From positions 1 through 59,145 of the forward strand of contig JAOABA010000014.1 in the NCBI GenBank assembly GCA_026418625.1: DNA of 59,145 bases, in the 5' to 3' direction. Positions within the stretch are counted from its first letter, which is position 1; the number at the start of each line of letters is the position of its first letter. This document shows, in pieces, positions 1 to 59,145 of this stretch. This DNA is from Candidatus Kapaibacterium sp. (GTDB taxonomy: Bacteria > Bacteroidota > Ignavibacteria > Kapaibacteriales > UBA2268). The notes below the pieces were generated by a model that saw only the letters and a program-made list of their open reading frames with translations, had not been told where the DNA came from and ran no database searches. Both the position numbers and the translations under genes were made by a program.

Positions 1-206
1 TGTTAGCACCTATTGGAGATAATTTTACAATGGGGATTGATGATGCAGTTAAAGCGGTTGAATTTGTCAATCCTGAACTTGCAATACCGATGCATTATAA
101 TACTTTTGGTGTAATTCAGGCGGACCCCGAAGAATTTAAACGAAAAGTTCAGAGTATAGGTAAGAATTGCAGAGTAATGCAATTCGGTGAAACAATTGAA
201 TTTTGA
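1..206 (+). CDS. MBL-fold metal-dependent hydrolase, UPF0173 type (3' end only)
   Basis: This is the last 67 codons of a gene that begins before the window, read in the frame of base 3 and ending with TGA at 204-206. The visible peptide includes LAPIGDNFTMG and IPMHYNTFG. These match the C-terminal part of UPF0173 / UlaG-like metallo-beta-lactamase-fold hydrolases, where the His of the PMHYNTF motif is a metal ligand. The catalytic HxHxDH motif would lie upstream and cannot be seen. Substrates of this family are poorly defined. The isomerase gene follows closely on the same strand, so co-transcription is plausible. Confidence 0.75.
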   Translation, partial: LAPIGDNFTMGIDDAVKAVEFVNPELAIPMHYNTFGVIQADPEEFKRKVQSIGKNCRVMQFGETIEF

Positions 207-243
207 TTTTGATAATTGTCTCTTCAGTAAGAATTTGGAAAAA

Positions 244-1311
244 ATGAATATACAAGATTTACTAAAAATTGACACCCATAATATGCATCAGGTATTGAAA
301 AATTTTCCTGAGCAAATCAAAGAAGCAGTTGAAATAGGAAAAGAAGCAAGAATATATTCCAAATCATATAAACCGGATTCTATTATTATACTTGGTATGG
401 GTGGTTCGGCGATTGGAGGAGATTTGCTATCATCATTTTTGCAATCAAGTCCCGAAACAAATGTATTAACAATTAAAGTCAACAGAAATTACAATATCAA
501 TCAAATTATTGGCGATTCGTGTCTGGTGATAGCAAGTTCATATTCAGGCAATACTGAAGAGACAATTTCTGCTTTTGAATTAGCACGAAAACAGACGAAT
601 AACATTTTGTGCATTACTACTGGTGGAATTCTGGGTTCACTTGCAGAAAAATATGCACTGCCTTTAATAAAAATACCTACTGGATATCAACCAAGGTGTG
701 CTTTAGCATATTCATTTTTTCCTTTGCTTTATGTTTTAATAAGATTAAATCTATTTTCCATAAATACTGAAAAGATGATAGAAGGTGCAATAGAAGAAAC
801 GATTGAAGAGATGATTAAACTTTCGGAGATTTATTCTTTGCCGGACGAAAATAACTCAGCATATACAACTACCCAAAAAATTGTAAATACAATTCCAATC
901 ATATATTCTTCAACTGAAAGATTAGACTCTGTCAATCTTCGCTGGAGGGACCAGATTAATGAAAATTCGAAGAATCTTTGCTATGGAAGTTTGCTACCGG
1001 AGATGAACCACAACGAGATAAATTCATTCAGCCATCCGCAAGATTTAATTCAAAGACTATCTGTCATTTACTTAAAAGATAAAGATGATCATCCGAGAAT
1101 TTCGGAAAGGTTTAATGCTTTGAATGATATTCTTGAAGACAAGGTGAATATTCAATTTTCCTTTAGCGGTAAAGGGAAAAATTTTTTAACAAGGATGTTT
1201 GAGTTAGTTTATCTTGGGGATTGGATAAGCTACTATCTTGCAATTGAAAATAAAATTGATCCAACACCAATACCAGTAATAAATTACTTAAAAGAACGTC
1301 TTAGTAATTGA
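244..1311 (+). CDS. bifunctional phosphoglucose/phosphomannose isomerase
   Basis: The 355-residue product should interconvert glucose-6-P or mannose-6-P with fructose-6-P in the cytoplasm. It has two SIS sugar-isomerase folds. The first shows GMGGSAIGGD near residues 51-60 and SSYSGNTEET near residue 97, which bind the sugar phosphate. The C-terminal half carries PEMNHNEI near residue 253, the signature of the bacterial PGI/PMI C-terminal domain, with the catalytic Glu and His. Length fits the family (about 320-360). The reading frame is open from a GTG at 187, but that would overlap the upstream gene by 20 bases. The ATG at 244 follows a GGAAAA and matches the usual N-terminus, so it is preferred. 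Its products feed sugar-nucleotide synthesis. Confidence 0.9.
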   Translation: MNIQDLLKIDTHNMHQVLKNFPEQIKEAVEIGKEARIYSKSYKPDSIIILGMGGSAIGGDLLSSFLQSSPETNVLTIKVNRNYNINQIIGDSCLVIASSYSGNTEETISAFELARKQTNNILCITTGGILGSLAEKYALPLIKIPTGYQPRCALAYSFFPLLYVLIRLNLFSINTEKMIEGAIEETIEEMIKLSEIYSLPDENNSAYTTTQKIVNTIPIIYSSTERLDSVNLRWRDQINENSKNLCYGSLLPEMNHNEINSFSHPQDLIQRLSVIYLKDKDDHPRISERFNALNDILEDKVNIQFSFSGKGKNFLTRMFELVYLGDWISYYLAIENKIDPTPIPVINYLKERLSN

Positions 1312-1353
1312 TTAATAAGAAATTTACGTTTCTATTTAATTAAAGAGGAAAAT

Positions 1354-1384
1354 TTTGTCAAGGCAAAAATTTTTCGTATATTTG
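1354..1384 (+). promoter_or_regulatory. Bacteroidota-type promoter of the CarD/Tudor-tailed gene and rpsU
   Basis: TTTG at 1354-1357 and TATATTTG at 1377-1384 are separated by 19 bases. This fits the TTTG-N19-TAnnTTTG consensus of the primary sigma factor in Bacteroidota and related phyla. It lies 39 bases before the ATG at 1423. It is the clearest promoter in the window and supports the taxonomic reading. Confidence 0.6.
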
Positions 1385-1422
1385 TAATTCATTTATTCAA
1401 AAATTATAAAAAAGAAGTCATT

Positions 1423-1827
1423 ATGGAAGGTAGAAAACGTTCGAGGAGAGCAAAATACATAACCCTCTACTCACCATTCCTGATGAAGGAAACAAAGCAC
1501 GAGCTTATTGGCGAACCTGTCGAAACAGAAAAAGGCAGGCAGCAATGGGCAAGATGCACACGTAGCCATCATTCACAACTAATTAATCTTGATGCTATTG
1601 AAGCAGAAGCCGATAAATCAAAGGCTGTTATTCATATTTCGAGAGAAGATGCGAGAAAATATTCACCAAGAGAAGAATATCAAATTGGTGATGTTATTTT
1701 CCATAGCATTTGGGATGATGTCGGTATTGTCAGAGCTAAAGAGGTTACCAGCACAGGCGGAAAATCAATCCTTGTGCAATTCGAAAAAAATAACGAAAAA
1801 AGATTAATTGAAAATTTAAAACAATAA
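1423..1827 (+). CDS. small basic protein with a CarD/Tudor-like C-terminal domain
   Basis: The gene encodes 134 residues and is not a named family that I recognise with confidence. The N-terminus is basic (GRKRSRRAKY). From about residue 85 the sequence YQIGDVIFHSIWDDVGIV followed by VQFEKNNEKRLI resembles the small beta-barrel found at the end of UvrD/PcrA helicases and in CarD. There it binds RNA polymerase or DNA. No catalytic motif is visible. It has its own promoter just upstream and is followed after 24 bases by rpsU, so it is likely co-transcribed with a translation gene. A role in transcription or nucleic-acid binding is an inference from the C-terminal fold only. Confidence 0.6.
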   Translation: MEGRKRSRRAKYITLYSPFLMKETKHELIGEPVETEKGRQQWARCTRSHHSQLINLDAIEAEADKSKAVIHISREDARKYSPREEYQIGDVIFHSIWDDVGIVRAKEVTSTGGKSILVQFEKNNEKRLIENLKQ

Positions 1828-1851
1828 AAAAAAGAAAGGAGTGAGAAGATT

Positions 1852-2046
1852 TTGATAGGCGTTACATTACAAACTAATGAAAACATTGACAGGGCTTTGA
1901 GGAGATTTAAGAAGAAATATGAAAGAAGCGGTATCTTGAGAGAATACAAGAAAAGAACCGCATTTACAAAGCCATCGGTCGAAAAAAGGCTTTCAAAGTT
2001 GAAAGCACAAAGACGCCAACATCGAGCTACTCTCGAAATGGAATAA
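1852..2046 (+). CDS. rpsU: 30S ribosomal protein bS21
   Basis: The 64-residue protein is a typical bS21: an acidic-then-basic N-terminus (NENIDRALRRFKKKYER), REYKKRTAFTKPS in the middle and a very basic tail (KAQRRQHR). bS21 sits on the 30S platform near the anti-Shine-Dalgarno end of 16S rRNA and promotes initiation. The start is a TTG at 1852, preceded by a strong AAGGAG at 1836-1841. No ATG occurs in frame before the conserved N-terminus. A terminator follows, closing a two-gene unit with the CarD/Tudor-tailed protein. Confidence 0.95.
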   Translation: MIGVTLQTNENIDRALRRFKKKYERSGILREYKKRTAFTKPSVEKRLSKLKAQRRQHRATLEME

Positions 2047-2075
2047 TAATTACTCGCTCCAAATTTGAAATTGAA

Positions 2076-2111
2076 GGGGCTGCCTCAAAAGGGCAGTCTC
2101 TTTTGTTTTTT
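2076..2111 (+). terminator. Rho-independent terminator after rpsU
   Basis: GGGGCTGCC at 2076-2084 pairs with GGCAGTCTC at 2092-2100 (nine pairs, two of them G-U) around a short A-rich loop. It is followed by TTTTGTTTTTT. It lies 30 bases after the rpsU stop and just before the convergent sigma-54 regulator. Confidence 0.8.
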
Positions 2112-3537
2112 AGAGTTTCTTGGTTCTATATAATTGGGTGTTAATTCCGTATTTACGGACTTTGTTATGTAGAGTTTCACGACTTATGCCAAGCATAGCA
2201 GCGGCTTTGCTAACGTTGCCGTCGCAGCGTTCTAAAGTTGCCTCGATTTTTTTCTTATCAACTTCAGCAAGGTCTTCCTTTAAAGTCTTCCCATAAGAAA
2301 TTGAAATTTCACTGGGAGTTTGATCCGGTGAGGGTGGTTTAGCTGAGCTAATAATTTTATTGATATCAGTAACCTCAATTTGTTCACGCTGGACGGTTTG
2401 TAAAGCAACTTTGACAACGCTGATTAATTCCCTAACGTTTCCACGCCATTCAAGTTCCTGCATATACTGGATAGCAGAGGGAGAAAAGAATTTTTTATCT
2501 ATATAATCTTTGTTATGCCTTGCTACAACCATATCAACGATGTGAGGTATATCTTCGGCTCTTTCTCTTAAAGGTGGAATTCTAATTTCGCATTCCCTCA
2601 AACGGTGATAAAGTTGCTCCCTGAATTTTGATTCTTTCATAGCAAAAAGTAAGTCTTTATCAGTAGCTGAAATGAATCTGACGTCCAGTTCTTCTGTTTC
2701 GATAGAGCCAACTTTTCTAATCATTTTCTCTTCAATTGGAATGAAGAGGTTTGATTGTAACTCAAGACTAAGATCACCGATTTCATCAAGGAACAGAGTT
2801 CCTTTGTGAGCGGATTGGAAAAGTCCTTTTTTCGTTTCGGTTGCTCCAGAGAAAGAACCTTTGTTATGTCCAAAAAGCTCGCTTTGGAAAAGTTCTTTCG
2901 GGATGTTTGGTATATCAACAGTAACAAAAGGATATTTAGCCCTTCGGCTGATATTATGAATTGCTTTTGCAACTAATTTTTTGCCAGTTCCTGTTTCTCC
3001 TGAGATAAGGACATTAAGGTCGGTTCTGCCAAATCTAATGATTGAGTCTCCGAGTTCAATCATTACCTTTGTTTTCCCCACAATATCATTAGCGAGGAGA
3101 AATTTTTCGATTTCTTTTGCTTCGGTTCTTGGATCGAGCCTGCTCATAGCGCTCGAAAGGACTTCATTAATTTTTTCTTTGCTTAAAATGCTTTTTTCAA
3201 TGAAGTTAATAGCTCCAAGCTTTGTTGCTTTAACGGCTGTTTCAATAGTGCCTTTACCTGTAACCATAATAACGGGTATAGCAGGGTAGCTTCTTCTGAG
3301 GCTTTCGAGAACGTCAATGCCGTTCATTGTTGCATTTGGACCGAACTCAATATCAAGCAGGACGAGTCCGACACGTCGAAAATTTTTTTCGATGTACAGA
3401 ATAGCCTCATCGGGCTTTTGTATTGTATGAGTTTGATAATTGAATGATTGCACAATGTCTGCCATTGTTGTGCAAAAATCCAAGTCATCATCAGCGATGA
3501 GGACTAACAAGTTATCCGTTTGAGCAAAATTAAGCAT
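2110..3537 (-). CDS. NtrC-family response regulator, sigma-54-dependent activator
   Basis: The 475 residues have the standard NtrC order. A receiver domain (about 10-130) has acidic residues DDD at 16-18 and phospho-acceptor Asp62 in LLDIEFG. An AAA+ domain (about 140-370) has Walker A GETGTGKK near 178 and Walker B LFLDEIGDL. A Fis-type helix-turn-helix lies at about 430-465 (VSKAAAMLGISRETLHNK). On phosphorylation such proteins hexamerise, hydrolyse ATP and open sigma-54 promoters. The sigma-54 contact loop reads GSFSGA instead of the canonical GAFTGA. No partner histidine kinase is adjacent, so the signal and target genes cannot be read here. Confidence 0.93.
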   Translation of the reverse strand: MLNFAQTDNLLVLIADDDLDFCTTMADIVQSFNYQTHTIQKPDEAILYIEKNFRRVGLVLLDIEFGPNATMNGIDVLESLRRSYPAIPVIMVTGKGTIETAVKATKLGAINFIEKSILSKEKINEVLSSAMSRLDPRTEAKEIEKFLLANDIVGKTKVMIELGDSIIRFGRTDLNVLISGETGTGKKLVAKAIHNISRRAKYPFVTVDIPNIPKELFQSELFGHNKGSFSGATETKKGLFQSAHKGTLFLDEIGDLSLELQSNLFIPIEEKMIRKVGSIETEELDVRFISATDKDLLFAMKESKFREQLYHRLRECEIRIPPLRERAEDIPHIVDMVVARHNKDYIDKKFFSPSAIQYMQELEWRGNVRELISVVKVALQTVQREQIEVTDINKIISSAKPPSPDQTPSEISISYGKTLKEDLAEVDKKKIEATLERCDGNVSKAAAMLGISRETLHNKVRKYGINTQLYRTKKL

Positions 3538-3613
3538 ACGTAAAATTAAGAAATTTTTGCTTTTTTTCGAAAATGATTTGTAAGTTATTTATTTTAATAA
3601 ATTTATAAATATA

Positions 3614-4084
3614 TTATTTGATTGTTGATTTCAATGTATTCAAGCTATCATAAATTTCCTGAAAACCTCTACTGTTTTTGGTATTAAATCTCGGGTGCCA
3701 TTTAACAAACAAATTAGAGCTTTTTTCAGGGTTAATATATTCAAAATAACGAAGGGTATCGCCAATTTCATTAACAATCTGAGTTTTAAGAATAGTTTTG
3801 GTTATGTTCCCTAAGATGTTGCAATAAGACTCTTGATTAGCATTACCAAATTTTGAGATTTTTGGAGATGAATTAGCTGTTTGTTCGTAATTGAATAATT
3901 CGGCTTTACTATTTAGTTCGAAGCCAATTCTTTTATTGTCTTTGATAAAAATTTCACCCCACCTGATGATAAGCTCTTTTTGGTGAGCTTTAGTGCATTC
4001 AGCATAATCAAGACTTTTGCAAGAGATTAAGTTAAAAAGAATAGTTAGAAGACTTAATTTAAAAAACCAATGTATTTTTTTCAT
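3614..4084 (-). CDS. hypothetical lipoprotein
   Basis: The product has 156 residues. The N-terminus has a basic start, a hydrophobic stretch and the lipobox LISC with lipidated Cys at about residue 22, so it should be an anchored envelope lipoprotein. The rest shows no family signature that I recognise. It contains several Cys residues and a Trp-rich patch (RWGEIF, VKWHPRF). The frame is open further upstream inside gltX, but the ATG at 4084 gives a clean signal peptide and overlaps the gltX end by only 26 bases. It is probably expressed with gltX by read-through. Confidence 0.6.
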   Translation of the reverse strand: MKKIHWFFKLSLLTILFNLISCKSLDYAECTKAHQKELIIRWGEIFIKDNKRIGFELNSKAELFNYEQTANSSPKISKFGNANQESYCNILGNITKTILKTQIVNEIGDTLRYFEYINPEKSSNLFVKWHPRFNTKNSRGFQEIYDSLNTLKSTIK

Positions 4085-5528
4085 AGTTATCGATAAAATA
4101 TTGAATTCTTGATAAACATTCATTTTTGCCAAGTATTTCCATAGTTTCAAACATTCCAGCACCAGCAGAACGACCAGTGATAACAAGCCGTAAGGGGTGA
4201 ATAATGTCTTTCAGCTTCAAACCCCTTTCGGATGCAGTTTCGAGAGTTGCTTTGTGCAAATCATCGTGAACAAAGTTATCTATTTTTGAATACTTTATTA
4301 GAAGTTCTTTTAAAATAGCAAGAGAATAATCTTTCCAGTATTTTTCGAAGTATTCCTTATCAAATTTTTCGGGTTTTTGAAACATATAGGGACAAAAATC
4401 CAGAATTTGATGTAGAAAAGTAACTCTCTCTCTATGAACTTTAATGACTTTTTCTAAATAATCATTGCTGAATTCAGGATAGCCTTTGCCAATTAGAATA
4501 GTCTTAAACTGAATAGCAAGCTCTTTTGTGTCCTTTTTCATAAGATATTGGAAATTCATCCAATTGAGTTTTTCAATATCAAAAACGGCACCTCCTTTGT
4601 TTACTTTTTCGAGCTTGAAGCTGTCAATTAATTCCTGAAAATCGTATATTTCTCTATCGCCAGTAGGATTCCAACCAAGAAGAGCAACAAAGTTAATAAT
4701 AGCTTCTTTAAAATAGCCCTTTTGTCTGTAATCTTCAACTGCAACATCACCTTGACGTTTGCTAAGTTTTGACCTATCTTTGTTCAAAAGTAAAGGAAGA
4801 TGGGCAAATTTCGGCAAATCCCAACCAAAAGCTTCATAAAGAAGAATATGTTTAGGTGTGGAAGGAAGCCATTCTTCTCCTCTGATAACGTGAGTAATCT
4901 TCATCAAATAGTCATCAACAACATTTGCAAGATGATAAGTAGGGTAGCCATCGGATTTTAAAAGCACCTGATCATCAATTTCTGAAGAGTCAACTGTTAT
5001 GTCTCCTCTAATTATATCATTAAAATGAACTTTGTAATTATCTGGAACTAATAATCTGACAACATAAGGTTCATCGGAATTTAATCTCTGCTTTACTTCA
5101 GTCTCTGAGAGTGTAAATTGATTTTTCATCGTTTTGCGATCATATTTTGGATTTAATCCTTTTTCTTGAAGTTTTTTTCGCATTGCTTCAAGCTCTTCAG
5201 AAGTATCGAAAGCGTAATAAGCATTTCCTTTTTCTAAAAGTAAATTAGCGTGTTTTTTATAAATTTCGAGGCGTTCAGATTGAATATATGGACCGTAATC
5301 ACCGCCAACACCGGGACCCTCGTCAAAAAGAATACCAGCCCAATTTAAAATTTCAATCAAACCTTCCATAGCATTTTCGACAAACCTTGATCTATCAGTA
5401 TCTTCGATACGTAAAATAAACTTACCACCCTGATTTTTAGCGAATAGGTAGTTATAAAGGGCTGTTCTTAAGCCACCAATGTGAAGATAGCCAGTTGGCG
5501 ATGGAGCAAATCTAACTCTAACACTCAT
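4059..5528 (-). CDS. gltX: glutamyl-tRNA synthetase
   Basis: The 489-residue class I synthetase charges tRNA-Glu with glutamate using ATP. The N-terminus shows the HIGH-type motif as HIGG (residues 16-19, in PSPTGYLHIGG). The KMSKS loop appears as KLSKR near residue 253 (DRSKLSKRQGD). The middle contains the expected DDQVLLKSDGYPTYHLANVVDD and RGEEWLPSTPKH segments. Length is usual for bacterial GltX. Because no GlnRS can be looked for here, it is not possible to say whether this is a discriminating or non-discriminating enzyme. Confidence 0.96.
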   Translation of the reverse strand: MSVRVRFAPSPTGYLHIGGLRTALYNYLFAKNQGGKFILRIEDTDRSRFVENAMEGLIEILNWAGILFDEGPGVGGDYGPYIQSERLEIYKKHANLLLEKGNAYYAFDTSEELEAMRKKLQEKGLNPKYDRKTMKNQFTLSETEVKQRLNSDEPYVVRLLVPDNYKVHFNDIIRGDITVDSSEIDDQVLLKSDGYPTYHLANVVDDYLMKITHVIRGEEWLPSTPKHILLYEAFGWDLPKFAHLPLLLNKDRSKLSKRQGDVAVEDYRQKGYFKEAIINFVALLGWNPTGDREIYDFQELIDSFKLEKVNKGGAVFDIEKLNWMNFQYLMKKDTKELAIQFKTILIGKGYPEFSNDYLEKVIKVHRERVTFLHQILDFCPYMFQKPEKFDKEYFEKYWKDYSLAILKELLIKYSKIDNFVHDDLHKATLETASERGLKLKDIIHPLRLVITGRSAGAGMFETMEILGKNECLSRIQYFIDNYEKNTLVF

Positions 5529-5705
5529 ATTAAAATTAAAAATATTAAAAATTGTAACATTTTCTAACGTAATTTGTTGTTTATTAATGTAATTGATAGA
5601 ATTTTATTTCGTTATTTTTAATAATTTAATGAAACAAAAGTCTTAATTTTGGTATATTCATATTTACAGAAGAAAAAAATTAAATAAAGGTTTTCTGGTT
5701 ATTTG

Positions 5706-6263
5706 ATGGCAAAAAAATACTCTGAATATAGTGATATAGAGCTTTATAATCTTATTCTTGAGGATAAGAAGAGTAAAGAGTTAGCTTTTGCCGAATTATA
5801 TAACCGATATTCAAGAAAAATATATTTTTATTGTTTTAGAATTATTGGAAATCAACAACAAGCAGAGGATGCATTTCAGGAAACATTTTTAAATTTTCTT
5901 CAATCTGTCAAACCTGATAGGGTTATGACCAATGTTGGCGGTTTCCTTTTGAGAATTGCAAGAAATATTTGTCATAAACATATAAGGGATACAAGAAAAC
6001 CTGTTGTTTCGATAAATGATATTGATTTATCTTTCAACGATGAAAGTTTCGAAAAGAAAGAATTAGCATCAATAGTAGTAGCATCGCTTGAACTTTTAAG
6101 CGAGGACCAAAGGGAATCTTTGATTTTACAGGTTTATTATGATATGAGCTATGCCGAAATAGCAGAATTTTTGGGAGTGCCTGTTTCAACTGTTAGAAAT
6201 TGGATTGTTCGCTCCAAGCGAAAAGTAAGCAAAATATTAGCTCCTTATTTTGAAAGAACTTGA
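5706..6263 (+). CDS. RNA polymerase ECF-type sigma factor
   Basis: The 185-residue protein has sigma region 2 at about residues 25-95 (FAELYNRYSRKIYFYCFRI, then DAFQETFLNF) and region 4 at about 125-175 (LSEDQRESLILQVYYD, SYAEIAEFLGVPVSTVRN). There is no region 3, as in ECF sigma factors. A TTG one codon earlier is also open, but ATG at 5706 is preferred. The gene is followed after 8 bases by a membrane protein with an anti-sigma-like N-terminus and then by a lipoprotein. That is the usual layout of an envelope-sensing ECF unit. The promoter it recognises is not visible. Confidence 0.92.
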   Translation: MAKKYSEYSDIELYNLILEDKKSKELAFAELYNRYSRKIYFYCFRIIGNQQQAEDAFQETFLNFLQSVKPDRVMTNVGGFLLRIARNICHKHIRDTRKPVVSINDIDLSFNDESFEKKELASIVVASLELLSEDQRESLILQVYYDMSYAEIAEFLGVPVSTVRNWIVRSKRKVSKILAPYFERT

Positions 6264-6271
6264 GGTGGAAA

Positions 6272-7504
6272 ATGGAACACAATTTTGAAAATTCATATTC
6301 TGATTTAATTTATCTTTTCCTTGACAGGGAGGCAACTCCACTGGAGCAAGAAATATTATTCAAGGCATTATCTGAGAATGCTGACCTTCGCGCTGAGTTT
6401 GAAAATGCGCTTGAAATCTATTCGGGTTTTAAGTCCGATAAAAATAATCTGAATCCACCAGTTCACCTTGCTACATCAATTTTTGCTTCAGCCGGAATGA
6501 CATATCCAAATGGCTATAGTTCATCTATGACTAACACGATAGCTCAAAAAAGTTTTTTATCAAATTTGAAAAATCTTTTTAAACCAGCTATGTATTTGTT
6601 TATCGGAGCTATCATAACCTTTTTATCCTTTATGTTCTTTAATAGTGGTGAGAATAGTATCAACGAAGCAAGCAAAGGTATTATGACGAATGCTGATTTT
6701 GAGAGAAATCAGTTTGAATTAGTAAGTTCATATTTTTCAAATAATAATTCAAAGGAAATTATTACTGTTGTTAGAAATGTCCCAATCAAGAATAATTTCG
6801 AAGGAGCGTTTACTCAAAGCTTTGAGAGTGAGAACAAAATTATTAAAAATGAGTCTAAGACGGTTTTAGCAAATAATATAAATAAATCGGAACTTAATCT
6901 TAATAATAATATTTCTTCAAATTTCAAATTCAGCGAAGAGCTTGGCAATAATTTTGCATTATTGAATAGGAATTTTGGCAAAACCCCTGCACTATTCCTA
7001 ACTGAACCTTCAAAAAATCCAGAATTTTACTTGGAAATAAAAGGAAATACAAGTTTAAATCAGTTTCCAGTAAATTCTCAAAATCTTTCGATAAATCAAA
7101 TATATGAAAATCTTGGTTTGGGTTTGTATTATAAGATTGGAAAAAATAATTTAATAGGGGTTTTTGCAGGGAATGAGCCTTTTAGTATTTATCGTGTAAA
7201 TGATCCCGAATATATAAATGATTTTACTCCGGTTTCAAATATTTTAACTTTTGGTGGAAGTTACAGGCAATTAATTCCTGTATTTGATTTCAATGGTTAT
7301 CTCACTCCGTTTGTTGATGTAGCAACTGGCTTTTCAGAGTTTGGAGTTATTACAAAAGGAGCAGTTGGATTAAATCTAAATCCAAATAATCTATTGAATT
7401 TTGTAGTTGGACTTGATGGAACAATGTTATTCTACAAATTCAAGGGGAACATCCAAACTACAGAAAAGATCTCAGTCTTTTTCAACTTTGGCTTTAATCT
7501 TTAG
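6272..7504 (+). CDS. single-span membrane protein: anti-sigma-like N-terminus with beta-barrel-like C-terminus
   Basis: The product has 410 residues. Residues 1-75 are helical and acidic (LFLDREATPLEQEILFKAL), as in the cytosolic part of anti-sigma factors, but no zinc-binding HxxxCxxC is present. One membrane span lies at about 105-126. A low-complexity Asn/Ser-rich linker follows. From about residue 245 to the end there are alternating amphipathic strands with GLGLYYKIG, LTFGGSYRQL and a final VFFNFGFNL, which resemble an outer-membrane barrel. It starts at ATG 6272 after GAGGTGG, 8 bases after the sigma gene, so it is the probable cognate anti-sigma factor. Function is inferred from position and topology. 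Confidence 0.65.
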   Translation: MEHNFENSYSDLIYLFLDREATPLEQEILFKALSENADLRAEFENALEIYSGFKSDKNNLNPPVHLATSIFASAGMTYPNGYSSSMTNTIAQKSFLSNLKNLFKPAMYLFIGAIITFLSFMFFNSGENSINEASKGIMTNADFERNQFELVSSYFSNNNSKEIITVVRNVPIKNNFEGAFTQSFESENKIIKNESKTVLANNINKSELNLNNNISSNFKFSEELGNNFALLNRNFGKTPALFLTEPSKNPEFYLEIKGNTSLNQFPVNSQNLSINQIYENLGLGLYYKIGKNNLIGVFAGNEPFSIYRVNDPEYINDFTPVSNILTFGGSYRQLIPVFDFNGYLTPFVDVATGFSEFGVITKGAVGLNLNPNNLLNFVVGLDGTMLFYKFKGNIQTTEKISVFFNFGFNL

Positions 7505-7512
7505 TATTTACA

Positions 7513-8196
7513 ATGAACTTATTTTTAAAATTTAATAGATTTCTTTTGGCAGGAATCTTAATATTATTTAGTCTATTATTGTATTCCTGTCACGAGGCAA
7601 GTGTTTTTCCAAATAACAACAAGAAGGAACCTGATTTTGTAACCAAAAATCCGGGATATTTCCCAAATACAGTTGGAACGAAATGGGTGTATTTGGAAAA
7701 TCCCAGACTACCTTCGGCAGATTCAGTTACAATTGAAATAATATCAAGGATTGTTCTCGAAAATAAAGATACTGCATCGGTCTGGAAATTAACGAGAAGA
7801 TCAAATCCGGATTATGATTCATTGATGTATGTTACTTGTGTTAGAGATACTGTTAAATTTTATACGGATTTGAATGATATTTATAATCCAAAAAAAGTTT
7901 TTATTGCTTATTTATTACCATTGAAAATACCGAACCATTGGGACTATAGGATACCTGATAAGGACTCAATTACTGACATTGCAGTAGTTGAAAGAGTTGA
8001 ACATATAAGGGTTAGCGGAGGAATTGAATATATTGGTGCTTTTCTTATTTATCGTTCTATAAAAAGTCCAAAAGAGTATTTAGGAAACGTGAATATCTAT
8101 TTTGTTCCTTATATTGGTATGGTTTATTTTGTTCCTAATTTTGGTAAAGAGCCTGCAAACCCAATGGAATTAGTTAAATATTCAATTATGAAATAG
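7513..8196 (+). CDS. hypothetical lipoprotein of the ECF unit
   Basis: The 227-residue protein begins with a signal sequence ending in the lipobox LYSC at about residues 23-26. The mature part starts with an Asn/Lys-rich spacer. It then shows YFPNTVGTKWVY, a motif common in Bacteroidota/Ignavibacteria lipoproteins of unknown function whose body is a beta-rich domain. It follows the anti-sigma-like gene by 8 bases and probably belongs to the same transcript, perhaps as an envelope sensor or target. It ends just before the convergent pyk gene. Confidence 0.65.
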   Translation: MNLFLKFNRFLLAGILILFSLLLYSCHEASVFPNNNKKEPDFVTKNPGYFPNTVGTKWVYLENPRLPSADSVTIEIISRIVLENKDTASVWKLTRRSNPDYDSLMYVTCVRDTVKFYTDLNDIYNPKKVFIAYLLPLKIPNHWDYRIPDKDSITDIAVVERVEHIRVSGGIEYIGAFLIYRSIKSPKEYLGNVNIYFVPYIGMVYFVPNFGKEPANPMELVKYSIMK

Positions 8197-8213
8197 CCAT
8201 AATATTTGACTTA

Positions 8214-8271
8214 TTCTATTTTTATAACTTTAATGATGTTTTTTCTATTTTTATAACTTTAATGATGTTTT
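8214..8271. repeat. perfect 29-bp tandem duplication across the pyk stop
   Basis: Bases 8214-8242 are repeated exactly at 8243-8271; the flanking bases differ. The unit length is not a multiple of three, so the second copy (in pyk direction) is read in a new frame and supplies a new stop at 8222-8224. The old stop would have been at 8211-8213. Confidence 0.95.
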
Positions 8272-9652
8272 CATTTAAGAATCTTGAAGCTGAAAGACCA
8301 GCAACGAGAACTAATAAGTCATCCGGTGAAAAATTACCAATTTCCTTCAAATATTCTGTTAGCTTGTTAATATCATTTTCTGGGAACTGTTCAGGAATCA
8401 AATAGGCATTGCAACCCCAGACAAGTGAATTCATAACTCTTTGAACACCAACATTATCAGTTAGAACAATTATTTTTTCTTGTGGTCTATATTTAGCAAT
8501 ATTCAAGGGTGTATAGCCAGAGCTTGTTAAAGCTACGATGGCTTTTGCATTAATTTGTTTTGAAATGACGCAGGAAGCCCTACCAAGTGCGTCAGAAATA
8601 TAATTTGTGTTTTCGTATTCTTCAATGATTTTGTGATATTTTGATTCAGTAGCTAAAATTATTTTATGCATATAGGTAACGGCTTCAATAGGGTATTTTC
8701 CTATGCTTGTTTCTCCGCTTAACATAACACAATCAGCTCCGTCAATAACAGCATTTGCAACATCACTTGCTTCGGCACGGGTGGGTCTGGGATTTTCAAT
8801 CATTGATTCAAGCATTTGAGTGGCTATTATGACAGGCTTTCCGTGAAAGTTGCAGTGTTTGATGATATCTTTTTGGAGGACAGGAACCTGTTCCGGTGGC
8901 ATTTCAAGACCTAAGTCACCACGGGCAACCATAATCGCGTCTGATTCGTGAATGATATCTTTGATATCTTCTACACCTTCGTAGCGTTCTATTTTTGCGA
9001 TAATAGGGACAGTTTTCTTGAAAAGTTTCATTATTGTTTTAAGTTCGATAACATCACGTTCCGAACGGACAAAGGAAAGAGCAACAGCATCAATTCCATT
9101 TTCGAGACCAAATTTCAAATCTTCGATGTCTTTTTCGCTGAGGGAAGGGGCAGAACTTGAAACGCCGGGAGCAATGATGCCTTTGTTGTCTTTGAGATAT
9201 CCGCCTTTGACAACAATTGTTTCAATATTGTTTTTGGTTACTTTTTCAACATTTAAAATAATATATCCATCATCCAGAAGAATAGTATTTCCAGCTTTAA
9301 CTTCATTAACAAGATTTTTGTAAGAAGTTGAAACAATTTCGGAAGACCCAATGGGTATGTCATCAATTGTAATTGTAAATTTATGGTCTTCAACGAGAAG
9401 GACACTTCCATTTTCAACCTTACCAATTCTTATTTTTGGACCCTGTAAGTCCTGAATAATAGCTATTTCTTTATCGGTTTTTTTTGATGCGGTTCTAATA
9501 TTGTTAATATATTGTTTGTGCAGTTCGTGACTCCCGTGAGAGAAATTCAACCTTGCAGCGTCCATTCCACTCTCAATTAAATGAGTTAATTTATTAATTT
9601 CGAAGCTTGATGGACCAATAGTGCAAATTATTTTTGTTTTTCTTTCCAACAT
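8222..9652 (-). CDS. pyk: pyruvate kinase with an altered C-terminus
   Basis: The 476-residue protein converts phosphoenolpyruvate and ADP to pyruvate and ATP. It shows RKTKIICTIGPSS and ARLNFSHGSH at the N-terminus, the catalytic-lysine region IIAKIERYEGVEDI, the metal/PEP site MVARGDLGLEM and IATQMLESM. The small B domain and the C-terminal regulatory domain are both present. The last residues (KTSLKL) are created by a 29-base tandem duplication at the 3' end. Without the second copy the protein would end in VIKIE. The enzyme core is unaffected. The gene stands alone between a lipoprotein and a methyltransferase. Confidence 0.96.
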   Translation of the reverse strand: MLERKTKIICTIGPSSFEINKLTHLIESGMDAARLNFSHGSHELHKQYINNIRTASKKTDKEIAIIQDLQGPKIRIGKVENGSVLLVEDHKFTITIDDIPIGSSEIVSTSYKNLVNEVKAGNTILLDDGYIILNVEKVTKNNIETIVVKGGYLKDNKGIIAPGVSSSAPSLSEKDIEDLKFGLENGIDAVALSFVRSERDVIELKTIMKLFKKTVPIIAKIERYEGVEDIKDIIHESDAIMVARGDLGLEMPPEQVPVLQKDIIKHCNFHGKPVIIATQMLESMIENPRPTRAEASDVANAVIDGADCVMLSGETSIGKYPIEAVTYMHKIILATESKYHKIIEEYENTNYISDALGRASCVISKQINAKAIVALTSSGYTPLNIAKYRPQEKIIVLTDNVGVQRVMNSLVWGCNAYLIPEQFPENDINKLTEYLKEIGNFSPDDLLVLVAGLSASRFLNENIIKVIKIEKTSLKL

Positions 9653-9828
9653 ATAAATTAACCCTAACTCTCAATTTTAAAAATTTACAATTAGTTAAAC
9701 ACAATTTATAAAATATGCACACATATTTCGAAAAAAATAACGATATTAGAATTTGTGAATGTTAAATAATAAAATATTAAAATTAAGTTAAGCTCAATTA
9801 ATTTTTTGCTTGGTAGAATAAATTCTAA

Positions 9829-10506
9829 ATGAGAAAGAATAAAGAAATAGCAAGTGGAGAAAAATATTATAAAAACAAAGGGAAGGTTTATTATAGTTAT
9901 GTGCGGTATGATGTGCTGAAGATGATACCTGAGGGTGTGAAGATTATTCTTGATATTGGTTGCGGAGAGGGTTACACAAGTGCCGAAGCAAAAAGGAAGC
10001 TCGGGGCATCAGTTGCTGTGGGTGTTGAGCCATACTTACCAGCGGCAAAAATTGCCCAGAAAAATCTTGATAGGGTTCTAACCTCTGATATAGAAGTTCT
10101 TGACCTTGATTATCCAGAAGGCTATTTTGATTGCATTATTTGTGCAGATGTTCTTGAGCATACAAGAGACCCTTGGACAGTTCTGAGGAAATTATATTAT
10201 TACCTAAGCGAAGATGGTTATATTGTTGCAAGTATTCCAAACATTCAGAATTATTTAGTAATTAAAAATTTGCTCACAGGAAAATTTGATTACGAAGAGT
10301 CCGGAATCCTTGACAAAACCCATTTGAGATTTTTCACAATTAATACTATTAAGAAAATGTTTGAGGAAACAGGATATGAAATTATTAAAACTGATTATAA
10401 TTTAAATTCAGGGTGGAAGCTGAATCTATTGAATAAAATTGTATTTGGAAAGCTTACTCCTTTCTCAGTTTTTCAATATTTAATACTTGCAAGAAAAAAG
10501 TTTTAA
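9829..10506 (+). CDS. class I SAM-dependent methyltransferase
   Basis: The 225-residue protein has the Rossmann-like methyltransferase fold. Motif I is IILDIGCGEGYTS near residues 40-52. The acidic residue after strand 2 is in VGVEPYLP. Motif IV-like is CADVLEHTRDPW near 105-116. The sequence ILDKTHLRFFT is typical of methyltransferases linked to cell-surface glycan genes (Methyltransf_11/23 type). The substrate is unknown. It stands alone, facing a GNAT gene, so the context gives no further clue. Confidence 0.85.
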   Translation: MRKNKEIASGEKYYKNKGKVYYSYVRYDVLKMIPEGVKIILDIGCGEGYTSAEAKRKLGASVAVGVEPYLPAAKIAQKNLDRVLTSDIEVLDLDYPEGYFDCIICADVLEHTRDPWTVLRKLYYYLSEDGYIVASIPNIQNYLVIKNLLTGKFDYEESGILDKTHLRFFTINTIKKMFEETGYEIIKTDYNLNSGWKLNLLNKIVFGKLTPFSVFQYLILARKKF

Positions 10507-10531
10507 ATTCATTATAAATTATTTGAAAAAC

Positions 10532-10996
10532 TTAGTTTTTTTCTTCAAACAAAATATAATTTGACTCCGTCATTCCAAGCTTTTTATAGACTTCTATGGC
10601 ATTTTGATTATCTTTGTCAACATAAAGCCTGAACCCCCTAACTCGTGAGTCACTTTTAGCAAGTGTTTTAACAAATTCATATAGAGCTTTATAAATACCT
10701 CTTTTTCTCATTTCGGGAATGACATAAACACTTTGAATCCACCAGAACAAGCCATCACGCCAATCGGTCCATTCATAGGTTATCATTAATGTTCCAACAG
10801 GTTTATTATCAATTTCAGCAATCAGATAGAAACCAAGCTCGGTTTGAAGCATAAGATTTTTAATTCCCGAAAGCACATTTTGGAAATCGAGATCAATACC
10901 TTCGGATTCGAATGCCATTGCTTTATTAAATTCAGCCAAAGTTTTTGCGTCGTCTAATCTTCCGAATCTGACAATTAAATTTTCAATTTTAGACAT
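10532..10996 (-). CDS. GNAT-family N-acetyltransferase
   Basis: The 154-residue protein has the GNAT pattern. An N-terminal RFGRLDDAKTLAEF segment, then GFYLIAEIDNKPVGTLMI (strand 4) and YVIPEMRKRGIYKALYEF, where the R/Q-x-x-G-x-G/A acetyl-CoA loop is RKRGIY. It ends with LYVDKDNQNAIEVYKKLGM. The frame is open further upstream, but ATG at 10994-10996 gives the usual family length, and the longer start would run into the divergent thioesterase. The acceptor substrate cannot be predicted. Confidence 0.85.
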   Translation of the reverse strand: MSKIENLIVRFGRLDDAKTLAEFNKAMAFESEGIDLDFQNVLSGIKNLMLQTELGFYLIAEIDNKPVGTLMITYEWTDWRDGLFWWIQSVYVIPEMRKRGIYKALYEFVKTLAKSDSRVRGFRLYVDKDNQNAIEVYKKLGMTESNYILFEEKN

Positions 10997-11063
10997 AAAA
11001 AAATTGGAAATAATCTTAAAAAACCTAATATTGTAAATCTGTAAAATATAAATTACAAATATA

Positions 11064-11474
11064 ATGAGTATTTTAACTTTAGAAACAAGTATAAGAGTCA
11101 GATATGCTGACACAGACAAGATGGGAGTTGTTTATAATAGTGTCTATCTGGTTTATTTTGAGGTTGGCAGAACAGAACTAATGAGAGCAAATAATCTGCC
11201 ATATACTGAATTTGAAAAGGCTGGATACCATCTTCCTTTGATAGAAGCCAAAGTAACATACAAAAAGGCAGCATATTACGATGATTTGCTTATTATTAAT
11301 GCAAGGCTTGATACGGAAAAGATTACTGCGAGATTGCAATTTGATTATAAAATTGAAAGAGATGGGGAATTGATTGCCGAAGGTTACACAATTCATTCAT
11401 TTATGAATTCAACAACAAAGAGGGCTGTTAAACCACCTGAGATATTCCTAAGAGCATTAGGTTTAAATAATTAG
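11064..11474 (+). CDS. acyl-CoA thioesterase, YbgC/FadM type (4HBT hot-dog fold)
   Basis: The 136-residue protein shows the 4-hydroxybenzoyl-CoA thioesterase signature: RVRYADTDKMGVVYNSVYLVYFEVGR split over residues 11-36, with catalytic Asp in DTDKMG. The long helix region MRANNLPYTEFEKAG follows. Enzymes of this type hydrolyse short- or long-chain acyl-CoA. In many bacteria ybgC lies next to tol-pal, but that is not so here: it is divergent from a GNAT gene and followed by a PorV/PorQ-like gene. Length fits the family. Confidence 0.9.
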   Translation: MSILTLETSIRVRYADTDKMGVVYNSVYLVYFEVGRTELMRANNLPYTEFEKAGYHLPLIEAKVTYKKAAYYDDLLIINARLDTEKITARLQFDYKIERDGELIAEGYTIHSFMNSTTKRAVKPPEIFLRALGLNN

Positions 11475-11530
11475 CAATATTAATCATAATTAACCGTTTT
11501 TTGATTACATTTTGTTATTATGGATAAAGA

Positions 11531-12475
11531 ATGCCATTAATAAAAAAGTTAATTTTAATATTATTGCTATTATCATTAGAAGGAGGTCATCTTGGAGCGG
11601 TGAACACTCCTTTTCAATTTTTAAGGTTCAATTCTAATGCAAGGGCAGCTGGTATCGCAGGATGTTTTGAAGCTATGCCAAATGACCCGGGAGCAATATT
11701 TTTCAATCCTGCAGCAATTTCAACAGTTAATGAAAAGCATTTCTCTGCAACTTTTTTGAAACACGTTCTTGATATTAATTCTGGTAATGTGGTGTATGTA
11801 AGGAAATTTGAGGATATAGGAACATTTGGGGCTTCAGTATCTTTCACAAATTATGGTTCTTTTGTGAGGTCTGACAGATATGGAGCACAAATGGGAACCT
11901 ATGGAGCTAATGATATTGTGATTGCTGCCACCTATTCTAACCAGTTGGACACTAATCTTTATTATGGTATAAGTTTAAAATATTTATATAACAATATTGA
12001 CAAATATAATTCATCATCTCTTGCATTTGATGCCGGATTAATTTATCAAATACCTGACAGTAGAACAAATGTTGGACTATCTGTTCTTCACGCTGGAGCC
12101 CAATTATCGAAGTTCGTTGATTATTATGAGCCTCTTCCTTTGGATGTTAGATTGGGAATTAATAACAGATTACGTGGATTGCCTTTACTTGTAAACCTTA
12201 GTATTCATCATCTTGCTGACCAAACCGAAAATTTCTTTGATAAATTTTTGAATTTTTCAATTGGAGGAGAATTTTACTTTGGTGAGTATGTTCAGGCAAG
12301 GCTCGGATATGATAATCAAATCAGGCGAAAAGCGGCACCGCAGAATGACAAGCAGTTTACAGGGCTATCTGCAGGTGTTGGAATTAAGACAAGTTCAGTA
12401 AACGTAGATTATGCTATAGCACAATACGGTTATAACACTTTTCTTCATAGAATTGGTATTAATTTGGATTTTTAA
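11531..12475 (+). CDS. PorV/PorQ-family outer-membrane beta-barrel protein
   Basis: The 314 residues start with a signal peptide (basic MPLIKK then a Leu/Ile-rich core, cleaved near residue 23). The mature part opens with FQFLRFNSNARAAGIAGCFEAMPNDPGAIFFNPAA, described here by its conserved elements: the N-x-R-x-x-G-x-x-G start and the FNPA box of the PorV/PorQ/UPF0164 family. Alternating strands run to the end, as expected for a 14-strand FadL-like barrel. PorV and PorQ shuttle type IX secretion substrates. This copy is the closer match to PorQ in size (about 310-340), but the assignment between PorQ and unnamed paralogues is uncertain. Confidence 0.75.
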   Translation: MPLIKKLILILLLLSLEGGHLGAVNTPFQFLRFNSNARAAGIAGCFEAMPNDPGAIFFNPAAISTVNEKHFSATFLKHVLDINSGNVVYVRKFEDIGTFGASVSFTNYGSFVRSDRYGAQMGTYGANDIVIAATYSNQLDTNLYYGISLKYLYNNIDKYNSSSLAFDAGLIYQIPDSRTNVGLSVLHAGAQLSKFVDYYEPLPLDVRLGINNRLRGLPLLVNLSIHHLADQTENFFDKFLNFSIGGEFYFGEYVQARLGYDNQIRRKAAPQNDKQFTGLSAGVGIKTSSVNVDYAIAQYGYNTFLHRIGINLDF

Positions 12476-12494
12476 TTTTAGAAAGATATTTTTG
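12463..12494 (+). promoter_or_regulatory. possible Bacteroidota-type promoter for the exported protein gene
   Basis: TTTG at 12463-12466 and TATTTTTG at 12487-12494 are 20 bases apart, close to the TTTG-N19-TAnnTTTG pattern. The -7 box is 34 bases before the ATG at 12529. The -33 box lies in the end of the upstream gene. In AT-rich DNA such matches also arise by chance. Confidence 0.35.
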
Positions 12495-12528
12495 TGTGTT
12501 TTTTTATTAACAAAATGGAGTTATTTTT

Positions 12529-12948
12529 ATGAAATTTAAGGGTTTAATTCTGATAATCTTATCAATAATTTTAACAACAAATATTTTTGCACAGCAAAAT
12601 CAACCCAATTTACAAGATCCCCAAAGACAGATTATTTTAAAACCAACGGTTGTAGTGGACGACCTTGCTTTTGCTTTTACAACATTAGGTAATGTTGAAA
12701 TAGTTGGCAATGAAGTAGAGTCATTTCTTGCCTGTAAAGTTATGTTAGAAGGGTTTATCAAGACAGCTCAGACAACAAACAAAAAGCCGGGTGATACAAT
12801 GGTAGTCGAAATGCCATTGCTTACTGCTCAAAATTTGCTTAATCTTCTTAGTCGTGCAAGGATAACTGGAGCACAGGCAGAGCAATATAAGCGATTTGTT
12901 GATGCTGTAGTAGAATCTGGCAAGAATTTAAGAAATCAAACAAAGTAA
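12529..12948 (+). CDS. hypothetical exported protein
   Basis: The product has 139 residues with a clear signal peptide (MKFKG, hydrophobic core, cleavage after FA near residue 21). The mature part begins with a Gln/Asn/Pro-rich stretch. It continues with VVDDLAFAFTTLGNVEIVGNEV and a helical half ending in a Lys-rich tail. I recognise no family. It follows the PorV/PorQ-like gene by 53 bases and is closed by a terminator, so it may share its role in the envelope, but nothing more can be said. Confidence 0.55.
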   Translation: MKFKGLILIILSIILTTNIFAQQNQPNLQDPQRQIILKPTVVVDDLAFAFTTLGNVEIVGNEVESFLACKVMLEGFIKTAQTTNKKPGDTMVVEMPLLTAQNLLNLLSRARITGAQAEQYKRFVDAVVESGKNLRNQTK

Positions 12949-12974
12949 AAATTTCAACAAATTGATTAATTAAT

Positions 12975-13006
12975 AAGGCTGCAATATTGACGCAGCCTTT
13001 TATTTT
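12975..13006 (+). terminator. Rho-independent terminator
   Basis: AAGGCTGC at 12975-12982 pairs perfectly with GCAGCCTT at 12992-12999 around a 9-base loop, and is followed by TTATTTTT. It closes the PorV/PorQ-like / exported-protein unit just ahead of the MFS gene. Confidence 0.85.
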
Positions 13007-13027
13007 TGCAAAATCACTGAACAGACT

Positions 13028-14254
13028 TTGAAAAAAAGTAAAACATTATTTACAATTTTTATTACAGTCTTTCTCGACCTGTTGGGAGTGGGTTTGATAA
13101 TACCCATCCTTGCTCCATTACTATTAGGCAAAAATAGTGGGATTTTTAGTGAAACGACAAGTTTAACAACACGAACGATTGTGTTCGGTTTGCTGATGGC
13201 AACTTATTCCATATCTCAGTTTTTTAGTTCACCAATATTAGGTTCGCTATCAGACAAATATGGGCGTAGGAAATTGATGATTTTTTCTTTAATTGTAACA
13301 ATTTTTGGTTATTTAATTTTTACTCTTGGAATTCACTATAAAAGCCTGATTTTACTTTTTATTGGTAGGATAATACCGGGTTTATCTTCAGGAAATATAA
13401 CGATTGCATATTCTTCATTGGCTGATGTAAGCACACCAGCAGAGAAAACAAAGAATTTTGGCTTGGTTGGAATGGCTTTTGGTTTAGGCTTTGTTATTGG
13501 ACCTTTTATTGGAGGACATTTAGCGAATGATAATGTATTTCATCTTTTTAGTTTTGAAACACCTTTTGTTTTTGCAATAATTTTATCATTACTTAACCTT
13601 TATTTGGTATATCGCAACTTTCCAGAAACTTTGAAGGAAAGGAAAGATGAGCAAATTACCATTTTAAAAGGGATAAAAAACATAATTTTAGCTTTCTCAT
13701 CAAAAAGAACAAGAAGATTAAATTTTGTGATTTTTATCAATACCCTTGGATTTGCCTTTTTCACTCAGTTTTTTCTTGTAATTTTAGTAGAGAAATTTAA
13801 TTTCAGGCAAGAAAATATAGGCTCTCTATATGGTTTTATGGGCTTATGCGTAGCTTTATCACAAGGTTTGATAATTCGCCCATTATCCAAAAGACTACGC
13901 CCCGAAAAGATTGCAATCTTCACACTTCCTTTATTATCAATATCACTTTTTTTGCTTTATTTTCCAAAAGAAGCTATATTGCTGTATCTAATTATACCAT
14001 TTATAGCATTTGCACAGTCAAGTTCAAATTTATCACTGACGGCGACATCTTCGAATCTTGCTAAAGAGAATGAGCAGGGTGAAAAGCTTGGAGTAACATT
14101 ATCAATGAATTTTCTTGCGCAATCGCTTCCGCCTTTATTTGGTGGAGCAATTGTTGCAAAATTCATTTATTTTCCCGTTTATGCTGCCTCAACTCTTGTT
14201 TTTCTTGCATGGTTATTATTTATACCCTTTTTTATCAGGAACTTGAAGAAATAG
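13028..14254 (+). CDS. MFS transporter, TetA-like drug exporter family
   Basis: The 408-residue protein has about 12 hydrophobic segments. The loop 2-3 motif LGSLSDKYGRRKLMIF is the major-facilitator signature. The N-terminal FLDLLGVGLIIPILAPLL is typical of DHA1-type (TetA/Bcr-like) proton antiporters. GFVIGPFIGGHLA in TM5 is the antiporter motif C. Such proteins export drugs or small metabolites, but the substrate is not predictable. The start is TTG at 13028, the only one giving the complete TM1. A terminator precedes it, so it should have its own promoter. Confidence 0.85.
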   Translation: MKKSKTLFTIFITVFLDLLGVGLIIPILAPLLLGKNSGIFSETTSLTTRTIVFGLLMATYSISQFFSSPILGSLSDKYGRRKLMIFSLIVTIFGYLIFTLGIHYKSLILLFIGRIIPGLSSGNITIAYSSLADVSTPAEKTKNFGLVGMAFGLGFVIGPFIGGHLANDNVFHLFSFETPFVFAIILSLLNLYLVYRNFPETLKERKDEQITILKGIKNIILAFSSKRTRRLNFVIFINTLGFAFFTQFFLVILVEKFNFRQENIGSLYGFMGLCVALSQGLIIRPLSKRLRPEKIAIFTLPLLSISLFLLYFPKEAILLYLIIPFIAFAQSSSNLSLTATSSNLAKENEQGEKLGVTLSMNFLAQSLPPLFGGAIVAKFIYFPVYAASTLVFLAWLLFIPFFIRNLKK

Positions 14255-14365
14255 CGGATTATTCTATTAGTATAAAATTTTCAGTTTTGATTTTTCAACA
14301 CCTAATAAATCAGGCATAATAAAATATCATAGATTAATTTTCATTTTAAGCATCAAAAAAATTTA

Positions 14366-14680
14366 TTATTTTATTCTTATGCCTGTCTCAATAATTTCTT
14401 TTACGAATAGATTACTTGCATCGAATTCTTCAGGTATGAAGGTTATTGGGGAAATTAAAACATCTATATCCCATCTTAATTTTCTTATCTTTTCCCTATC
14501 GTAGTATTTGTTGCCAGAAAAATCTGCTGAAACAAGAGCTATATCTATATCACTATATTCTTTAGCAGAATTATGAATTTGAGAGCCAAAAAGATAAGCC
14601 TTCTGAATTTTAATATTATTTTGCTCTATTTTATCAATGTATTTTATTAGTTTCTTGATTATATTTTCGATTTTATCCAT
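14366..14680 (-). CDS. MNT-type minimal nucleotidyltransferase (antitoxin of HEPN/MNT pair)
   Basis: The 104-residue protein has the pol-beta nucleotidyltransferase core: FGSQIHNSAKEYSDIDIAL, i.e. GS followed by DxD, with a further acidic residue in RWDIDVLI. In characterised MntA/HepT modules this enzyme AMPylates the HEPN RNase and silences it. It overlaps the end of the HEPN gene by 22 bases, with HEPN first. The gene pair lies between the MFS exporter and rsmH. Confidence 0.85.
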   Translation of the reverse strand: MDKIENIIKKLIKYIDKIEQNNIKIQKAYLFGSQIHNSAKEYSDIDIALVSADFSGNKYYDREKIRKLRWDIDVLISPITFIPEEFDASNLFVKEIIETGIRIK

Positions 14681-15045
14681 TTAAAAAATTCCTTAGATTC
14701 ATTGAAAAATGAATTTGTAAAATCCTTAGAACAGGTTTTATAGATTTCCATTTTATAATCAGGGTATCTTGCTTCCATTTGAAAAAAATTTAGACGATCC
14801 AGAAAATCTATTTGTTCATTATTTAATTGAATACCCGATTTTGATGATAGATAAAGCAGATCGTGAGTTTTTGGTGGATTCTTTAAGTTGTTTTTTAAAT
14901 AATGTGCTTTAAGAATTTTTTCAATCATTAAATGACACATATAAAGACACATAACATATTTTTTATTAGATAATAATATTTCAGCAGTTGATAAATCCTC
15001 ATCTGATAACTTGATCCAATAATCTATTTGTTCCTGAATTGTCAT
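14659..15045 (-). CDS. HEPN-domain protein (putative RNase toxin of HEPN/MNT pair)
   Basis: The 128-residue protein is a four-helix HEPN domain of the PF05168 type: WIKLSDEDLSTAEILL at the start and YMCHLMIEKILKAHYL in the middle. The expected R-x(4-6)-H catalytic motif of classical HEPN RNases is not obvious: a PPKTHDLL segment is present, but no Arg precedes that His at the right distance. Activity is therefore uncertain. ATG at 15045 is preferred to the TTG two codons earlier. It is translationally coupled to the MNT gene downstream. Confidence 0.8.
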   Translation of the reverse strand: MTIQEQIDYWIKLSDEDLSTAEILLSNKKYVMCLYMCHLMIEKILKAHYLKNNLKNPPKTHDLLYLSSKSGIQLNNEQIDFLDRLNFFQMEARYPDYKMEIYKTCSKDFTNSFFNESKEFFKWIKSKI

Positions 15046-15156
15046 AACCAAAATTAATAAAATTCAATCTAAATGTCAAATTATCTAAATTTTAAGATAT
15101 TTTAAAATGAAAAGATGATTTAGAATGTAATTTTAAGAATAAAATTTATTAGTAAA

Positions 15157-16131
15157 TTATCTGACACATTCAGCAGCTCTTAGCTTGGCACTTCTGGAAC
15201 GTGGGTTTTGTTGTTGTTCTTTGAAACTGGGTTCAATTGGTTTCGGAGTAAGAGTTTTGAGTTTGGGTATCGGGTCTCCAAGAATGATTTCAGTAGATTT
15301 TTTTTCTTTTTCCTTGTAAGCATTTTCTTTAAAGAAATTCTTAACAATTCTATCTTCAAGTGAATGATAGGATATAACAACTATTCTACCCCTATTTTTT
15401 AGGAGTTTCAAGGAATTTTCGAGCATTTTTGATAGTTCTTCCAATTCCCGATTGACAGCAATACGCAAAGCCTGAAAGACACGAGTAAGCGATTTTTTAA
15501 GAATTTTTTCAGGGACTGATTGTTCGATTGCGAATTTTAGGTCGAAAGTTGTTTTAATAGGTGAAACGCGACGGTTGGTAATAATCCGTCGCGCTATCAC
15601 CCGAGCGAAAGGTTCTTCACCGTAGTCCCTAAAAATTTTCTCGAGTTCATTCTCGGAGTAATTGTTCAAGATTGCTTCAGCGCTCTCAATCCCTCCCTCG
15701 AATCGCATATCAATAGGTGCATCAAACCTGAAACTGAAGCCTTTTTCAGCAAAATCAAACTGCCGAGAAGAAACACCAAGGTCAAGGAGAATTCCTGAAA
15801 CTTTACCAAAAATCTCCGTTATGCTGCCTGCCTTGTTGTAACTGTCATTATGCAGAACGAGTCTTGTTCCCCCCAGAATTTCGAGCTCGTCCTTAAACCG
15901 CTTTTTGCAATAACCTATCGCTTCCGGATCCTTGTCAAAAGCAAGTAATTTCCCCCCTTTACCAAGCTTTTCAAGGATTGCTGCTGCATGCCCGCCCCCG
16001 CCAAGGGTGCCATCAATGTAAATTCCTTCCTTATCCGTAAATAACAGTTTAATTGATTCTTCTAAAAGAACCGAAGTGTGGTAATCAGTAGCAGAGCCAG
16101 ATTTCGATATTCCAGATTTAGTTTGCTCCAT
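15157..16131 (-). CDS. rsmH: 16S rRNA (cytosine-1402-N4)-methyltransferase
   Basis: The 324-residue enzyme methylates N4 of C1402 in 16S rRNA. It shows the N-terminal HTSVLLEESIKLL, the SAM motif YIDGTLGGGGHAAAIL, and later GILLDLGVSSRQFD and FRFDAPIDMRF. The C-terminal part has RIVVISYHSLEDRIVKNFF and the family ending PRSRSAKLRAAE. ATG at 16131 overlaps the end of mraZ by 14 bases, so the two are translationally coupled. In most bacteria ftsL, ftsI and mur genes follow. Here an HEPN/MNT pair follows instead. Confidence 0.96.
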   Translation of the reverse strand: MEQTKSGISKSGSATDYHTSVLLEESIKLLFTDKEGIYIDGTLGGGGHAAAILEKLGKGGKLLAFDKDPEAIGYCKKRFKDELEILGGTRLVLHNDSYNKAGSITEIFGKVSGILLDLGVSSRQFDFAEKGFSFRFDAPIDMRFEGGIESAEAILNNYSENELEKIFRDYGEEPFARVIARRIITNRRVSPIKTTFDLKFAIEQSVPEKILKKSLTRVFQALRIAVNRELEELSKMLENSLKLLKNRGRIVVISYHSLEDRIVKNFFKENAYKEKEKKSTEIILGDPIPKLKTLTPKPIEPSFKEQQQNPRSRSAKLRAAECVR

Positions 16132-16603
16132 CAATTTGTGGCATATTTTTTTGATTCATAACTCTTGCTGCGACTACCTCATAAGGTTCTTTTTTACGAC
16201 TATACTGATCGAAGTAAATCGTTGGGTTCCACAATTCAATATGATCAATTTTTCCCAAAATAAAAGCTTTGTTACTAACCTCAATATCAATTTCAGCTAA
16301 TTCCCAAATCCGCTTAGGAACCATTATTCTTTGCTGAGAATCAAGCTTTACTTCGAAAGCATACATTAACATAGTCGAGATAATATAATCATTATCTTCA
16401 TCAAACTGATTTTTGCTCATCAGAATTTTCTGAAACTTAGCCCATTCATCAAGAGGATAAGCCCAAATACATTTCTTGAAACCTTTTGTTAGAATAAAAG
16501 TGTCTTTGGCTTCAGGGGTCATTTCTTTCCTCATCCAATAAGGAATACTGACTCTACCTTTTGAGTCAATAGAATATGTCTCACTTCCCTGAAAAAAACC
16601 CAT
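16118..16603 (-). CDS. mraZ: transcriptional regulator MraZ
   Basis: The 161-residue protein has two SpoVT-AbrB-like halves, each with the MraZ signature: SIDSKGRVSIP at about 13-23 and LDSQQRIMVPKRIWELA at about 90-106. MraZ forms a ring and binds tandem TGGG-type repeats upstream of its own gene, repressing the dcw operon. Such repeats are present 29-72 bases before this start. Length is at the upper end of the family (about 140-165). Confidence 0.95.
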   Translation of the reverse strand: MGFFQGSETYSIDSKGRVSIPYWMRKEMTPEAKDTFILTKGFKKCIWAYPLDEWAKFQKILMSKNQFDEDNDYIISTMLMYAFEVKLDSQQRIMVPKRIWELAEIDIEVSNKAFILGKIDHIELWNPTIYFDQYSRKKEPYEVVAARVMNQKNMPQIDGAN

Positions 16604-16631
16604 AATTAGTAAATTTTGAAAATTAATTTAA

Positions 16632-16675
16632 CACTTTTACCCACTTTTTATCACTTTTACCCTCTTTTACCCACC
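16632..16675 (-). promoter_or_regulatory. MraZ operator: four 10-bp repeats upstream of mraZ
   Basis: On the minus strand the sequence reads as consecutive 10-base units GTGGGTAAAA, GAGGGTAAAA, GTGATAAAAA and GTGGGTAAAA, then GTG. MraZ binds TGGG-N6-TGGG arrays with exactly this 10-base period. Two units are perfect, one has a single change and one is degenerate. The array ends 29 bases before the mraZ ATG, the usual position of the autoregulatory site. Confidence 0.85.
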
Positions 16676-16823
16676 TAATTTAAATAATTTATAATTAATT
16701 GTCAAATTTTTTTTCAAAAAAAGTTTTCAACAGCATTTTTTTAGATATATGATATGTATTAATTGTTATTTGACATTGAGTTCAAAATGTAGATAATATG
16801 TTTAAATAAGCTTTAAGCAAAAG

Positions 16824-16838
16824 GTGGGGAAATGTGGG
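16824..16838 (+). promoter_or_regulatory. candidate second MraZ-type box facing the LCP gene
   Basis: GTGGG at 16824-16828 and again at 16834-16838 are exactly 10 bases apart on the plus strand, matching the spacing of the operator 150 bases away. It points toward the LCP-family gene at 17141. Only two units are present and the distance to that gene is about 300 bases, so it may be fortuitous. Confidence 0.3.
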
Positions 16839-17140
16839 ATTAAAAATTGCCGATTTTACATTAATACATTAAAATTTTCAAAATAAATTTTTTTGTAAGG
16901 AATGATAAAATTAAAGAACAGACAAAGATTTTTGTTCTCCTAAAAATCGGATTTTTTAGTTAATTCCCTTATTGAAAAAAAGTTACCATAAAATTTATAA
17001 AATAAATATTAACATTATCTAATTCTATTTAAACTTTATCCGATAATTTCATAATCTTTTAAAAAAATTAAATTGAAATTAATATTTTAATCTAACGTTA
17101 ATAATATGTTAAATCTTTAATAATATTTTTTTAGAAAGTT

Positions 17141-18460
17141 TTGACAAGGCAAACAAAAAATAAAAAGACTAATCGGGCTAAGTTCTGGTCATTAATAGCA
17201 ATTGTTTTAATTTCTGCATTTGTAATATTTTGGTTTCTATTTTCAACTTTTTTTGGTAGCTCAGAAATTTACTCGGATAATTCAAACAGAATTGACACAG
17301 CAAAACAAAGAGAAAAGATAGAAAAATTCAACAGGGAGTTCTTGGCAGCAGCTACGACTAACGAGGATACAACAATAAATACAATTAGAGTCAGCTCGCC
17401 CGAAAACTTAAATATTGAATACGATAAAGATGCAGGAAAAAATACAAGAAGAATATATACGGGAAGAAGAATAAATATAGCTATAACTGGCTTAGATTCA
17501 CGTCTTGGGACAAGATCAAATCATGCGGATGCAAATCATATTTTATCAATCTTAATTGATAGCGGTAAAATTGAGATAACATCTATTCCACGTGATACTT
17601 ATGCTGATGCGGGTATGGATGATTCCACTGGTTTAAACAAATTAACCATTGTTCGAGCAAATAGGGGTAGAAATATATATCATCAAGAGCTTGCAAAGAT
17701 TGCAGGATTGGATAAAATCCATTATTATGTCGAGCTGGGTTTTTCTCAAGCTATGGGCTTGATTGATTTTCTTGGTTTTAGGGACTCAAAATCAACTTTA
17801 CAAGTTTTGAGGTCAAGGACAGGTCTTGGAGGAGATGATTATCAAAGGTGTTATAATCAAGGTCAATTCATTAGACAAATGATTTTGAGACATTATGATA
17901 TACTTAATGGTCCATTTAGTCAAATAGTTATAAGAGGTGGTTTAGCATTGATAGAAACTAATTTAACAGCTGATGTTATGAATAATATTGTGAATTCTTT
18001 GACAAGTAAAGGATTTCCACGTTCAGATTCAGATGTTGAAATTAGAGTTAGACCGCCAATCCCAATAAATTACAAAATATACAATTTTTCGGATGAGACA
18101 GTCATAGCAAGTTTAACAAAAAAAATTGAAAACTTTAATCGTCATAGGGAGGATGATACCTCTTTCTCTAATAATCACCAAATAAACGTTGAAAGAAGAT
18201 TGAACAAAATTATAAGTGAAGCTGCAAAAGACTCACTAAAAAGACCAAAACAGGTAATCAATAAACTTGAGGTTTATTTTGAACAAAAAGCCTGGCATCA
18301 GATTGATAATCGTGAAACAAGAAACAGAGTAAGAGATCAAATAGCAAAATTGCTCGAAGACGCATATATCAAAACAAAGAATATATTGAAAGCTAACAGA
18401 ATAAGGGAAGCTGTAGAAGCAGAGAAATTACTATTTGAGAAATCATTAAGAAATCAATAA
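17141..18460 (+). CDS. LCP (LytR-CpsA-Psr) family protein
   Basis: The 439-residue protein has one N-terminal membrane anchor (about 14-37) and an extracytoplasmic LCP domain (about 108-290). Landmarks are NIAITGLDSR, HADANHILSILID, EITSIPRDTYAD and the later RSRTGLGGDDYQRCYNQGQFI, which carries the conserved Arg/Asp cluster. LCP enzymes transfer glycopolymers from polyprenyl diphosphate to the cell envelope, in Gram-positives to peptidoglycan. In Gram-negatives their role is less clear. The last 120 residues are a helical, charged extension. Start is TTG at 17141 after AGAAAG. It is divergent from mraZ. Confidence 0.85.
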   Translation: MTRQTKNKKTNRAKFWSLIAIVLISAFVIFWFLFSTFFGSSEIYSDNSNRIDTAKQREKIEKFNREFLAAATTNEDTTINTIRVSSPENLNIEYDKDAGKNTRRIYTGRRINIAITGLDSRLGTRSNHADANHILSILIDSGKIEITSIPRDTYADAGMDDSTGLNKLTIVRANRGRNIYHQELAKIAGLDKIHYYVELGFSQAMGLIDFLGFRDSKSTLQVLRSRTGLGGDDYQRCYNQGQFIRQMILRHYDILNGPFSQIVIRGGLALIETNLTADVMNNIVNSLTSKGFPRSDSDVEIRVRPPIPINYKIYNFSDETVIASLTKKIENFNRHREDDTSFSNNHQINVERRLNKIISEAAKDSLKRPKQVINKLEVYFEQKAWHQIDNRETRNRVRDQIAKLLEDAYIKTKNILKANRIREAVEAEKLLFEKSLRNQ

Positions 18461-18487
18461 AAGAAAAAGATTAATGTATAAAAATTT

Positions 18488-18985
18488 ATGAAAACATTAA
18501 TATTAGTCAGACACGCAAAATCTGATTGGGGAAATCCAGATCTTTCTGATTTCGATAGACCACTAAACAAACGAGGATTAAAAGATGCACCATTTATGGC
18601 TGAGTTGGTAGCATCAAAAATTAAGACCCCTGATTTAATAATGTCAAGCCCAGCTAATAGGGCAATAACAACAGCAAAATATTTTGCTACAGCTTTCAAG
18701 TATCCTATTGATAAAATCGAACAAATTAATTTGATTTATTCTTCAGGAGTAAATGGTATCAAAGAGCTTATTGCTTCTTTAAACAATGATTATAAAACGG
18801 TAATTCTTTTTGGACATAACCCGGCGGTATCTTCATTGGCATATAATTTGTCTGGAGGAAAAGTCCCAGAAATGCCTACCTGTGCAGTAGCTTGTATTGA
18901 TTTTGATATTTCATTTTGGGAAGAAATATTAAATTCTGAAGGGGATTTAAGATTTTATGAATACCCAAAAAAATATAAAAGTTAA
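18488..18985 (+). CDS. sixA: phosphohistidine phosphatase SixA-like
   Basis: The 165-residue protein is a small histidine phosphatase. LVRHAKSDW near residues 6-14 contains the phospho-accepting RH. SDFDRPLNKRG is the typical SixA segment after it. LFGHNPAVS near 109 carries the second catalytic His. SixA removes phosphate from phosphohistidine, classically on the PTS protein NPr or the ArcB HPt domain. No target is nearby. The gene lies 27 bases after the LCP gene and converges on the methyltransferase gene. Confidence 0.88.
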   Translation: MKTLILVRHAKSDWGNPDLSDFDRPLNKRGLKDAPFMAELVASKIKTPDLIMSSPANRAITTAKYFATAFKYPIDKIEQINLIYSSGVNGIKELIASLNNDYKTVILFGHNPAVSSLAYNLSGGKVPEMPTCAVACIDFDISFWEEILNSEGDLRFYEYPKKYKS

Positions 18986-18997
18986 ATTTAATAAGTT

Positions 18998-20674
18998 TTA
19001 AAACAAGCTATGATTACCGTTATCTTTTTCTAATTTCCTTTTTGAACTTTCAAAATGAGTCATTTGACTTCTACCGGGAATTGATGGTAATTTACCAGAT
19101 AATAATTCTTCAACGGTTAGAATTTGAATTTTTGGATTGTTAAAACCTTGGACTTTTCCTTGAGAATTAGCAGTGGACAGCATACCTTTAGTTGCGAATT
19201 CTTCGAAGCAGACAAAAATGCCCATATCGGCTTTTTGTTGATTAACGGTTTCAATAAAGGAACGTAAAGCAGCAATGTTGGTATTTCCACTTTTAACTTC
19301 GATGATTGCTGTTCCTTTAATTTTTCCGTCAGTGGATTTGCTAAAAGTGAAATAACCATCAAAGCCCTTGTCAGCGACTTTTTTTGGATTAGAAACGCCA
19401 CCGATAACAAATTCAATTATCCAATCTTGAAATTTGACTCTTCCTTTGTCACTCAAAGCTAATTCTTTGGCGGAAGCAATATCCTTGGGGAATCCATTAA
19501 TTTCTATATTTTGCAAAATTTCTTTCTTTTTCTCATCAGAATATGGGTCAGTCAGTCTTTTAAGAATTAATTTAACAGCTAAATGAGAAATATCAACACC
19601 GAGCCATTTTCTATTTAGTCTTTCAGCAACAGCAACGGTAGTGCCGCAACCACAAAAGAAATCAGCAACAATATCACCCTCTTGTGAAGAAGCGTTGATA
19701 ATTCTTTCGAGCAGAGCCTCTGGTTTTTGAGTTGGGTAGCCAAGACGCTCTGCAGCATGAGGTGAAATAGGTGGAATATCAGTCCATATTTCCTGAGCCG
19801 GAGCACCCTGCATAGTCTTTAAATATCTTTTAAAGCTTGGAGTGCCTTTTGATGTAAAATGAATATAACCATTTTTATCAAGAAACTCCAATTTCTGTAT
19901 GGTATTCATTTTATTATATTTTTTTTCACCAAGCAGTTTTATTAAAAATCTTTTTGGGACAGACCAACTACGTCCTCTTTCAGATGGATTATAACCTTTA
20001 TAAGGTTGATCATTTGGATTAACACCGGGACCAGTCAAATCACTCAACCTAAAACGCCCTTTCTTATCTTCAAATCTATAGAACTTTTTTAAATAGGACT
20101 CATCATATTGCATAATAACAGGTTTAAAGAAATATTCAGAGCTTTTTGAATAAAAAAGTATTCTATCAGCATTTTTTCCGAATCTTTTTGGGTCATTATG
20201 AGCGCTTGTTCTTTTCCAGATAATTTCATTAACGAAATTTTCGTAACCAAAAACCAAATCACATACTAACTTTAAATAATGACTCATTGTAGAGTCACAG
20301 TGTAAATAGAAACTTCCAGTTGAGTTTAAAACTTTGTGCATATACCAAATTCTGATAGCCATTGTTGTCAGATAGGAAACAGCACTTTTTGATATTCTAA
20401 TGTTATCTAATGCCAGAAGAAATTTATACAAATCGAGATTGATTGAATGAATTTCTTCAATTGTGTCATAATAACTAACATTACTCCAAGTGTCGGCAAA
20501 GGCTTCTTTTTGTGCTTTAGTATCGGATAAATCCAAGCTTTCGAACAAAATATTATAATTCCTCTTTGAATTAAAAGGGGGATCGATATAAATTAAATCA
20601 ATAAATCCATCGGGGAATTTTTTGTTTAGTTCTTTTAGAACATCAAGACAATCCCCAAAAAATAATTGATTCAT
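18998..20674 (-). CDS. site-specific DNA methyltransferase with restriction-endonuclease-like C-terminal domain
   Basis: The 558 residues open with QLFFGDCLDVLKEL and the catalytic motif IYIDPPFNSKRNY (DPPF, residues 32-35). The SAM-binding motif comes after it, in VADFFCGCGTTVAVAERL near 337. That order (IV before I) marks a beta-class N4-C/N6-A methyltransferase of the type III Mod-like kind. Residues about 420-530 look like a Mrr/PD-(D/E)xK fold: GFDGYFTF, then IIEVKSG, giving D...E-x-K. No separate endonuclease gene is adjacent. It may be a self-contained restriction-modification enzyme or a methyltransferase with a DNA-binding relic. Confidence 0.85.
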   Translation of the reverse strand: MNQLFFGDCLDVLKELNKKFPDGFIDLIYIDPPFNSKRNYNILFESLDLSDTKAQKEAFADTWSNVSYYDTIEEIHSINLDLYKFLLALDNIRISKSAVSYLTTMAIRIWYMHKVLNSTGSFYLHCDSTMSHYLKLVCDLVFGYENFVNEIIWKRTSAHNDPKRFGKNADRILFYSKSSEYFFKPVIMQYDESYLKKFYRFEDKKGRFRLSDLTGPGVNPNDQPYKGYNPSERGRSWSVPKRFLIKLLGEKKYNKMNTIQKLEFLDKNGYIHFTSKGTPSFKRYLKTMQGAPAQEIWTDIPPISPHAAERLGYPTQKPEALLERIINASSQEGDIVADFFCGCGTTVAVAERLNRKWLGVDISHLAVKLILKRLTDPYSDEKKKEILQNIEINGFPKDIASAKELALSDKGRVKFQDWIIEFVIGGVSNPKKVADKGFDGYFTFSKSTDGKIKGTAIIEVKSGNTNIAALRSFIETVNQQKADMGIFVCFEEFATKGMLSTANSQGKVQGFNNPKIQILTVEELLSGKLPSIPGRSQMTHFESSKRKLEKDNGNHSLF

Positions 20675-20917
20675 AGATAATGTTTAAAAATAAATAAAAT
20701 ACAATTTAATAAAATTAATCTTAATAAAATTAAAAATGCATAAATGAAATTTAAACTAAATTTTAGATAAAGTAAGACAAAAAATTTTATAAGTCTTTCA
20801 GTTATTGATAAAAAATGACCTATACAATTTTTTATGGTGTTTTTTGGAGGTTTTATTACTAAAGGATAATCCTTAAATTGCAAGTCTAATGTGTTACAAA
20901 AAAAATAATTATTAGTT

Positions 20918-21433
20918 GTGGATAAAACTTTTGAAAGGAACGGGATACAATTTATTGATATTCTCGATGATGAAGAAATAATTCATTGGGGTGAGGGAGA
21001 TATCAAAATAGTTGGCTGTTCTTTACTTAATTCTTTAAATGAGGAATCAATCATTCTTGAGTGGGGCGAAAGAGTTAAGGTGATAATGTTAGCAAAAGCT
21101 TTTAAAGATGTTGAATGCGAACACATCGGGTTTGGTTTTAGCTTTAGGGATAGAAACGGACTTGATATAATAGTATCAACAACAATAGAAGAAGGAAAAC
21201 AATTTGGTCCTTTTTCAGAGGGTGATGAGGTAATAATTACATACGAATTTGAAAATATTATGGCACCCGGCGAGTATTTGCTGACATTTCAATCAGAGGA
21301 TAGAACTTATTATATGCCAAAGTATTATGATTTTGTTGAGAATGCAAAAATTTTTAAGGTAGTTGCAAACAAACGATTTTTTTCATTAACTCAACCAAGA
21401 ATTAATCAAACAATCAGTATAAATAAAAATTAA
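20918..21433 (+). CDS. stand-alone Wzt C-terminal-like carbohydrate-binding domain protein
   Basis: The 171-residue protein has no signal peptide. It matches the C-terminal domain of Wzt O-antigen ABC transporters: WGEGDIKIVGCSLLN, then ILEWGERVKVIMLAKA, IGFGFSFRDRNGLDI, and GPFSEGDEVIITYEFEN. In Wzt that beta-sandwich recognises the modified end of the finished polysaccharide before export. The ATPase domain that normally precedes it is missing. A TAA at 20906-20908 closes the frame upstream, so this is a complete small gene, not an unseen fusion. Start is GTG at 20918. It is followed after 20 bases by the giant methyltransferase-glycosyltransferase, which suggests a joint job in chain-end recognition. 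Confidence 0.75.
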   Translation: MDKTFERNGIQFIDILDDEEIIHWGEGDIKIVGCSLLNSLNEESIILEWGERVKVIMLAKAFKDVECEHIGFGFSFRDRNGLDIIVSTTIEEGKQFGPFSEGDEVIITYEFENIMAPGEYLLTFQSEDRTYYMPKYYDFVENAKIFKVVANKRFFSLTQPRINQTISINKN

Positions 21434-21453
21434 ATTGAAATTGAGGTAAAATT

Positions 21454-24400
21454 ATGTCTGATGATAAATTAGCGATAATAGAAACACAACCAAGACCAGA
21501 TATTTGGGACAATGTCGCTAAAGAATACAACTATGAAATAAATGATAATGAAAAAGAAATAGCTAATAGTCTGATAGAAATCCTACAGTGGCTCAAATTA
21601 CAAGATAATTGTAGTTTGATAGAACTTGGTTCTGGAAGCGGTCATATATCAGGTTTGCTAAATAAAGCTGGTTATAATGTAACGCTTCTTGATTTTTCTC
21701 AGACTGCTCTCGAGAAATCGAAGGAATTTTTTAATTATTATAACCTCGAGGGAAACTTCATAAATGGTGATATTTTTGATTTATCAAATATTGCCCCAAA
21801 TTACGATGTAGTCTGGAACAGTGGAGTAATGGAGCATTTCAGCGATGAAAAGCTATTGGACGCTCTCAAGTCAATCAAAAAAATTGTAAAGAAATATTTC
21901 ATTTTTCTTGTTCCTAATCCATTATCATTGCCCTATCTTCTCTTTCGTTATAAAAAAATGAGAGAGAATAATTGGCTATACGGAACTGAATATTTAAGAA
22001 AAGATTATGATATATTCCTTCGTAAAGCTGGTTTCAGAACAATAAAAAGACAATTTGCTGGATGGAATTTCACGAAGTATTTTATAAGCGGTGCTTATGA
22101 GTCAGAGGAAATTTATCAGTATTATAAAGATTTGGTGGATAATAATTTAATACCTGAGGAAAATGCTTATCTTGAAGTTTACATTACAACTATCGAAGAG
22201 TCGCCATTAGAAGCAGATATAAAAGACCTTACACTCAAAGACAGCCTTACCGAACTAAAGACAAAGAATTTTGATTTGATAGCCAAATATCAGGGCTTGA
22301 AGTCTTTAATAGAATCTCAAGGATATAGTTTAGATAACATAAAATCAAGTCAAACAGATAAGATACTAAATTTTAAAGATGAGCAAATATCTGCTTTAAA
22401 TAATGCGATAGAGGATTTAAGAAGACAGAACGAAGCAATAATCGAAGAAAAAGATAAAATCATAAATCTTAAGAATAATACACTGAAGGAAATTGAAAAA
22501 TATAATTTTAAACTTCAGGATATAATTATTGAAAATTATGTATCGATTTCACAAAAAGATGCTTTAATCAATAGACAAGAGGCTCTCATTTATGAAAAAG
22601 AAAATGAGTTAAGAGCAAAAGCTGAGAAAATAGCTGAAAAAGAAATTGAAATTTCAGAAATTCAGAAAAGCATAGATATACTAAAGTCGAATTTAGAAGA
22701 AAAGGAAAGAATAATTCTTGAAAAACAAAATCTAAGCGAATATCAGGCTGAAATAATATTAAATCAAAACAATATTTTAGAAGAAAAAGAGAATTTGATA
22801 AATACTCTTTCACAGAATTTAGCAGAAACCGAAAGAACTATCCAAGAAAAAGACCAAATAATTAACCAGATTAATCTTGAACTGCAGAATAATTTAAATT
22901 ACATTCAAGAACTTGAGAACAAACTAATAGAGAAGGATGATTCAATATCAAGACTTGAGACTGCTATTTCGGACAAGGATATTATTCTCAACCAGAAAGA
23001 TTTAGACCTTCAAATAAAGGATACTATCATTAATCAGAAAAATTTTGATATTTCTGAATTAAAAGTCTTTTTGGAGGAAAAAGAGAAATTAATCTCAGAA
23101 AAAGAATTACTGCTCGAGCAAAGAGATCATTTAATTGATTATCAAAAACAACTTCTTGATGAAAAGAATATTGAACTTCATCAGAAGGAAATTCAAATTG
23201 TTGAACGTGAAAAATTATTGAAAGAAAAAGATGAGTTACTGCTTCAGAAGGATAATTTGATAGCCTTTCAATATCAACAAATACTTGATAAAGACGAGCA
23301 ATTACAAAACATTGAGACAGAAATTTCGAACAAAAATATTCAAATTCAAAATTTAGAAGAAGCTGTAAATTTTCAGCTTAATTTAGTTAGTCAGAGAAAT
23401 ATTGAAATTAGTGAAATAAAGTCTCAACTCGATGAAAAAACATCAATAATTGAAAAGCAGGAAGAATTGCTCGATCATTTAGCATTTTTGGCAGAAGAAA
23501 GGAACAAACTCCTGAACGAGAAAGAGAACTTAATTATTGAAAGAAATAGGGCTATTGAAGAAAAAGAAGATTTTATCAATAAGCAATCATCTGTAATTAA
23601 AAAGGTAGAAGAGAATTTAGCTAATACAAGGCTTGAATTAATAGAAAAACAAAATTTAATTGCACAGCTTGAGTTTGAACTCGAATTTCGAAATGAGATG
23701 ATTCAAGATATGGACAAAGCTATATTCGAGAAAGAACAGCTTATTCAAAACAATACTAATCTCATTAATGAGTTTGAGGAAGAAATTTCGAAGCTTAACG
23801 AAGAATTGATTAAAAATAAGAAATTGCTTGAATATTATGAACAAAAGCTTGAAGACAAAGATGAGATTATTAATAATCAAAAATATGCCATAGACAATAA
23901 AGAAGAAACTATTTTTAATCAAAAAGAGAAAATTCAGCAATTCGAGAAAAAGATATTTGACTTAGAAGAAGAAATTGGAAAAAATAATCAGCTACTCAAC
24001 GAAACGCATTCTAAGCTAAAAGAGAAAATTGATGAATTATACGAAAAATCAATCAAGCTTTCAGAACTTGAGCAAATAGTTTCAGAAAAGAGTCAAATAA
24101 TTGAACTTAAAGACCAAATTATTTTAGATAAAGAGAATTTGATTGCAGAAAAGCTTAAAACGATAAAGGAGAAAGAAGAACTAATCGCTCAATATCAAGC
24201 TGTTATTAATGAGAAAGACAACACAATTTCTGAGAAAGACAGAGAATTAAATGATCAAATAAATAAAAACAACGTTAAAGACAAAATAATCGAAGAGAAA
24301 TTGGATATTATCAAATGGAAAGATTCTATTATTAGTGAGAAAGAAGTTGCATTAAAAATTTCAACTGAAACCATAAACCGACTCGATGAGCAGATTAAGG

Positions 24401-27400
24401 AACTCGATCAAAGCAATTTTGAAAAAGTTATGGCTCTTGCCGAAAAAGACCAAATAATAGCGAATAAAGATATAGCGATTCAGAATATAACTGCTCAAAG
24501 AGATTCAATGTATACCCAGCTTAATAATTTGTTCGCAAGTAGATCTTGGATGGTTGTTTATTACCTACAAAAATTAGACAAAATATTCCCCTTTTTAAAA
24601 TACCCTGTAATTTTTGCTTATAGATTATTCGCAACATATCCATCAAATCTTTGGAAATCGCTTAAAAAGTGGCGTGCACGCTCAAAATCGAAACATTTGG
24701 AGGGTTCAGGAACAAGCTTAACAAGTTTAGAAAAAGTAAATGCGGATGCTTTAAGGATGATTGAAAATCTGGAGCACAATGTTTCAATACCAAAATATGA
24801 TGTCATCTTCTTTGCAATTATTGACTGGGACTTTAGATATCAAAGACCTCAACATTTAGCTGCTGGTTTGGCTGCTAAGGGTCATCGTGTTTTTTATATT
24901 TCAGTTCAATTAGGTCAGGAAACAACAAATACATATAGATTGATTGAACCGAATGTGATAGAAGTAAAATTGCCCTATAAAACACAAACTGCTATCTACA
25001 CAGAAGATATCGCCTCAAATCTTGATGTACTAAAAGAAGCAATTAAGAAACTTTATCAGGAACAATCTATAAAAGAGGCAATAGCTTTTGTAGAATTTCC
25101 AATGTGGCAACCACTTGTGTCTTATGTTTCAAAGAAATTCAATGCAAAAGTAGTATTTGATGCCCTCGATGAATTCGCTGGATTTTCTAATTTAAACCAG
25201 AAATTGAAAGATTATCAGGACTTACTTATAAATACCTCAGATGTTATTATAGCTACGGCAAAGAAAATCTATAAAATGGTGAAAACCGACACCAATAAAG
25301 TTAATATGTTGCCTAATGCGACTGAGTTTAAGCATTTTAATGTTTTACCAGAAAATGATACTCTTGAAGCGATTCCGAAACCAATAATTGGTTATTACGG
25401 GGCAATAGCTGAGTGGTTCGATTCAGAAGTAATTGAATATGTTGCTGAATCTCGCCCTGATTGGAATATTGTTTTGATAGGTCACACATTTGGCTCTGAC
25501 ATCGAAAAACTCAAAAATATGAAAAACGTTCATTTTCTTGGAGAAAAGCCATATAAGGAATTGCCAAAGTTTCTTTATTGGTTTGATGTTTGTTTAATAC
25601 CTTTTAAACTTGTTGATTTAATTCTTTCAACTAATCCAGTTAAATTTTTTGAATATATAAGCAGTGGAAAACCAGTAGTAGCTTCTGACTTACCGGAGTT
25701 ACATCCATTTTCAGATATTGTTTATCTTTCTCACAACAAAGAAGAATTTCTCACTAATATTGAGAAAGCATTGGTGGAAAAGGATGAGAAGATAATTCAG
25801 AAAAGAATAGAAACAGCAAAAAATAACGATTGGGAGCATCGTGTTGCTAATCTTGAAAAGTATGTTATTGAAGGTTTTCCGAAAGTAAGTATTATAATTA
25901 TAAATAATAACAATGCAAAAAATCTTGAATATTGTATAAAAAATATATTAGAAAACACAGCTTATCCAAATTATGAAATACTAATTATTGATAATGCTTC
26001 GAATGATAATAGCCGAGATTATCTTTTAGCTCTTGAATCTAAATTTGATTTTATTAGGGTGATATATAATGAAAAGAATTTAGGGTTCATAAAAGCTAAT
26101 AATATAGGTATTAAAGAAGCAAGTGGGGATTATCTAATTCTTCTAAGTCCAGATGCAGTTGTTCCTAAGGGGTGGATTAACACAATGATGAAATATCTGA
26201 AAGATGAGACAATTGGGATGGTTGGTCCTACAACAAATATTAAAGGTAATCAAACTGCAACTAATATTGCATATAATTATTATGAAGAGTATCTTGATTT
26301 TGCTGAGAAGGTTCTCTACGAAAACTTTCATAGCTTCAGTGATATAAATGAACTTGGACTTTTCTGCACTATGTTTAGAAAAGACGTAGTAGATAAAGTT
26401 GGATTAATACCAGATGAAGGTGAAGAAACGGTTTATAACAAATTTGAAGAGTATGATTATAGCATTAAGATAAAAAATAGTGGTTTAAGACTCGTTTGTT
26501 GCAAAGATTTATATGTTCACGTCGGTGCTGGAAGCTTAAGAGAATTTCATCAAAAGGGACAGAAAAAAGTAGCAATTATTATTTTGTCATATAATTTACT
26601 TGATAAAACAACTAAACCTTGCATCGAAAGTATTTATAGCACCCGAACACATTGTGATTTTGAGGTTCTCGTCGTTGATAATCTTTCTACTGATGGCACA
26701 AGAGATTATCTTTTAAAAGCAAAAGACGAATACAAAAATCTAAGGCTTTTGTTTAATGAGCAAAATCTTGGTTTTGCAGGTGGTAATAATGCCGGAATGA
26801 AAGCAATAGAAGCAGATTATTATATTTTACTCAATAGTGATACAATAGTAACCGATTATTGGCTTGATAAGATTGTTGATTTTATGGAAACTCATCCGGA
26901 AGTTGGTATGGCAGGACCGGTTACGAATTCAGCCGGAAACGAGCAAATGATATATGTGAAATCAACAACAGAGGAAGAAATCATAAGAGAAGGGCTTGAA
27001 TGGGCAAATAAACATAGTAAAGATTACTTTTTTACTAATCTATTAGGATTCTACTGTGTAGCAATCAGGAAAGATGTATTGGATAATGTTGGCTATCTTG
27101 ATGAAGCCTATGGTGTGGGAATGTTCGAAGATGACGATTTTTCTATTAGAGTGATGAAGGCAGGATATAAACTTGCTGTTCTTGAAAATGTCTTTATATA
27201 TCATAAAGGTAGTGTTTCATTCAGTTCCCTTCTGACTGATGAATACAGGAACAGAACATTTTTCAAAAACCTGAAATACTATGAGCAGAAGTTCAATATA
27301 AAATGGAAGTCGAAGTTTAATACAGATACATTTGTTGAGGTCATTCAGCATTATTTAAGAAATATTGATGATTCAAATGCAGATAGGATTAAGGAAAAAA

Positions 27401-27510
27401 TTGCTAATAGACTTGAGATAATGAAAAACTTTGACTATGCTGGAAAAAATTTGGACAATATAATGCTTTGGCAACAAACATTACCAAAAGAACAAAGATT
27501 TATAGAATGA
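21454..27510 (+). CDS. giant methyltransferase - coiled-coil - GT4 - GT2 - GT2 fusion protein
   Basis: The 2018 residues fall into clear parts. Residues 1-250 are a SAM methyltransferase (IELGSGSGHISGLL near 56; VWNSGVMEHF). Residues about 263-1025 are Glu/Lys/Ile/Asn-rich coiled coil without Pro. Residues 1025-1080 hold an SRSWM motif and an aromatic amphipathic stretch, a possible membrane contact. Residues 1114-1470 are a GT4-like transferase (DFRYQRPQHLA; NPVKFFEY). Residues 1476-1700 are a GT2 domain with SPDA where the DxD is expected. Residues 1704-1960 are a second GT2 with NSDT and EDDD. Start is ATG after TTGAGG. It is probably a cytoplasmic, membrane-associated glycan-assembly enzyme. 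The ruler-like role is inferred by comparison with WbdD. Confidence 0.85.
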   Translation: MSDDKLAIIETQPRPDIWDNVAKEYNYEINDNEKEIANSLIEILQWLKLQDNCSLIELGSGSGHISGLLNKAGYNVTLLDFSQTALEKSKEFFNYYNLEGNFINGDIFDLSNIAPNYDVVWNSGVMEHFSDEKLLDALKSIKKIVKKYFIFLVPNPLSLPYLLFRYKKMRENNWLYGTEYLRKDYDIFLRKAGFRTIKRQFAGWNFTKYFISGAYESEEIYQYYKDLVDNNLIPEENAYLEVYITTIEESPLEADIKDLTLKDSLTELKTKNFDLIAKYQGLKSLIESQGYSLDNIKSSQTDKILNFKDEQISALNNAIEDLRRQNEAIIEEKDKIINLKNNTLKEIEKYNFKLQDIIIENYVSISQKDALINRQEALIYEKENELRAKAEKIAEKEIEISEIQKSIDILKSNLEEKERIILEKQNLSEYQAEIILNQNNILEEKENLINTLSQNLAETERTIQEKDQIINQINLELQNNLNYIQELENKLIEKDDSISRLETAISDKDIILNQKDLDLQIKDTIINQKNFDISELKVFLEEKEKLISEKELLLEQRDHLIDYQKQLLDEKNIELHQKEIQIVEREKLLKEKDELLLQKDNLIAFQYQQILDKDEQLQNIETEISNKNIQIQNLEEAVNFQLNLVSQRNIEISEIKSQLDEKTSIIEKQEELLDHLAFLAEERNKLLNEKENLIIERNRAIEEKEDFINKQSSVIKKVEENLANTRLELIEKQNLIAQLEFELEFRNEMIQDMDKAIFEKEQLIQNNTNLINEFEEEISKLNEELIKNKKLLEYYEQKLEDKDEIINNQKYAIDNKEETIFNQKEKIQQFEKKIFDLEEEIGKNNQLLNETHSKLKEKIDELYEKSIKLSELEQIVSEKSQIIELKDQIILDKENLIAEKLKTIKEKEELIAQYQAVINEKDNTISEKDRELNDQINKNNVKDKIIEEKLDIIKWKDSIISEKEVALKISTETINRLDEQIKELDQSNFEKVMALAEKDQIIANKDIAIQNITAQRDSMYTQLNNLFASRSWMVVYYLQKLDKIFPFLKYPVIFAYRLFATYPSNLWKSLKKWRARSKSKHLEGSGTSLTSLEKVNADALRMIENLEHNVSIPKYDVIFFAIIDWDFRYQRPQHLAAGLAAKGHRVFYISVQLGQETTNTYRLIEPNVIEVKLPYKTQTAIYTEDIASNLDVLKEAIKKLYQEQSIKEAIAFVEFPMWQPLVSYVSKKFNAKVVFDALDEFAGFSNLNQKLKDYQDLLINTSDVIIATAKKIYKMVKTDTNKVNMLPNATEFKHFNVLPENDTLEAIPKPIIGYYGAIAEWFDSEVIEYVAESRPDWNIVLIGHTFGSDIEKLKNMKNVHFLGEKPYKELPKFLYWFDVCLIPFKLVDLILSTNPVKFFEYISSGKPVVASDLPELHPFSDIVYLSHNKEEFLTNIEKALVEKDEKIIQKRIETAKNNDWEHRVANLEKYVIEGFPKVSIIIINNNNAKNLEYCIKNILENTAYPNYEILIIDNASNDNSRDYLLALESKFDFIRVIYNEKNLGFIKANNIGIKEASGDYLILLSPDAVVPKGWINTMMKYLKDETIGMVGPTTNIKGNQTATNIAYNYYEEYLDFAEKVLYENFHSFSDINELGLFCTMFRKDVVDKVGLIPDEGEETVYNKFEEYDYSIKIKNSGLRLVCCKDLYVHVGAGSLREFHQKGQKKVAIIILSYNLLDKTTKPCIESIYSTRTHCDFEVLVVDNLSTDGTRDYLLKAKDEYKNLRLLFNEQNLGFAGGNNAGMKAIEADYYILLNSDTIVTDYWLDKIVDFMETHPEVGMAGPVTNSAGNEQMIYVKSTTEEEIIREGLEWANKHSKDYFFTNLLGFYCVAIRKDVLDNVGYLDEAYGVGMFEDDDFSIRVMKAGYKLAVLENVFIYHKGSVSFSSLLTDEYRNRTFFKNLKYYEQKFNIKWKSKFNTDTFVEVIQHYLRNIDDSNADRIKEKIANRLEIMKNFDYAGKNLDNIMLWQQTLPKEQRFIE

Positions 27511-27599
27511 TATTATTTCCTAATAACATTAGCAAAATTTTTACGTCTAATATTAGTCAAATAATTTTTTAATTTTTAATCATAATAACGGAGATAAAA

Positions 27600-27908
27600 A
27601 TGGTTTCAAACTACTTAGTTGAAGCTCCTCAGATACTAAGATTCGGTCCGCACACGACTAATGCCGGTGTTGAATTTAATGTTCAACAAAATGGCGATTC
27701 AGTTATGTGGTTCAAGGTTGCTAACGGAAAAGGGACAATTGTTGTTAAATTTGATGAAGAAAGATTGAATTGCTATTTTGGTGGTGGAGATTTAATCACG
27801 TGTAGCATTCCAAAAAAATTCTTTGAGACACCGGGCGAGCATAAAATTTATCTTTTAGATACTGCCACTGGATTAACTTCAAACGTTGTTATTTTTACCG
27901 TAAAGTAA
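27600..27908 (+). CDS. small single-domain Ig/IPT-like protein, copy 1
   Basis: The 102-residue protein has no signal peptide, membrane span or Cys-rich motif. It is beta-rich: ILRFGPHTTNAGVEFNV, IVVKFDEERL, and the ending PGEHKIYLLD followed by GLTSNVVIFTV. The spacing of FGP, a strand with KFDE, PGEHKIYL and a final SNVVIFTV resembles one IPT/TIG-type immunoglobulin-like domain. It is clearly homologous to the next gene. It starts at ATG 27600 after CGGAGATAAA. Position directly behind the giant glycosyltransferase suggests a carbohydrate-binding or scaffold role, but no function is established. Confidence 0.65.
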   Translation: MVSNYLVEAPQILRFGPHTTNAGVEFNVQQNGDSVMWFKVANGKGTIVVKFDEERLNCYFGGGDLITCSIPKKFFETPGEHKIYLLDTATGLTSNVVIFTVK

Positions 27909-27961
27909 AAATTTTTTCCATAAAAATGTATGTTTAACTAAGATTTTCTTTTTTAAAAGCT

Positions 27962-28267
27962 ATGGATACTTTAAGTGGTTTCAATATGCCGAAGATTATT
28001 AATTTTGGACCCGTCAGTGTTAAAAGTGGTCAAGACTTTAATATTCAAACAAACGGAGAATCAGCTATTTGGCTTCAAACAACTGGAAATACCAATTCAG
28101 TAGTAGTAAAATTCGATGAAAAAAGTTTAAAGCCATTTTGTAAGGATAATTTACTAACTTGTAATATACCTAAAGAATTTTATCAAAAGCCGGGAGAGCA
28201 TAAAATTTATTTAAAAGATGAATCAACCGGACTAACTTCAAATGTTGTAATTTTTACTGTAATATAA
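27962..28267 (+). CDS. small single-domain Ig/IPT-like protein, copy 2
   Basis: The 101-residue product is a paralogue of its neighbour. It shares FGP near residue 16, FN-Q-NG, VVVKFDE, LLTCNIPK, PGEHKIYL and the identical TGLTSNVVIFTV ending. The N-terminal third differs (MDTLSGFNMPKI). It also lacks a signal peptide. The two genes are 53 bases apart and precede the UDP-sugar dehydrogenase by 7 bases, so all are likely on one transcript. It looks like a local gene duplication followed by divergence. Confidence 0.65.
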   Translation: MDTLSGFNMPKIINFGPVSVKSGQDFNIQTNGESAIWLQTTGNTNSVVVKFDEKSLKPFCKDNLLTCNIPKEFYQKPGEHKIYLKDESTGLTSNVVIFTVI

Positions 28268-28274
28268 AAAATTT

Positions 28275-29546
28275 ATGAAAGTATCAGTTTTAGGGCTTGG
28301 CTATGTCGGGCTTCCACTTGCTTGTGCAATAGCAAGAAAAACCAACAACCTTGTTGTCGGATTTGATTTAAACGAAAAAAAAATTGAGAAAATCAAAAAA
28401 AGGGAATGCCCCATTGATGACTATCAATGTGAACAGGATTTGAAAGAAGTCAATTTTGAGGTCTCTTCAAATCCAGAAATTTTGAATAATTCGGATATTT
28501 ATATTGTTTGCGTGCCAACACCAGTTCTGGATGATTATACACCAGATTTAGGACCGGTAAAAGGTGCCACATTGACGATATCAAAATATCTTAAAAAGGG
28601 GCAATCAGTGGTTATTGAATCAACTATTAATCCGGGTGTCTGCGATGAAGTTGTTAAACCTATTTTAGAGGAAAAAACGGGGTTAAAAGCCGGGATTGAC
28701 TTTGATATTGCCCATTGTCCAGAAAGAATCAATCCGGGTGACCCAAAATGGAATGTTTATAATATTCCGAGAAACATAGGTTCGACTAACACAGAAACAA
28801 CAAAAAGACTTGCTGAATTTTATAGGTCCTTTATCAGTGCTGAAATAAATGAAATGCCTGATTTGAAGACGACCGAAGCTACAAAGATAATTGAAAATAC
28901 GTTTAGGGATATAAACATAGCCTTTGTTAATGAGTTGGCTCGCTCTTTTGACGTGCTTGGAATTGATTTGATGACAGTCATAAAAGGAGCATCAAATAAA
29001 CCATTTGCATTCTTACCTCACTATCCAAGTTGTGGGGTCGGAGGACACTGCATTCCTGTTGACCCTTATTATTTGATTGAAAGGGCAAAGCAAAGCGGAT
29101 TTGACCATAAATTCTTGAAATTAGCAAGAGAAATCAATAATTCAATGCCCCATTATACGGTTGAGCTTCTATCTGAGGCTTTAAATCATTATGAAAAACC
29201 AATAAAGAATACAAAAATCTGCCTCTTTGGGTTATCTTATAAAGCCAATGTTGGTGATTTGAGGGAAAGTCCTTCGCTTAAAATTCAGGAAATATTATTG
29301 CATAAGGGAGCGGATTTATTGGTTTATGACCCATATTTCCCTGAATTAAGTTCTGTTAAATCCCTTGATGAAGCTCTTGAGAAAAGTTTTGCGATTGTGC
29401 TGGCTACTAATCACGATGAATTTAAATCAATTGATGCAGATAAATTAATTAAATCAGATGTCAAAATTGTGATTGACGGGAAAAATTTTCTAAACAAATC
29501 TGAAATTCAAAAATCAGGAATTTATTACAAAGGAATAGGCTCATAA
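28275..29546 (+). CDS. wbpA: UDP-N-acetylglucosamine 6-dehydrogenase (WbpA-like nucleotide sugar dehydrogenase)
   Basis: The 423-residue protein oxidises C6 of a UDP-N-acetylhexosamine to the uronic acid with NAD+. It shows the N-terminal Rossmann GLGYVGLPLA, VCVPTPV, ESTINPGV and CPERINPGDP. The catalytic Cys259 is in CGVGGHCIPVDPYYL. The C-terminal UDP-binding domain has GLSYKANVGDLRESPS. Sequence pattern is of the WbpA/WbpO/TviB type. WbpE, WbpB and WbpD homologues follow, so the substrate is probably UDP-GlcNAc, giving UDP-GlcNAcA for the diacetamido-uronate pathway. Confidence 0.9.
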   Translation: MKVSVLGLGYVGLPLACAIARKTNNLVVGFDLNEKKIEKIKKRECPIDDYQCEQDLKEVNFEVSSNPEILNNSDIYIVCVPTPVLDDYTPDLGPVKGATLTISKYLKKGQSVVIESTINPGVCDEVVKPILEEKTGLKAGIDFDIAHCPERINPGDPKWNVYNIPRNIGSTNTETTKRLAEFYRSFISAEINEMPDLKTTEATKIIENTFRDINIAFVNELARSFDVLGIDLMTVIKGASNKPFAFLPHYPSCGVGGHCIPVDPYYLIERAKQSGFDHKFLKLAREINNSMPHYTVELLSEALNHYEKPIKNTKICLFGLSYKANVGDLRESPSLKIQEILLHKGADLLVYDPYFPELSSVKSLDEALEKSFAIVLATNHDEFKSIDADKLIKSDVKIVIDGKNFLNKSEIQKSGIYYKGIGS

Positions 29547-29572
29547 TTTTTTCATTTTAATTTTTTGGTTAT

Positions 29573-30925
29573 ATGGATAATAATACGATTTTAGAAAAAT
29601 TAAAGATAGATAATGTCGAATTCATAAATCTGCAGTTTTCTGATATGATGGGTATGTCGAAAAGCGTAACAATACCCACATCAAAATTTCAGGATGTTCT
29701 GGTCCACGGTCTATGGTTCGATGGTTCTTCGGTTGAAGGTTTCACGAGGATTTTCGAAAGCGATATGCTCTTGAAGCCAGACTTGGATACTTATGCAGTT
29801 GTGCCTTGGTATTCAAATGGAACAGGTAATATTGCAAGATTTATTTGTGATGTATTTACTCCTGATGGCAATCCTTATGAATCGGATCCAAGATATATTT
29901 TGAAAAAGGTTGTTGAAGAAGCTCATTCAATGGGCTTTGAATATTATACCGGACCAGAACTCGAATTCTTCCTTTTCAGACGTGAAAATGGCAAGATCAA
30001 GACAGCTCAAAACAAGGTGATTGAACCTCACGATAGAGGACAATACTTCGATTTGGTTATGGACTTGGGCTTTGAAGTAAGGCGAGAGATGATGAATGCT
30101 CTCATTAAGATGGGTATTGATGTTGAAGCCAGCCATCATGAAGTTGCACCCGGTCAACATGAAATTGACTTTAAATATGATAAAGCCATTGTAACAGCTG
30201 ACAGAGTAATGACATTAAAATCAACCTTGAAAGCTGTTGCAGAAAGTTACGGTCTATATGCCACATTTATGCCAAAACCAATCGCAGGTATAAACGGTAG
30301 CGGTATGCACGTTCATCAAAGTTTATTTTCCCTTGATGGAAAAACAAACCTATTTTTTAACAAAGATGATAAATATAAATTATCCGAATTGGCATATAAT
30401 TTCTTAGCTGGGCAGATGCATCATATAAAAGCTATGGCAGCTGTTTTGAATCCAACAGTAAATTCTTATAAGAGGCTCGTTCCCGGTTACGAAGCATCAA
30501 CTTATATCTGCTGGGCACAGACAAATAGATCAGCTTTAGTTCGTGTTCCAATGTATAGCGCAGGCAAGGACAAAGCTACGAGACTTGAAATCAGATGTCC
30601 TGACCCTTCTGCGAATCCGTATCTGGCTTTTGCAGTATTATTAAAAGCTGGACTTGATGGAATTAAGAACAAAATGACTCCACCACCACCGGTAGAAGAA
30701 GATGTTTACGAATTTAATTTTTCGGAATTAGAAGAGAGAAATATTGATTTTCTGCCGTATTCCCTTTGGGATGCAGTCCACAAATTGAAAAAGAATGAAC
30801 TTATCCAATCTGCTTTAGGTCCCGATTTGACAAAAAAATATATAGCAGCTAAAGAGCAGGAATATGAGCAGTTCAGAATATCAGTGACAGATTGGGAAAT
30901 TAATAATTATTTAGAAAATATTTAA
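29573..30925 (+). CDS. glnA: glutamine synthetase type I (GSI-alpha)
   Basis: The 450-residue enzyme makes glutamine from glutamate, ammonia and ATP. It shows WFDGSSVEGF at the N-terminus, GPELEFFLF with metal-ligand Glu residues, HHEVAPGQHEIDF, the ATP-site KPIAGINGSGMHVHQSL and NRSALVRVP. The size and the lack of the adenylylation-loop region near the end point to the GSI-alpha form. The gene sits 26 bases after wbpA and 31 bases before wbpE on the same strand, in the middle of an amino-sugar pathway. Whether it is the main cellular glnA or a dedicated copy cannot be told from this window. Confidence 0.95.
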   Translation: MDNNTILEKLKIDNVEFINLQFSDMMGMSKSVTIPTSKFQDVLVHGLWFDGSSVEGFTRIFESDMLLKPDLDTYAVVPWYSNGTGNIARFICDVFTPDGNPYESDPRYILKKVVEEAHSMGFEYYTGPELEFFLFRRENGKIKTAQNKVIEPHDRGQYFDLVMDLGFEVRREMMNALIKMGIDVEASHHEVAPGQHEIDFKYDKAIVTADRVMTLKSTLKAVAESYGLYATFMPKPIAGINGSGMHVHQSLFSLDGKTNLFFNKDDKYKLSELAYNFLAGQMHHIKAMAAVLNPTVNSYKRLVPGYEASTYICWAQTNRSALVRVPMYSAGKDKATRLEIRCPDPSANPYLAFAVLLKAGLDGIKNKMTPPPPVEEDVYEFNFSELEERNIDFLPYSLWDAVHKLKKNELIQSALGPDLTKKYIAAKEQEYEQFRISVTDWEINNYLENI

Positions 30926-30956
30926 GAATTTGAGATATTTACATTAAGGATTTTTG

Positions 30957-32069
30957 ATGCAGTTTATTGATTTAAAAAGGCAATATGCCAGAATAGAAGA
31001 AGAAGTCCAAGCGGGTTTCAGAAGGATTTGTGAAAACGCCCAATTTATAATGGGAAGTGACATTTTAAAGTTAGAAGTTATGTTAGCTGATTATGTAGGG
31101 CGAAAGTATTGTCTTTCTTGTTCATCCGGAACTGACGCCCTATTAATTCCATTAATGGCTTGGGGCATAGGAAAAGGAGATGCGGTTTTCACAACGCCAT
31201 TTACTTTCATTGCTACCTCTGAAGTTGTTGTTCTAACTGGAGCTACTCCTATTTTCGTTGATATAGATAGAAAGACCTACAACATTTCTACTTCTGATTT
31301 AGAAAGAGTTATTGAAAAAACAATCAGCGAAGGTAAGTTAACACCCAAAGCAATTATACCGGTTGATCTTTTTGGATTGACAGCAGATTATGATGAAATA
31401 AACAGAATTGCAAAGAAATATAATCTATTAGTATTAGAGGATGCAGCTCAGGGTTTCGGAGGAGTCTATAAGGGTAAAAGAGCCTGCAGCTTTGGAGATG
31501 TAGCAGCTACTTCATTTTTCCCCGCTAAACCTTTGGGATGTTATGGAGACGGAGGTGCTGTATTCACGGACGATGAAAATTTAATTGAAATTTTTAAATC
31601 AATAAGAATTCACGGGCAAGGCTCAGACAAATATGATAATATAAGAACCGGTATAAATGGAAGGCTTGATACTTTACAAGCAATAGTTCTAATCGAAAAA
31701 TTAAAAATTTTCGATGAAGAATTAGAAAAACGAAATCAGGTTGCAAAAAAATATGGTGAGTTGCTTAAAAACAAATTGGTTGTTCCATTTATTCCTGATG
31801 ATTGTGTCTCATCTTGGGCACAGTATTCAGTTCTTGCCGAAAGTGCGTGGCATCGGTCGGAATTGCAGCAAAAATTAAAAGAAAATGATATTCCAACAGC
31901 TATATATTATCCAATACCACTGCATTTACAAACAGCCTATAAAAAATTGGGTTATAAAAAAGGTGATTTTCCCATTTCAGAGGAAATTGCATCAAGAATT
32001 TTCAGTTTACCAATGCATCCTTATTTGACAGACGAAGAAATTGAATTTATTTGCTCTAAAATAAACTAA
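30957..32069 (+). CDS. wbpE: WbpE-like UDP-2-acetamido-2-deoxy-3-oxo-glucuronate aminotransferase
   Basis: The 370-residue DegT/DnrJ/EryC1/StrS enzyme is PLP-dependent. The internal-aldimine Lys is K191 in SFFPAKPLGCYGDGGA. Other landmarks are QFIDLKRQYARIEEEV at the start, LSCSSGTDALLIPLMA, LEDAAQGFGG and GRLDTLQAIVLIEKL. These closely follow WbpE of Pseudomonas, which moves an amino group from glutamate to C3 of UDP-3-keto-GlcNAcA. A TTG one codon earlier is open, but ATG at 30957 is preferred. WbpB and WbpD homologues follow directly. Confidence 0.9.
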   Translation: MQFIDLKRQYARIEEEVQAGFRRICENAQFIMGSDILKLEVMLADYVGRKYCLSCSSGTDALLIPLMAWGIGKGDAVFTTPFTFIATSEVVVLTGATPIFVDIDRKTYNISTSDLERVIEKTISEGKLTPKAIIPVDLFGLTADYDEINRIAKKYNLLVLEDAAQGFGGVYKGKRACSFGDVAATSFFPAKPLGCYGDGGAVFTDDENLIEIFKSIRIHGQGSDKYDNIRTGINGRLDTLQAIVLIEKLKIFDEELEKRNQVAKKYGELLKNKLVVPFIPDDCVSSWAQYSVLAESAWHRSELQQKLKENDIPTAIYYPIPLHLQTAYKKLGYKKGDFPISEEIASRIFSLPMHPYLTDEEIEFICSKIN

Positions 32070-32113
32070 AATTAAAGTATGCCGATTATAAAATTGGTTT
32101 TATAAGGGAATAT

Positions 32114-33055
32114 ATGAAGAACTTTGCAATAACGGGCGTTGGAGGGTATATAGCACCGAGACACCTTCAGGCAATTAAAGATACCGGCAATAGACTTGTA
32201 GCGGCTGTTGACATACACGACTCAGTTGGAATTCTTGACAGATTCTTCCCAGATGTCAGCTTTTTTACGGAAATAGAAAGGTTCGATCGCCATCTGGAAA
32301 AATTAAGAAAGCATTATCCTGAAGATAAAATAGATTTTCTTTCTATATGCTCACCAAATCATTTACACGATGCCCACATCAGATTAGCACTTAGACTACA
32401 CGCTGACGCAATTTGCGAAAAACCTTTAGTAATAAAACCTTGGAACCTTGACGCTCTCGAAGAACTTGAAGAAGAAACTGGCAGAAAGGTTTATAATATT
32501 TTGCAACTCAGAGTTCATCCCGCATTAATTGACATCAAGAAAAAATTTGCAAAAACGAAAAAAAAGCATGATGTTGTATTGACTTATATAACTTCTCGAG
32601 GTCCTTGGTATAAATATTCATGGAAAGGTGACATCAAAAAATCTGGTGGAATTGCAACTAATATTGGGATTCACTTTTTTGATTTTTTAATGTGGGTTTT
32701 CGGCAAAGTTCAAAACAGTGAAGTTCATCTTTATGCCGATGATAAGATGGCTGGCTATATTGAGCTTCAAAATGCTAATGTTCGCTGGTTTTTATCAACT
32801 GATAGATTTGATTTACCACAAGAAGCTTTGGACTTAAATCAATCAACATACAGATTAATAACTGTAGATGGTGATGAAGTTGAATTCACAAAAGGGTTTA
32901 CGGACCTCCATACTGTTGTTTATCAGGAAATTCTTGACGGAAAAGGCTTTGGAATATCTGATGCCAGACCTTCGATAGAACTTGTATATAAAATTAGAAA
33001 TTCGAATGTTGAAAATAAATTTGATTATTTACATCCTTTTCTATTCAATAAATAA
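32114..33055 (+). CDS. wbpB: WbpB/WlbA-like UDP-GlcNAcA 3-dehydrogenase (Gfo/Idh/MocA)
   Basis: The 313-residue oxidoreductase starts with FAITGVGGYIAPRHLQAIKDTGN. That pattern of a Rossmann GxGGYIAPRH is diagnostic of WlbA/WbpB. CEKPL near residue 105 is the Gfo/Idh catalytic-Lys segment. WbpB oxidises C3 of UDP-GlcNAcA and recycles its tightly bound NADH with 2-oxoglutarate, which the neighbouring WbpE regenerates from glutamate. The two genes are 44 bases apart here, consistent with that coupling. Confidence 0.9.
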   Translation: MKNFAITGVGGYIAPRHLQAIKDTGNRLVAAVDIHDSVGILDRFFPDVSFFTEIERFDRHLEKLRKHYPEDKIDFLSICSPNHLHDAHIRLALRLHADAICEKPLVIKPWNLDALEELEEETGRKVYNILQLRVHPALIDIKKKFAKTKKKHDVVLTYITSRGPWYKYSWKGDIKKSGGIATNIGIHFFDFLMWVFGKVQNSEVHLYADDKMAGYIELQNANVRWFLSTDRFDLPQEALDLNQSTYRLITVDGDEVEFTKGFTDLHTVVYQEILDGKGFGISDARPSIELVYKIRNSNVENKFDYLHPFLFNK

Positions 33056-33070
33056 ATAATATAAGGTTTT

Positions 33071-33655
33071 ATGGGATATTTCAAACACGAGTCAGCATAC
33101 GTTGATGAAAATGTCGAAATCGGAGACGGAACAAAAATTTGGCATTTTTCACACATTCAATCCGGAGCAAAGATTGGTAAAAATTGTGTTCTTGGACAGA
33201 ATGTAAATGTCGGAAACAACGTAAAAATTGGAAATTTTTGCAAAATTCAAAACAATGTATCGGTTTATGAGGGAGTTGAACTCGAGGACTATGTCTTTTG
33301 CGGTCCTTCAATGGTTTTCACTAACGTTATCGACCCAAGATGCAAATATCCTCAGGTTGGAAGCAAATTTTATTTAAAGACTTTAGTCAAGGAAGGTGCT
33401 TCCATTGGTGCAAATGCGACAATTGTATGTGGAGTAACAATTGGAAAAGCTGCTTTTATTGGAGCGGGGTCGGTAGTAACAAAAGATATCCCTGATTTTG
33501 CTTTAGTCGTTGGTGTTCCCGGAAAAGTCGTTGGATGGGTAAGCGAAGCCGGCAAGAGATTAAACTTTGATGAAAACAACACAGCATACTGTGAAAAATC
33601 TGGTGTAACTTATAAATTTGATGGTCAAAAGGTAATTGAACTTTCAAGAGATTAA
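33071..33655 (+). CDS. wbpD: WbpD/WlbB-like UDP-3-amino-sugar N-acetyltransferase
   Basis: The 194-residue protein is a left-handed beta-helix acetyltransferase. Hexapeptide repeats run from VDENVEIGDGTKIWHFSHI through KIGKNCVLGQNVNVGNNVKIG. The sequence then continues with FTNVIDPR, the long loop typical of WbpD/WlbB, and ends with a coil plus IPDFALVVGVPGKVVGW. It acetylates the 3-amino group to give UDP-2,3-diacetamido-2,3-dideoxy-glucuronate. This completes the WbpA-B-E-D set. The 2-epimerase WbpI, which would give the manno form, is not in the window. Confidence 0.9.
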   Translation: MGYFKHESAYVDENVEIGDGTKIWHFSHIQSGAKIGKNCVLGQNVNVGNNVKIGNFCKIQNNVSVYEGVELEDYVFCGPSMVFTNVIDPRCKYPQVGSKFYLKTLVKEGASIGANATIVCGVTIGKAAFIGAGSVVTKDIPDFALVVGVPGKVVGWVSEAGKRLNFDENNTAYCEKSGVTYKFDGQKVIELSRD

Positions 33656-33657
33656 AA

Positions 33658-33945
33658 ATGCATTCACCTGAACTTATTGAATTTATCAACAAACATAAGC
33701 TTTTTTGGTGGTATGTCCCGGAAGATAAGCTCAATAATTTATCTCTTGAATCAATAGTCGAAGCAACTTTAAACTATGGAAATCTTCAAGATATTTCGAC
33801 ATTGTTTCGAATTTTAGGTGAAGAAAAGGTAGCGGATATTTTTTTCGAAAAAATATCAAGACAAAGACACAATTTTTTCCCAAGAACCAAGCATTTTTTT
33901 GAACTTTATTTTAAGAGGCATGTTCCAAAATATTCTGACAGATGA
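33658..33945 (+). CDS. small hypothetical protein related to DUF6922
   Basis: The 95-residue protein starts 2 bases after wbpD and has no signal peptide. FWWYVPEDKLNNLSLESIVEATLNYGN and PRTKHFFELYFKRH are its marked parts. The same plan, YGN followed by a short helical stretch and P-K/R-TK-x-F-x-x-YFK, occurs in the protein at 35126-35395. The two are distant paralogues. That second gene resembles DUF6922 proteins, which often occur with nucleotidyltransferase toxin-antitoxin genes. Function unknown. Confidence 0.55.
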   Translation: MHSPELIEFINKHKLFWWYVPEDKLNNLSLESIVEATLNYGNLQDISTLFRILGEEKVADIFFEKISRQRHNFFPRTKHFFELYFKRHVPKYSDR

Positions 33946-33969
33946 ACAAAAAAATAATTAAATAAGAAT

Positions 33970-35067
33970 ATGTTAAACGGCAAAACAGTAGCTGTAGTAG
34001 TTCCAGCTTATAACGAAGAGAAGCAAATATCAATGGTCATTGATACTATGCCATTCTTTGTGGATAGAATAATAATTGTGAATGACAAATCAACAGACCG
34101 AACCGCTGAGATAGTGATGGAATATATCGAGCGAGAGAAACAAGCGACGGTTCATATTGTCGAAGTAATGGGGGAAATAGTTGAAACACGCTACAATAGA
34201 GCTGATATAGTTGCACAAAAAATTAATGAAAAGGAAATAGAATATTTTATCCCTTCTGAGATAGCTAATAAAAATCCAGAAAGTGATAGAATTATTCTAA
34301 TAAATATGCTCCAAAATGGAGGTGTTGGAGCGGCTATTGCAAGAGGTTATAAATGGTGCAAGGACTACGGGATTGACTGCACAGCCGTTATGGCGGGTGA
34401 CGGGCAAATGGACCCTGCTGAACTTGAAAGTATTTGCAAACCTGTTGTAGAAGAGGGCATAGACTATGTTAAAGGAAATAGACTTATTCACCGTAGTGCA
34501 TTGCTTGTTATACCAAAAATTAGATTTCTCGGAAATTCAGTTCTTTCAATATTAACCAAAATTGCTTCAGGTTATTGGCACGTATCAGACACTCAAACAG
34601 GATATACAGCAATTTCTAAGAAAGCACTAAATGCAATCAGGTTGCATAAAATTTATCCTCGATATGGGATGCCAAATGATATTCTGGTAAAGCTTAATAT
34701 TGCATTCTGCACTTTAAAAGAGGTTGAAATAAAACCGGTTTATGATGTTGGTGAGCAATCAAAAATGAAGATTTTCAAAGTAATCCCAAAAATTTCTTGG
34801 CTTTTGTTTAAGTCTTTTTTCAAAAGGCTTTGGCTAAAATATCTTTTCCGTGATTTTCATCCACTATTTTTACTCTATCATTTTTCTTTCTTAACAGGGA
34901 TTATATCATTACCTTATGGATATAAAATTATTGAAAAATTAATTCAAGGGGCTTTAATTGCTGAAGGAACATTATTAGCATTTTTCTTTCTATTCATCAG
35001 CAGTTTTCAATCTTTGCTGTTTGCAATGTGGATGGATATTCAGGATAATGAAAGGTTATATAAGTAA
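33970..35067 (+). CDS. family 2 glycosyltransferase, polyprenyl-phosphate sugar synthase type
   Basis: The 365-residue protein has a GT2 domain with VAVVVPAYNEEKQI at the start, IIIVNDKSTDRTAEI, and the metal-binding DxD-like AGDGQMDP near 140-147. An extra segment of about 45 residues (roughly 60-105) is inserted between the nucleotide-binding strand and the NGGVGAAIARGYKW motif. Two hydrophobic spans near the end (about 300-355) anchor it to the inner membrane. The architecture resembles dolichyl-phosphate mannose synthase-like enzymes. The donor sugar is unknown. It follows the WbpD and DUF6922-like genes. Confidence 0.85.
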   Translation: MLNGKTVAVVVPAYNEEKQISMVIDTMPFFVDRIIIVNDKSTDRTAEIVMEYIEREKQATVHIVEVMGEIVETRYNRADIVAQKINEKEIEYFIPSEIANKNPESDRIILINMLQNGGVGAAIARGYKWCKDYGIDCTAVMAGDGQMDPAELESICKPVVEEGIDYVKGNRLIHRSALLVIPKIRFLGNSVLSILTKIASGYWHVSDTQTGYTAISKKALNAIRLHKIYPRYGMPNDILVKLNIAFCTLKEVEIKPVYDVGEQSKMKIFKVIPKISWLLFKSFFKRLWLKYLFRDFHPLFLLYHFSFLTGIISLPYGYKIIEKLIQGALIAEGTLLAFFFLFISSFQSLLFAMWMDIQDNERLYK

Positions 35068-35125
35068 AATAAATTACGAGGGAATCAGTTAACTTATATA
35101 TAACTCAATAAATTAGCATTATTTT

Positions 35126-35395
35126 ATGAATGAAAAAGAAGTAAATAATCAGAAATTACCAGAGGAATTCAGGGTATATTTTTGGGACTGTGATTTTGAT
35201 AATTTAGATTTTAATCAATATAAATTCTTTGTTATTGAAAGATTATTAAGATACGGAAATGATAATTCGATAAAATGGTTGTTTAAAAATGTTAGTGAAA
35301 TGGAAATAAAAGAGGTTGTAGATAAAAGTCGTGATTTAGATCCTAAGACCAAAAATTTCTGGAATATTTACTTTAAAACTTATGCTATATCTTGA
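35126..35395 (+). CDS. small DUF6922-like protein
   Basis: The 89-residue protein shows LPEEFRVYFWDCDFDNLDF, FFVIERLLRYGN, IKWLFKN and KTKNFWNIYFKTYA. This agrees with the DUF6922 pattern of FWD followed by E-R-L-L-x-Y-G and W-x-F. It has no signal peptide or catalytic motif. It is related to the gene at 33658-33945. Members of the family are frequent beside nucleotidyltransferase-type toxin genes, but no partner is adjacent here. It may be an orphan or an adaptor. Function unknown. Confidence 0.55.
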   Translation: MNEKEVNNQKLPEEFRVYFWDCDFDNLDFNQYKFFVIERLLRYGNDNSIKWLFKNVSEMEIKEVVDKSRDLDPKTKNFWNIYFKTYAIS

Positions 35396-35501
35396 AATTC
35401 TCCCCAAAAATCAGAAAGAATAAAATACTGGTTGAAATAAAAAAATTTATTACAAACACCGTAATAGAGTATTTTAATAAAAATAGATTTTAATTCGAAA
35501 A

Positions 35502-36452
35502 ATGGCTCAGACAGGAAATAAAATTGCACTTTCTATAGATGTTGAGGATTGGTATCATACTCCTTTGGTGACCGGGGCATCTTTTTCAAAATATAAAACT
35601 TTAGAAGAGTTCTTTTCAGAATGGGAAGGTAAATATGATACTATAACAGAACCAACCTTGAAAATTCTTGACCTTTTAAAAAAATATAATATAAAAGCTA
35701 CTTTCTTTGTTGTTGCTAATGTTGTTCAAAATTATCCTGAGATTGTTGAGGCGTTAAAAAATTCTCCTCACGAAATTGGTTGCCATAGCCTTAATCATTA
35801 TTCTGCAATCGATTCGAAAACGAAACAACCTCTTCAATCTTTGGAAGATTGGACAAAAGAATTAATCGAAGCAAAAAGCATTTTGGAGAATACTTTTCAA
35901 AGGGAAGTTATAGGTTATCGAGCCCCGGGTGCTTATTTTGGGAGATGGATGATACCTGTGCTTGAAAAGTTAGGTTTTAAATATGATTCTTCTATTGCAT
36001 ATAATTCATTGTATAACAAAACCGATACGGTGCTTATTGACATTCCAACAACACCTTATAGAATAAATTCGGAAACATTGGGGGCTGAAAATCCCGATTC
36101 AAATTTAATTGAACTTCCTTGGGCAAATGTCAGACTTTTTGGAAAGAACATTCCCGCTGGAGGAGCCTATTTCTTTCGTCTAATGGGTTATAATTTTTAT
36201 AAATATGCAATTAGAAAAAATCTAGAGAATGGCGATACGATGTTTTATTTTCATCCGATTGATTGCACCGATGCTGAAATTCCATTGAGTAATTTTAAAA
36301 GTCGCCCATTCTACTGGATTAATAAGGGAACTAAAACTTTAAGAAAGATTGAAAAACTATTTAGATATTTTGATGGCAGATTTACCCCTTGTTCAGAGAT
36401 TTACGAAAAATATATTTTAAAACAGGATGTTCAGTTTAGTCAAATACGATAA
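35502..36452 (+). CDS. polysaccharide deacetylase, PEP-CTERM-locus type (DUF3473 C-terminus)
   Basis: The 316-residue protein has a NodB-like deacetylase domain. SIDVEDWYHT near residues 11-20 replaces the classic TFDDG. GCHSLNHYSA supplies the two metal-binding His, and GYRAPGAYFG follows. The C-terminal half with PAGGAYFFRLMGYNFY and FYFHPIDC is the DUF3473 extension of the exopolysaccharide subfamily found near exosortase genes. It removes N-acetyl groups from a polysaccharide. It lacks an obvious signal peptide. It overlaps the following FemAB gene by 26 bases. Confidence 0.88.
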   Translation: MAQTGNKIALSIDVEDWYHTPLVTGASFSKYKTLEEFFSEWEGKYDTITEPTLKILDLLKKYNIKATFFVVANVVQNYPEIVEALKNSPHEIGCHSLNHYSAIDSKTKQPLQSLEDWTKELIEAKSILENTFQREVIGYRAPGAYFGRWMIPVLEKLGFKYDSSIAYNSLYNKTDTVLIDIPTTPYRINSETLGAENPDSNLIELPWANVRLFGKNIPAGGAYFFRLMGYNFYKYAIRKNLENGDTMFYFHPIDCTDAEIPLSNFKSRPFYWINKGTKTLRKIEKLFRYFDGRFTPCSEIYEKYILKQDVQFSQIR

Positions 36453-37305
36453 GAATATTCATTTTTCAGCTTGGCAGGACTTTGTTCGGGATAACGGTCA
36501 TTTATATCACGATATCAGATGGCTTGACATAATAAATTTTTCTTATGGATTGGAACCTTTTTATCATCTTATTTACGACTCTGACAAACTAATAGCTTTA
36601 GCCCCTTTTTTCAAAATTTCAAATTCGAAACTTCTATCGCTGCCATTTATTTCTTTTGCTGGTCTTTGTTTCCACAAGGATATATCTGAAAATGAGGTAG
36701 AAAAGATAACTGAAGACTTGATGCTTAAAACAGAGCTTGGTAATTATGAAATTGAATTGAGAACAATGAAAGGGAAAATAAATGAAAATAGTGAATCTGA
36801 AGGGCATAAGAAAAAATATGTTACAATGATAAAAAATTTAGAAGGTGATATTGACACGGTCTTCAAGAATTTTGATAAAAAGCAAAGGAATATGATTCGC
36901 AAGGCAGAACAAGAACCCTTCGAATTAGTTGACTGCAATTTAGATACATATTACAAAATATACCTTAAAGCAACGAATGATTTAGGAACACCGGGACACA
37001 GGAAAGAATTTTTCGGCAGGATTATTGAGAATTTCAGGGACTCTGTCAGGTTGAAATTATTAAAGCGGAACAAAATGGAGGTTGGAGTATTATTCGAAAT
37101 TGATTATTTTCGCACTCGTTATGATATGTGGGCTTTCAGTTTAAAGGAATTTTTCCAATACAAACCAAATGTGTTTATGTATTGGGAGACATTGAAAAAT
37201 GCAATTGAAACGGGGATAGAGCGATACGACTTTGGAAGAAGCACAATTGCAGGTGGGATATATAATTTTAAGAAAATATATGATGAAATTGTTAAATATA
37301 CTTAA
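36427..37305 (+). CDS. FemAB-like GNAT-fold protein, PEP-CTERM-associated, probably 3'-truncated
   Basis: The 292-residue product belongs to the FemAB-related group found with PEP-CTERM deacetylases. Landmarks are HDIRWLDIINFSYGLEPFYH at the start, KNFDKKQRNMIRKAEQE in the middle, and the late motif RYDFGRSTIAGGIYNFKK. Relatives usually run on for some 40-60 residues past FGRS-x-x-G-x-Y-x-FKK. Here only IYDEIVKYT follows before the stop. The end overlaps the start of the next gene by 26 bases and coincides with a sharp rise in AT content, so the tail was probably lost in a recombination event. Activity is uncertain. Confidence 0.75.
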   Translation: MFSLVKYDKNIHFSAWQDFVRDNGHLYHDIRWLDIINFSYGLEPFYHLIYDSDKLIALAPFFKISNSKLLSLPFISFAGLCFHKDISENEVEKITEDLMLKTELGNYEIELRTMKGKINENSESEGHKKKYVTMIKNLEGDIDTVFKNFDKKQRNMIRKAEQEPFELVDCNLDTYYKIYLKATNDLGTPGHRKEFFGRIIENFRDSVRLKLLKRNKMEVGVLFEIDYFRTRYDMWAFSLKEFFQYKPNVFMYWETLKNAIETGIERYDFGRSTIAGGIYNFKKIYDEIVKYT

Positions 37306-39046
37306 TGCTAAAATTCATAAAATTATTAATAAACACCCATTAATAATTTTATTTATTTTTTCTTTTACTCTTAGAATAATTTTTATTATCCTCTTTGTTG
37401 AATTAAAAAATCCTGAAAAAAATGAACATATCATAATCCCTGAAAATCTTCTAAACGGTTATGGATACTCTTATCATTGGCCAATTAAAGTTAATGAAGG
37501 TCCTCTTTATGAGTTACAAAAAAAGCCACCAGAATTCCAAACTGCATTTATTCCTCCACTTAGCCCATTTATTAATTATGTCATTTTTAAATTATTTGGA
37601 TTAAGTGATAAATCTTTTTTCATTCTAAGTTTAATTAATTCAATTTTTAGCAGCATTTCTGTACTATTAGTTTTTAAAATTGCAAATACATTTTCTAGTA
37701 AAAAAGCATCATTTATTAGCTCAATCATCTCTGCAATATTTTTACCATCAATTTTTGGAGTAGGAACATATACTGGCTTAGCAATTGCCCAACTATTGAC
37801 TTTTACAATCATATTAACTTCAATTTATTTTATAAAAACTAATAAATTTGTTTATTTATTTTTTACATGCTTTTTTCTTGGTGTAGTAACTTATGTCAGG
37901 AGTGAATTTTTTATATTGGCATTTTTAATAATTATTTTATTATTTGTTTTTAGTATTAATACTATTAGCGCTAACATAAAATCGAAAGGACTTTTACTAT
38001 TTTTTTTATCGTTTTTAATATTTCTGCTTATACCCACACCTTGGATAATAAGAAACACTATGTTATTTAACAAATTCACTTTAATGATAAGTTCTCCGTG
38101 GTATACTATTAGGTCTGCTAACAATGCATTGACTGCCGGCGGTGCCTCCTCAGAATATCATCAAAATAACATTAGTATTTTAAGAATGGATCAATTCCCC
38201 GATTTAATTCGAGAAATAGAAAAAATTCCTTATAATCAATTTTTCGAGATAAAAGCAGATAGCTTGTTCAAAAATAATGTGATTAATTTTTGGATTAACA
38301 ATCCAATCAAAACTGTTAAGATTTGGTTTAACCGATTATTATTTCTCTGGACTATTGATCCATATCATATAAAAGCAAGAAATCCGATTTATATGATAAA
38401 TATATTAATATCAGTAATATTTTTTTTAATTGGTTTTTATAAATTATTTAAATCTATTAGATCAGAAATTTACTCGCTAGAGAACAAAAAGATTTTCAAG
38501 ATTTTATTATTGTATTCGATGATTTTAATTTATTATTCACTAATTTTTTTATTAACATATAATCAAATTAGATATCAAGTTTTTTTAATTTCAATTTTAC
38601 ATCCTTTTTTTGGTTTTGGATTTTTAACATTTACTGATTTTATTAAAACAATATACAAAAATAAATCAATCACACATTATGTTAAATGCTCAAAATTTGT
38701 TATCTTAGCATTAATAGTTCTTTTTATAACAATCTATTTATCTTACTTATATTATCAGAAGGAAAAAGAATACCAGTCTTTTATTATTTTTCAAAAAGAA
38801 GCGATTAATGGTAAAGTTATAAAATTAAACAAAAATAATGAGTTAATATTATTAGAAGTTAATAACTCCCCAAAAAAATACTGTTTTCATCCAGGTTACA
38901 CTTTAGATCAAATAAAATATCCTTTTTCCAAATTTGTTAATATTGGAGATTCAATTTTTAAAGGGGCATATGCCGATACATTGTTCATACCTAATAAGAG
39001 ATTAAAATATAATTATATAAAAATGACAAAAAAATTAATTCAATAA
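37280..39046 (+). CDS. GT-C fold integral membrane glycosyltransferase (PMT/ArnT-like)
   Basis: The 588-residue protein has about 10-12 membrane spans followed by a short hydrophilic C-terminus. After TM1 there is a loop with KNPEKNEH and, further on, FIPPLSPFINYVIFKLFG. This resembles the first periplasmic loop of family 39-type transferases that use polyprenyl-phosphate sugars. Another landmark is YVRSEFFI. ATG at 37280 lies inside the end of the FemAB gene. The DNA is very AT-rich: 38581-38640 has 11 G+C in 60 bases. A Wzy polymerase is an alternative, but the loop pattern favours GT-C. Confidence 0.7.
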   Translation: MMKLLNILNAKIHKIINKHPLIILFIFSFTLRIIFIILFVELKNPEKNEHIIIPENLLNGYGYSYHWPIKVNEGPLYELQKKPPEFQTAFIPPLSPFINYVIFKLFGLSDKSFFILSLINSIFSSISVLLVFKIANTFSSKKASFISSIISAIFLPSIFGVGTYTGLAIAQLLTFTIILTSIYFIKTNKFVYLFFTCFFLGVVTYVRSEFFILAFLIIILLFVFSINTISANIKSKGLLLFFLSFLIFLLIPTPWIIRNTMLFNKFTLMISSPWYTIRSANNALTAGGASSEYHQNNISILRMDQFPDLIREIEKIPYNQFFEIKADSLFKNNVINFWINNPIKTVKIWFNRLLFLWTIDPYHIKARNPIYMINILISVIFFLIGFYKLFKSIRSEIYSLENKKIFKILLLYSMILIYYSLIFLLTYNQIRYQVFLISILHPFFGFGFLTFTDFIKTIYKNKSITHYVKCSKFVILALIVLFITIYLSYLYYQKEKEYQSFIIFQKEAINGKVIKLNKNNELILLEVNNSPKKYCFHPGYTLDQIKYPFSKFVNIGDSIFKGAYADTLFIPNKRLKYNYIKMTKKLIQ

Positions 39047-39064
39047 AATAAATGATAATATGTT

Positions 39065-39622
39065 ATGAAGAATAAATTAGGAACTGAAAAGAGAGAATTA
39101 GAATACTATAAACCAGATAATTTAATTCGTTCAATAAAACGAAGTGCGAAGCAGCATGGCTTCAATGGTTTTTTTGGGGTTCTATATTATACTATAAAAA
39201 AAAATATAGATTGGCTTTTTTCGATTATAGCTTATTTTGCTCCTTTTACTGGTATCAGAATTTTTTTTCATCGTTTAAAGGGTGTAAAAATTGGTAAAAG
39301 GGCATTTATTGGCTATCAGTGTGTTTTAGATGAAGTTTTTCCTGACTTCATTGAAATAGGTAATGATGTTTCATTGGCAGGAGGTGTATGGGTTTTAACC
39401 CATAGTACACCATATATGCATCACTCTGAAATGTTAAAATCTTTCGTTGCTCCTGTTAAAATAAAAGATAAAGCTTGGATTACAATAAACGTAACAATTT
39501 TACCGGGAGTTACAATTGGAGAGGGAAGTATTATAACAGCAGGCTCTGTTGTTAATCGTGACATTCCCGATTGGGTAATTGCTGGTGGAAACCCAGCAAA
39601 AGTAATAAAGAAATTAAAATAA
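39065..39622 (+). CDS. hexapeptide-repeat sugar O-acetyltransferase
   Basis: The 185-residue protein has an amphipathic N-terminal half with two hydrophobic stretches (WLFSIIAYFAPF). A left-handed beta-helix domain follows, from about residue 70 (VKIGKRAFIGYQCVLDE, IEIGNDVSLAGGVWVLTH). It continues to ITINVTILPGVTIGEGSIITAGSVV and ends with IPDWVIAGGNPAKVIKK, as in WbbJ/Maa-type enzymes. The His of VLTHST is the probable catalytic base. It likely acetylates a sugar of the repeat unit made by this locus. Confidence 0.82.
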   Translation: MKNKLGTEKRELEYYKPDNLIRSIKRSAKQHGFNGFFGVLYYTIKKNIDWLFSIIAYFAPFTGIRIFFHRLKGVKIGKRAFIGYQCVLDEVFPDFIEIGNDVSLAGGVWVLTHSTPYMHHSEMLKSFVAPVKIKDKAWITINVTILPGVTIGEGSIITAGSVVNRDIPDWVIAGGNPAKVIKKLK

Positions 39623-39647
39623 TTTTTCCAATTTTATGAGGTTTTTT

Positions 39648-40328
39648 ATGATATTATTAACTGGTGCTACTCGAGGTATAGGTAAGTTTTTATTTGAAAA
39701 ATTTATTTCATTAGGCGAAGATGTTATAGGTACTTACCATAACACATTTCCTGAAAACGATATAGATAGGTTTATTAAAATTGATTTAGCTGATTACGAT
39801 TCTTTAAAAAATATGATTAATAAAATACAATATAAACTAAAAAATGTTGTATTAATTAATTGTGCAGGGAACAATTACAATTCATTTGCTCATAAATCAA
39901 ATATTGAAAAATGGGAAGAAGTAATTAATATAAATTTAATTGGAACATTTAGATTAATCAATTTATTATTACCTATAATGCGAGAGCAAAATTATGGTAG
40001 AATTATTAATTTTGCTTCGATTGTTGCGCAAAAAGGTGTTCCAGGAACTAGCGCATACGCAGCTTCAAAATCAGGGCTCTGGGGTCTTACAAAAGCTATT
40101 GCTGTAGAAAATGCTAATAAAGGTATCACAATTAACAATCTTAACTTAGGTTATTTTAATATTGGTATGATAACTGAGGTTCCTGAAAACTTTTTAAAAC
40201 AAGTTATAAATTCTATACCAAAAGCAGAATTAGGAAATCCTGATAATATTTTTAATGTTGTTAAATTTCTCATTGAAAGTGATTATATAACTGGAACATC
40301 GATTGACATTAATGGAGGATTATTTTAA
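39648..40328 (+). CDS. short-chain dehydrogenase/reductase (FabG-like)
   Basis: The 226-residue protein has the NAD(P) motif LLTGATRGIGKF (TGxxxGIG), NCAGNN (the NAG position), a catalytic Ser in NFASIVAQKG and the YxxxK pair in YAASKSG. The frame is open four codons earlier, but ATG at 39648 has GAGG six bases upstream and is preferred. The substrate could be a keto-sugar, given the neighbours, or an acyl chain. The gene gives no direct clue. Confidence 0.85.
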   Translation: MILLTGATRGIGKFLFEKFISLGEDVIGTYHNTFPENDIDRFIKIDLADYDSLKNMINKIQYKLKNVVLINCAGNNYNSFAHKSNIEKWEEVININLIGTFRLINLLLPIMREQNYGRIINFASIVAQKGVPGTSAYAASKSGLWGLTKAIAVENANKGITINNLNLGYFNIGMITEVPENFLKQVINSIPKAELGNPDNIFNVVKFLIESDYITGTSIDINGGLF

Positions 40329-40340
40329 ATAGAAAAATAT

Positions 40341-41393
40341 ATGAAAGTTTTAATAGATTTAAATCATCCGGCACATGTTCATTTATTTAGAAACTTTATT
40401 TCCTATTTAAAATCAAATGGTCATTTTGTTTTGGTAACAGCAAGTGACAAAGATTTAACATTAAAACTATTAAATCTATATAATATAAATGCTGTCAATT
40501 TTAAGGGATTTAGTCAAAATAATCTTTTAGGTTTTATTCAATTAATAAAAAGAGATTTTATTTTATTTAAATATTTTCAAAGATATCGATTTGACTTTGC
40601 TTTTGGAACATCAACGGCGATAACGCATATCTCATCATTAACTTCGATGGAATCTTTTATATTTAACGAAGACGATGATGATATTGTTCCAATAACAGCC
40701 TATCTTTCATATCCATTTGCCACTAAAATAATAATCCCAGATTGTCTAAGGTACAAAAAATGGATGAAAAAAAGGGTTATTCATAACTCTTATCATGAAT
40801 TAGCCTATTTACATCCTAATAACTTCAAACCTAATCCAAAAGTATTAAATTATTTAGGTATAAAACCAAATGAAAAATACTTTATAGTTAGGTTAAGTGC
40901 TTTAAAAGCACATCACGATAAAGGTGCAATTGGCTTAACAAAGGAAATGCAAAAAGATATCCTTAATTTCCTTCAAATTCAAGGTAAAGTTTTTATTACA
41001 TCTGAGTATGAATTAGACAATGAATTTAAAAAATTTCAATTTCCTATTTCACCTGAATTAATTCATCATGCAATGTTTTATGCTACAATGGTAATCGGTG
41101 ACAGTCAAACTATGATTGCAGAGGCGGCTGTTTTAGGCACACCTGCTATAAGATATAATTCTTTTGTTGGGAAAATATCTTATCTTGAAGAACTTGAACA
41201 TAAATATGAGCTTACTTTTGGTTTTAAGCCCGGACAAGAAGGTAAAATGATACAAAAAATTAAAAATTTGATTAAAATTGATAATTTAAAAGAAATTTGG
41301 TATGAAAGAAAAAAAATTATGTTAAAAGAAAAGTGTGATTTAAATCAGTGGATGATCGATTATTTTGAAAAATTGATAAAAAAAGATTATTAA
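40341..41393 (+). CDS. DUF354-family protein, predicted glycosyltransferase-like
   Basis: The 350-residue protein starts with KVLIDLNHPAHVHLFRNFI, the hallmark of DUF354. It has GTSTAITHISSL, NEDDDD in the middle and GDSQTMIAEAAVLGTPAIRYNSF near 253-275. That last segment is like the UDP-sugar binding region of GT-B enzymes. DUF354 proteins are found in archaeal and bacterial surface-glycan loci and are thought to be glycosyltransferases or epimerase-like GT-B proteins. No reaction has been proven as far as I know. It lies 12 bases after the SDR gene. Confidence 0.75.
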   Translation: MKVLIDLNHPAHVHLFRNFISYLKSNGHFVLVTASDKDLTLKLLNLYNINAVNFKGFSQNNLLGFIQLIKRDFILFKYFQRYRFDFAFGTSTAITHISSLTSMESFIFNEDDDDIVPITAYLSYPFATKIIIPDCLRYKKWMKKRVIHNSYHELAYLHPNNFKPNPKVLNYLGIKPNEKYFIVRLSALKAHHDKGAIGLTKEMQKDILNFLQIQGKVFITSEYELDNEFKKFQFPISPELIHHAMFYATMVIGDSQTMIAEAAVLGTPAIRYNSFVGKISYLEELEHKYELTFGFKPGQEGKMIQKIKNLIKIDNLKEIWYERKKIMLKEKCDLNQWMIDYFEKLIKKDY

Positions 41394-41485
41394 AAATTAT
41401 TTTAACTAAATATCAACTTTAGTAATTCTAGTTTCGTAAATATCTAAGTATTAATCTAGTGGTTTTAATTTTATTTGTTTAATTG

Positions 41486-41785
41486 ATGGCTTCAGAGCAA
41501 TTATATCGAAAAAGTATAAGATACATAAAAAAGCTCTTGAAGGAAAAATTACCCGAAGGCAGTCAATATTTTCTTTTTGGTTCAAGAGCGAAGGGAACGA
41601 GTGTGAACTTTTCTGATATTGACATAGGAGTAATTTCAGATAAAAAACTTGATGATATTATAATTGAAATAAAAGAGATTATTGATGAATCATTTGTTCC
41701 CTATAATGTGGATATAATTGATTTTAAAAAAGTATCCAAAAAATTTAAAGATGAAGCTATGAAAAAGATTGAGCTATGGAGTTAA
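41486..41785 (+). CDS. MNT-type nucleotidyltransferase of a second HEPN/MNT pair
   Basis: The 99-residue protein has the minimal nucleotidyltransferase core: FLFGSRAKGTSVNFSDIDIGV (GS...DxD), and a third acidic residue in VDIIDF. It overlaps the next gene by 10 bases. It differs in sequence and gene order from the pair at 14.4-15.0 kb: here the transferase comes first. The partner is of the HI0074 type, as in the Haemophilus HI0073/HI0074 pair. ATG at 41486 is preferred over the TTG just before. Confidence 0.85.
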   Translation: MASEQLYRKSIRYIKKLLKEKLPEGSQYFLFGSRAKGTSVNFSDIDIGVISDKKLDDIIIEIKEIIDESFVPYNVDIIDFKKVSKKFKDEAMKKIELWS

Positions 41786-42201
41786 AGTTAAAACAATACG
41801 AGAAAGCAGTTAAAGGTTTTGCTGAACTTGTTGAGGTAGATTTAAAAGAACTCAAAAATAGAGTTGATAATAAAATAATTGATGGGATTTTAAACGGGCA
41901 AGCACAGAAATTTGAATACACAACAGAATTATGCTGGAAGATTTTAAGAAAGTATTTGATTGATTTTGAGGGTTTGGTAGCAAATAGTCCAAAAAGTGTT
42001 ATCAAAACTTGTTTTAATATTGAATTAATCAATGAAAAGATATATCTTAATTTAATTGATATTATCAACGATAGAAATAAACTGAGTCATATTTATAAGG
42101 AAAATGAGTTTAAGAAAATTACAAGGAAATTCAAAAAGTATTCAGAAGTGTTTTTGAAAGTTCTGGAAATTCTTAAAAAGAAAGTAACAAATAAAAATTA
42201 G
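41776..42201 (+). CDS. HI0074-type HEPN protein (nucleotidyltransferase substrate-binding family)
   Basis: The 141-residue helical protein matches the HI0074 family: RVDNKIIDGILNGQAQKFEYTTELCWKIL in the first half, then INDRNKLSHIYKE. DRNKLSH supplies the R-x(4)-H motif associated with HEPN RNase activity, so this HEPN looks catalytically complete. It is translationally coupled to the MNT gene (10-base overlap). The pair is embedded in the polysaccharide locus and may act as a toxin-antitoxin stabiliser of the region. Confidence 0.85.
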   Translation: MELKLKQYEKAVKGFAELVEVDLKELKNRVDNKIIDGILNGQAQKFEYTTELCWKILRKYLIDFEGLVANSPKSVIKTCFNIELINEKIYLNLIDIINDRNKLSHIYKENEFKKITRKFKKYSEVFLKVLEILKKKVTNKN

Positions 42202-42203
42202 TA

Positions 42204-42629
42204 GTGAATAAAAGACCTAAAATATATGATTGCACAATAATTGAGCTGCCAAGAATAGCTGACAGAAGAGGCAACATTACACCTGTTTATAACAATCTTC
42301 ATTTGCCTTTTGCTATCGAGAGAGTATTTTATCTTTATGATATACCCGCAGGAGAAAGTCGTGGAGCACATGCTCACAAGGAGTGCCACCAGTTTTTGAT
42401 TGCAGCAAGCGGAAGTTTCGAAGTTGCTTGTGATGACGGGGTTAATAAGCGGACTTTTTCGCTCAATAGGCCCTATTACGGTTTGCATATTCCACCAATG
42501 ATATGGGCACACGAAATGAATTTTTCGTCGGGGGCTATCTGCCTTGTTCTAACATCAATGAAATATGACCCCGATGATTATATAAGAGATTATGAGGAAT
42601 TTTTAGAAAGAATTAATTTATTTATATGA
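42204..42629 (+). CDS. FdtA/QdtA-like dTDP-4-keto-6-deoxyglucose 3,4-ketoisomerase
   Basis: The 141-residue cupin shows IIELPRIADRRGNITPVY, RVFYLYDIPAGESRGAHAHKECHQFLIA (the His cluster forming the active site) and LHIPPMIWAHE. These are the landmarks of FdtA/QdtA. It makes the 3-keto sugar needed for dTDP-3-amino-3,6-dideoxyhexoses. Start is GTG at 42204, 2 bases after the HEPN stop. It overlaps the next gene by ATGA. Its local base composition is much richer in G+C (42361-42420 has 31 G+C in 60) than the formyltransferase behind it (42661-42720 has 12). Confidence 0.85.
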   Translation: MNKRPKIYDCTIIELPRIADRRGNITPVYNNLHLPFAIERVFYLYDIPAGESRGAHAHKECHQFLIAASGSFEVACDDGVNKRTFSLNRPYYGLHIPPMIWAHEMNFSSGAICLVLTSMKYDPDDYIRDYEEFLERINLFI

Positions 42630-43714
42630 AAACAATTTGTATTGCTGGGAAAAATAATATAGCGGTTGATGTCTTGAATTATATAAAAAATAATTTTAAT
42701 CATAATTTATGTGTTGTTTTAAACAAAACTGATAAAGGAATAAATGGTTTTCAAAGATCATTAAAGTATTATGCACTAGAATGGAACATAGATATTTTTA
42801 ATTTAGATGAGATATATAACATAGATGATTTAATTTTTTTATCACTCGAATTCGATAGGATAATTAAACCTGAAAAATTTAAGACAAAAAATTTATTCAA
42901 TATACATTTTTCCTTATTACCAGAATATAAAGGGATGTACACTTCAGCTCTTCCAATTTTACATGGAAAGAATTATTCAGGAGTAACTTTACATGAAATT
43001 GATGAGGGAATTGACACTGGTGATATTATTGACCAAGTAAAATTTGAAATACCAGAATATTATACTTCTCGAGATTTATATTTAAAATACATTGAAGAAG
43101 GGACTCAATTAGTTATTACTAATATTGAAAAAATAATAAAAAATAATTATAATAAATTTAAACAACCATACGAAAACTCAACTTATTTTTCAAAGAAATC
43201 AATTGATTATTCAAATCTACAAATTGATTATAATACAACGGCTTATCAAATTGTTAATCAATTAAGAGCATTTACTTTCCGAGAGTATCAACTTCCAACG
43301 TACAATAACAAAAAAATTAGTAAATGGGAAATATTAAGTGAAAAATCTAATAAATTTTCAGGATTAGTTGATTATGAAAGCGATATCTTTGTTATTCTAA
43401 ATTCTATTGATTATAAAATTAAAATTTATTATGACTTTTATGACCAATTATGGGAGAGCTGTATAAAAAATGATATTATATCTTTGGAAAAGTATTATTT
43501 CTTGGTTGAAGATATAAACCTGAGGTCAAATGATGGTCTGAATGCACTTCTTTATTCAATTAAGAATGGATCATATGAGTGTGTTAGGTTTCTAATAAAT
43601 AAAAATGCAGATACTAATATCTATGATTATGAAGGTAAATCGGCAATAAATTATGCTGAAGAATTTAGTAAATTGAACAATGACCCAAGAATTCTTGATT
43701 TATTAAAAGTTTAA
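42626..43714 (+). CDS. sugar N-formyltransferase with ankyrin-repeat tail (QdtF-like)
   Basis: The 362-residue protein has the formyltransferase core using N10-formyl-tetrahydrofolate: NIHFSLLPEYKG with catalytic Asn92 and His94, and DEGIDTGDI with Asp130. A middle beta domain runs to about 285. The end (about 300-355) shows DGLNALLYSIKNG, ECVRFLINKNADTNI and GKSAINYA, which are ankyrin repeats. QdtF of Providencia alcalifaciens, which formylates dTDP-3-amino-3,6-dideoxyglucose, is known to have such a tail. The overlapping ketoisomerase supports a 3-formamido sugar. An additional aminotransferase (QdtB-like) was not found apart from WbpE. Confidence 0.85.
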   Translation: MKTICIAGKNNIAVDVLNYIKNNFNHNLCVVLNKTDKGINGFQRSLKYYALEWNIDIFNLDEIYNIDDLIFLSLEFDRIIKPEKFKTKNLFNIHFSLLPEYKGMYTSALPILHGKNYSGVTLHEIDEGIDTGDIIDQVKFEIPEYYTSRDLYLKYIEEGTQLVITNIEKIIKNNYNKFKQPYENSTYFSKKSIDYSNLQIDYNTTAYQIVNQLRAFTFREYQLPTYNNKKISKWEILSEKSNKFSGLVDYESDIFVILNSIDYKIKIYYDFYDQLWESCIKNDIISLEKYYFLVEDINLRSNDGLNALLYSIKNGSYECVRFLINKNADTNIYDYEGKSAINYAEEFSKLNNDPRILDLLKV

Positions 43715-43822
43715 GGTTTTCGGTAAAATTAGTTTGAATAAGATATCCAAATTGTAAAAAGAATATTTAATTAGAAACATATACAATTTTTTTCCTTTTT
43801 TAAATAAATCCAAAATTTTGGT

Positions 43823-45115
43823 TTGATAAAAATTATTAAAAAAATTTTCAATTTACCTATTATTAAAGTATCCTCAATGACCTCTATTTCGACGGCAGTG
43901 AGGATGCTAACTGCTTTTATAAGCACAAAAATTGCAGCTATTTTAATCGGACCTCCCGGAGTGGCACTTGTTGGGCAACTGCAGAATTTTTCATCCATCG
44001 TTATGGCGATTGCTACTGGTGGAATAAACACTGGTGTAACGAAATATGTTGCTGAATATAAAAATTCAAAAAATAAAGTCAGACTATTTATAAGCACAGC
44101 TTTAAGAATTAATTTGTTCCTATCGGCAATAGTTGGTTTGTTAATGATAATCTTATCATCATATCTTTCACAAAAACTATTTCATACTTATGATTATCAA
44201 ATTGTTCTGATAATTTTTGGCTTTACAATTATATTATATGCTCTAAATACACTACTTCTTTCGATTTTGAATGGTTTTAAAGAATTCAAAAAATATGTTA
44301 TAATAAATATTGTTGCCAGTCTTACAGGACTTATTTTTTCAGTTAGTTTAATATTCCTTTTAGGAATTTTAGGTGCTTTGATTTCAATTGTAACTTATCA
44401 ATCGGTAGTTGTTGTAGTAACAATAATAATGTTAACAAAGACAGAATGGTTTAATATAAGCTATTTCAAATTTGGCTTTAGCAAGATTGCTTTAAAAAAG
44501 TATCTTGGATACACATTAATGGTTTTAGTTTCAGCTTTCACAGTTCCAGTAGCATCAATAATAATCAGGAATTACATAACTACTCATTTATCATTGAATG
44601 ATGCAGGGATTTGGGAAGGGATAAATCAAATTTCTGCTATAGTATTTATGTTTATTAATACGACTTTAATAACATATTATATCCCACGATTATCCGAATT
44701 GAAAGAAAAAAAAGATTTAAAAAAAGAGATATATACTACAGCTAAACTTGTTTTACCAATAACATTTATAGCTTGTGCACTACTTTTTTTTTTAAGAGAC
44801 ATTGTTATCAAGATTTTATTCTCTTCAGATTTTTTGTTGATGCGTGAGTTGTTCCTTTTTCAAATGATAGGTCTTTTTTTGAAATTGGCAAGTTTTCTAA
44901 TAGCTACATTAATGCATGCTAAAGCAAAAACAAAAGAATTTGTAATTACTGAAATTTTATTCTCAGCAATAAATGTAATCCTTGCAATATTATTTATTAA
45001 TATTTACGGATTAGTTGGAGTTACAATTGCTTTTACAATCAATTATCTTCTTTACATAATCACAATGATATTTATTTTTCGTGATATTATTTTTTATAAG
45101 CCTGCTACTCCTTAA
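43823..45115 (+). CDS. wzx: Wzx-type polysaccharide flippase (O-antigen translocase)
   Basis: The 430-residue protein has about 12 membrane spans of the MOP/Wzx superfamily. STKIAAILIGPPGVALVGQLQNFSSI in the first span region and GGINTGVTKYVAEYKN in the next loop match WzxE-like translocases. It would flip an undecaprenyl-diphosphate-linked repeat unit across the inner membrane. Start is TTG at 43823. An ATG 18 codons later (MTSISTAV) is also possible and would keep the first span. It ends 11 bases inside the convergent carbonic anhydrase gene. Confidence 0.88.
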   Translation: MIKIIKKIFNLPIIKVSSMTSISTAVRMLTAFISTKIAAILIGPPGVALVGQLQNFSSIVMAIATGGINTGVTKYVAEYKNSKNKVRLFISTALRINLFLSAIVGLLMIILSSYLSQKLFHTYDYQIVLIIFGFTIILYALNTLLLSILNGFKEFKKYVIINIVASLTGLIFSVSLIFLLGILGALISIVTYQSVVVVVTIIMLTKTEWFNISYFKFGFSKIALKKYLGYTLMVLVSAFTVPVASIIIRNYITTHLSLNDAGIWEGINQISAIVFMFINTTLITYYIPRLSELKEKKDLKKEIYTTAKLVLPITFIACALLFFLRDIVIKILFSSDFLLMRELFLFQMIGLFLKLASFLIATLMHAKAKTKEFVITEILFSAINVILAILFINIYGLVGVTIAFTINYLLYIITMIFIFRDIIFYKPATP

Positions 45116-45644
45116 CCAGATATAATCTGTTGTCTTCGACTTTATAAATCATTGGGGCGATTGTGATTTTTGGGTAACGATGTCGCAGACGCTTAACTTC
45201 GCTTAAAATGAAATCAACTTCATTTCCGATTTCGAACATAGGACCATAGTGATAGAAATGTTCCTCAGCTTGCTCGGTTGTCCAACCGGCATTTTCTGTT
45301 AAACCTTTAACGAATAATTCTTTTTTTGAAATCAGATTGACCATACCACAGTTTGTATGACCAATTAAGGCAATGTGTCGGACACCACCAACTGCAATTG
45401 CGAAGGAGACCTTGAATTCGCTGTATCTTAGGTTCGCACCGCCGGTTCTGATGATGAAAGAGAAATTTTCAGGAATATTTAACATTTTGCGATTGTCCAT
45501 ACACATTCCAATTAACAATTCAGCTTTTTCGTATTTTTGATGAGGCTTGTTTAGGTTGTGATACTCTAATAATTTACCAATAGGAGTATCAATATATTCC
45601 TGACTGATGTCGGACTTTTTTTCTATTGCTATTAATCTATCCAT
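45105..45644 (-). CDS. beta-class carbonic anhydrase-like protein
   Basis: The 179-residue protein has all zinc ligands and partner residues of beta-carbonic anhydrases: Cys48 and Asp50-x-Arg52 in MCMDNRK, then His96 and Cys99 in GHTNCGM. RTGGANLRYSEF and FAIAVGGVRHIALIGHTNCG are typical. It should interconvert CO2 and bicarbonate. It is somewhat shorter than the plant/E. coli forms and belongs to the small bacterial group. It stands alone on the minus strand at the end of the polysaccharide locus. Confidence 0.85.
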   Translation of the reverse strand: MDRLIAIEKKSDISQEYIDTPIGKLLEYHNLNKPHQKYEKAELLIGMCMDNRKMLNIPENFSFIIRTGGANLRYSEFKVSFAIAVGGVRHIALIGHTNCGMVNLISKKELFVKGLTENAGWTTEQAEEHFYHYGPMFEIGNEVDFILSEVKRLRHRYPKITIAPMIYKVEDNRLYLVKE

Positions 45645-45713
45645 TTCTATTAAAATATAATTAAATTATGTTTGATGGAAATGTAAATTAATTTTTTTTG
45701 GGCAATTATAAAA

Positions 45714-46379
45714 ATGATTAATAAGCTAAGCAAAACAGAAATTGAAGAATTGACTAAAGATACCTTTCAGCAAATCAGTGAAAATGACAGAGACGAAATG
45801 GCTATTCCGTCTTATTCTCATTCGAATCCTTTAATCAGATGGTTGATGTGGAAGCGGCTTGAATACTCATTTCTATTATCTCAGGGGGGAAATTATGAGT
45901 CAGTTCTTGATTTTGGATGTGGCATAGGTGTTTTTCTGCCAACACTGGCAAATAATTTTTCTAAAGTTTATGCAATTGATTTATTCCCTCAGTTTGCGAT
46001 GAAATTATCCGAAACAAAAGGCTTGAATGTCATTTTCAAAGAATCAATTAATGAAATTGAGGATAATTCTCTTGATGTTATTTTTTCCACTGATGTTCTT
46101 GAACACGTTGATAATCTTGATGAGCTAATCAAAAGTTTTAGATTGAAACTGAATCAGAGCGGGAAAATGATTATTTCCGGACCTACGGAAAATTTTGTGT
46201 ATAAGATTGGAAGGTTTTTTGCAGGATTTGCAGGAAAAGGTGATTATCATCACAGAAATATTGATGATATTATAAAAACTATAGTGGATAATGATTTTAA
46301 GATTGAAAAAATTAGGACACTCCCTTTCAGATTTCCACCATATTTATTCAAGGTAATTTCTTTTAAAAAGCTGGATTAA
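45714..46379 (+). CDS. class I SAM-dependent methyltransferase
   Basis: The 221-residue protein has motif I in SVLDFGCGIGVFLPTL near 63-78, YAIDLFP after strand 2, and FSTDVLEHVDNLDEL near 125. KGDYHHRNIDDI near the end is typical of Methyltransf_11-type proteins in surface-glycan settings. Residues 30-55 (IRWLMWKRLEYSFLL) form an N-terminal helix. It is the last plus-strand gene of the region and ends directly at the convergent permease gene. The substrate is unknown. Confidence 0.82.
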   Translation: MINKLSKTEIEELTKDTFQQISENDRDEMAIPSYSHSNPLIRWLMWKRLEYSFLLSQGGNYESVLDFGCGIGVFLPTLANNFSKVYAIDLFPQFAMKLSETKGLNVIFKESINEIEDNSLDVIFSTDVLEHVDNLDELIKSFRLKLNQSGKMIISGPTENFVYKIGRFFAGFAGKGDYHHRNIDDIIKTIVDNDFKIEKIRTLPFRFPPYLFKVISFKKLD

Positions 46380-47555
46380 TTAACCTCTGAAAAGTAAAAA
46401 CCTTTCGTTCATATCCTCAAGTTTTGATGTTTCATTATTGAGAATGAAGTTCAGGGCTTCACCTGTGAACTTTTCGCCTCTTTCGGTAAGGTTAATGATA
46501 CCATTTTCGATAGAAATCATATTATTTTTTTCGGCGAAATCGAGAATTTTTTTTGCTAATGATTTATTCCAACGAAAATGGCCTTCGGTTAAATGGCTGA
46601 TTTCCCGCTCAGGTGGGTTGTTATTAGAAAAGCTGTGGTTTTTAAGGTGAATGAGAAAAGTGAGCAAAGTAAATTCCATTTTTTGTCTTTTTTGGCGTGA
46701 AATGACAGATATTAAGCCATTATCAGGGGCAAAAAGAAAAACAAAAAGGAAAATAAGACCTAAAAGAGTTGCTATCGAGCCAGAAATTGATGTATTAGCA
46801 AGATGAGCTATCCAATAACCACCGATTGCAGAAATAATAGCAATTAATGAGGAATAGAAAAGCATTTTATTTAAATCATTGGTCAATAGGTAAGCTGAAG
46901 CGGGAGGGACAATAATCAAGGCAACGACGAGAATAGCTCCTACAGCGTTGAAAGCTCCAACTGTTGTTAAAGAAGTGATTGACATAAGGAAATAGTGGAT
47001 AACAATTGGTGTAAATCCTAACGAAGCAGCAAGTTCAGCATCGAAAGTGCTAATTTTTAGTTCTTTATAGAAGAATATCATAAGGAAAAGAGTTAGAGAT
47101 AAAATACCAAGCATAACCCAAAGAGAAACCGGACCGATATCAATATCAAAGATGATTAATCTGTCAAGAGGAGCATACGCTAACTCACCAACAAGCACTG
47201 CATCGGTATCAATATGAATATTTCCGAGCTGACTTGAAATAATTAAAACGCCGATACTAAAAAAAGCAGGGAAGACAAGTCCTATAGCAGTATCTTCTTT
47301 AACAAGTTTTGTTTTGGTAATGGATTCGACCACGACGACAGTCAATACGCCAGTTAAAGCTGCAAAGAAAATCAAAATTGGGGAAGAAATATTTTGTGTA
47401 ATTAGAAAACCTATGACAATACCGGGAAGGATAGAGTGGCTGATGGCATCGCTAATCATTGCCATTTGCCTTAAGACGAGGAAAGTTCCCGGAATGGCAC
47501 AAGCGAGGGCAACAACAACGGCTATTAACTGTATTTCAATCTGGGCTGAACTCAT
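46380..47555 (-). CDS. metal ABC transporter permease with winged-helix C-terminal domain, gene 2
   Basis: The 391-residue protein has an ABC-3 family permease part (about residues 1-285). RQMAMISDAISHSILPGIVIGF is the conserved SDAxSHxxLPG motif of zinc/manganese/iron permeases of the ZnuB/MntB/TroD kind. The last 95 residues are soluble: HLTEGHFRWNKSLAKKIL and ISIENGIINLTERGEKFTGEA look like a winged-helix of the DtxR/MntR N-terminal type. It overlaps the preceding permease by 4 bases. No ATPase or binding protein gene is adjacent. Confidence 0.88.
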   Translation of the reverse strand: MSSAQIEIQLIAVVVALACAIPGTFLVLRQMAMISDAISHSILPGIVIGFLITQNISSPILIFFAALTGVLTVVVVESITKTKLVKEDTAIGLVFPAFFSIGVLIISSQLGNIHIDTDAVLVGELAYAPLDRLIIFDIDIGPVSLWVMLGILSLTLFLMIFFYKELKISTFDAELAASLGFTPIVIHYFLMSITSLTTVGAFNAVGAILVVALIIVPPASAYLLTNDLNKMLFYSSLIAIISAIGGYWIAHLANTSISGSIATLLGLIFLFVFLFAPDNGLISVISRQKRQKMEFTLLTFLIHLKNHSFSNNNPPEREISHLTEGHFRWNKSLAKKILDFAEKNNMISIENGIINLTERGEKFTGEALNFILNNETSKLEDMNERFLLFRG

Positions 47556-48646
47556 ATACTTTTTGCTTTCTTGTATCCTTCTTCAGTAAGTGACCAGTTA
47601 TTTAATTGAATTTTTATTAGTCCAAGATTTTCCAATTCTTTAAGGCATTTTTTTCTGAAACCCTGCAAATCGTTCAATAGTTTTATAGAATGAGGATGAG
47701 AGAAATCCTCGTGAGAATCAACAATTTCAAGCATTTGTTGAAGTGTTTTATTCAACCTCATACTTTTTCGATTTTTAATGTAACGTAACTGGCGGCTGAG
47801 TAAGCCTCTTGACGGCGAAAAAACAAAAGAAAGAAGAACCAAAGTTACTGCTATCAAAACAATTATGGGACCTGTAGATAGCCTTAAATTTGTGGAACTA
47901 ATTGCTGTCCCGATAATACCGGATAAAGCACCAAAAATTGCACTGATGATGATCATAGTTCCAAGTTTATTACTCCATTGTCTTGCTGCTGCAGCAGGTG
48001 CGAGTAATAAGGCGCTCATAAGAACTACACCTACAGCTTGAAGTCCTAATACAATAGCTACAACGATAAATGAGGTTAGCAATAAATCGAGAAGATGAAT
48101 ATTATATCCAAGAGTTTTGGCAAATTGAGGATCAAAGGTAAGGATTTTGAACTCTTTCCAAAAAATTATTATCAGAATGAGTGATAATATGCCAATGATT
48201 CCAATGACAATCACGTCAGAAGGAACCAAAGTAGCTGCCTGACCAAATAAAAATCTTTCAAGGCCAGCTTGATTTGCATTTGGTTTTCTTTGAATTATAG
48301 TTAATAGGACAATACCAAATCCAAAAAAAACAGAGAGAATAATACCAAGAGCAGAATCTGATTTTAGTCTTGTATTTTTAGTAATGCTGTTTATCCAGAT
48401 TGCTCCAATGATTCCGCTTAAAGAGGCACCAATGATAAAAAGCAATGTGTCTTTAACCCCTGTAAGAATGAATGCAATAGCAATTCCCGGCAATGCAGAG
48501 TGAGCAATTGCATCGCCGAGAAGGCTTTGTTTTCTAAGAACCGCAAAACTTCCGAGTATTCCACAGGTTAAACCGATTATTGCAGTCCCTAATGTGATTG
48601 TTTGAATTGTGAAATCTGTTAATAAGAGATTTAGATATTCAAACAT
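47552..48646 (-). CDS. metal ABC transporter permease with winged-helix C-terminal domain, gene 1
   Basis: The 364-residue protein is a paralogue of its neighbour. The ABC-3 motif is RKQSLLGDAIAHSALPGIAIAF at about 38-60, followed by eight or so spans to about residue 280. The tail (about 285-364) is soluble, with a predicted winged helix ending in NLGLIKIQLNNWSLTEEGYKKA. Paired permeases occur in the TroCD/MtsBC arrangement. ATG at 48646 is preferred over the TTG two codons before. A lipoprotein gene lies 15 bases upstream on the same strand. Confidence 0.88.
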   Translation of the reverse strand: MFEYLNLLLTDFTIQTITLGTAIIGLTCGILGSFAVLRKQSLLGDAIAHSALPGIAIAFILTGVKDTLLFIIGASLSGIIGAIWINSITKNTRLKSDSALGIILSVFFGFGIVLLTIIQRKPNANQAGLERFLFGQAATLVPSDVIVIGIIGILSLILIIIFWKEFKILTFDPQFAKTLGYNIHLLDLLLTSFIVVAIVLGLQAVGVVLMSALLLAPAAAARQWSNKLGTMIIISAIFGALSGIIGTAISSTNLRLSTGPIIVLIAVTLVLLSFVFSPSRGLLSRQLRYIKNRKSMRLNKTLQQMLEIVDSHEDFSHPHSIKLLNDLQGFRKKCLKELENLGLIKIQLNNWSLTEEGYKKAKSI

Positions 48647-48661
48647 ATTCAAACAAAAGAA

Positions 48662-49093
48662 TTAGATTTTGATTACTTTTAATGTTTTGAAATACTTGTC
48701 ACAAAGGTGATATTCTAACTTGGCACCGTCAAGAACAGCCTCAGAAATTTGACTACCGAAAAGTTTAAAAACATCTGTTAAAGATTCATCTTTTTCCTTG
48801 CCTTCCTGAACAACCATTCTAAATTGATAAACATCATTTTCTTTGAGTAATTGAACTGAAACAGGGTTTTCATTTCCAAAAAAACCTGATTCGACTAAGA
48901 AATTACCAAGTTTGTTAGCCAACTCTTTGGTGACTGGAGCTTTATAATAAAGCTCACCCTTGCCAAATTCAAGCTTTTCACCATAATTATCGCAACTTTG
49001 CAAGATAAGACCCGCAACTGGAATCAGAATAATAAGCAAAAGATATTTTCTGAAATTCATTGCCAAGGACAATTTGTTTTTTAATATATTCAT
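48662..49093 (-). CDS. hypothetical lipoprotein upstream of the metal permeases
   Basis: The 143-residue protein has a signal sequence ending in the lipobox LQSC at about residues 31-34. The mature part, KLEFGKGELYYKAPVTKELANKLGNFLVESGFF, continues to VYQFRMVVQEG and a Lys-rich end. I recognise no named family. ATG at 49093 has GAGG seven bases before it and is preferred over an internal ATG at residue 12. It is close to the permeases on the same strand, so it may serve in metal uptake, but it does not look like a TroA/ZnuA binding protein. Confidence 0.6.
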   Translation of the reverse strand: MNILKNKLSLAMNFRKYLLLIILIPVAGLILQSCDNYGEKLEFGKGELYYKAPVTKELANKLGNFLVESGFFGNENPVSVQLLKENDVYQFRMVVQEGKEKDESLTDVFKLFGSQISEAVLDGAKLEYHLCDKYFKTLKVIKI

Positions 49094-49165
49094 TTAATAC
49101 CTCACAAAAAAAGTTAATAATAAATTTTTTATTAGTCAAATATAAGAATAAATTGCAAACAAATA

Positions 49166-49194
49166 AAAAAAGGGACGAAGACAGTCCCTTTTTC
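49166..49194 (-). terminator. Rho-independent terminator of porU-porV
   Basis: AAAAAAGGGAC at the left pairs with GTCCCTTTTT at the right around a short loop. On the minus strand the hairpin is followed by a run of T. It lies 22 bases beyond the porV stop. Confidence 0.85.
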
Positions 49195-49215
49195 AAAACG
49201 ATTTTATTTTAAATT

Positions 49216-50313
49216 TTATTTCCAGTCAATGAGTAAAGAAAATCTCATTGTATTAGCAAGGGGGTGATTTTCTTCGATTGTATTGATAAAACTGAAATCG
49301 AGTCTGAAAATGTCATATCTCACTCCAGCTCCGAAGTTCCAGTATTTTCTGTTACCAAGGCGTGATGGTTCGGTGAAGTAACCTAATCTGAGAGCGACAA
49401 TACTTTCATACCAATACTCAGCGCCAAGTGAAAGTTCGGCACCGGGGTTTTGCCAACCTGTAATTAAAGATTTTGGAACGGGGTCGGAACCAAGAGAATC
49501 ACGTTTAACTAAAAGTTTTGCAACATCAACAGCAAATTTTAAATCATTAAAGTCATCTTTAACGATTGTGTAGGCTGCACCAAGACGAAGTGTTGTCGGG
49601 AGTGGATCTGATTCATTACGATAAGTTACCTTGGGACCGACATTTTGAAGATTAGCTCCTAAACTTAATTTATCTTCGAAAAAGCCGAGATCCGAAGGTT
49701 TCCAAAGAACACCTAAATCGAAGGAACCACTTCTTCCTGTTCCAGCATCACCCTGAGTAGTAATTGTTGCTGGAGCGAGGTTAGATTGAATATATCTAAG
49801 TTGGAATCCAATGCCGAGATCTTTAGCAACAATAGTTCCATAGGAAATTCCGACAGCAAATTCGTTAGAAAGGAATTTACCGGCGACGTTGCCGTTTTCG
49901 TAAGTTCTTGTAAACTCTCCAAGATTCATAAAAACGAAATTAAGAGCAACGGTTCCATCAAGAGATTCAATAAATTGCCCAATAGTTCCATAGCTATAGA
50001 AAAGGTCGGCATTAAATTGAGGCAACCATCTGGAAAATGAAAGTGCAATTTGACGGTAAGGGGATCTTTCTTCGGGATCATTCACATTACCAACCCAATC
50101 GTGAAAACCGAGACCAGCAGGGTTCCAGAAAATTGCATTAATATCATCAGCTATTGCGGTGCCGACTTCCCCCATACCACTTGATCTGGCATCGGGAGAT
50201 ATAAGTAAAAAAGGAACCGCAGCGCCTCCCGCTTGAGAATATAAGTTAGTAACAGGTAAACCTGTAATAAGAGTCAATGTAAGCAGAAGAGCGCTTAACC
50301 TACTTAATTTCAT
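49216..50313 (-). CDS. porV: type IX secretion outer-membrane protein PorV
   Basis: The 365-residue protein has a signal peptide (MKLSRLSALLLTLTLITG, cleavage near YSQA). The mature start, AAVPFLLISPDARSSGMGEVGTAIADD, continues to NAIFWNPAGLGF, which is the PorV signature. The rest is FadL-like strands with the final FSLLIDWK. PorV is the shuttle that carries type IX substrates to the PorU sortase. The ATG at 50313 has GGAGG upstream and gives the correct signal peptide; an earlier in-frame start at 50361 would add 16 residues and spoil it. It follows porU by 87 bases. Confidence 0.92.
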   Translation of the reverse strand: MKLSRLSALLLTLTLITGLPVTNLYSQAGGAAVPFLLISPDARSSGMGEVGTAIADDINAIFWNPAGLGFHDWVGNVNDPEERSPYRQIALSFSRWLPQFNADLFYSYGTIGQFIESLDGTVALNFVFMNLGEFTRTYENGNVAGKFLSNEFAVGISYGTIVAKDLGIGFQLRYIQSNLAPATITTQGDAGTGRSGSFDLGVLWKPSDLGFFEDKLSLGANLQNVGPKVTYRNESDPLPTTLRLGAAYTIVKDDFNDLKFAVDVAKLLVKRDSLGSDPVPKSLITGWQNPGAELSLGAEYWYESIVALRLGYFTEPSRLGNRKYWNFGAGVRYDIFRLDFSFINTIEENHPLANTMRFSLLIDWK

Positions 50314-50400
50314 TTTTTTATTCCTCCAGTTTAAAATGCTTTTTTTATTAATGTTATCCATCGTATAATTTGTTAAAGAATTGAAGAAAATATTTCAAAT

Positions 50401-53400
50401 TTATTTTAAATTCATTAAAATTCCGTATTTAGATGATGTATTACCCTTCTTATCAGTAAGGGTAAGTTGATAAATATAAGCTCCGGCAGTAACAAGAGCA
50501 CCGTTGTTATCTCTACCGTTCCAATGGATTTCGGAAGTGTGAATAGAGCTTATCTCCGATTGAATAGTTTGAACTAACATCCCCGCAGTATTGAAAAATT
50601 TTAATTCGGCATTAAATGGTTCGGAGATATTATGTCTGAATCTAATGGTAACATTATCAGAGAATGGATTAGGATAAGGATAAACATCACCAATAATGAT
50701 ACCATCTTTGTTACCGCCAATTCTGAAGAATGTTTCAGCTATAGAAAATTTATTAAAAACATTCCAAGCTCTGACTCTGACAGTATGAACACCGGGGGAC
50801 AGATTAAATAATTGTGTTCTTGCAGTGCCGAATTTTGTTTTACCTATTGTAGTAGTATATTGATTGGTTAAATCAATTGATTTTGGGTTATCATCAATCC
50901 AAGCTTCAATTCCGTGACCAATGCCATTTCCTGTTGTATTGATTCCATAATCATCATAAAGATTAACTATGAGGATTGGATTATTACTAACTATATCACC
51001 GGGATTAAAAGTTGTAGAGTCAAGGAATATTTCAATTTTTGGTTTTGATGGCTCGACATCAAGAATTGAGTCAATACCAGCAACTTTGAAGCACCTTGAA
51101 GAGCCAATCGCAAAACGATTATCATCAGAATAAGAATATACGTTAATTCTGCCTGCACCATCAAGGAAGCTGATGTCTTCGGGAATAATGAATTCAGCAC
51201 TAATCATTCCATTAATAACGGGATAAGTCCCTTTGTGCAAGGCACCACCAGTTTTTTGCATAGAGTGAAGAGCGCCATCTATATCTTTCAGAATTACGTT
51301 GTAATCAGCATCTTTTAGATTAATGAAAGCTGTTCCGTTATAGTCAGAAACCAGAGAAGAATCAATAGGGCTTAAAATTCTTGCTTTGAGTGACACTTTA
51401 GATAGTGCTTTAATGAAGACAGTGTCTTTGTTGTCACCAATATATTTTGAGTTAAGAGAATCAATCGTAATAATATAATCTGGTATTGGCAATTTTACCG
51501 ATGGGTCAGCAAGAATATTATATTTTTCATCATTATCATTAGTCTTGTATTGTTTAATATTGTAATATGCTTCACCAATTGTGGGATATAATTTTGTTGA
51601 TGTTTTTCTTGTAAGAAGCTCTTTATAGAAGGACTCGTTTATTGCTTCGTTCCAGCCGGCATAAACAACTCTTGTAGCAGAAAAGACACCGATTGACCCA
51701 CCGATTCTGCTTAAAACAAGTTCTTCAGCACCACTTCTTGTGTCTGGCATATCATATCTACCAAAGTCACAAGTAGCAGCAGTAGTGAAGAAATACTTTC
51801 CTGAATTTTTTAACAAAGGAATAGTTTTATCTCTGTCAAATATTTCTTCGTGAGCCCAGACTCTTGGGTTACCGTGACCAATCCAATTTAGAAAAAGGGT
51901 TCCGCTGGTGTTGATTGTAGATATTAGATCTTCGGTAGCTCTTGGACGTCGGCGCCCATTTGGTATATTTTCGGTTGGGTAGTCAGGCAAATAAATTTTT
52001 ATAATATTAAAATCATCACTGATGATAGTTTTTGCTAATCGTTCGGAAGCAATGGTATGTTGAGAACCATCACTTGATGTGCCGCTTTGTGGACTATCAT
52101 CGGCAACTAATGTTATGTTTGTTCTCCATTGGTCAATTGATGAATTATTTTCGTAGTTTTTAATTTTTTCGACCATCCAATCTCCGTTAGTAGGTGAATC
52201 AATTGGAAGCCTTCCAATTGATACATCAATTCTTCTGTCGTCTCCAACAATTCTTGCAAAATAGTCATCGGAGGTGAAGGATAAAGTAGCTGAATAATAA
52301 TCCTTTGAAGGTTCAATAGATTCATAAGGGGGAACAAAATTTGTGATATTCAGCTTCAAATTATTTTTATAGTCATAATGACCATCTCCCCAAAGAAGGA
52401 CATATTTTGGTTTAATATCCCAATTTGCATAAGCATTTGCTATGAAATCCCTTATTGCAGTGGGGTCGGGGACACCATAAGCAAACTCATTAAAAATGTG
52501 ATTTGTTTGGACAACGGTTACCTTGTAAGTTCCTTTCGACTCACGATAGGATTTGTAATTATTTGCTGATTTAGTTAAAGTGGGGTGAGTAATTACTATA
52601 ATATCAGCGTTTAATTTATTTTCTCTTAAGTTTACAAATTCAATTTGTTCCACTTTAGGAACAAAAAATTCAGAGGCAATGCAAAATTGCTGAGGTTTAT
52701 TTTTTTCAAGATTTACTCTGAAGTTGAATATACCACCGGTGTTTGATAAATTTTTTAACTGTTGAATGTTTTTAATATCAGTAACGTCGAGACCGATAAT
52801 TTCCCCGGAGAAATTGCTGAAATTATATTCAGTAATACCTTCTAAAGTTGGGTCAGAAAAGAAATTTATTCTATTATTTATGGCTACCAAACTTCTTGGG
52901 TAATGGATTTCATACCAATTGAAAAATGGGGTTGCTTGTGTTAAATTAGAATTTGAATAAGTAATACTAAGCCAAGACCTATCATCAGAGGAAATCTGAT
53001 TAGCAGGGGAGATTAAATTGACAACTTTATAAATGCCATCTGTATATTTGTCAGTATCACCTAAAACAACAATAGAACCTATTTCACGCTTGTTATCGAA
53101 GAATTTAAAAGTTCCGCTTGTGGTTGAGCGATGTGCCACTTGGAAACGATAAAAAATATTATTGCCCGGGCTGCGGTCAAGGTTATATAGGATAACAGGA
53201 GAGAGGTTCAATGGAAAAATATTACTACCCAACCAAATCCTGCCCGAACCACCAACAAAAGCATTAGTGAATTCCTCGACGTAAAATTCCCGCTGGATGT
53301 GATTAGTTGGTCTATTGATTACTTCACCAGATGGAGGTTCAATGGGTTGTAATCTTTTGCCGGGATTTCCTCCCCAAGTCAAAAGGAAAGAATTTGTGTT

Positions 53401-54411
53401 TGTATAATAATTATTATAACTAATAAACGCATCATTAGAATATTTGAATCCTTTGGCTGCTGTAGCGTAGAAAATAATTGATTCAAGAGAGCCATCGGGT
53501 TTAGTTCTGACAATAATCGGTATTTCATTTAATTGATTTTCTAAAGCTAAACTGACTGTTTCGGGGAGACTTTCACCCTCTCTACCGAAAACTTTGATAG
53601 TGCTCAAATCACTATTAGATATTTTATAACCAAGTGCATTGAGCATATCAGCAGTTATTCTTTGAATGCCTTCTTTTTCAATATTAATTTTGACCCAAGT
53701 GCCGGAGCTGAGAGCAAGAAGGCTTTCTTTCTTATTATTAAACTTATCATTTTCAGGATAGAAAAGCCAATTATTGCCAATTTCGTGATTTAAAGTAAAA
53801 TCGAAGTCATCTTTTTGCTGTTTGACAACTGAATAACCAATAGGTGCTTTTGGAAGCGGAGAAAAATTTATTTTAATGTCTATTCTTTCGGGAATAGTGT
53901 AATCAAAATTAGTTTGATTAATATCAGCAATTTTAATTTTGAGGTTAGCGATGTGTCTGTTTCTTGCTATGCCATCGTAAACAAGGGAAATATCGGGTAA
54001 AGCAGTTTGGGAATTTGAAAAATTATCAAAAGCAGACCATTGCCCATCACTATTTTTAAGAATATGATAAGTATTTAATGAATTTTCAGATGAATAATAT
54101 TTTTGAACATTTGATAGCGAAAAACCATCAATTGATGGGACAGTAAGATTAGCTAAAGTATATAAATAAATAGGATTTCCGTTATTATCTTTTTCTATAA
54201 AAACTGATTCTATTGATGGTAATTTATAAGTTAAGTTGTTGATTTGTATAGTGTCATAACTTAGAACTTTTGGAAAATAACTAATAGATAAATCTGTTTG
54301 AGTTGAACTATTAATAACAAAATTTGAATATCTATGAGCAAAGGCTTGTGAACTGAGGAACAAGCATAAGCATAAAGTTATAAAGACTGATAAATACCGT
54401 TTTAATGACAT
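50401..54411 (-). CDS. porU: type IX secretion sortase PorU-like C25 peptidase
   Basis: The 1336-residue protein begins with a signal peptide (LSLFITLC-like hydrophobic core, cleaved near AFA). A gingipain-type C25 domain lies in the second half: DIIVITHPTLTKSA, LLWGDGHYDYKNN, the catalytic His in LNWIGHGN (about residue 843) and the catalytic Cys in TTAATCDFG (about 880). The end (about 1250-1336) shows PYPNPFSDNVTIRF and AGAYIYQL, a FlgD-like/type IX C-terminal domain. PorU cleaves the C-terminal signals of type IX substrates and attaches them to the cell surface. Its partner porV is next downstream. Confidence 0.93.
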   Translation of the reverse strand: MSLKRYLSVFITLCLCLFLSSQAFAHRYSNFVINSSTQTDLSISYFPKVLSYDTIQINNLTYKLPSIESVFIEKDNNGNPIYLYTLANLTVPSIDGFSLSNVQKYYSSENSLNTYHILKNSDGQWSAFDNFSNSQTALPDISLVYDGIARNRHIANLKIKIADINQTNFDYTIPERIDIKINFSPLPKAPIGYSVVKQQKDDFDFTLNHEIGNNWLFYPENDKFNNKKESLLALSSGTWVKINIEKEGIQRITADMLNALGYKISNSDLSTIKVFGREGESLPETVSLALENQLNEIPIIVRTKPDGSLESIIFYATAAKGFKYSNDAFISYNNYYTNTNSFLLTWGGNPGKRLQPIEPPSGEVINRPTNHIQREFYVEEFTNAFVGGSGRIWLGSNIFPLNLSPVILYNLDRSPGNNIFYRFQVAHRSTTSGTFKFFDNKREIGSIVVLGDTDKYTDGIYKVVNLISPANQISSDDRSWLSITYSNSNLTQATPFFNWYEIHYPRSLVAINNRINFFSDPTLEGITEYNFSNFSGEIIGLDVTDIKNIQQLKNLSNTGGIFNFRVNLEKNKPQQFCIASEFFVPKVEQIEFVNLRENKLNADIIVITHPTLTKSANNYKSYRESKGTYKVTVVQTNHIFNEFAYGVPDPTAIRDFIANAYANWDIKPKYVLLWGDGHYDYKNNLKLNITNFVPPYESIEPSKDYYSATLSFTSDDYFARIVGDDRRIDVSIGRLPIDSPTNGDWMVEKIKNYENNSSIDQWRTNITLVADDSPQSGTSSDGSQHTIASERLAKTIISDDFNIIKIYLPDYPTENIPNGRRRPRATEDLISTINTSGTLFLNWIGHGNPRVWAHEEIFDRDKTIPLLKNSGKYFFTTAATCDFGRYDMPDTRSGAEELVLSRIGGSIGVFSATRVVYAGWNEAINESFYKELLTRKTSTKLYPTIGEAYYNIKQYKTNDNDEKYNILADPSVKLPIPDYIITIDSLNSKYIGDNKDTVFIKALSKVSLKARILSPIDSSLVSDYNGTAFINLKDADYNVILKDIDGALHSMQKTGGALHKGTYPVINGMISAEFIIPEDISFLDGAGRINVYSYSDDNRFAIGSSRCFKVAGIDSILDVEPSKPKIEIFLDSTTFNPGDIVSNNPILIVNLYDDYGINTTGNGIGHGIEAWIDDNPKSIDLTNQYTTTIGKTKFGTARTQLFNLSPGVHTVRVRAWNVFNKFSIAETFFRIGGNKDGIIIGDVYPYPNPFSDNVTIRFRHNISEPFNAELKFFNTAGMLVQTIQSEISSIHTSEIHWNGRDNNGALVTAGAYIYQLTLTDKKGNTSSKYGILMNLK

Positions 54412-54599
54412 ATAATTTTCAAATTAAACAAAACAATAAATTAACAACTATGTCAATAGATTGTTACAGCAAAAAAATATTTTAAAACGGTATTTAGGTC
54501 CGATAGGCTTTTCTCTGATAAAATATAAAACTTAAAGAAGCAAAATAAAAATAATTTTCTAAAAATCAAACAAAAAAACGTTTTAATCAAAAGAAGATT

Positions 54600-54881
54600 T
54601 TAATTTGTCTTATCTTTAAAGAAAAAGTGATAGAAAAATATTGACTCTGGAATAACCAATAGAACCAGTGATAGAGTATCACGAGTAAAATAAATTGACT
54701 CAAGGCTTTGCGGCATAATGAAACGGGCAATCGGCGATGTCAAAGCCCAACCAATAGTAAAAAAAAGTCCAATGATGATTACAGCAAGAACACCGTCACG
54801 TAATCTTCTTGATTGCCAGTTTTTTGTGAAAGCATAAAGAGCACCGACAATATGCAAATGAAAGATTAATAATTCAATCAT
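54600..54881 (-). CDS. hypothetical membrane protein with three spans
   Basis: The 93-residue protein has an N-terminal IELLIFHLHIVGALYAF, a second span around GVLAVIIIGLFFTIGWAL and a third around TLSLVLLVIPESIFFYHFFF, with short charged loops between. I recognise no family, though small proteins of this type occur in related phyla. It is transcribed divergently from cutA with a gap of 52 bases. Function unknown. Confidence 0.6.
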   Translation of the reverse strand: MIELLIFHLHIVGALYAFTKNWQSRRLRDGVLAVIIIGLFFTIGWALTSPIARFIMPQSLESIYFTRDTLSLVLLVIPESIFFYHFFFKDKTN

Positions 54882-54933
54882 TTTTTATAATTTTGAAATA
54901 TTAAAGTTTCAATTTAATAATAACGGTTCAATT

Positions 54934-55272
54934 ATGGAAAATGCAAATAACTATTGCATCGTTTTTGTTACGATAGACTCGCTTGAGTCAGCCCAAAGAA
55001 TGTCAAGAGTTATAGTTAATGAGAAATTAGCTGCCTGCTGCACAATTTTACCAAATTCAATTTCGATTTACGGTTGGAAAGGAACTTTGCACGAGCGAAG
55101 CGAACAAGTAATAATGATTAAGACATTGGAAAGTAAATTGATTGCTCTCAAGGACAGGATACTTGAAATTCATAATGACGAAGTCCCCGAAATTATTTCA
55201 ATCAATTTGAATTCTGGCTTATCATCATATTTAAATTGGATTTCAACTTCTTTGCTCGAAGAAAATGAATAG
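54934..55272 (+). CDS. cutA: divalent-cation tolerance protein CutA
   Basis: The 112-residue protein is a CutA1 homologue. VFVTIDSLESAQRMSRVIVNEKLAACCTI contains the conserved LAAC element, and YGWKGTLHERSEQVIMIKT follows. VPEIISINLNSG is near the end. CutA forms a PII-like trimer. It is linked to copper and other metal tolerance in E. coli, but its molecular role is not settled. The gene precedes radC by 3 bases, so they are co-transcribed. Confidence 0.92.
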   Translation: MENANNYCIVFVTIDSLESAQRMSRVIVNEKLAACCTILPNSISIYGWKGTLHERSEQVIMIKTLESKLIALKDRILEIHNDEVPEIISINLNSGLSSYLNWISTSLLEENE

Positions 55273-55275
55273 CTA

Positions 55276-56001
55276 ATGGTGGAAAGCAAAAAAAAGAACG
55301 AATATAAACTTGAAAATTCAAGCTATAAAGCTATTCGAGAATGGCGCGAAGATGACCGTCCGAGAGAAAGGCTAATGAAGCACGGTGCTGAGACTTTATC
55401 AGATGCAGAATTGATAGCAATTTTAATATCCAGCGGTGCCAAAGGTTTTTCAGCAATTGATGCAGCAAGACTGCTTTTGGAGACTCACGAAAACTTGGAA
55501 AATGTCAGTGCCTGTGATTATAGTCAATTTAAGCGAATTAAGGGAATTGGTGCAGCAAAAGCTGTAAAATTGGCAGCTGCATTTGAATTGAGCAAAAGAA
55601 TAAAATTGACTGATTTTAGGGGTAGGGATGTAATCAAAACACCTGACCCTTTGGCTGAATCTTACATTCAAAAATTTAGAGGGGTTAAAAAAGAAATATT
55701 TATAATTTTGCTTCTGAATTCAGCGAATCAGGTTTTTCGTGAAGTGAAAATAAGCGAAGGCATCCTGAATGCAAGTATTGTTCATCCGAGGGAGGTTTTC
55801 AGAATTGCTATTACAGAAAGTGCTGCTTCAATTATTCTTATGCATAATCATCCTTCGGGCAATTTAACACCATCTAAAGAGGATATTAATATTACAAAGC
55901 AGATGGTTGAAGCAGGAAAAATTTTAAATATCAGTGTGCTTGACCATATTATCATTGCCGGGGAACGTTTTCTTAGCTTTGCAAGGGAAAATCTAATTTA
56001 G
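55276..56001 (+). CDS. radC: RadC-family JAB-domain protein
   Basis: The 241-residue protein has the RadC UPF0758 layout. An N-terminal helix-hairpin-helix part (DRPRERLMKHGAETLSDAELIAILI; FKRIKGIGAAKAVKL) is followed by an MPN/JAB domain with the metal motif LMHNHPSGNLTPSKED near residues 193-208. RadC was linked to DNA repair but its enzymatic role is unresolved. The gene follows cutA directly. Confidence 0.93.
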   Translation: MVESKKKNEYKLENSSYKAIREWREDDRPRERLMKHGAETLSDAELIAILISSGAKGFSAIDAARLLLETHENLENVSACDYSQFKRIKGIGAAKAVKLAAAFELSKRIKLTDFRGRDVIKTPDPLAESYIQKFRGVKKEIFIILLLNSANQVFREVKISEGILNASIVHPREVFRIAITESAASIILMHNHPSGNLTPSKEDINITKQMVEAGKILNISVLDHIIIAGERFLSFARENLI

Positions 56002-56022
56002 ATATAATTATTGGAAATTTTT

Positions 56023-57624
56023 TTATTCTAATTTCACCTCCTCTTCAATAAATTTTTTTACTGTATAATTGGGAGTAGAGAAAACTTCTTTGTAATTTAT
56101 ATCCAGATAATCATCGAGCAAAGTAATCCCTGATGAAATTGAGGAGAGGTTTTTTTCGGAGCTTTGAATTTCTTCTTTGCGTAAAATAACATATTTGACT
56201 TTATTTTTCTGTAGATCCCTGATAATTTCCAATTGAACATTTTTTGTTGTTGCCTGACCGGGTGATAATTCGTGATATTTAGTTCCAGCGGGGTGATTCA
56301 ATAGAAAATACATCATAACATCATTAATATAAATCAAATCGTGCTTTGAGTTTCCAACGAATATTTTTTCGTTATAATGAACGTTTTCTTTGAAAAAATT
56401 ATAGATAGAATTTAATTCATAAGCCTTAACCTGATCTACTAAAATTCCATTCAATCTTGGAATTTTCAAAAGGACAAGTTTTTGGGTGTTTTGCTCAAAT
56501 TTTTTATAAATAGGGACTGAGATCAAGAAGAGTGTCAATATGGCGAAAATTGTTTTTATCCAAATATTCTTCCCAAATTTATAGATTAAGTAAACAATTA
56601 AAATTGAGGAAATGAATAAAGTAGGAAGCAAATGTTCTATGTCTGATCTAATCGAAGCTTGTAAATAGAATAAAAGTCCGGCAATTACAAGGTGAATAGT
56701 GGTCAATTTCTCGATATTGATTTTTTCCTGATTCTTGATATATGTTATTATTATAGTTATTACATAAATCAAAAGAGGAAGGTAAAAGACTTTCCCTGTC
56801 CATAAAATATTAAGCTTCGTTGTTATTGAAGCATCAATTGAAAATACATCAAAGGGATTCGGAAATGGTAAGCTTCGATAATCAGTAAAGATTTTCGAAG
56901 GAAATATTATCAGCTGTTCGAATACATTGTTAAAACCGCTCGTAATTATTAAGGTTAGATATACAGGAATAAAAACCAGAATGAAAGCTAAAACTAAGAA
57001 CAATAAATTTTTAATCCAAATTTTTATGGAGAGTTTTTGTTGAGTATTGTAAATAATTAGAATGAGTAAATTGCTAAAAAATGCATAAGTTCCGATGTCC
57101 AATCGGAAAATAGATGTCAGACCTGAGAAGAAGCCGGAAAAAATTAGAAATTTTAACTTACGGGTTGAAAGCCATTTGTGAAATAAATAAAATGAGGTTA
57201 CAGCTAAAAGGATTGAGGTTCCCATAGCCGTTCCATACATTGTTGAGTAAGAAATAAAGAAGATATAAACAACAGGTGAAATGATTGATATTGATGATTT
57301 CGTTAGATTAAAACTAATTCTGTATAAAATGATTGATGTAAGAAAAAAAATCAAGATGCTAAATATTCTTTCGGATATGAGTTCAAAACCAAAGAATTTG
57401 AAAATCAATGATAATAAGTAATACTGTCCGGGTGGATATATTGACCAGAAATCTCGGTAAGGGACTTCGCCTTCAGCAACCCTATTAGCTCCATAAACAG
57501 CTATTCCTTCATCGTAAATTTTATAATCATAGTTGAAACCTGAAACAAGATAGATAAACAAACAAGAAAAAATAATAATCACAGGGAGATTATTTTTGTT
57601 TATATATCTTTTAATCATATTCAT
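56023..57624 (-). CDS. GT-C fold membrane glycosyltransferase, family 39-like
   Basis: The 533-residue protein has about 10-11 spans. The first periplasmic loop contains KIYDEGIAVYGANRVAEGEVPYRDFWSIYPPGQYY; its acidic YDEG motif and the PPGQ element are typical of glycosyltransferases that use polyprenyl-linked sugars (PMT/ArnT-like). The hydrophilic C-terminal 150 residues form a periplasmic domain. The frame is open from a TTG at 57654, but ATG at 57624 is preferred. It is convergent with radC. The acceptor is unknown. Confidence 0.78.
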   Translation of the reverse strand: MNMIKRYINKNNLPVIIIFSCLFIYLVSGFNYDYKIYDEGIAVYGANRVAEGEVPYRDFWSIYPPGQYYLLSLIFKFFGFELISERIFSILIFFLTSIILYRISFNLTKSSISIISPVVYIFFISYSTMYGTAMGTSILLAVTSFYLFHKWLSTRKLKFLIFSGFFSGLTSIFRLDIGTYAFFSNLLILIIYNTQQKLSIKIWIKNLLFLVLAFILVFIPVYLTLIITSGFNNVFEQLIIFPSKIFTDYRSLPFPNPFDVFSIDASITTKLNILWTGKVFYLPLLIYVITIIITYIKNQEKINIEKLTTIHLVIAGLLFYLQASIRSDIEHLLPTLFISSILIVYLIYKFGKNIWIKTIFAILTLFLISVPIYKKFEQNTQKLVLLKIPRLNGILVDQVKAYELNSIYNFFKENVHYNEKIFVGNSKHDLIYINDVMMYFLLNHPAGTKYHELSPGQATTKNVQLEIIRDLQKNKVKYVILRKEEIQSSEKNLSSISSGITLLDDYLDINYKEVFSTPNYTVKKFIEEEVKLE

Positions 57625-57706
57625 AGTAATAAAAGAAAAATAATTCTTGTTCAAAAAACTGATTTTGTTATATTGTAATTTACATATTTAATTCATTACG
57701 GAAAAA

Positions 57707-59145
57707 GTGAGATTTTTCAAAAAAATACAACTGCATACTTGGATTTTAATTGGTTTGGTCTTGGGAGCTGTGTTCGGAGCAATTTTCAGGGTTGACCATC
57801 ATCTTCTAATTGTTGAAACAGTAAATACAAAAAATGAAACTGTTAAGACCGAAATTTCTCATTGGGATTCTATAAAGGTTGAATCATATTCTGTCAAAGA
57901 TAGTGCAATTGTTTTAAAGAAATTGTTTGATAAAAATTCACAACTGCAGGTAATAAAATTCTTCAAAAAATTAGGTAATTCGGAGAAAAAAAATCTTACA
58001 TTGATAGTTTTCAAGGGGGAGAGTGTAACAACTTTCGAGAATGTTAAATCTGTTAATAAGAAGCAAACATTAGCTACAGTTATCAAGCCAATTGGGACAA
58101 TTTTCATCAGATTATTGAGTTTTTTGGCTATTCCTTTGGTTATAGCATCATTGATAGTGGGTGCTGCCAGCCTGGAAAGCATTAAGAAAATCGGAACTAT
58201 CGGCGGAAAAACTCTTTTATTATATATAGTTACAACCATAATTGCGATAACTATCGGACTACTCATTGCTAACATTATCCAGCCGGGAAAAATGCTGAAT
58301 CAGGATGCAAAAAATCGGTTGATATCAGCATCGCAGGAGGACTCCCCCGAACTAACGATGGATGAGATTGAAATTGACATCATCAATTTTTTTGTTGAAA
58401 TTGTCCCAAAGAACCCAATTGGAGCGATGTCGAACGGAGAGATGCTGCAAATTGTATTTTTTGCCGTGATTTTTGGAGTAACGCTGTCATTGATAGACAA
58501 AGAAAAATCAATGCCTGTTGTTAATTTCTTTTCTGGAGTTAGCGAGACATTCATCAAGATGGTAGAAATGATAATGAAACTCGCTCCATTCGGTGTTTTT
58601 GCATTAATTGCAGTAACAATAGCTGATTTTGGATTCGAAATCATCACAACCCTGATTTGGTATATCGTGACAGTATTATTAGGGCTGCTTTTGCAGACTG
58701 TCCTGATTTATTCGATTATTGTTAAATTTTTGGGGCGAAGAAGCCCAATTGAATTTTTCAAGGGAATAAAAGAGGCTCAGGTGATAGCTTTCAGCACAAG
58801 TTCGAGTGCGGCAACTTTGCCGGTAACGATGCGTTGTGTTGAAAACAATTTAAAGATTCCGAAGAAAATTACTGGTTTTGTTCTTCCGCTTGGAGCAACG
58901 ATAAATATGGATGGGACAGCACTTTATCAGGGCGTAGCAACTGTATTTATTGCTCAGGTTTTTGGTTTTAATTTGGGGATTGCCGAGCAGTTGACGATTG
59001 TCATAACTGCGGTTCTTGCTTCAATAGGAACGGCACCTGTGCCGGGTGTTGGCATCATTATGCTTGTTATGATATTAAAATCGGTAAATTTACCCCCAGA
59101 GGGCATTGCATTGATTCTTGGAGTGGATAGAATACTTGATATGTG
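57707..59145 (+). CDS. dicarboxylate/amino acid:cation symporter (DAACS), 3' end beyond window
   Basis: The gene is read from GTG at 57707 to the window edge, 479 codons without a stop. It belongs to the GltP/DctA family. STSSSAATLPVTM is the serine-rich re-entrant loop and GATINMDGTALYQG holds the NMDGT sodium/substrate motif. The N-terminus HTWILIGLVLGAVFGAIF is TM1. Between TM1 and TM2 (residues about 32-125) there is an insert of some 90 hydrophilic residues, whereas GltP-type proteins normally have a short loop there. It would take up C4-dicarboxylates, glutamate or aspartate with Na+ or H+. Confidence 0.9.
   Translation, partial: MRFFKKIQLHTWILIGLVLGAVFGAIFRVDHHLLIVETVNTKNETVKTEISHWDSIKVESYSVKDSAIVLKKLFDKNSQLQVIKFFKKLGNSEKKNLTLIVFKGESVTTFENVKSVNKKQTLATVIKPIGTIFIRLLSFLAIPLVIASLIVGAASLESIKKIGTIGGKTLLLYIVTTIIAITIGLLIANIIQPGKMLNQDAKNRLISASQEDSPELTMDEIEIDIINFFVEIVPKNPIGAMSNGEMLQIVFFAVIFGVTLSLIDKEKSMPVVNFFSGVSETFIKMVEMIMKLAPFGVFALIAVTIADFGFEIITTLIWYIVTVLLGLLLQTVLIYSIIVKFLGRRSPIEFFKGIKEAQVIAFSTSSSAATLPVTMRCVENNLKIPKKITGFVLPLGATINMDGTALYQGVATVFIAQVFGFNLGIAEQLTIVITAVLASIGTAPVPGVGIIMLVMILKSVNLPPEGIALILGVDRILDM

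Follow-up and report, generated by a model that had tools for sequence, protein, structure and literature searches.

The window analysed here, a stretch of 59,145 nucleotides from Candidatus Kapaibacterium sp. (contig JAOABA010000014.1), carries on its forward strand a run of genes that opens with a free Wzt_C gene and continues with a single open frame encoding a protein of 2018 residues. The gene upstream of the free Wzt_C gene, identified as a DNA methylase gene by Pfam, lies on the opposite strand, which makes the Wzt_C gene the first of the run. The features of the run are the following.

20918..21433, + strand: free Wzt C-terminal (carbohydrate-binding) domain gene, 171 aa, GTG start (Pfam PF14524; match at 20984-21373).
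21454..27510, + strand: 2018-aa protein with the order methyltransferase, heptad rod, GT4, GT2, GT2 (one open frame; Pfam).
21502..22098, + strand: class I SAM methyltransferase domain, residues 17-215 (Pfam Methyltransf_25/11/12/23; extent from a small profile of our own that takes in the window sequence itself).
22441..24522, + strand: heptad-repeat rod, residues 330-1023, one register for 100 heptads (register counts, period-7 amplitude).
24523..24678, + strand: hydrophobic/amphipathic linker after the rod, residues ~1024-1075 (hydrophobicity and moment profile).
24769..25857, + strand: GT4-type glycosyltransferase domain, residues 1106-1468 (Pfam Glyco_trans_1_4; extent from our own profile).
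25870..26544, + strand: first GT2 domain, residues 1473-1697 (Pfam Glycos_transf_2, 1479-1648).
26554..27252, + strand: second GT2 domain, residues 1701-1933 (Pfam Glyco_tranf_2_3, 1706-1918).
27600..27908, + strand: small protein, 102 aa, with a loosely Ig/TIG-like model (97% identity at the same-genus locus CALHRB010000045.1).
27962..28267, + strand: 101-aa paralogue of the 102-aa protein (50% identity between the two).
28275..29546, + strand: nucleotide-sugar dehydrogenase (NCBIfam TIGR03026, 4.8e-120).
30954-32069, + strand: DegT aminotransferase (Pfam/NCBIfam).
32114-33055, + strand: Gfo/Idh oxidoreductase (Pfam/NCBIfam).
33071-33655, + strand: hexapeptide acetyltransferase (Pfam/NCBIfam).
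43823..45115, + strand: Wzx-type flippase, about 16 kb downstream of the rod protein gene (Pfam Polysacc_synt, 1.6e-16).

The aminotransferase, oxidoreductase and acetyltransferase genes (30954..33655) form a set that we take to resemble that of a diacetamido uronic acid pathway. Together with the dehydrogenase gene, they suggest that the glycan contains a diacetamido uronic acid. The structure model of the 102-aa protein has a pLDDT of 68 and gave no Foldseek match at 0.001 or better.

An earlier note on this DNA had read a methyltransferase, a coil, a GT4 and two GT2 domains in one 2018-residue frame, and this reading was borne out. The frame (21454-27510) contains no stop codon, and Pfam matches cover the methyltransferase (Methyltransf_25, residues 56-147, 6.7e-12), the GT4 part (Glyco_trans_1_4, residues 1320-1415, 1.7e-7) and the GT2 part (Glycos_transf_2 in two stretches, 6.6e-53, the best at 1479-1648). 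Alignment with relatives puts the start of GT4 near residue 1106; this part also has a partial match to NCBIfam TuaH, under the TuaH cut-off. The second GT2 domain has "NSDT" and "EDDD" stretches that align with relatives, whereas the first reads "SPDA" and "EEYD" where four aligned sequences have "NSDT/NNDT" and "EDDD". A PDB sequence search at 1e-6 returned 7 distinct sequences, all matching in the GT2 part only. No kinase was matched by Pfam in the at most ~115 residues separating the methyltransferase from the rod, in line with the earlier reading; the kinase of E. coli O9a WbdD, by comparison, occupies 249 residues. The linker at residues ~1024-1075 is a candidate membrane-facing segment. 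By Pfam and heptad analysis, then, a single chain holds an N-terminal domain with a predicted terminating role, a coil and C-terminal GT modules.

The rod was said earlier to be an uninterrupted coil of about 760 residues, spanning roughly 110 nm. That it is long and unbroken was upheld, but its extent had to be revised to 694 residues or about 100 heptads, corresponding to ~103 nm at 0.1485 nm per residue. When the coil was checked for breaks, allowing one heptad phase to be hydrophobic with no more than one missed heptad in a row, one register held for a run of 101 heptads (the last, at residue 1030, being itself a miss), as against a longest run of 26 in 1000 composition-preserving shuffles. 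Such regularity is far beyond chance. The period-7 hydrophobic amplitude tells the same story: it is 7.6, whereas 200 shuffles reached no more than 2.9. A COILS-like score, whose weights are approximate and whose probabilities are indicative only, called 85% of residues 261-1040; since the shuffles also score high (mean 50%, maximum 71%), much of this signal reflects composition, and the argument rests on the register, the counts of which are independent of those weights. No proline occurs from residue 252 to residue 1045, and the stretch between residues 291 and 1083 has a single glycine, Gly842. At heptad position "a" (residues 326-1025), Ile or Leu is found in 91 of 100 heptads and Ile, Leu or Val in 94; position "g" is hydrophobic in 46. 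Position "d", however, is occupied by Lys in 46 of the 100 heptads and by a hydrophobic residue in 25, so the rod is not a textbook coil: the heptads are unbroken, yet a canonical structure, such as the parallel trimeric coil of O9a WbdD, is not assured. The open-licence literature yielded no description of a rod of this length.

The Wzt_C gene ends 20 bases ahead of the ATG of the 2018-aa protein, as the earlier note had it, and its match is well above the gathering score and nearly full-profile (78.1 bits against a cut-off of 30.4; positions 4-134 of 143 in PF14524). The product is Wzt_C alone, the fused ABC ATPase domain being absent. The idea that it is the stump of a longer Wzt was considered and rejected: the open frame is 174 aa long, and the gene ahead of it is on the opposite strand. 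This is the sole Wzt_C place found in the genome. Among 60 Wzt_C places listed in the phylum, only 3, the window's included, lie in frames shorter than 260 aa, which makes free copies seem uncommon; the open-licence literature yielded no account of one occurring naturally. The protein has no PDB sequence match at 0.1, and an AlphaFold model built without relatives has a pLDDT of 37.

Close relatives of the locus were found in two genomes of one genus, the window's own included. A search of genome contigs returned two loci, one with a weak GT match and the other in a same-genus MAG (Candidatus Kapabacteria, CALHRB010000045.1), where the order of the rod gene, the pair of small genes and the sugar genes is unchanged. 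This contig starts inside the rod and cuts the gene, leaving the methyltransferase and Wzt_C of that genome out of view; across the gap the sequence probably continues on contig C362, whose end lies past the gene corresponding to the phosphatase gene upstream in the window. The same truncation disposes of the notion that the same-genus coil is a shorter variant (query residues 310-2018 matched in 4.2 kb), as the two sequences align gap-free. Rod residues 630-1010 are identical at 298 of 381 positions with no gap, and the heptad pattern is alike over the 400 residues counted. Identity is 343/364 in GT4 and 197/228 and 226/241 in the GT2 domains. A rod that drifts without a gap while GT4 is held this closely behaves as would be expected for a spacer of kept length.

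Beyond the genus the parts of the protein were found separately. The GT part matched in 21 of 60 relatives at 1e-20, being collinear over its whole length only in the window and same-genus genomes. At 1e-40 (two candidates scored per genome) it matched in 23 of 395 phylum genomes, at full length only in the window genome and over both GT2 domains in one other (G385). The methyltransferase part matched in 10 of 296 phylum genomes at 1e-9 (at most 8 candidates scored per genome), of which the window genome alone has it within a long frame; the other 9 matches lie in frames of 221-350 aa and are taken as stand-alone enzymes on that account. The earlier note's pairing of such a protein with Wzt_C drew no recognised methyltransferase-coil-GT protein from the 20 phylum Wzt_C loci read (of the 60 listed places), a count obtained with insensitive profiles: these were our own and drew on 3 to 5 sequences, several of the 20 loci escaped the Wzt_C profile, and Pfam covered only 3 proteins. 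Three of the 20 loci (L084, L097 and L100) have a coil-plus-GT2 protein with no Pfam methyltransferase; in the two that come from one genus, the coil is 168 residues long and the N-terminal part is without a Pfam match.

The pairing did find a counterpart on a plasmid. With the whole protein as a tblastn query, 181 plasmid records matched at 1e-15, none of them covering 80% of its length. The GT part alone, at 1e-40, was collinear over GT4-GT2 in 3 of 72,556 plasmid records, from Paenibacillus cellulositrophicus, Paraburkholderia fungorum and Azospirillum argentinense; four plasmid regions were read for their neighbourhoods, and a Wzt with Wzt_C lies nearby in two of these three records. The nearest named relative, WP_253045733.1 (P. 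fungorum plasmid NZ_CP099648.1; 1157 aa), has the order methyltransferase (Pfam, 56-137), predicted coil (242-413), GT4, GT2, with 32-38% identity to the window protein in the GT part. Its gene directly follows Wzm and Wzt genes, and that Wzt carries Wzt_C. The coil, called with the same indicative score, comprises 172 residues encoded by a 138-base tandem array and is followed by a hydrophobic stretch similar, by eye, to that of the window protein; its longest one-register run is 11 heptads, so it is a looser counterpart of the rod, with no single register kept. The Azospirillum match is a GT4-GT2 protein; a Wzt with Wzt_C, an ABC permease and a Methyltransf_24-coil-GT2-GT2 protein (1090 aa) are encoded at the same locus. 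In the Paenibacillus protein no methyltransferase was matched, and the annotation within 12 kb of its gene shows no polysaccharide ABC transporter.

When the free Wzt_C was itself used as a query against the same 72,556 records at 1e-3, the only match was the Wzt beside WP_253045733.1 (27% identity, 1e-10). The Paraburkholderia Wzt_C retrieved two records, itself included, and that of Azospirillum, at the same limit, 42. Two separate queries from the window therefore meet at one Paraburkholderia locus, which is the best evidence for a shared glycan; as one locus rather than a statistic, it supports the view that the free Wzt_C and the rod protein would act on the same glycan. The Paraburkholderia arrangement differs in the shorter protein, the single GT2, the fusion of Wzt_C to Wzt and the adjacent Wzm/Wzt pair.

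A terminator, a ruler and a polymerase in one chain, as the earlier note proposed from a comparison with O9a alone, is a plausible reading; it is not a new format, since Klebsiella pneumoniae O7 ORF6 and O12 WbbB already combine these modules, as described in PMC11231755. O7 ORF6 is there given as one protein with a methyltransferase, a kinase, a CBM-like domain, a coil and two GT2, and O12 WbbB as a single polypeptide that both polymerises and terminates; the coil is presented as a marker of the strategy, and some ORF6 relatives bear C-terminal GTs. The window protein shares with ORF6 the single chain, the N-terminal methyltransferase, the central coil and the C-terminal GT2, and the O7 locus has an ABC transporter. 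Compared by description, the methyltransferase and the coil of ORF6 are separated by its kinase and CBM-like domains, and ORF6 has two GT modules (766-1140 and 1141-1414), whereas the window protein adds a GT4, gives no kinase match, extends to 2018 residues and has a free Wzt_C alongside. O12 WbbB likewise holds terminator, coil ruler and polymerase in a single chain but is described as terminating by a Kdo transferase, in place of a methyltransferase, and as using GT families 99, 102 and 103. By this analogy, the order terminator-coil-polymerase plausibly favours a polymerase, ruler and terminator in the window protein. The WbdD proteins of E. coli O9a and O8 resemble it in placing a terminating methyltransferase on a coil ruler, and the O8 form, reported to cap without a kinase by methylating sugar hydroxyls (PMC3482155), does so in the absence of that domain too. 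They differ in leaving polymerisation to a separate protein, WbdA, and in a ruler of ~20 nm for O9a (PMC5082667), as against ~103 nm here.

WsaE of Geobacillus stearothermophilus, with a methyltransferase, two GT domains and terminal O-methylation of its product (PMC2943079), provides another model. Compared by description, the window protein has one more GT and the rod. It might be a WsaE-like enzyme for a protein-bound glycan of the S-layer type, with the methyltransferase terminating, the GTs polymerising, Wzm/Wzt exporting, chain length set otherwise and the rod serving to space or anchor. We regard this as quite improbable: the description of WsaE consulted mentions no coil and no ruler and gives the length determinant as unknown, and wherever the rods of the two species can be aligned, their length is kept without gaps.

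As to the route of export, the window shows the Wzx-type flippase and no O-antigen-type Wzm/Wzt ABC transporter. Four ABC2_membrane places were found in the genome, three of them over the cut-off, and the sole O-antigen-type pair found lies at the start of another contig (C1), with Wzm followed by a Wzt of 619 aa. The C-terminal 380 residues of this Wzt consist, by eye, of two similar stretches and gave no Wzt_C match. A full-length homologue at 1e-60 was found only in the same-genus genome among 60 relatives; in five other relatives the match is confined to the ATPase part, and four of these carry Wzt_C in the same frame, one below the cut-off. The same-genus Wzm/Wzt pair lies near a methyltransferase-like gene and, by eye, a flippase gene, on a contig other than that of the rod gene. 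The rod protein and the C1-type Wzt occur in the same two of 60 genomes (the window genome counted), but with one genus only this co-occurrence was set aside as evidence. The claim that the rod protein has its own end-recognition domain is therefore not established: to work, the free Wzt_C would have to be joined by a transporter, the window shows none of O-antigen type, and the only such Wzt found in the genome is elsewhere and has a different C-terminal part. The cap-reading domain may thus be separated from Wzt in this genome and might serve as partner to the distant transporter.

The predicted flippase is a rival export route and counter-evidence to a route by ABC transporter only. The 2018-aa protein could then be a multi-domain GT of a flippase-dependent surface glycan: its methyltransferase would decorate either an internal sugar or the repeat unit, its rod would be only a scaffold, and Wzt_C would be a stray glycan-binding accessory. 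In favour of this are the flippase gene, the other polysaccharide genes that share its strand and the lack of an O-antigen-type ABC transporter in the window; giant multi-GT proteins for which the scoring gave no long coil are also present elsewhere in this genome and in its family. We nevertheless judge it unlikely, because the closest architecture elsewhere adjoins a Wzm/Wzt pair with the closest Wzt_C, because one register over 100 heptads exceeds the need of a loose linker, and because the methyltransferase-coil-GT protein described in PMC11231755 is a terminator.

On balance, the 2018-aa protein is probably a single-chain glycan polymerase, ruler and terminator, the methylated end of whose product would be read by the free Wzt_C in trans. 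The hydrophobic segment past the rod would hold the C-terminal GT4 and GT2 modules at the membrane, where they would lengthen a lipid-linked chain. The rod, in whatever oligomeric state it adopts, would keep the N-terminal methyltransferase ~103 nm off the growing end, and only chains reaching its far end would be O-methylated and stopped. The free Wzt_C protein would then bind the methylated end and act in trans on a Wzm/Wzt transporter, perhaps the C1 pair, for export; the carbohydrate-binding domain of Wzt, expressed separately, is reported to restore transport in trans (PMC9445017). The fuller version of this scheme is tentative: that end recognition is split, with a free Wzt_C from the terminator's operon acting in trans on a distant transporter, and that the rod sets chains several times as long as those of O9a.

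What is unusual about the locus is a rod of 100 heptads with an odd "d" position, and a detached cap-reading domain. If the proposed reading is true, a coil ruler has been stretched from ~20 nm to ~100 nm, providing a test of whether glycan length still scales with it; should it do so as in O9a, chain length would rise severalfold. The Paraburkholderia relative, with its coil encoded by the 138-base tandem array, comes from a cultured strain, and its coil length may vary naturally. The free Wzt_C would, likewise, be a natural case of a cap-reading domain acting in trans, an arrangement so far described, in the sources available, from experiments with separated Wzt domains.

Two small paralogous genes separate the sugar genes from the upstream gene for the 2018-residue methyltransferase-rod-glycosyltransferase protein (the rod protein). 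They are listed here with further genes of the window:

18998-20674, N6/N4 DNA methylase with an NA-iREase1/Mrr-like C-terminal part, divergent from the free Wzt_C gene
27600-28267, two paralogous genes of 101-102 aa
29573-30925, type I glutamine synthetase gene within the sugar-gene run (NCBIfam TIGR00653, 530 bits)
42626-43714, formyltransferase domain and ankyrin repeats in one fusion, inside the glycan gene run
50401-54411, Peptidase C25 (gingipain-like) protein, adjoining a PorV-like gene

The paired small proteins are 50% identical to each other, and the predicted model of the 102-aa one is loosely Ig/TIG-like. Both are kept in L009, the same-genus locus with the same gene order after the rod gene, where a 450-aa frame occupies the position matching the glutamine synthetase gene. 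The DNA methylase is possibly a restriction-modification or defence gene. The Peptidase C25 protein gives a weak match to a type IX secretion tail.

The coil of the Paraburkholderia relative (WP_253045733.1) is encoded by a 138-base tandem array (L077:11534-11958; 3.1 copies, 97% matches), and therefore its length may have changed recently. The repeat unit corresponds to 46 residues, a number not divisible by seven.

Large or coiled glycosyltransferase proteins were also found at other loci:

L017:2167-11196 (G000, contig C28), protein of 3009 aa in which TPRs accompany three stretches matching Glycos_transf_2 and two matching Glycos_transf_1
L100:5053-7407 and L097:7396-9750, 784-aa proteins, both in Wzt_C loci

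Multi-GT2 frames of 2623-3744 aa are present in genomes G019, G033, G035 and G021. The 784-aa proteins combine a 168-residue coil with a GT2 domain, their N-terminal part being without a Pfam match; in L100 the gene immediately follows Wzt. These proteins are candidates for a further terminator-ruler-polymerase type.
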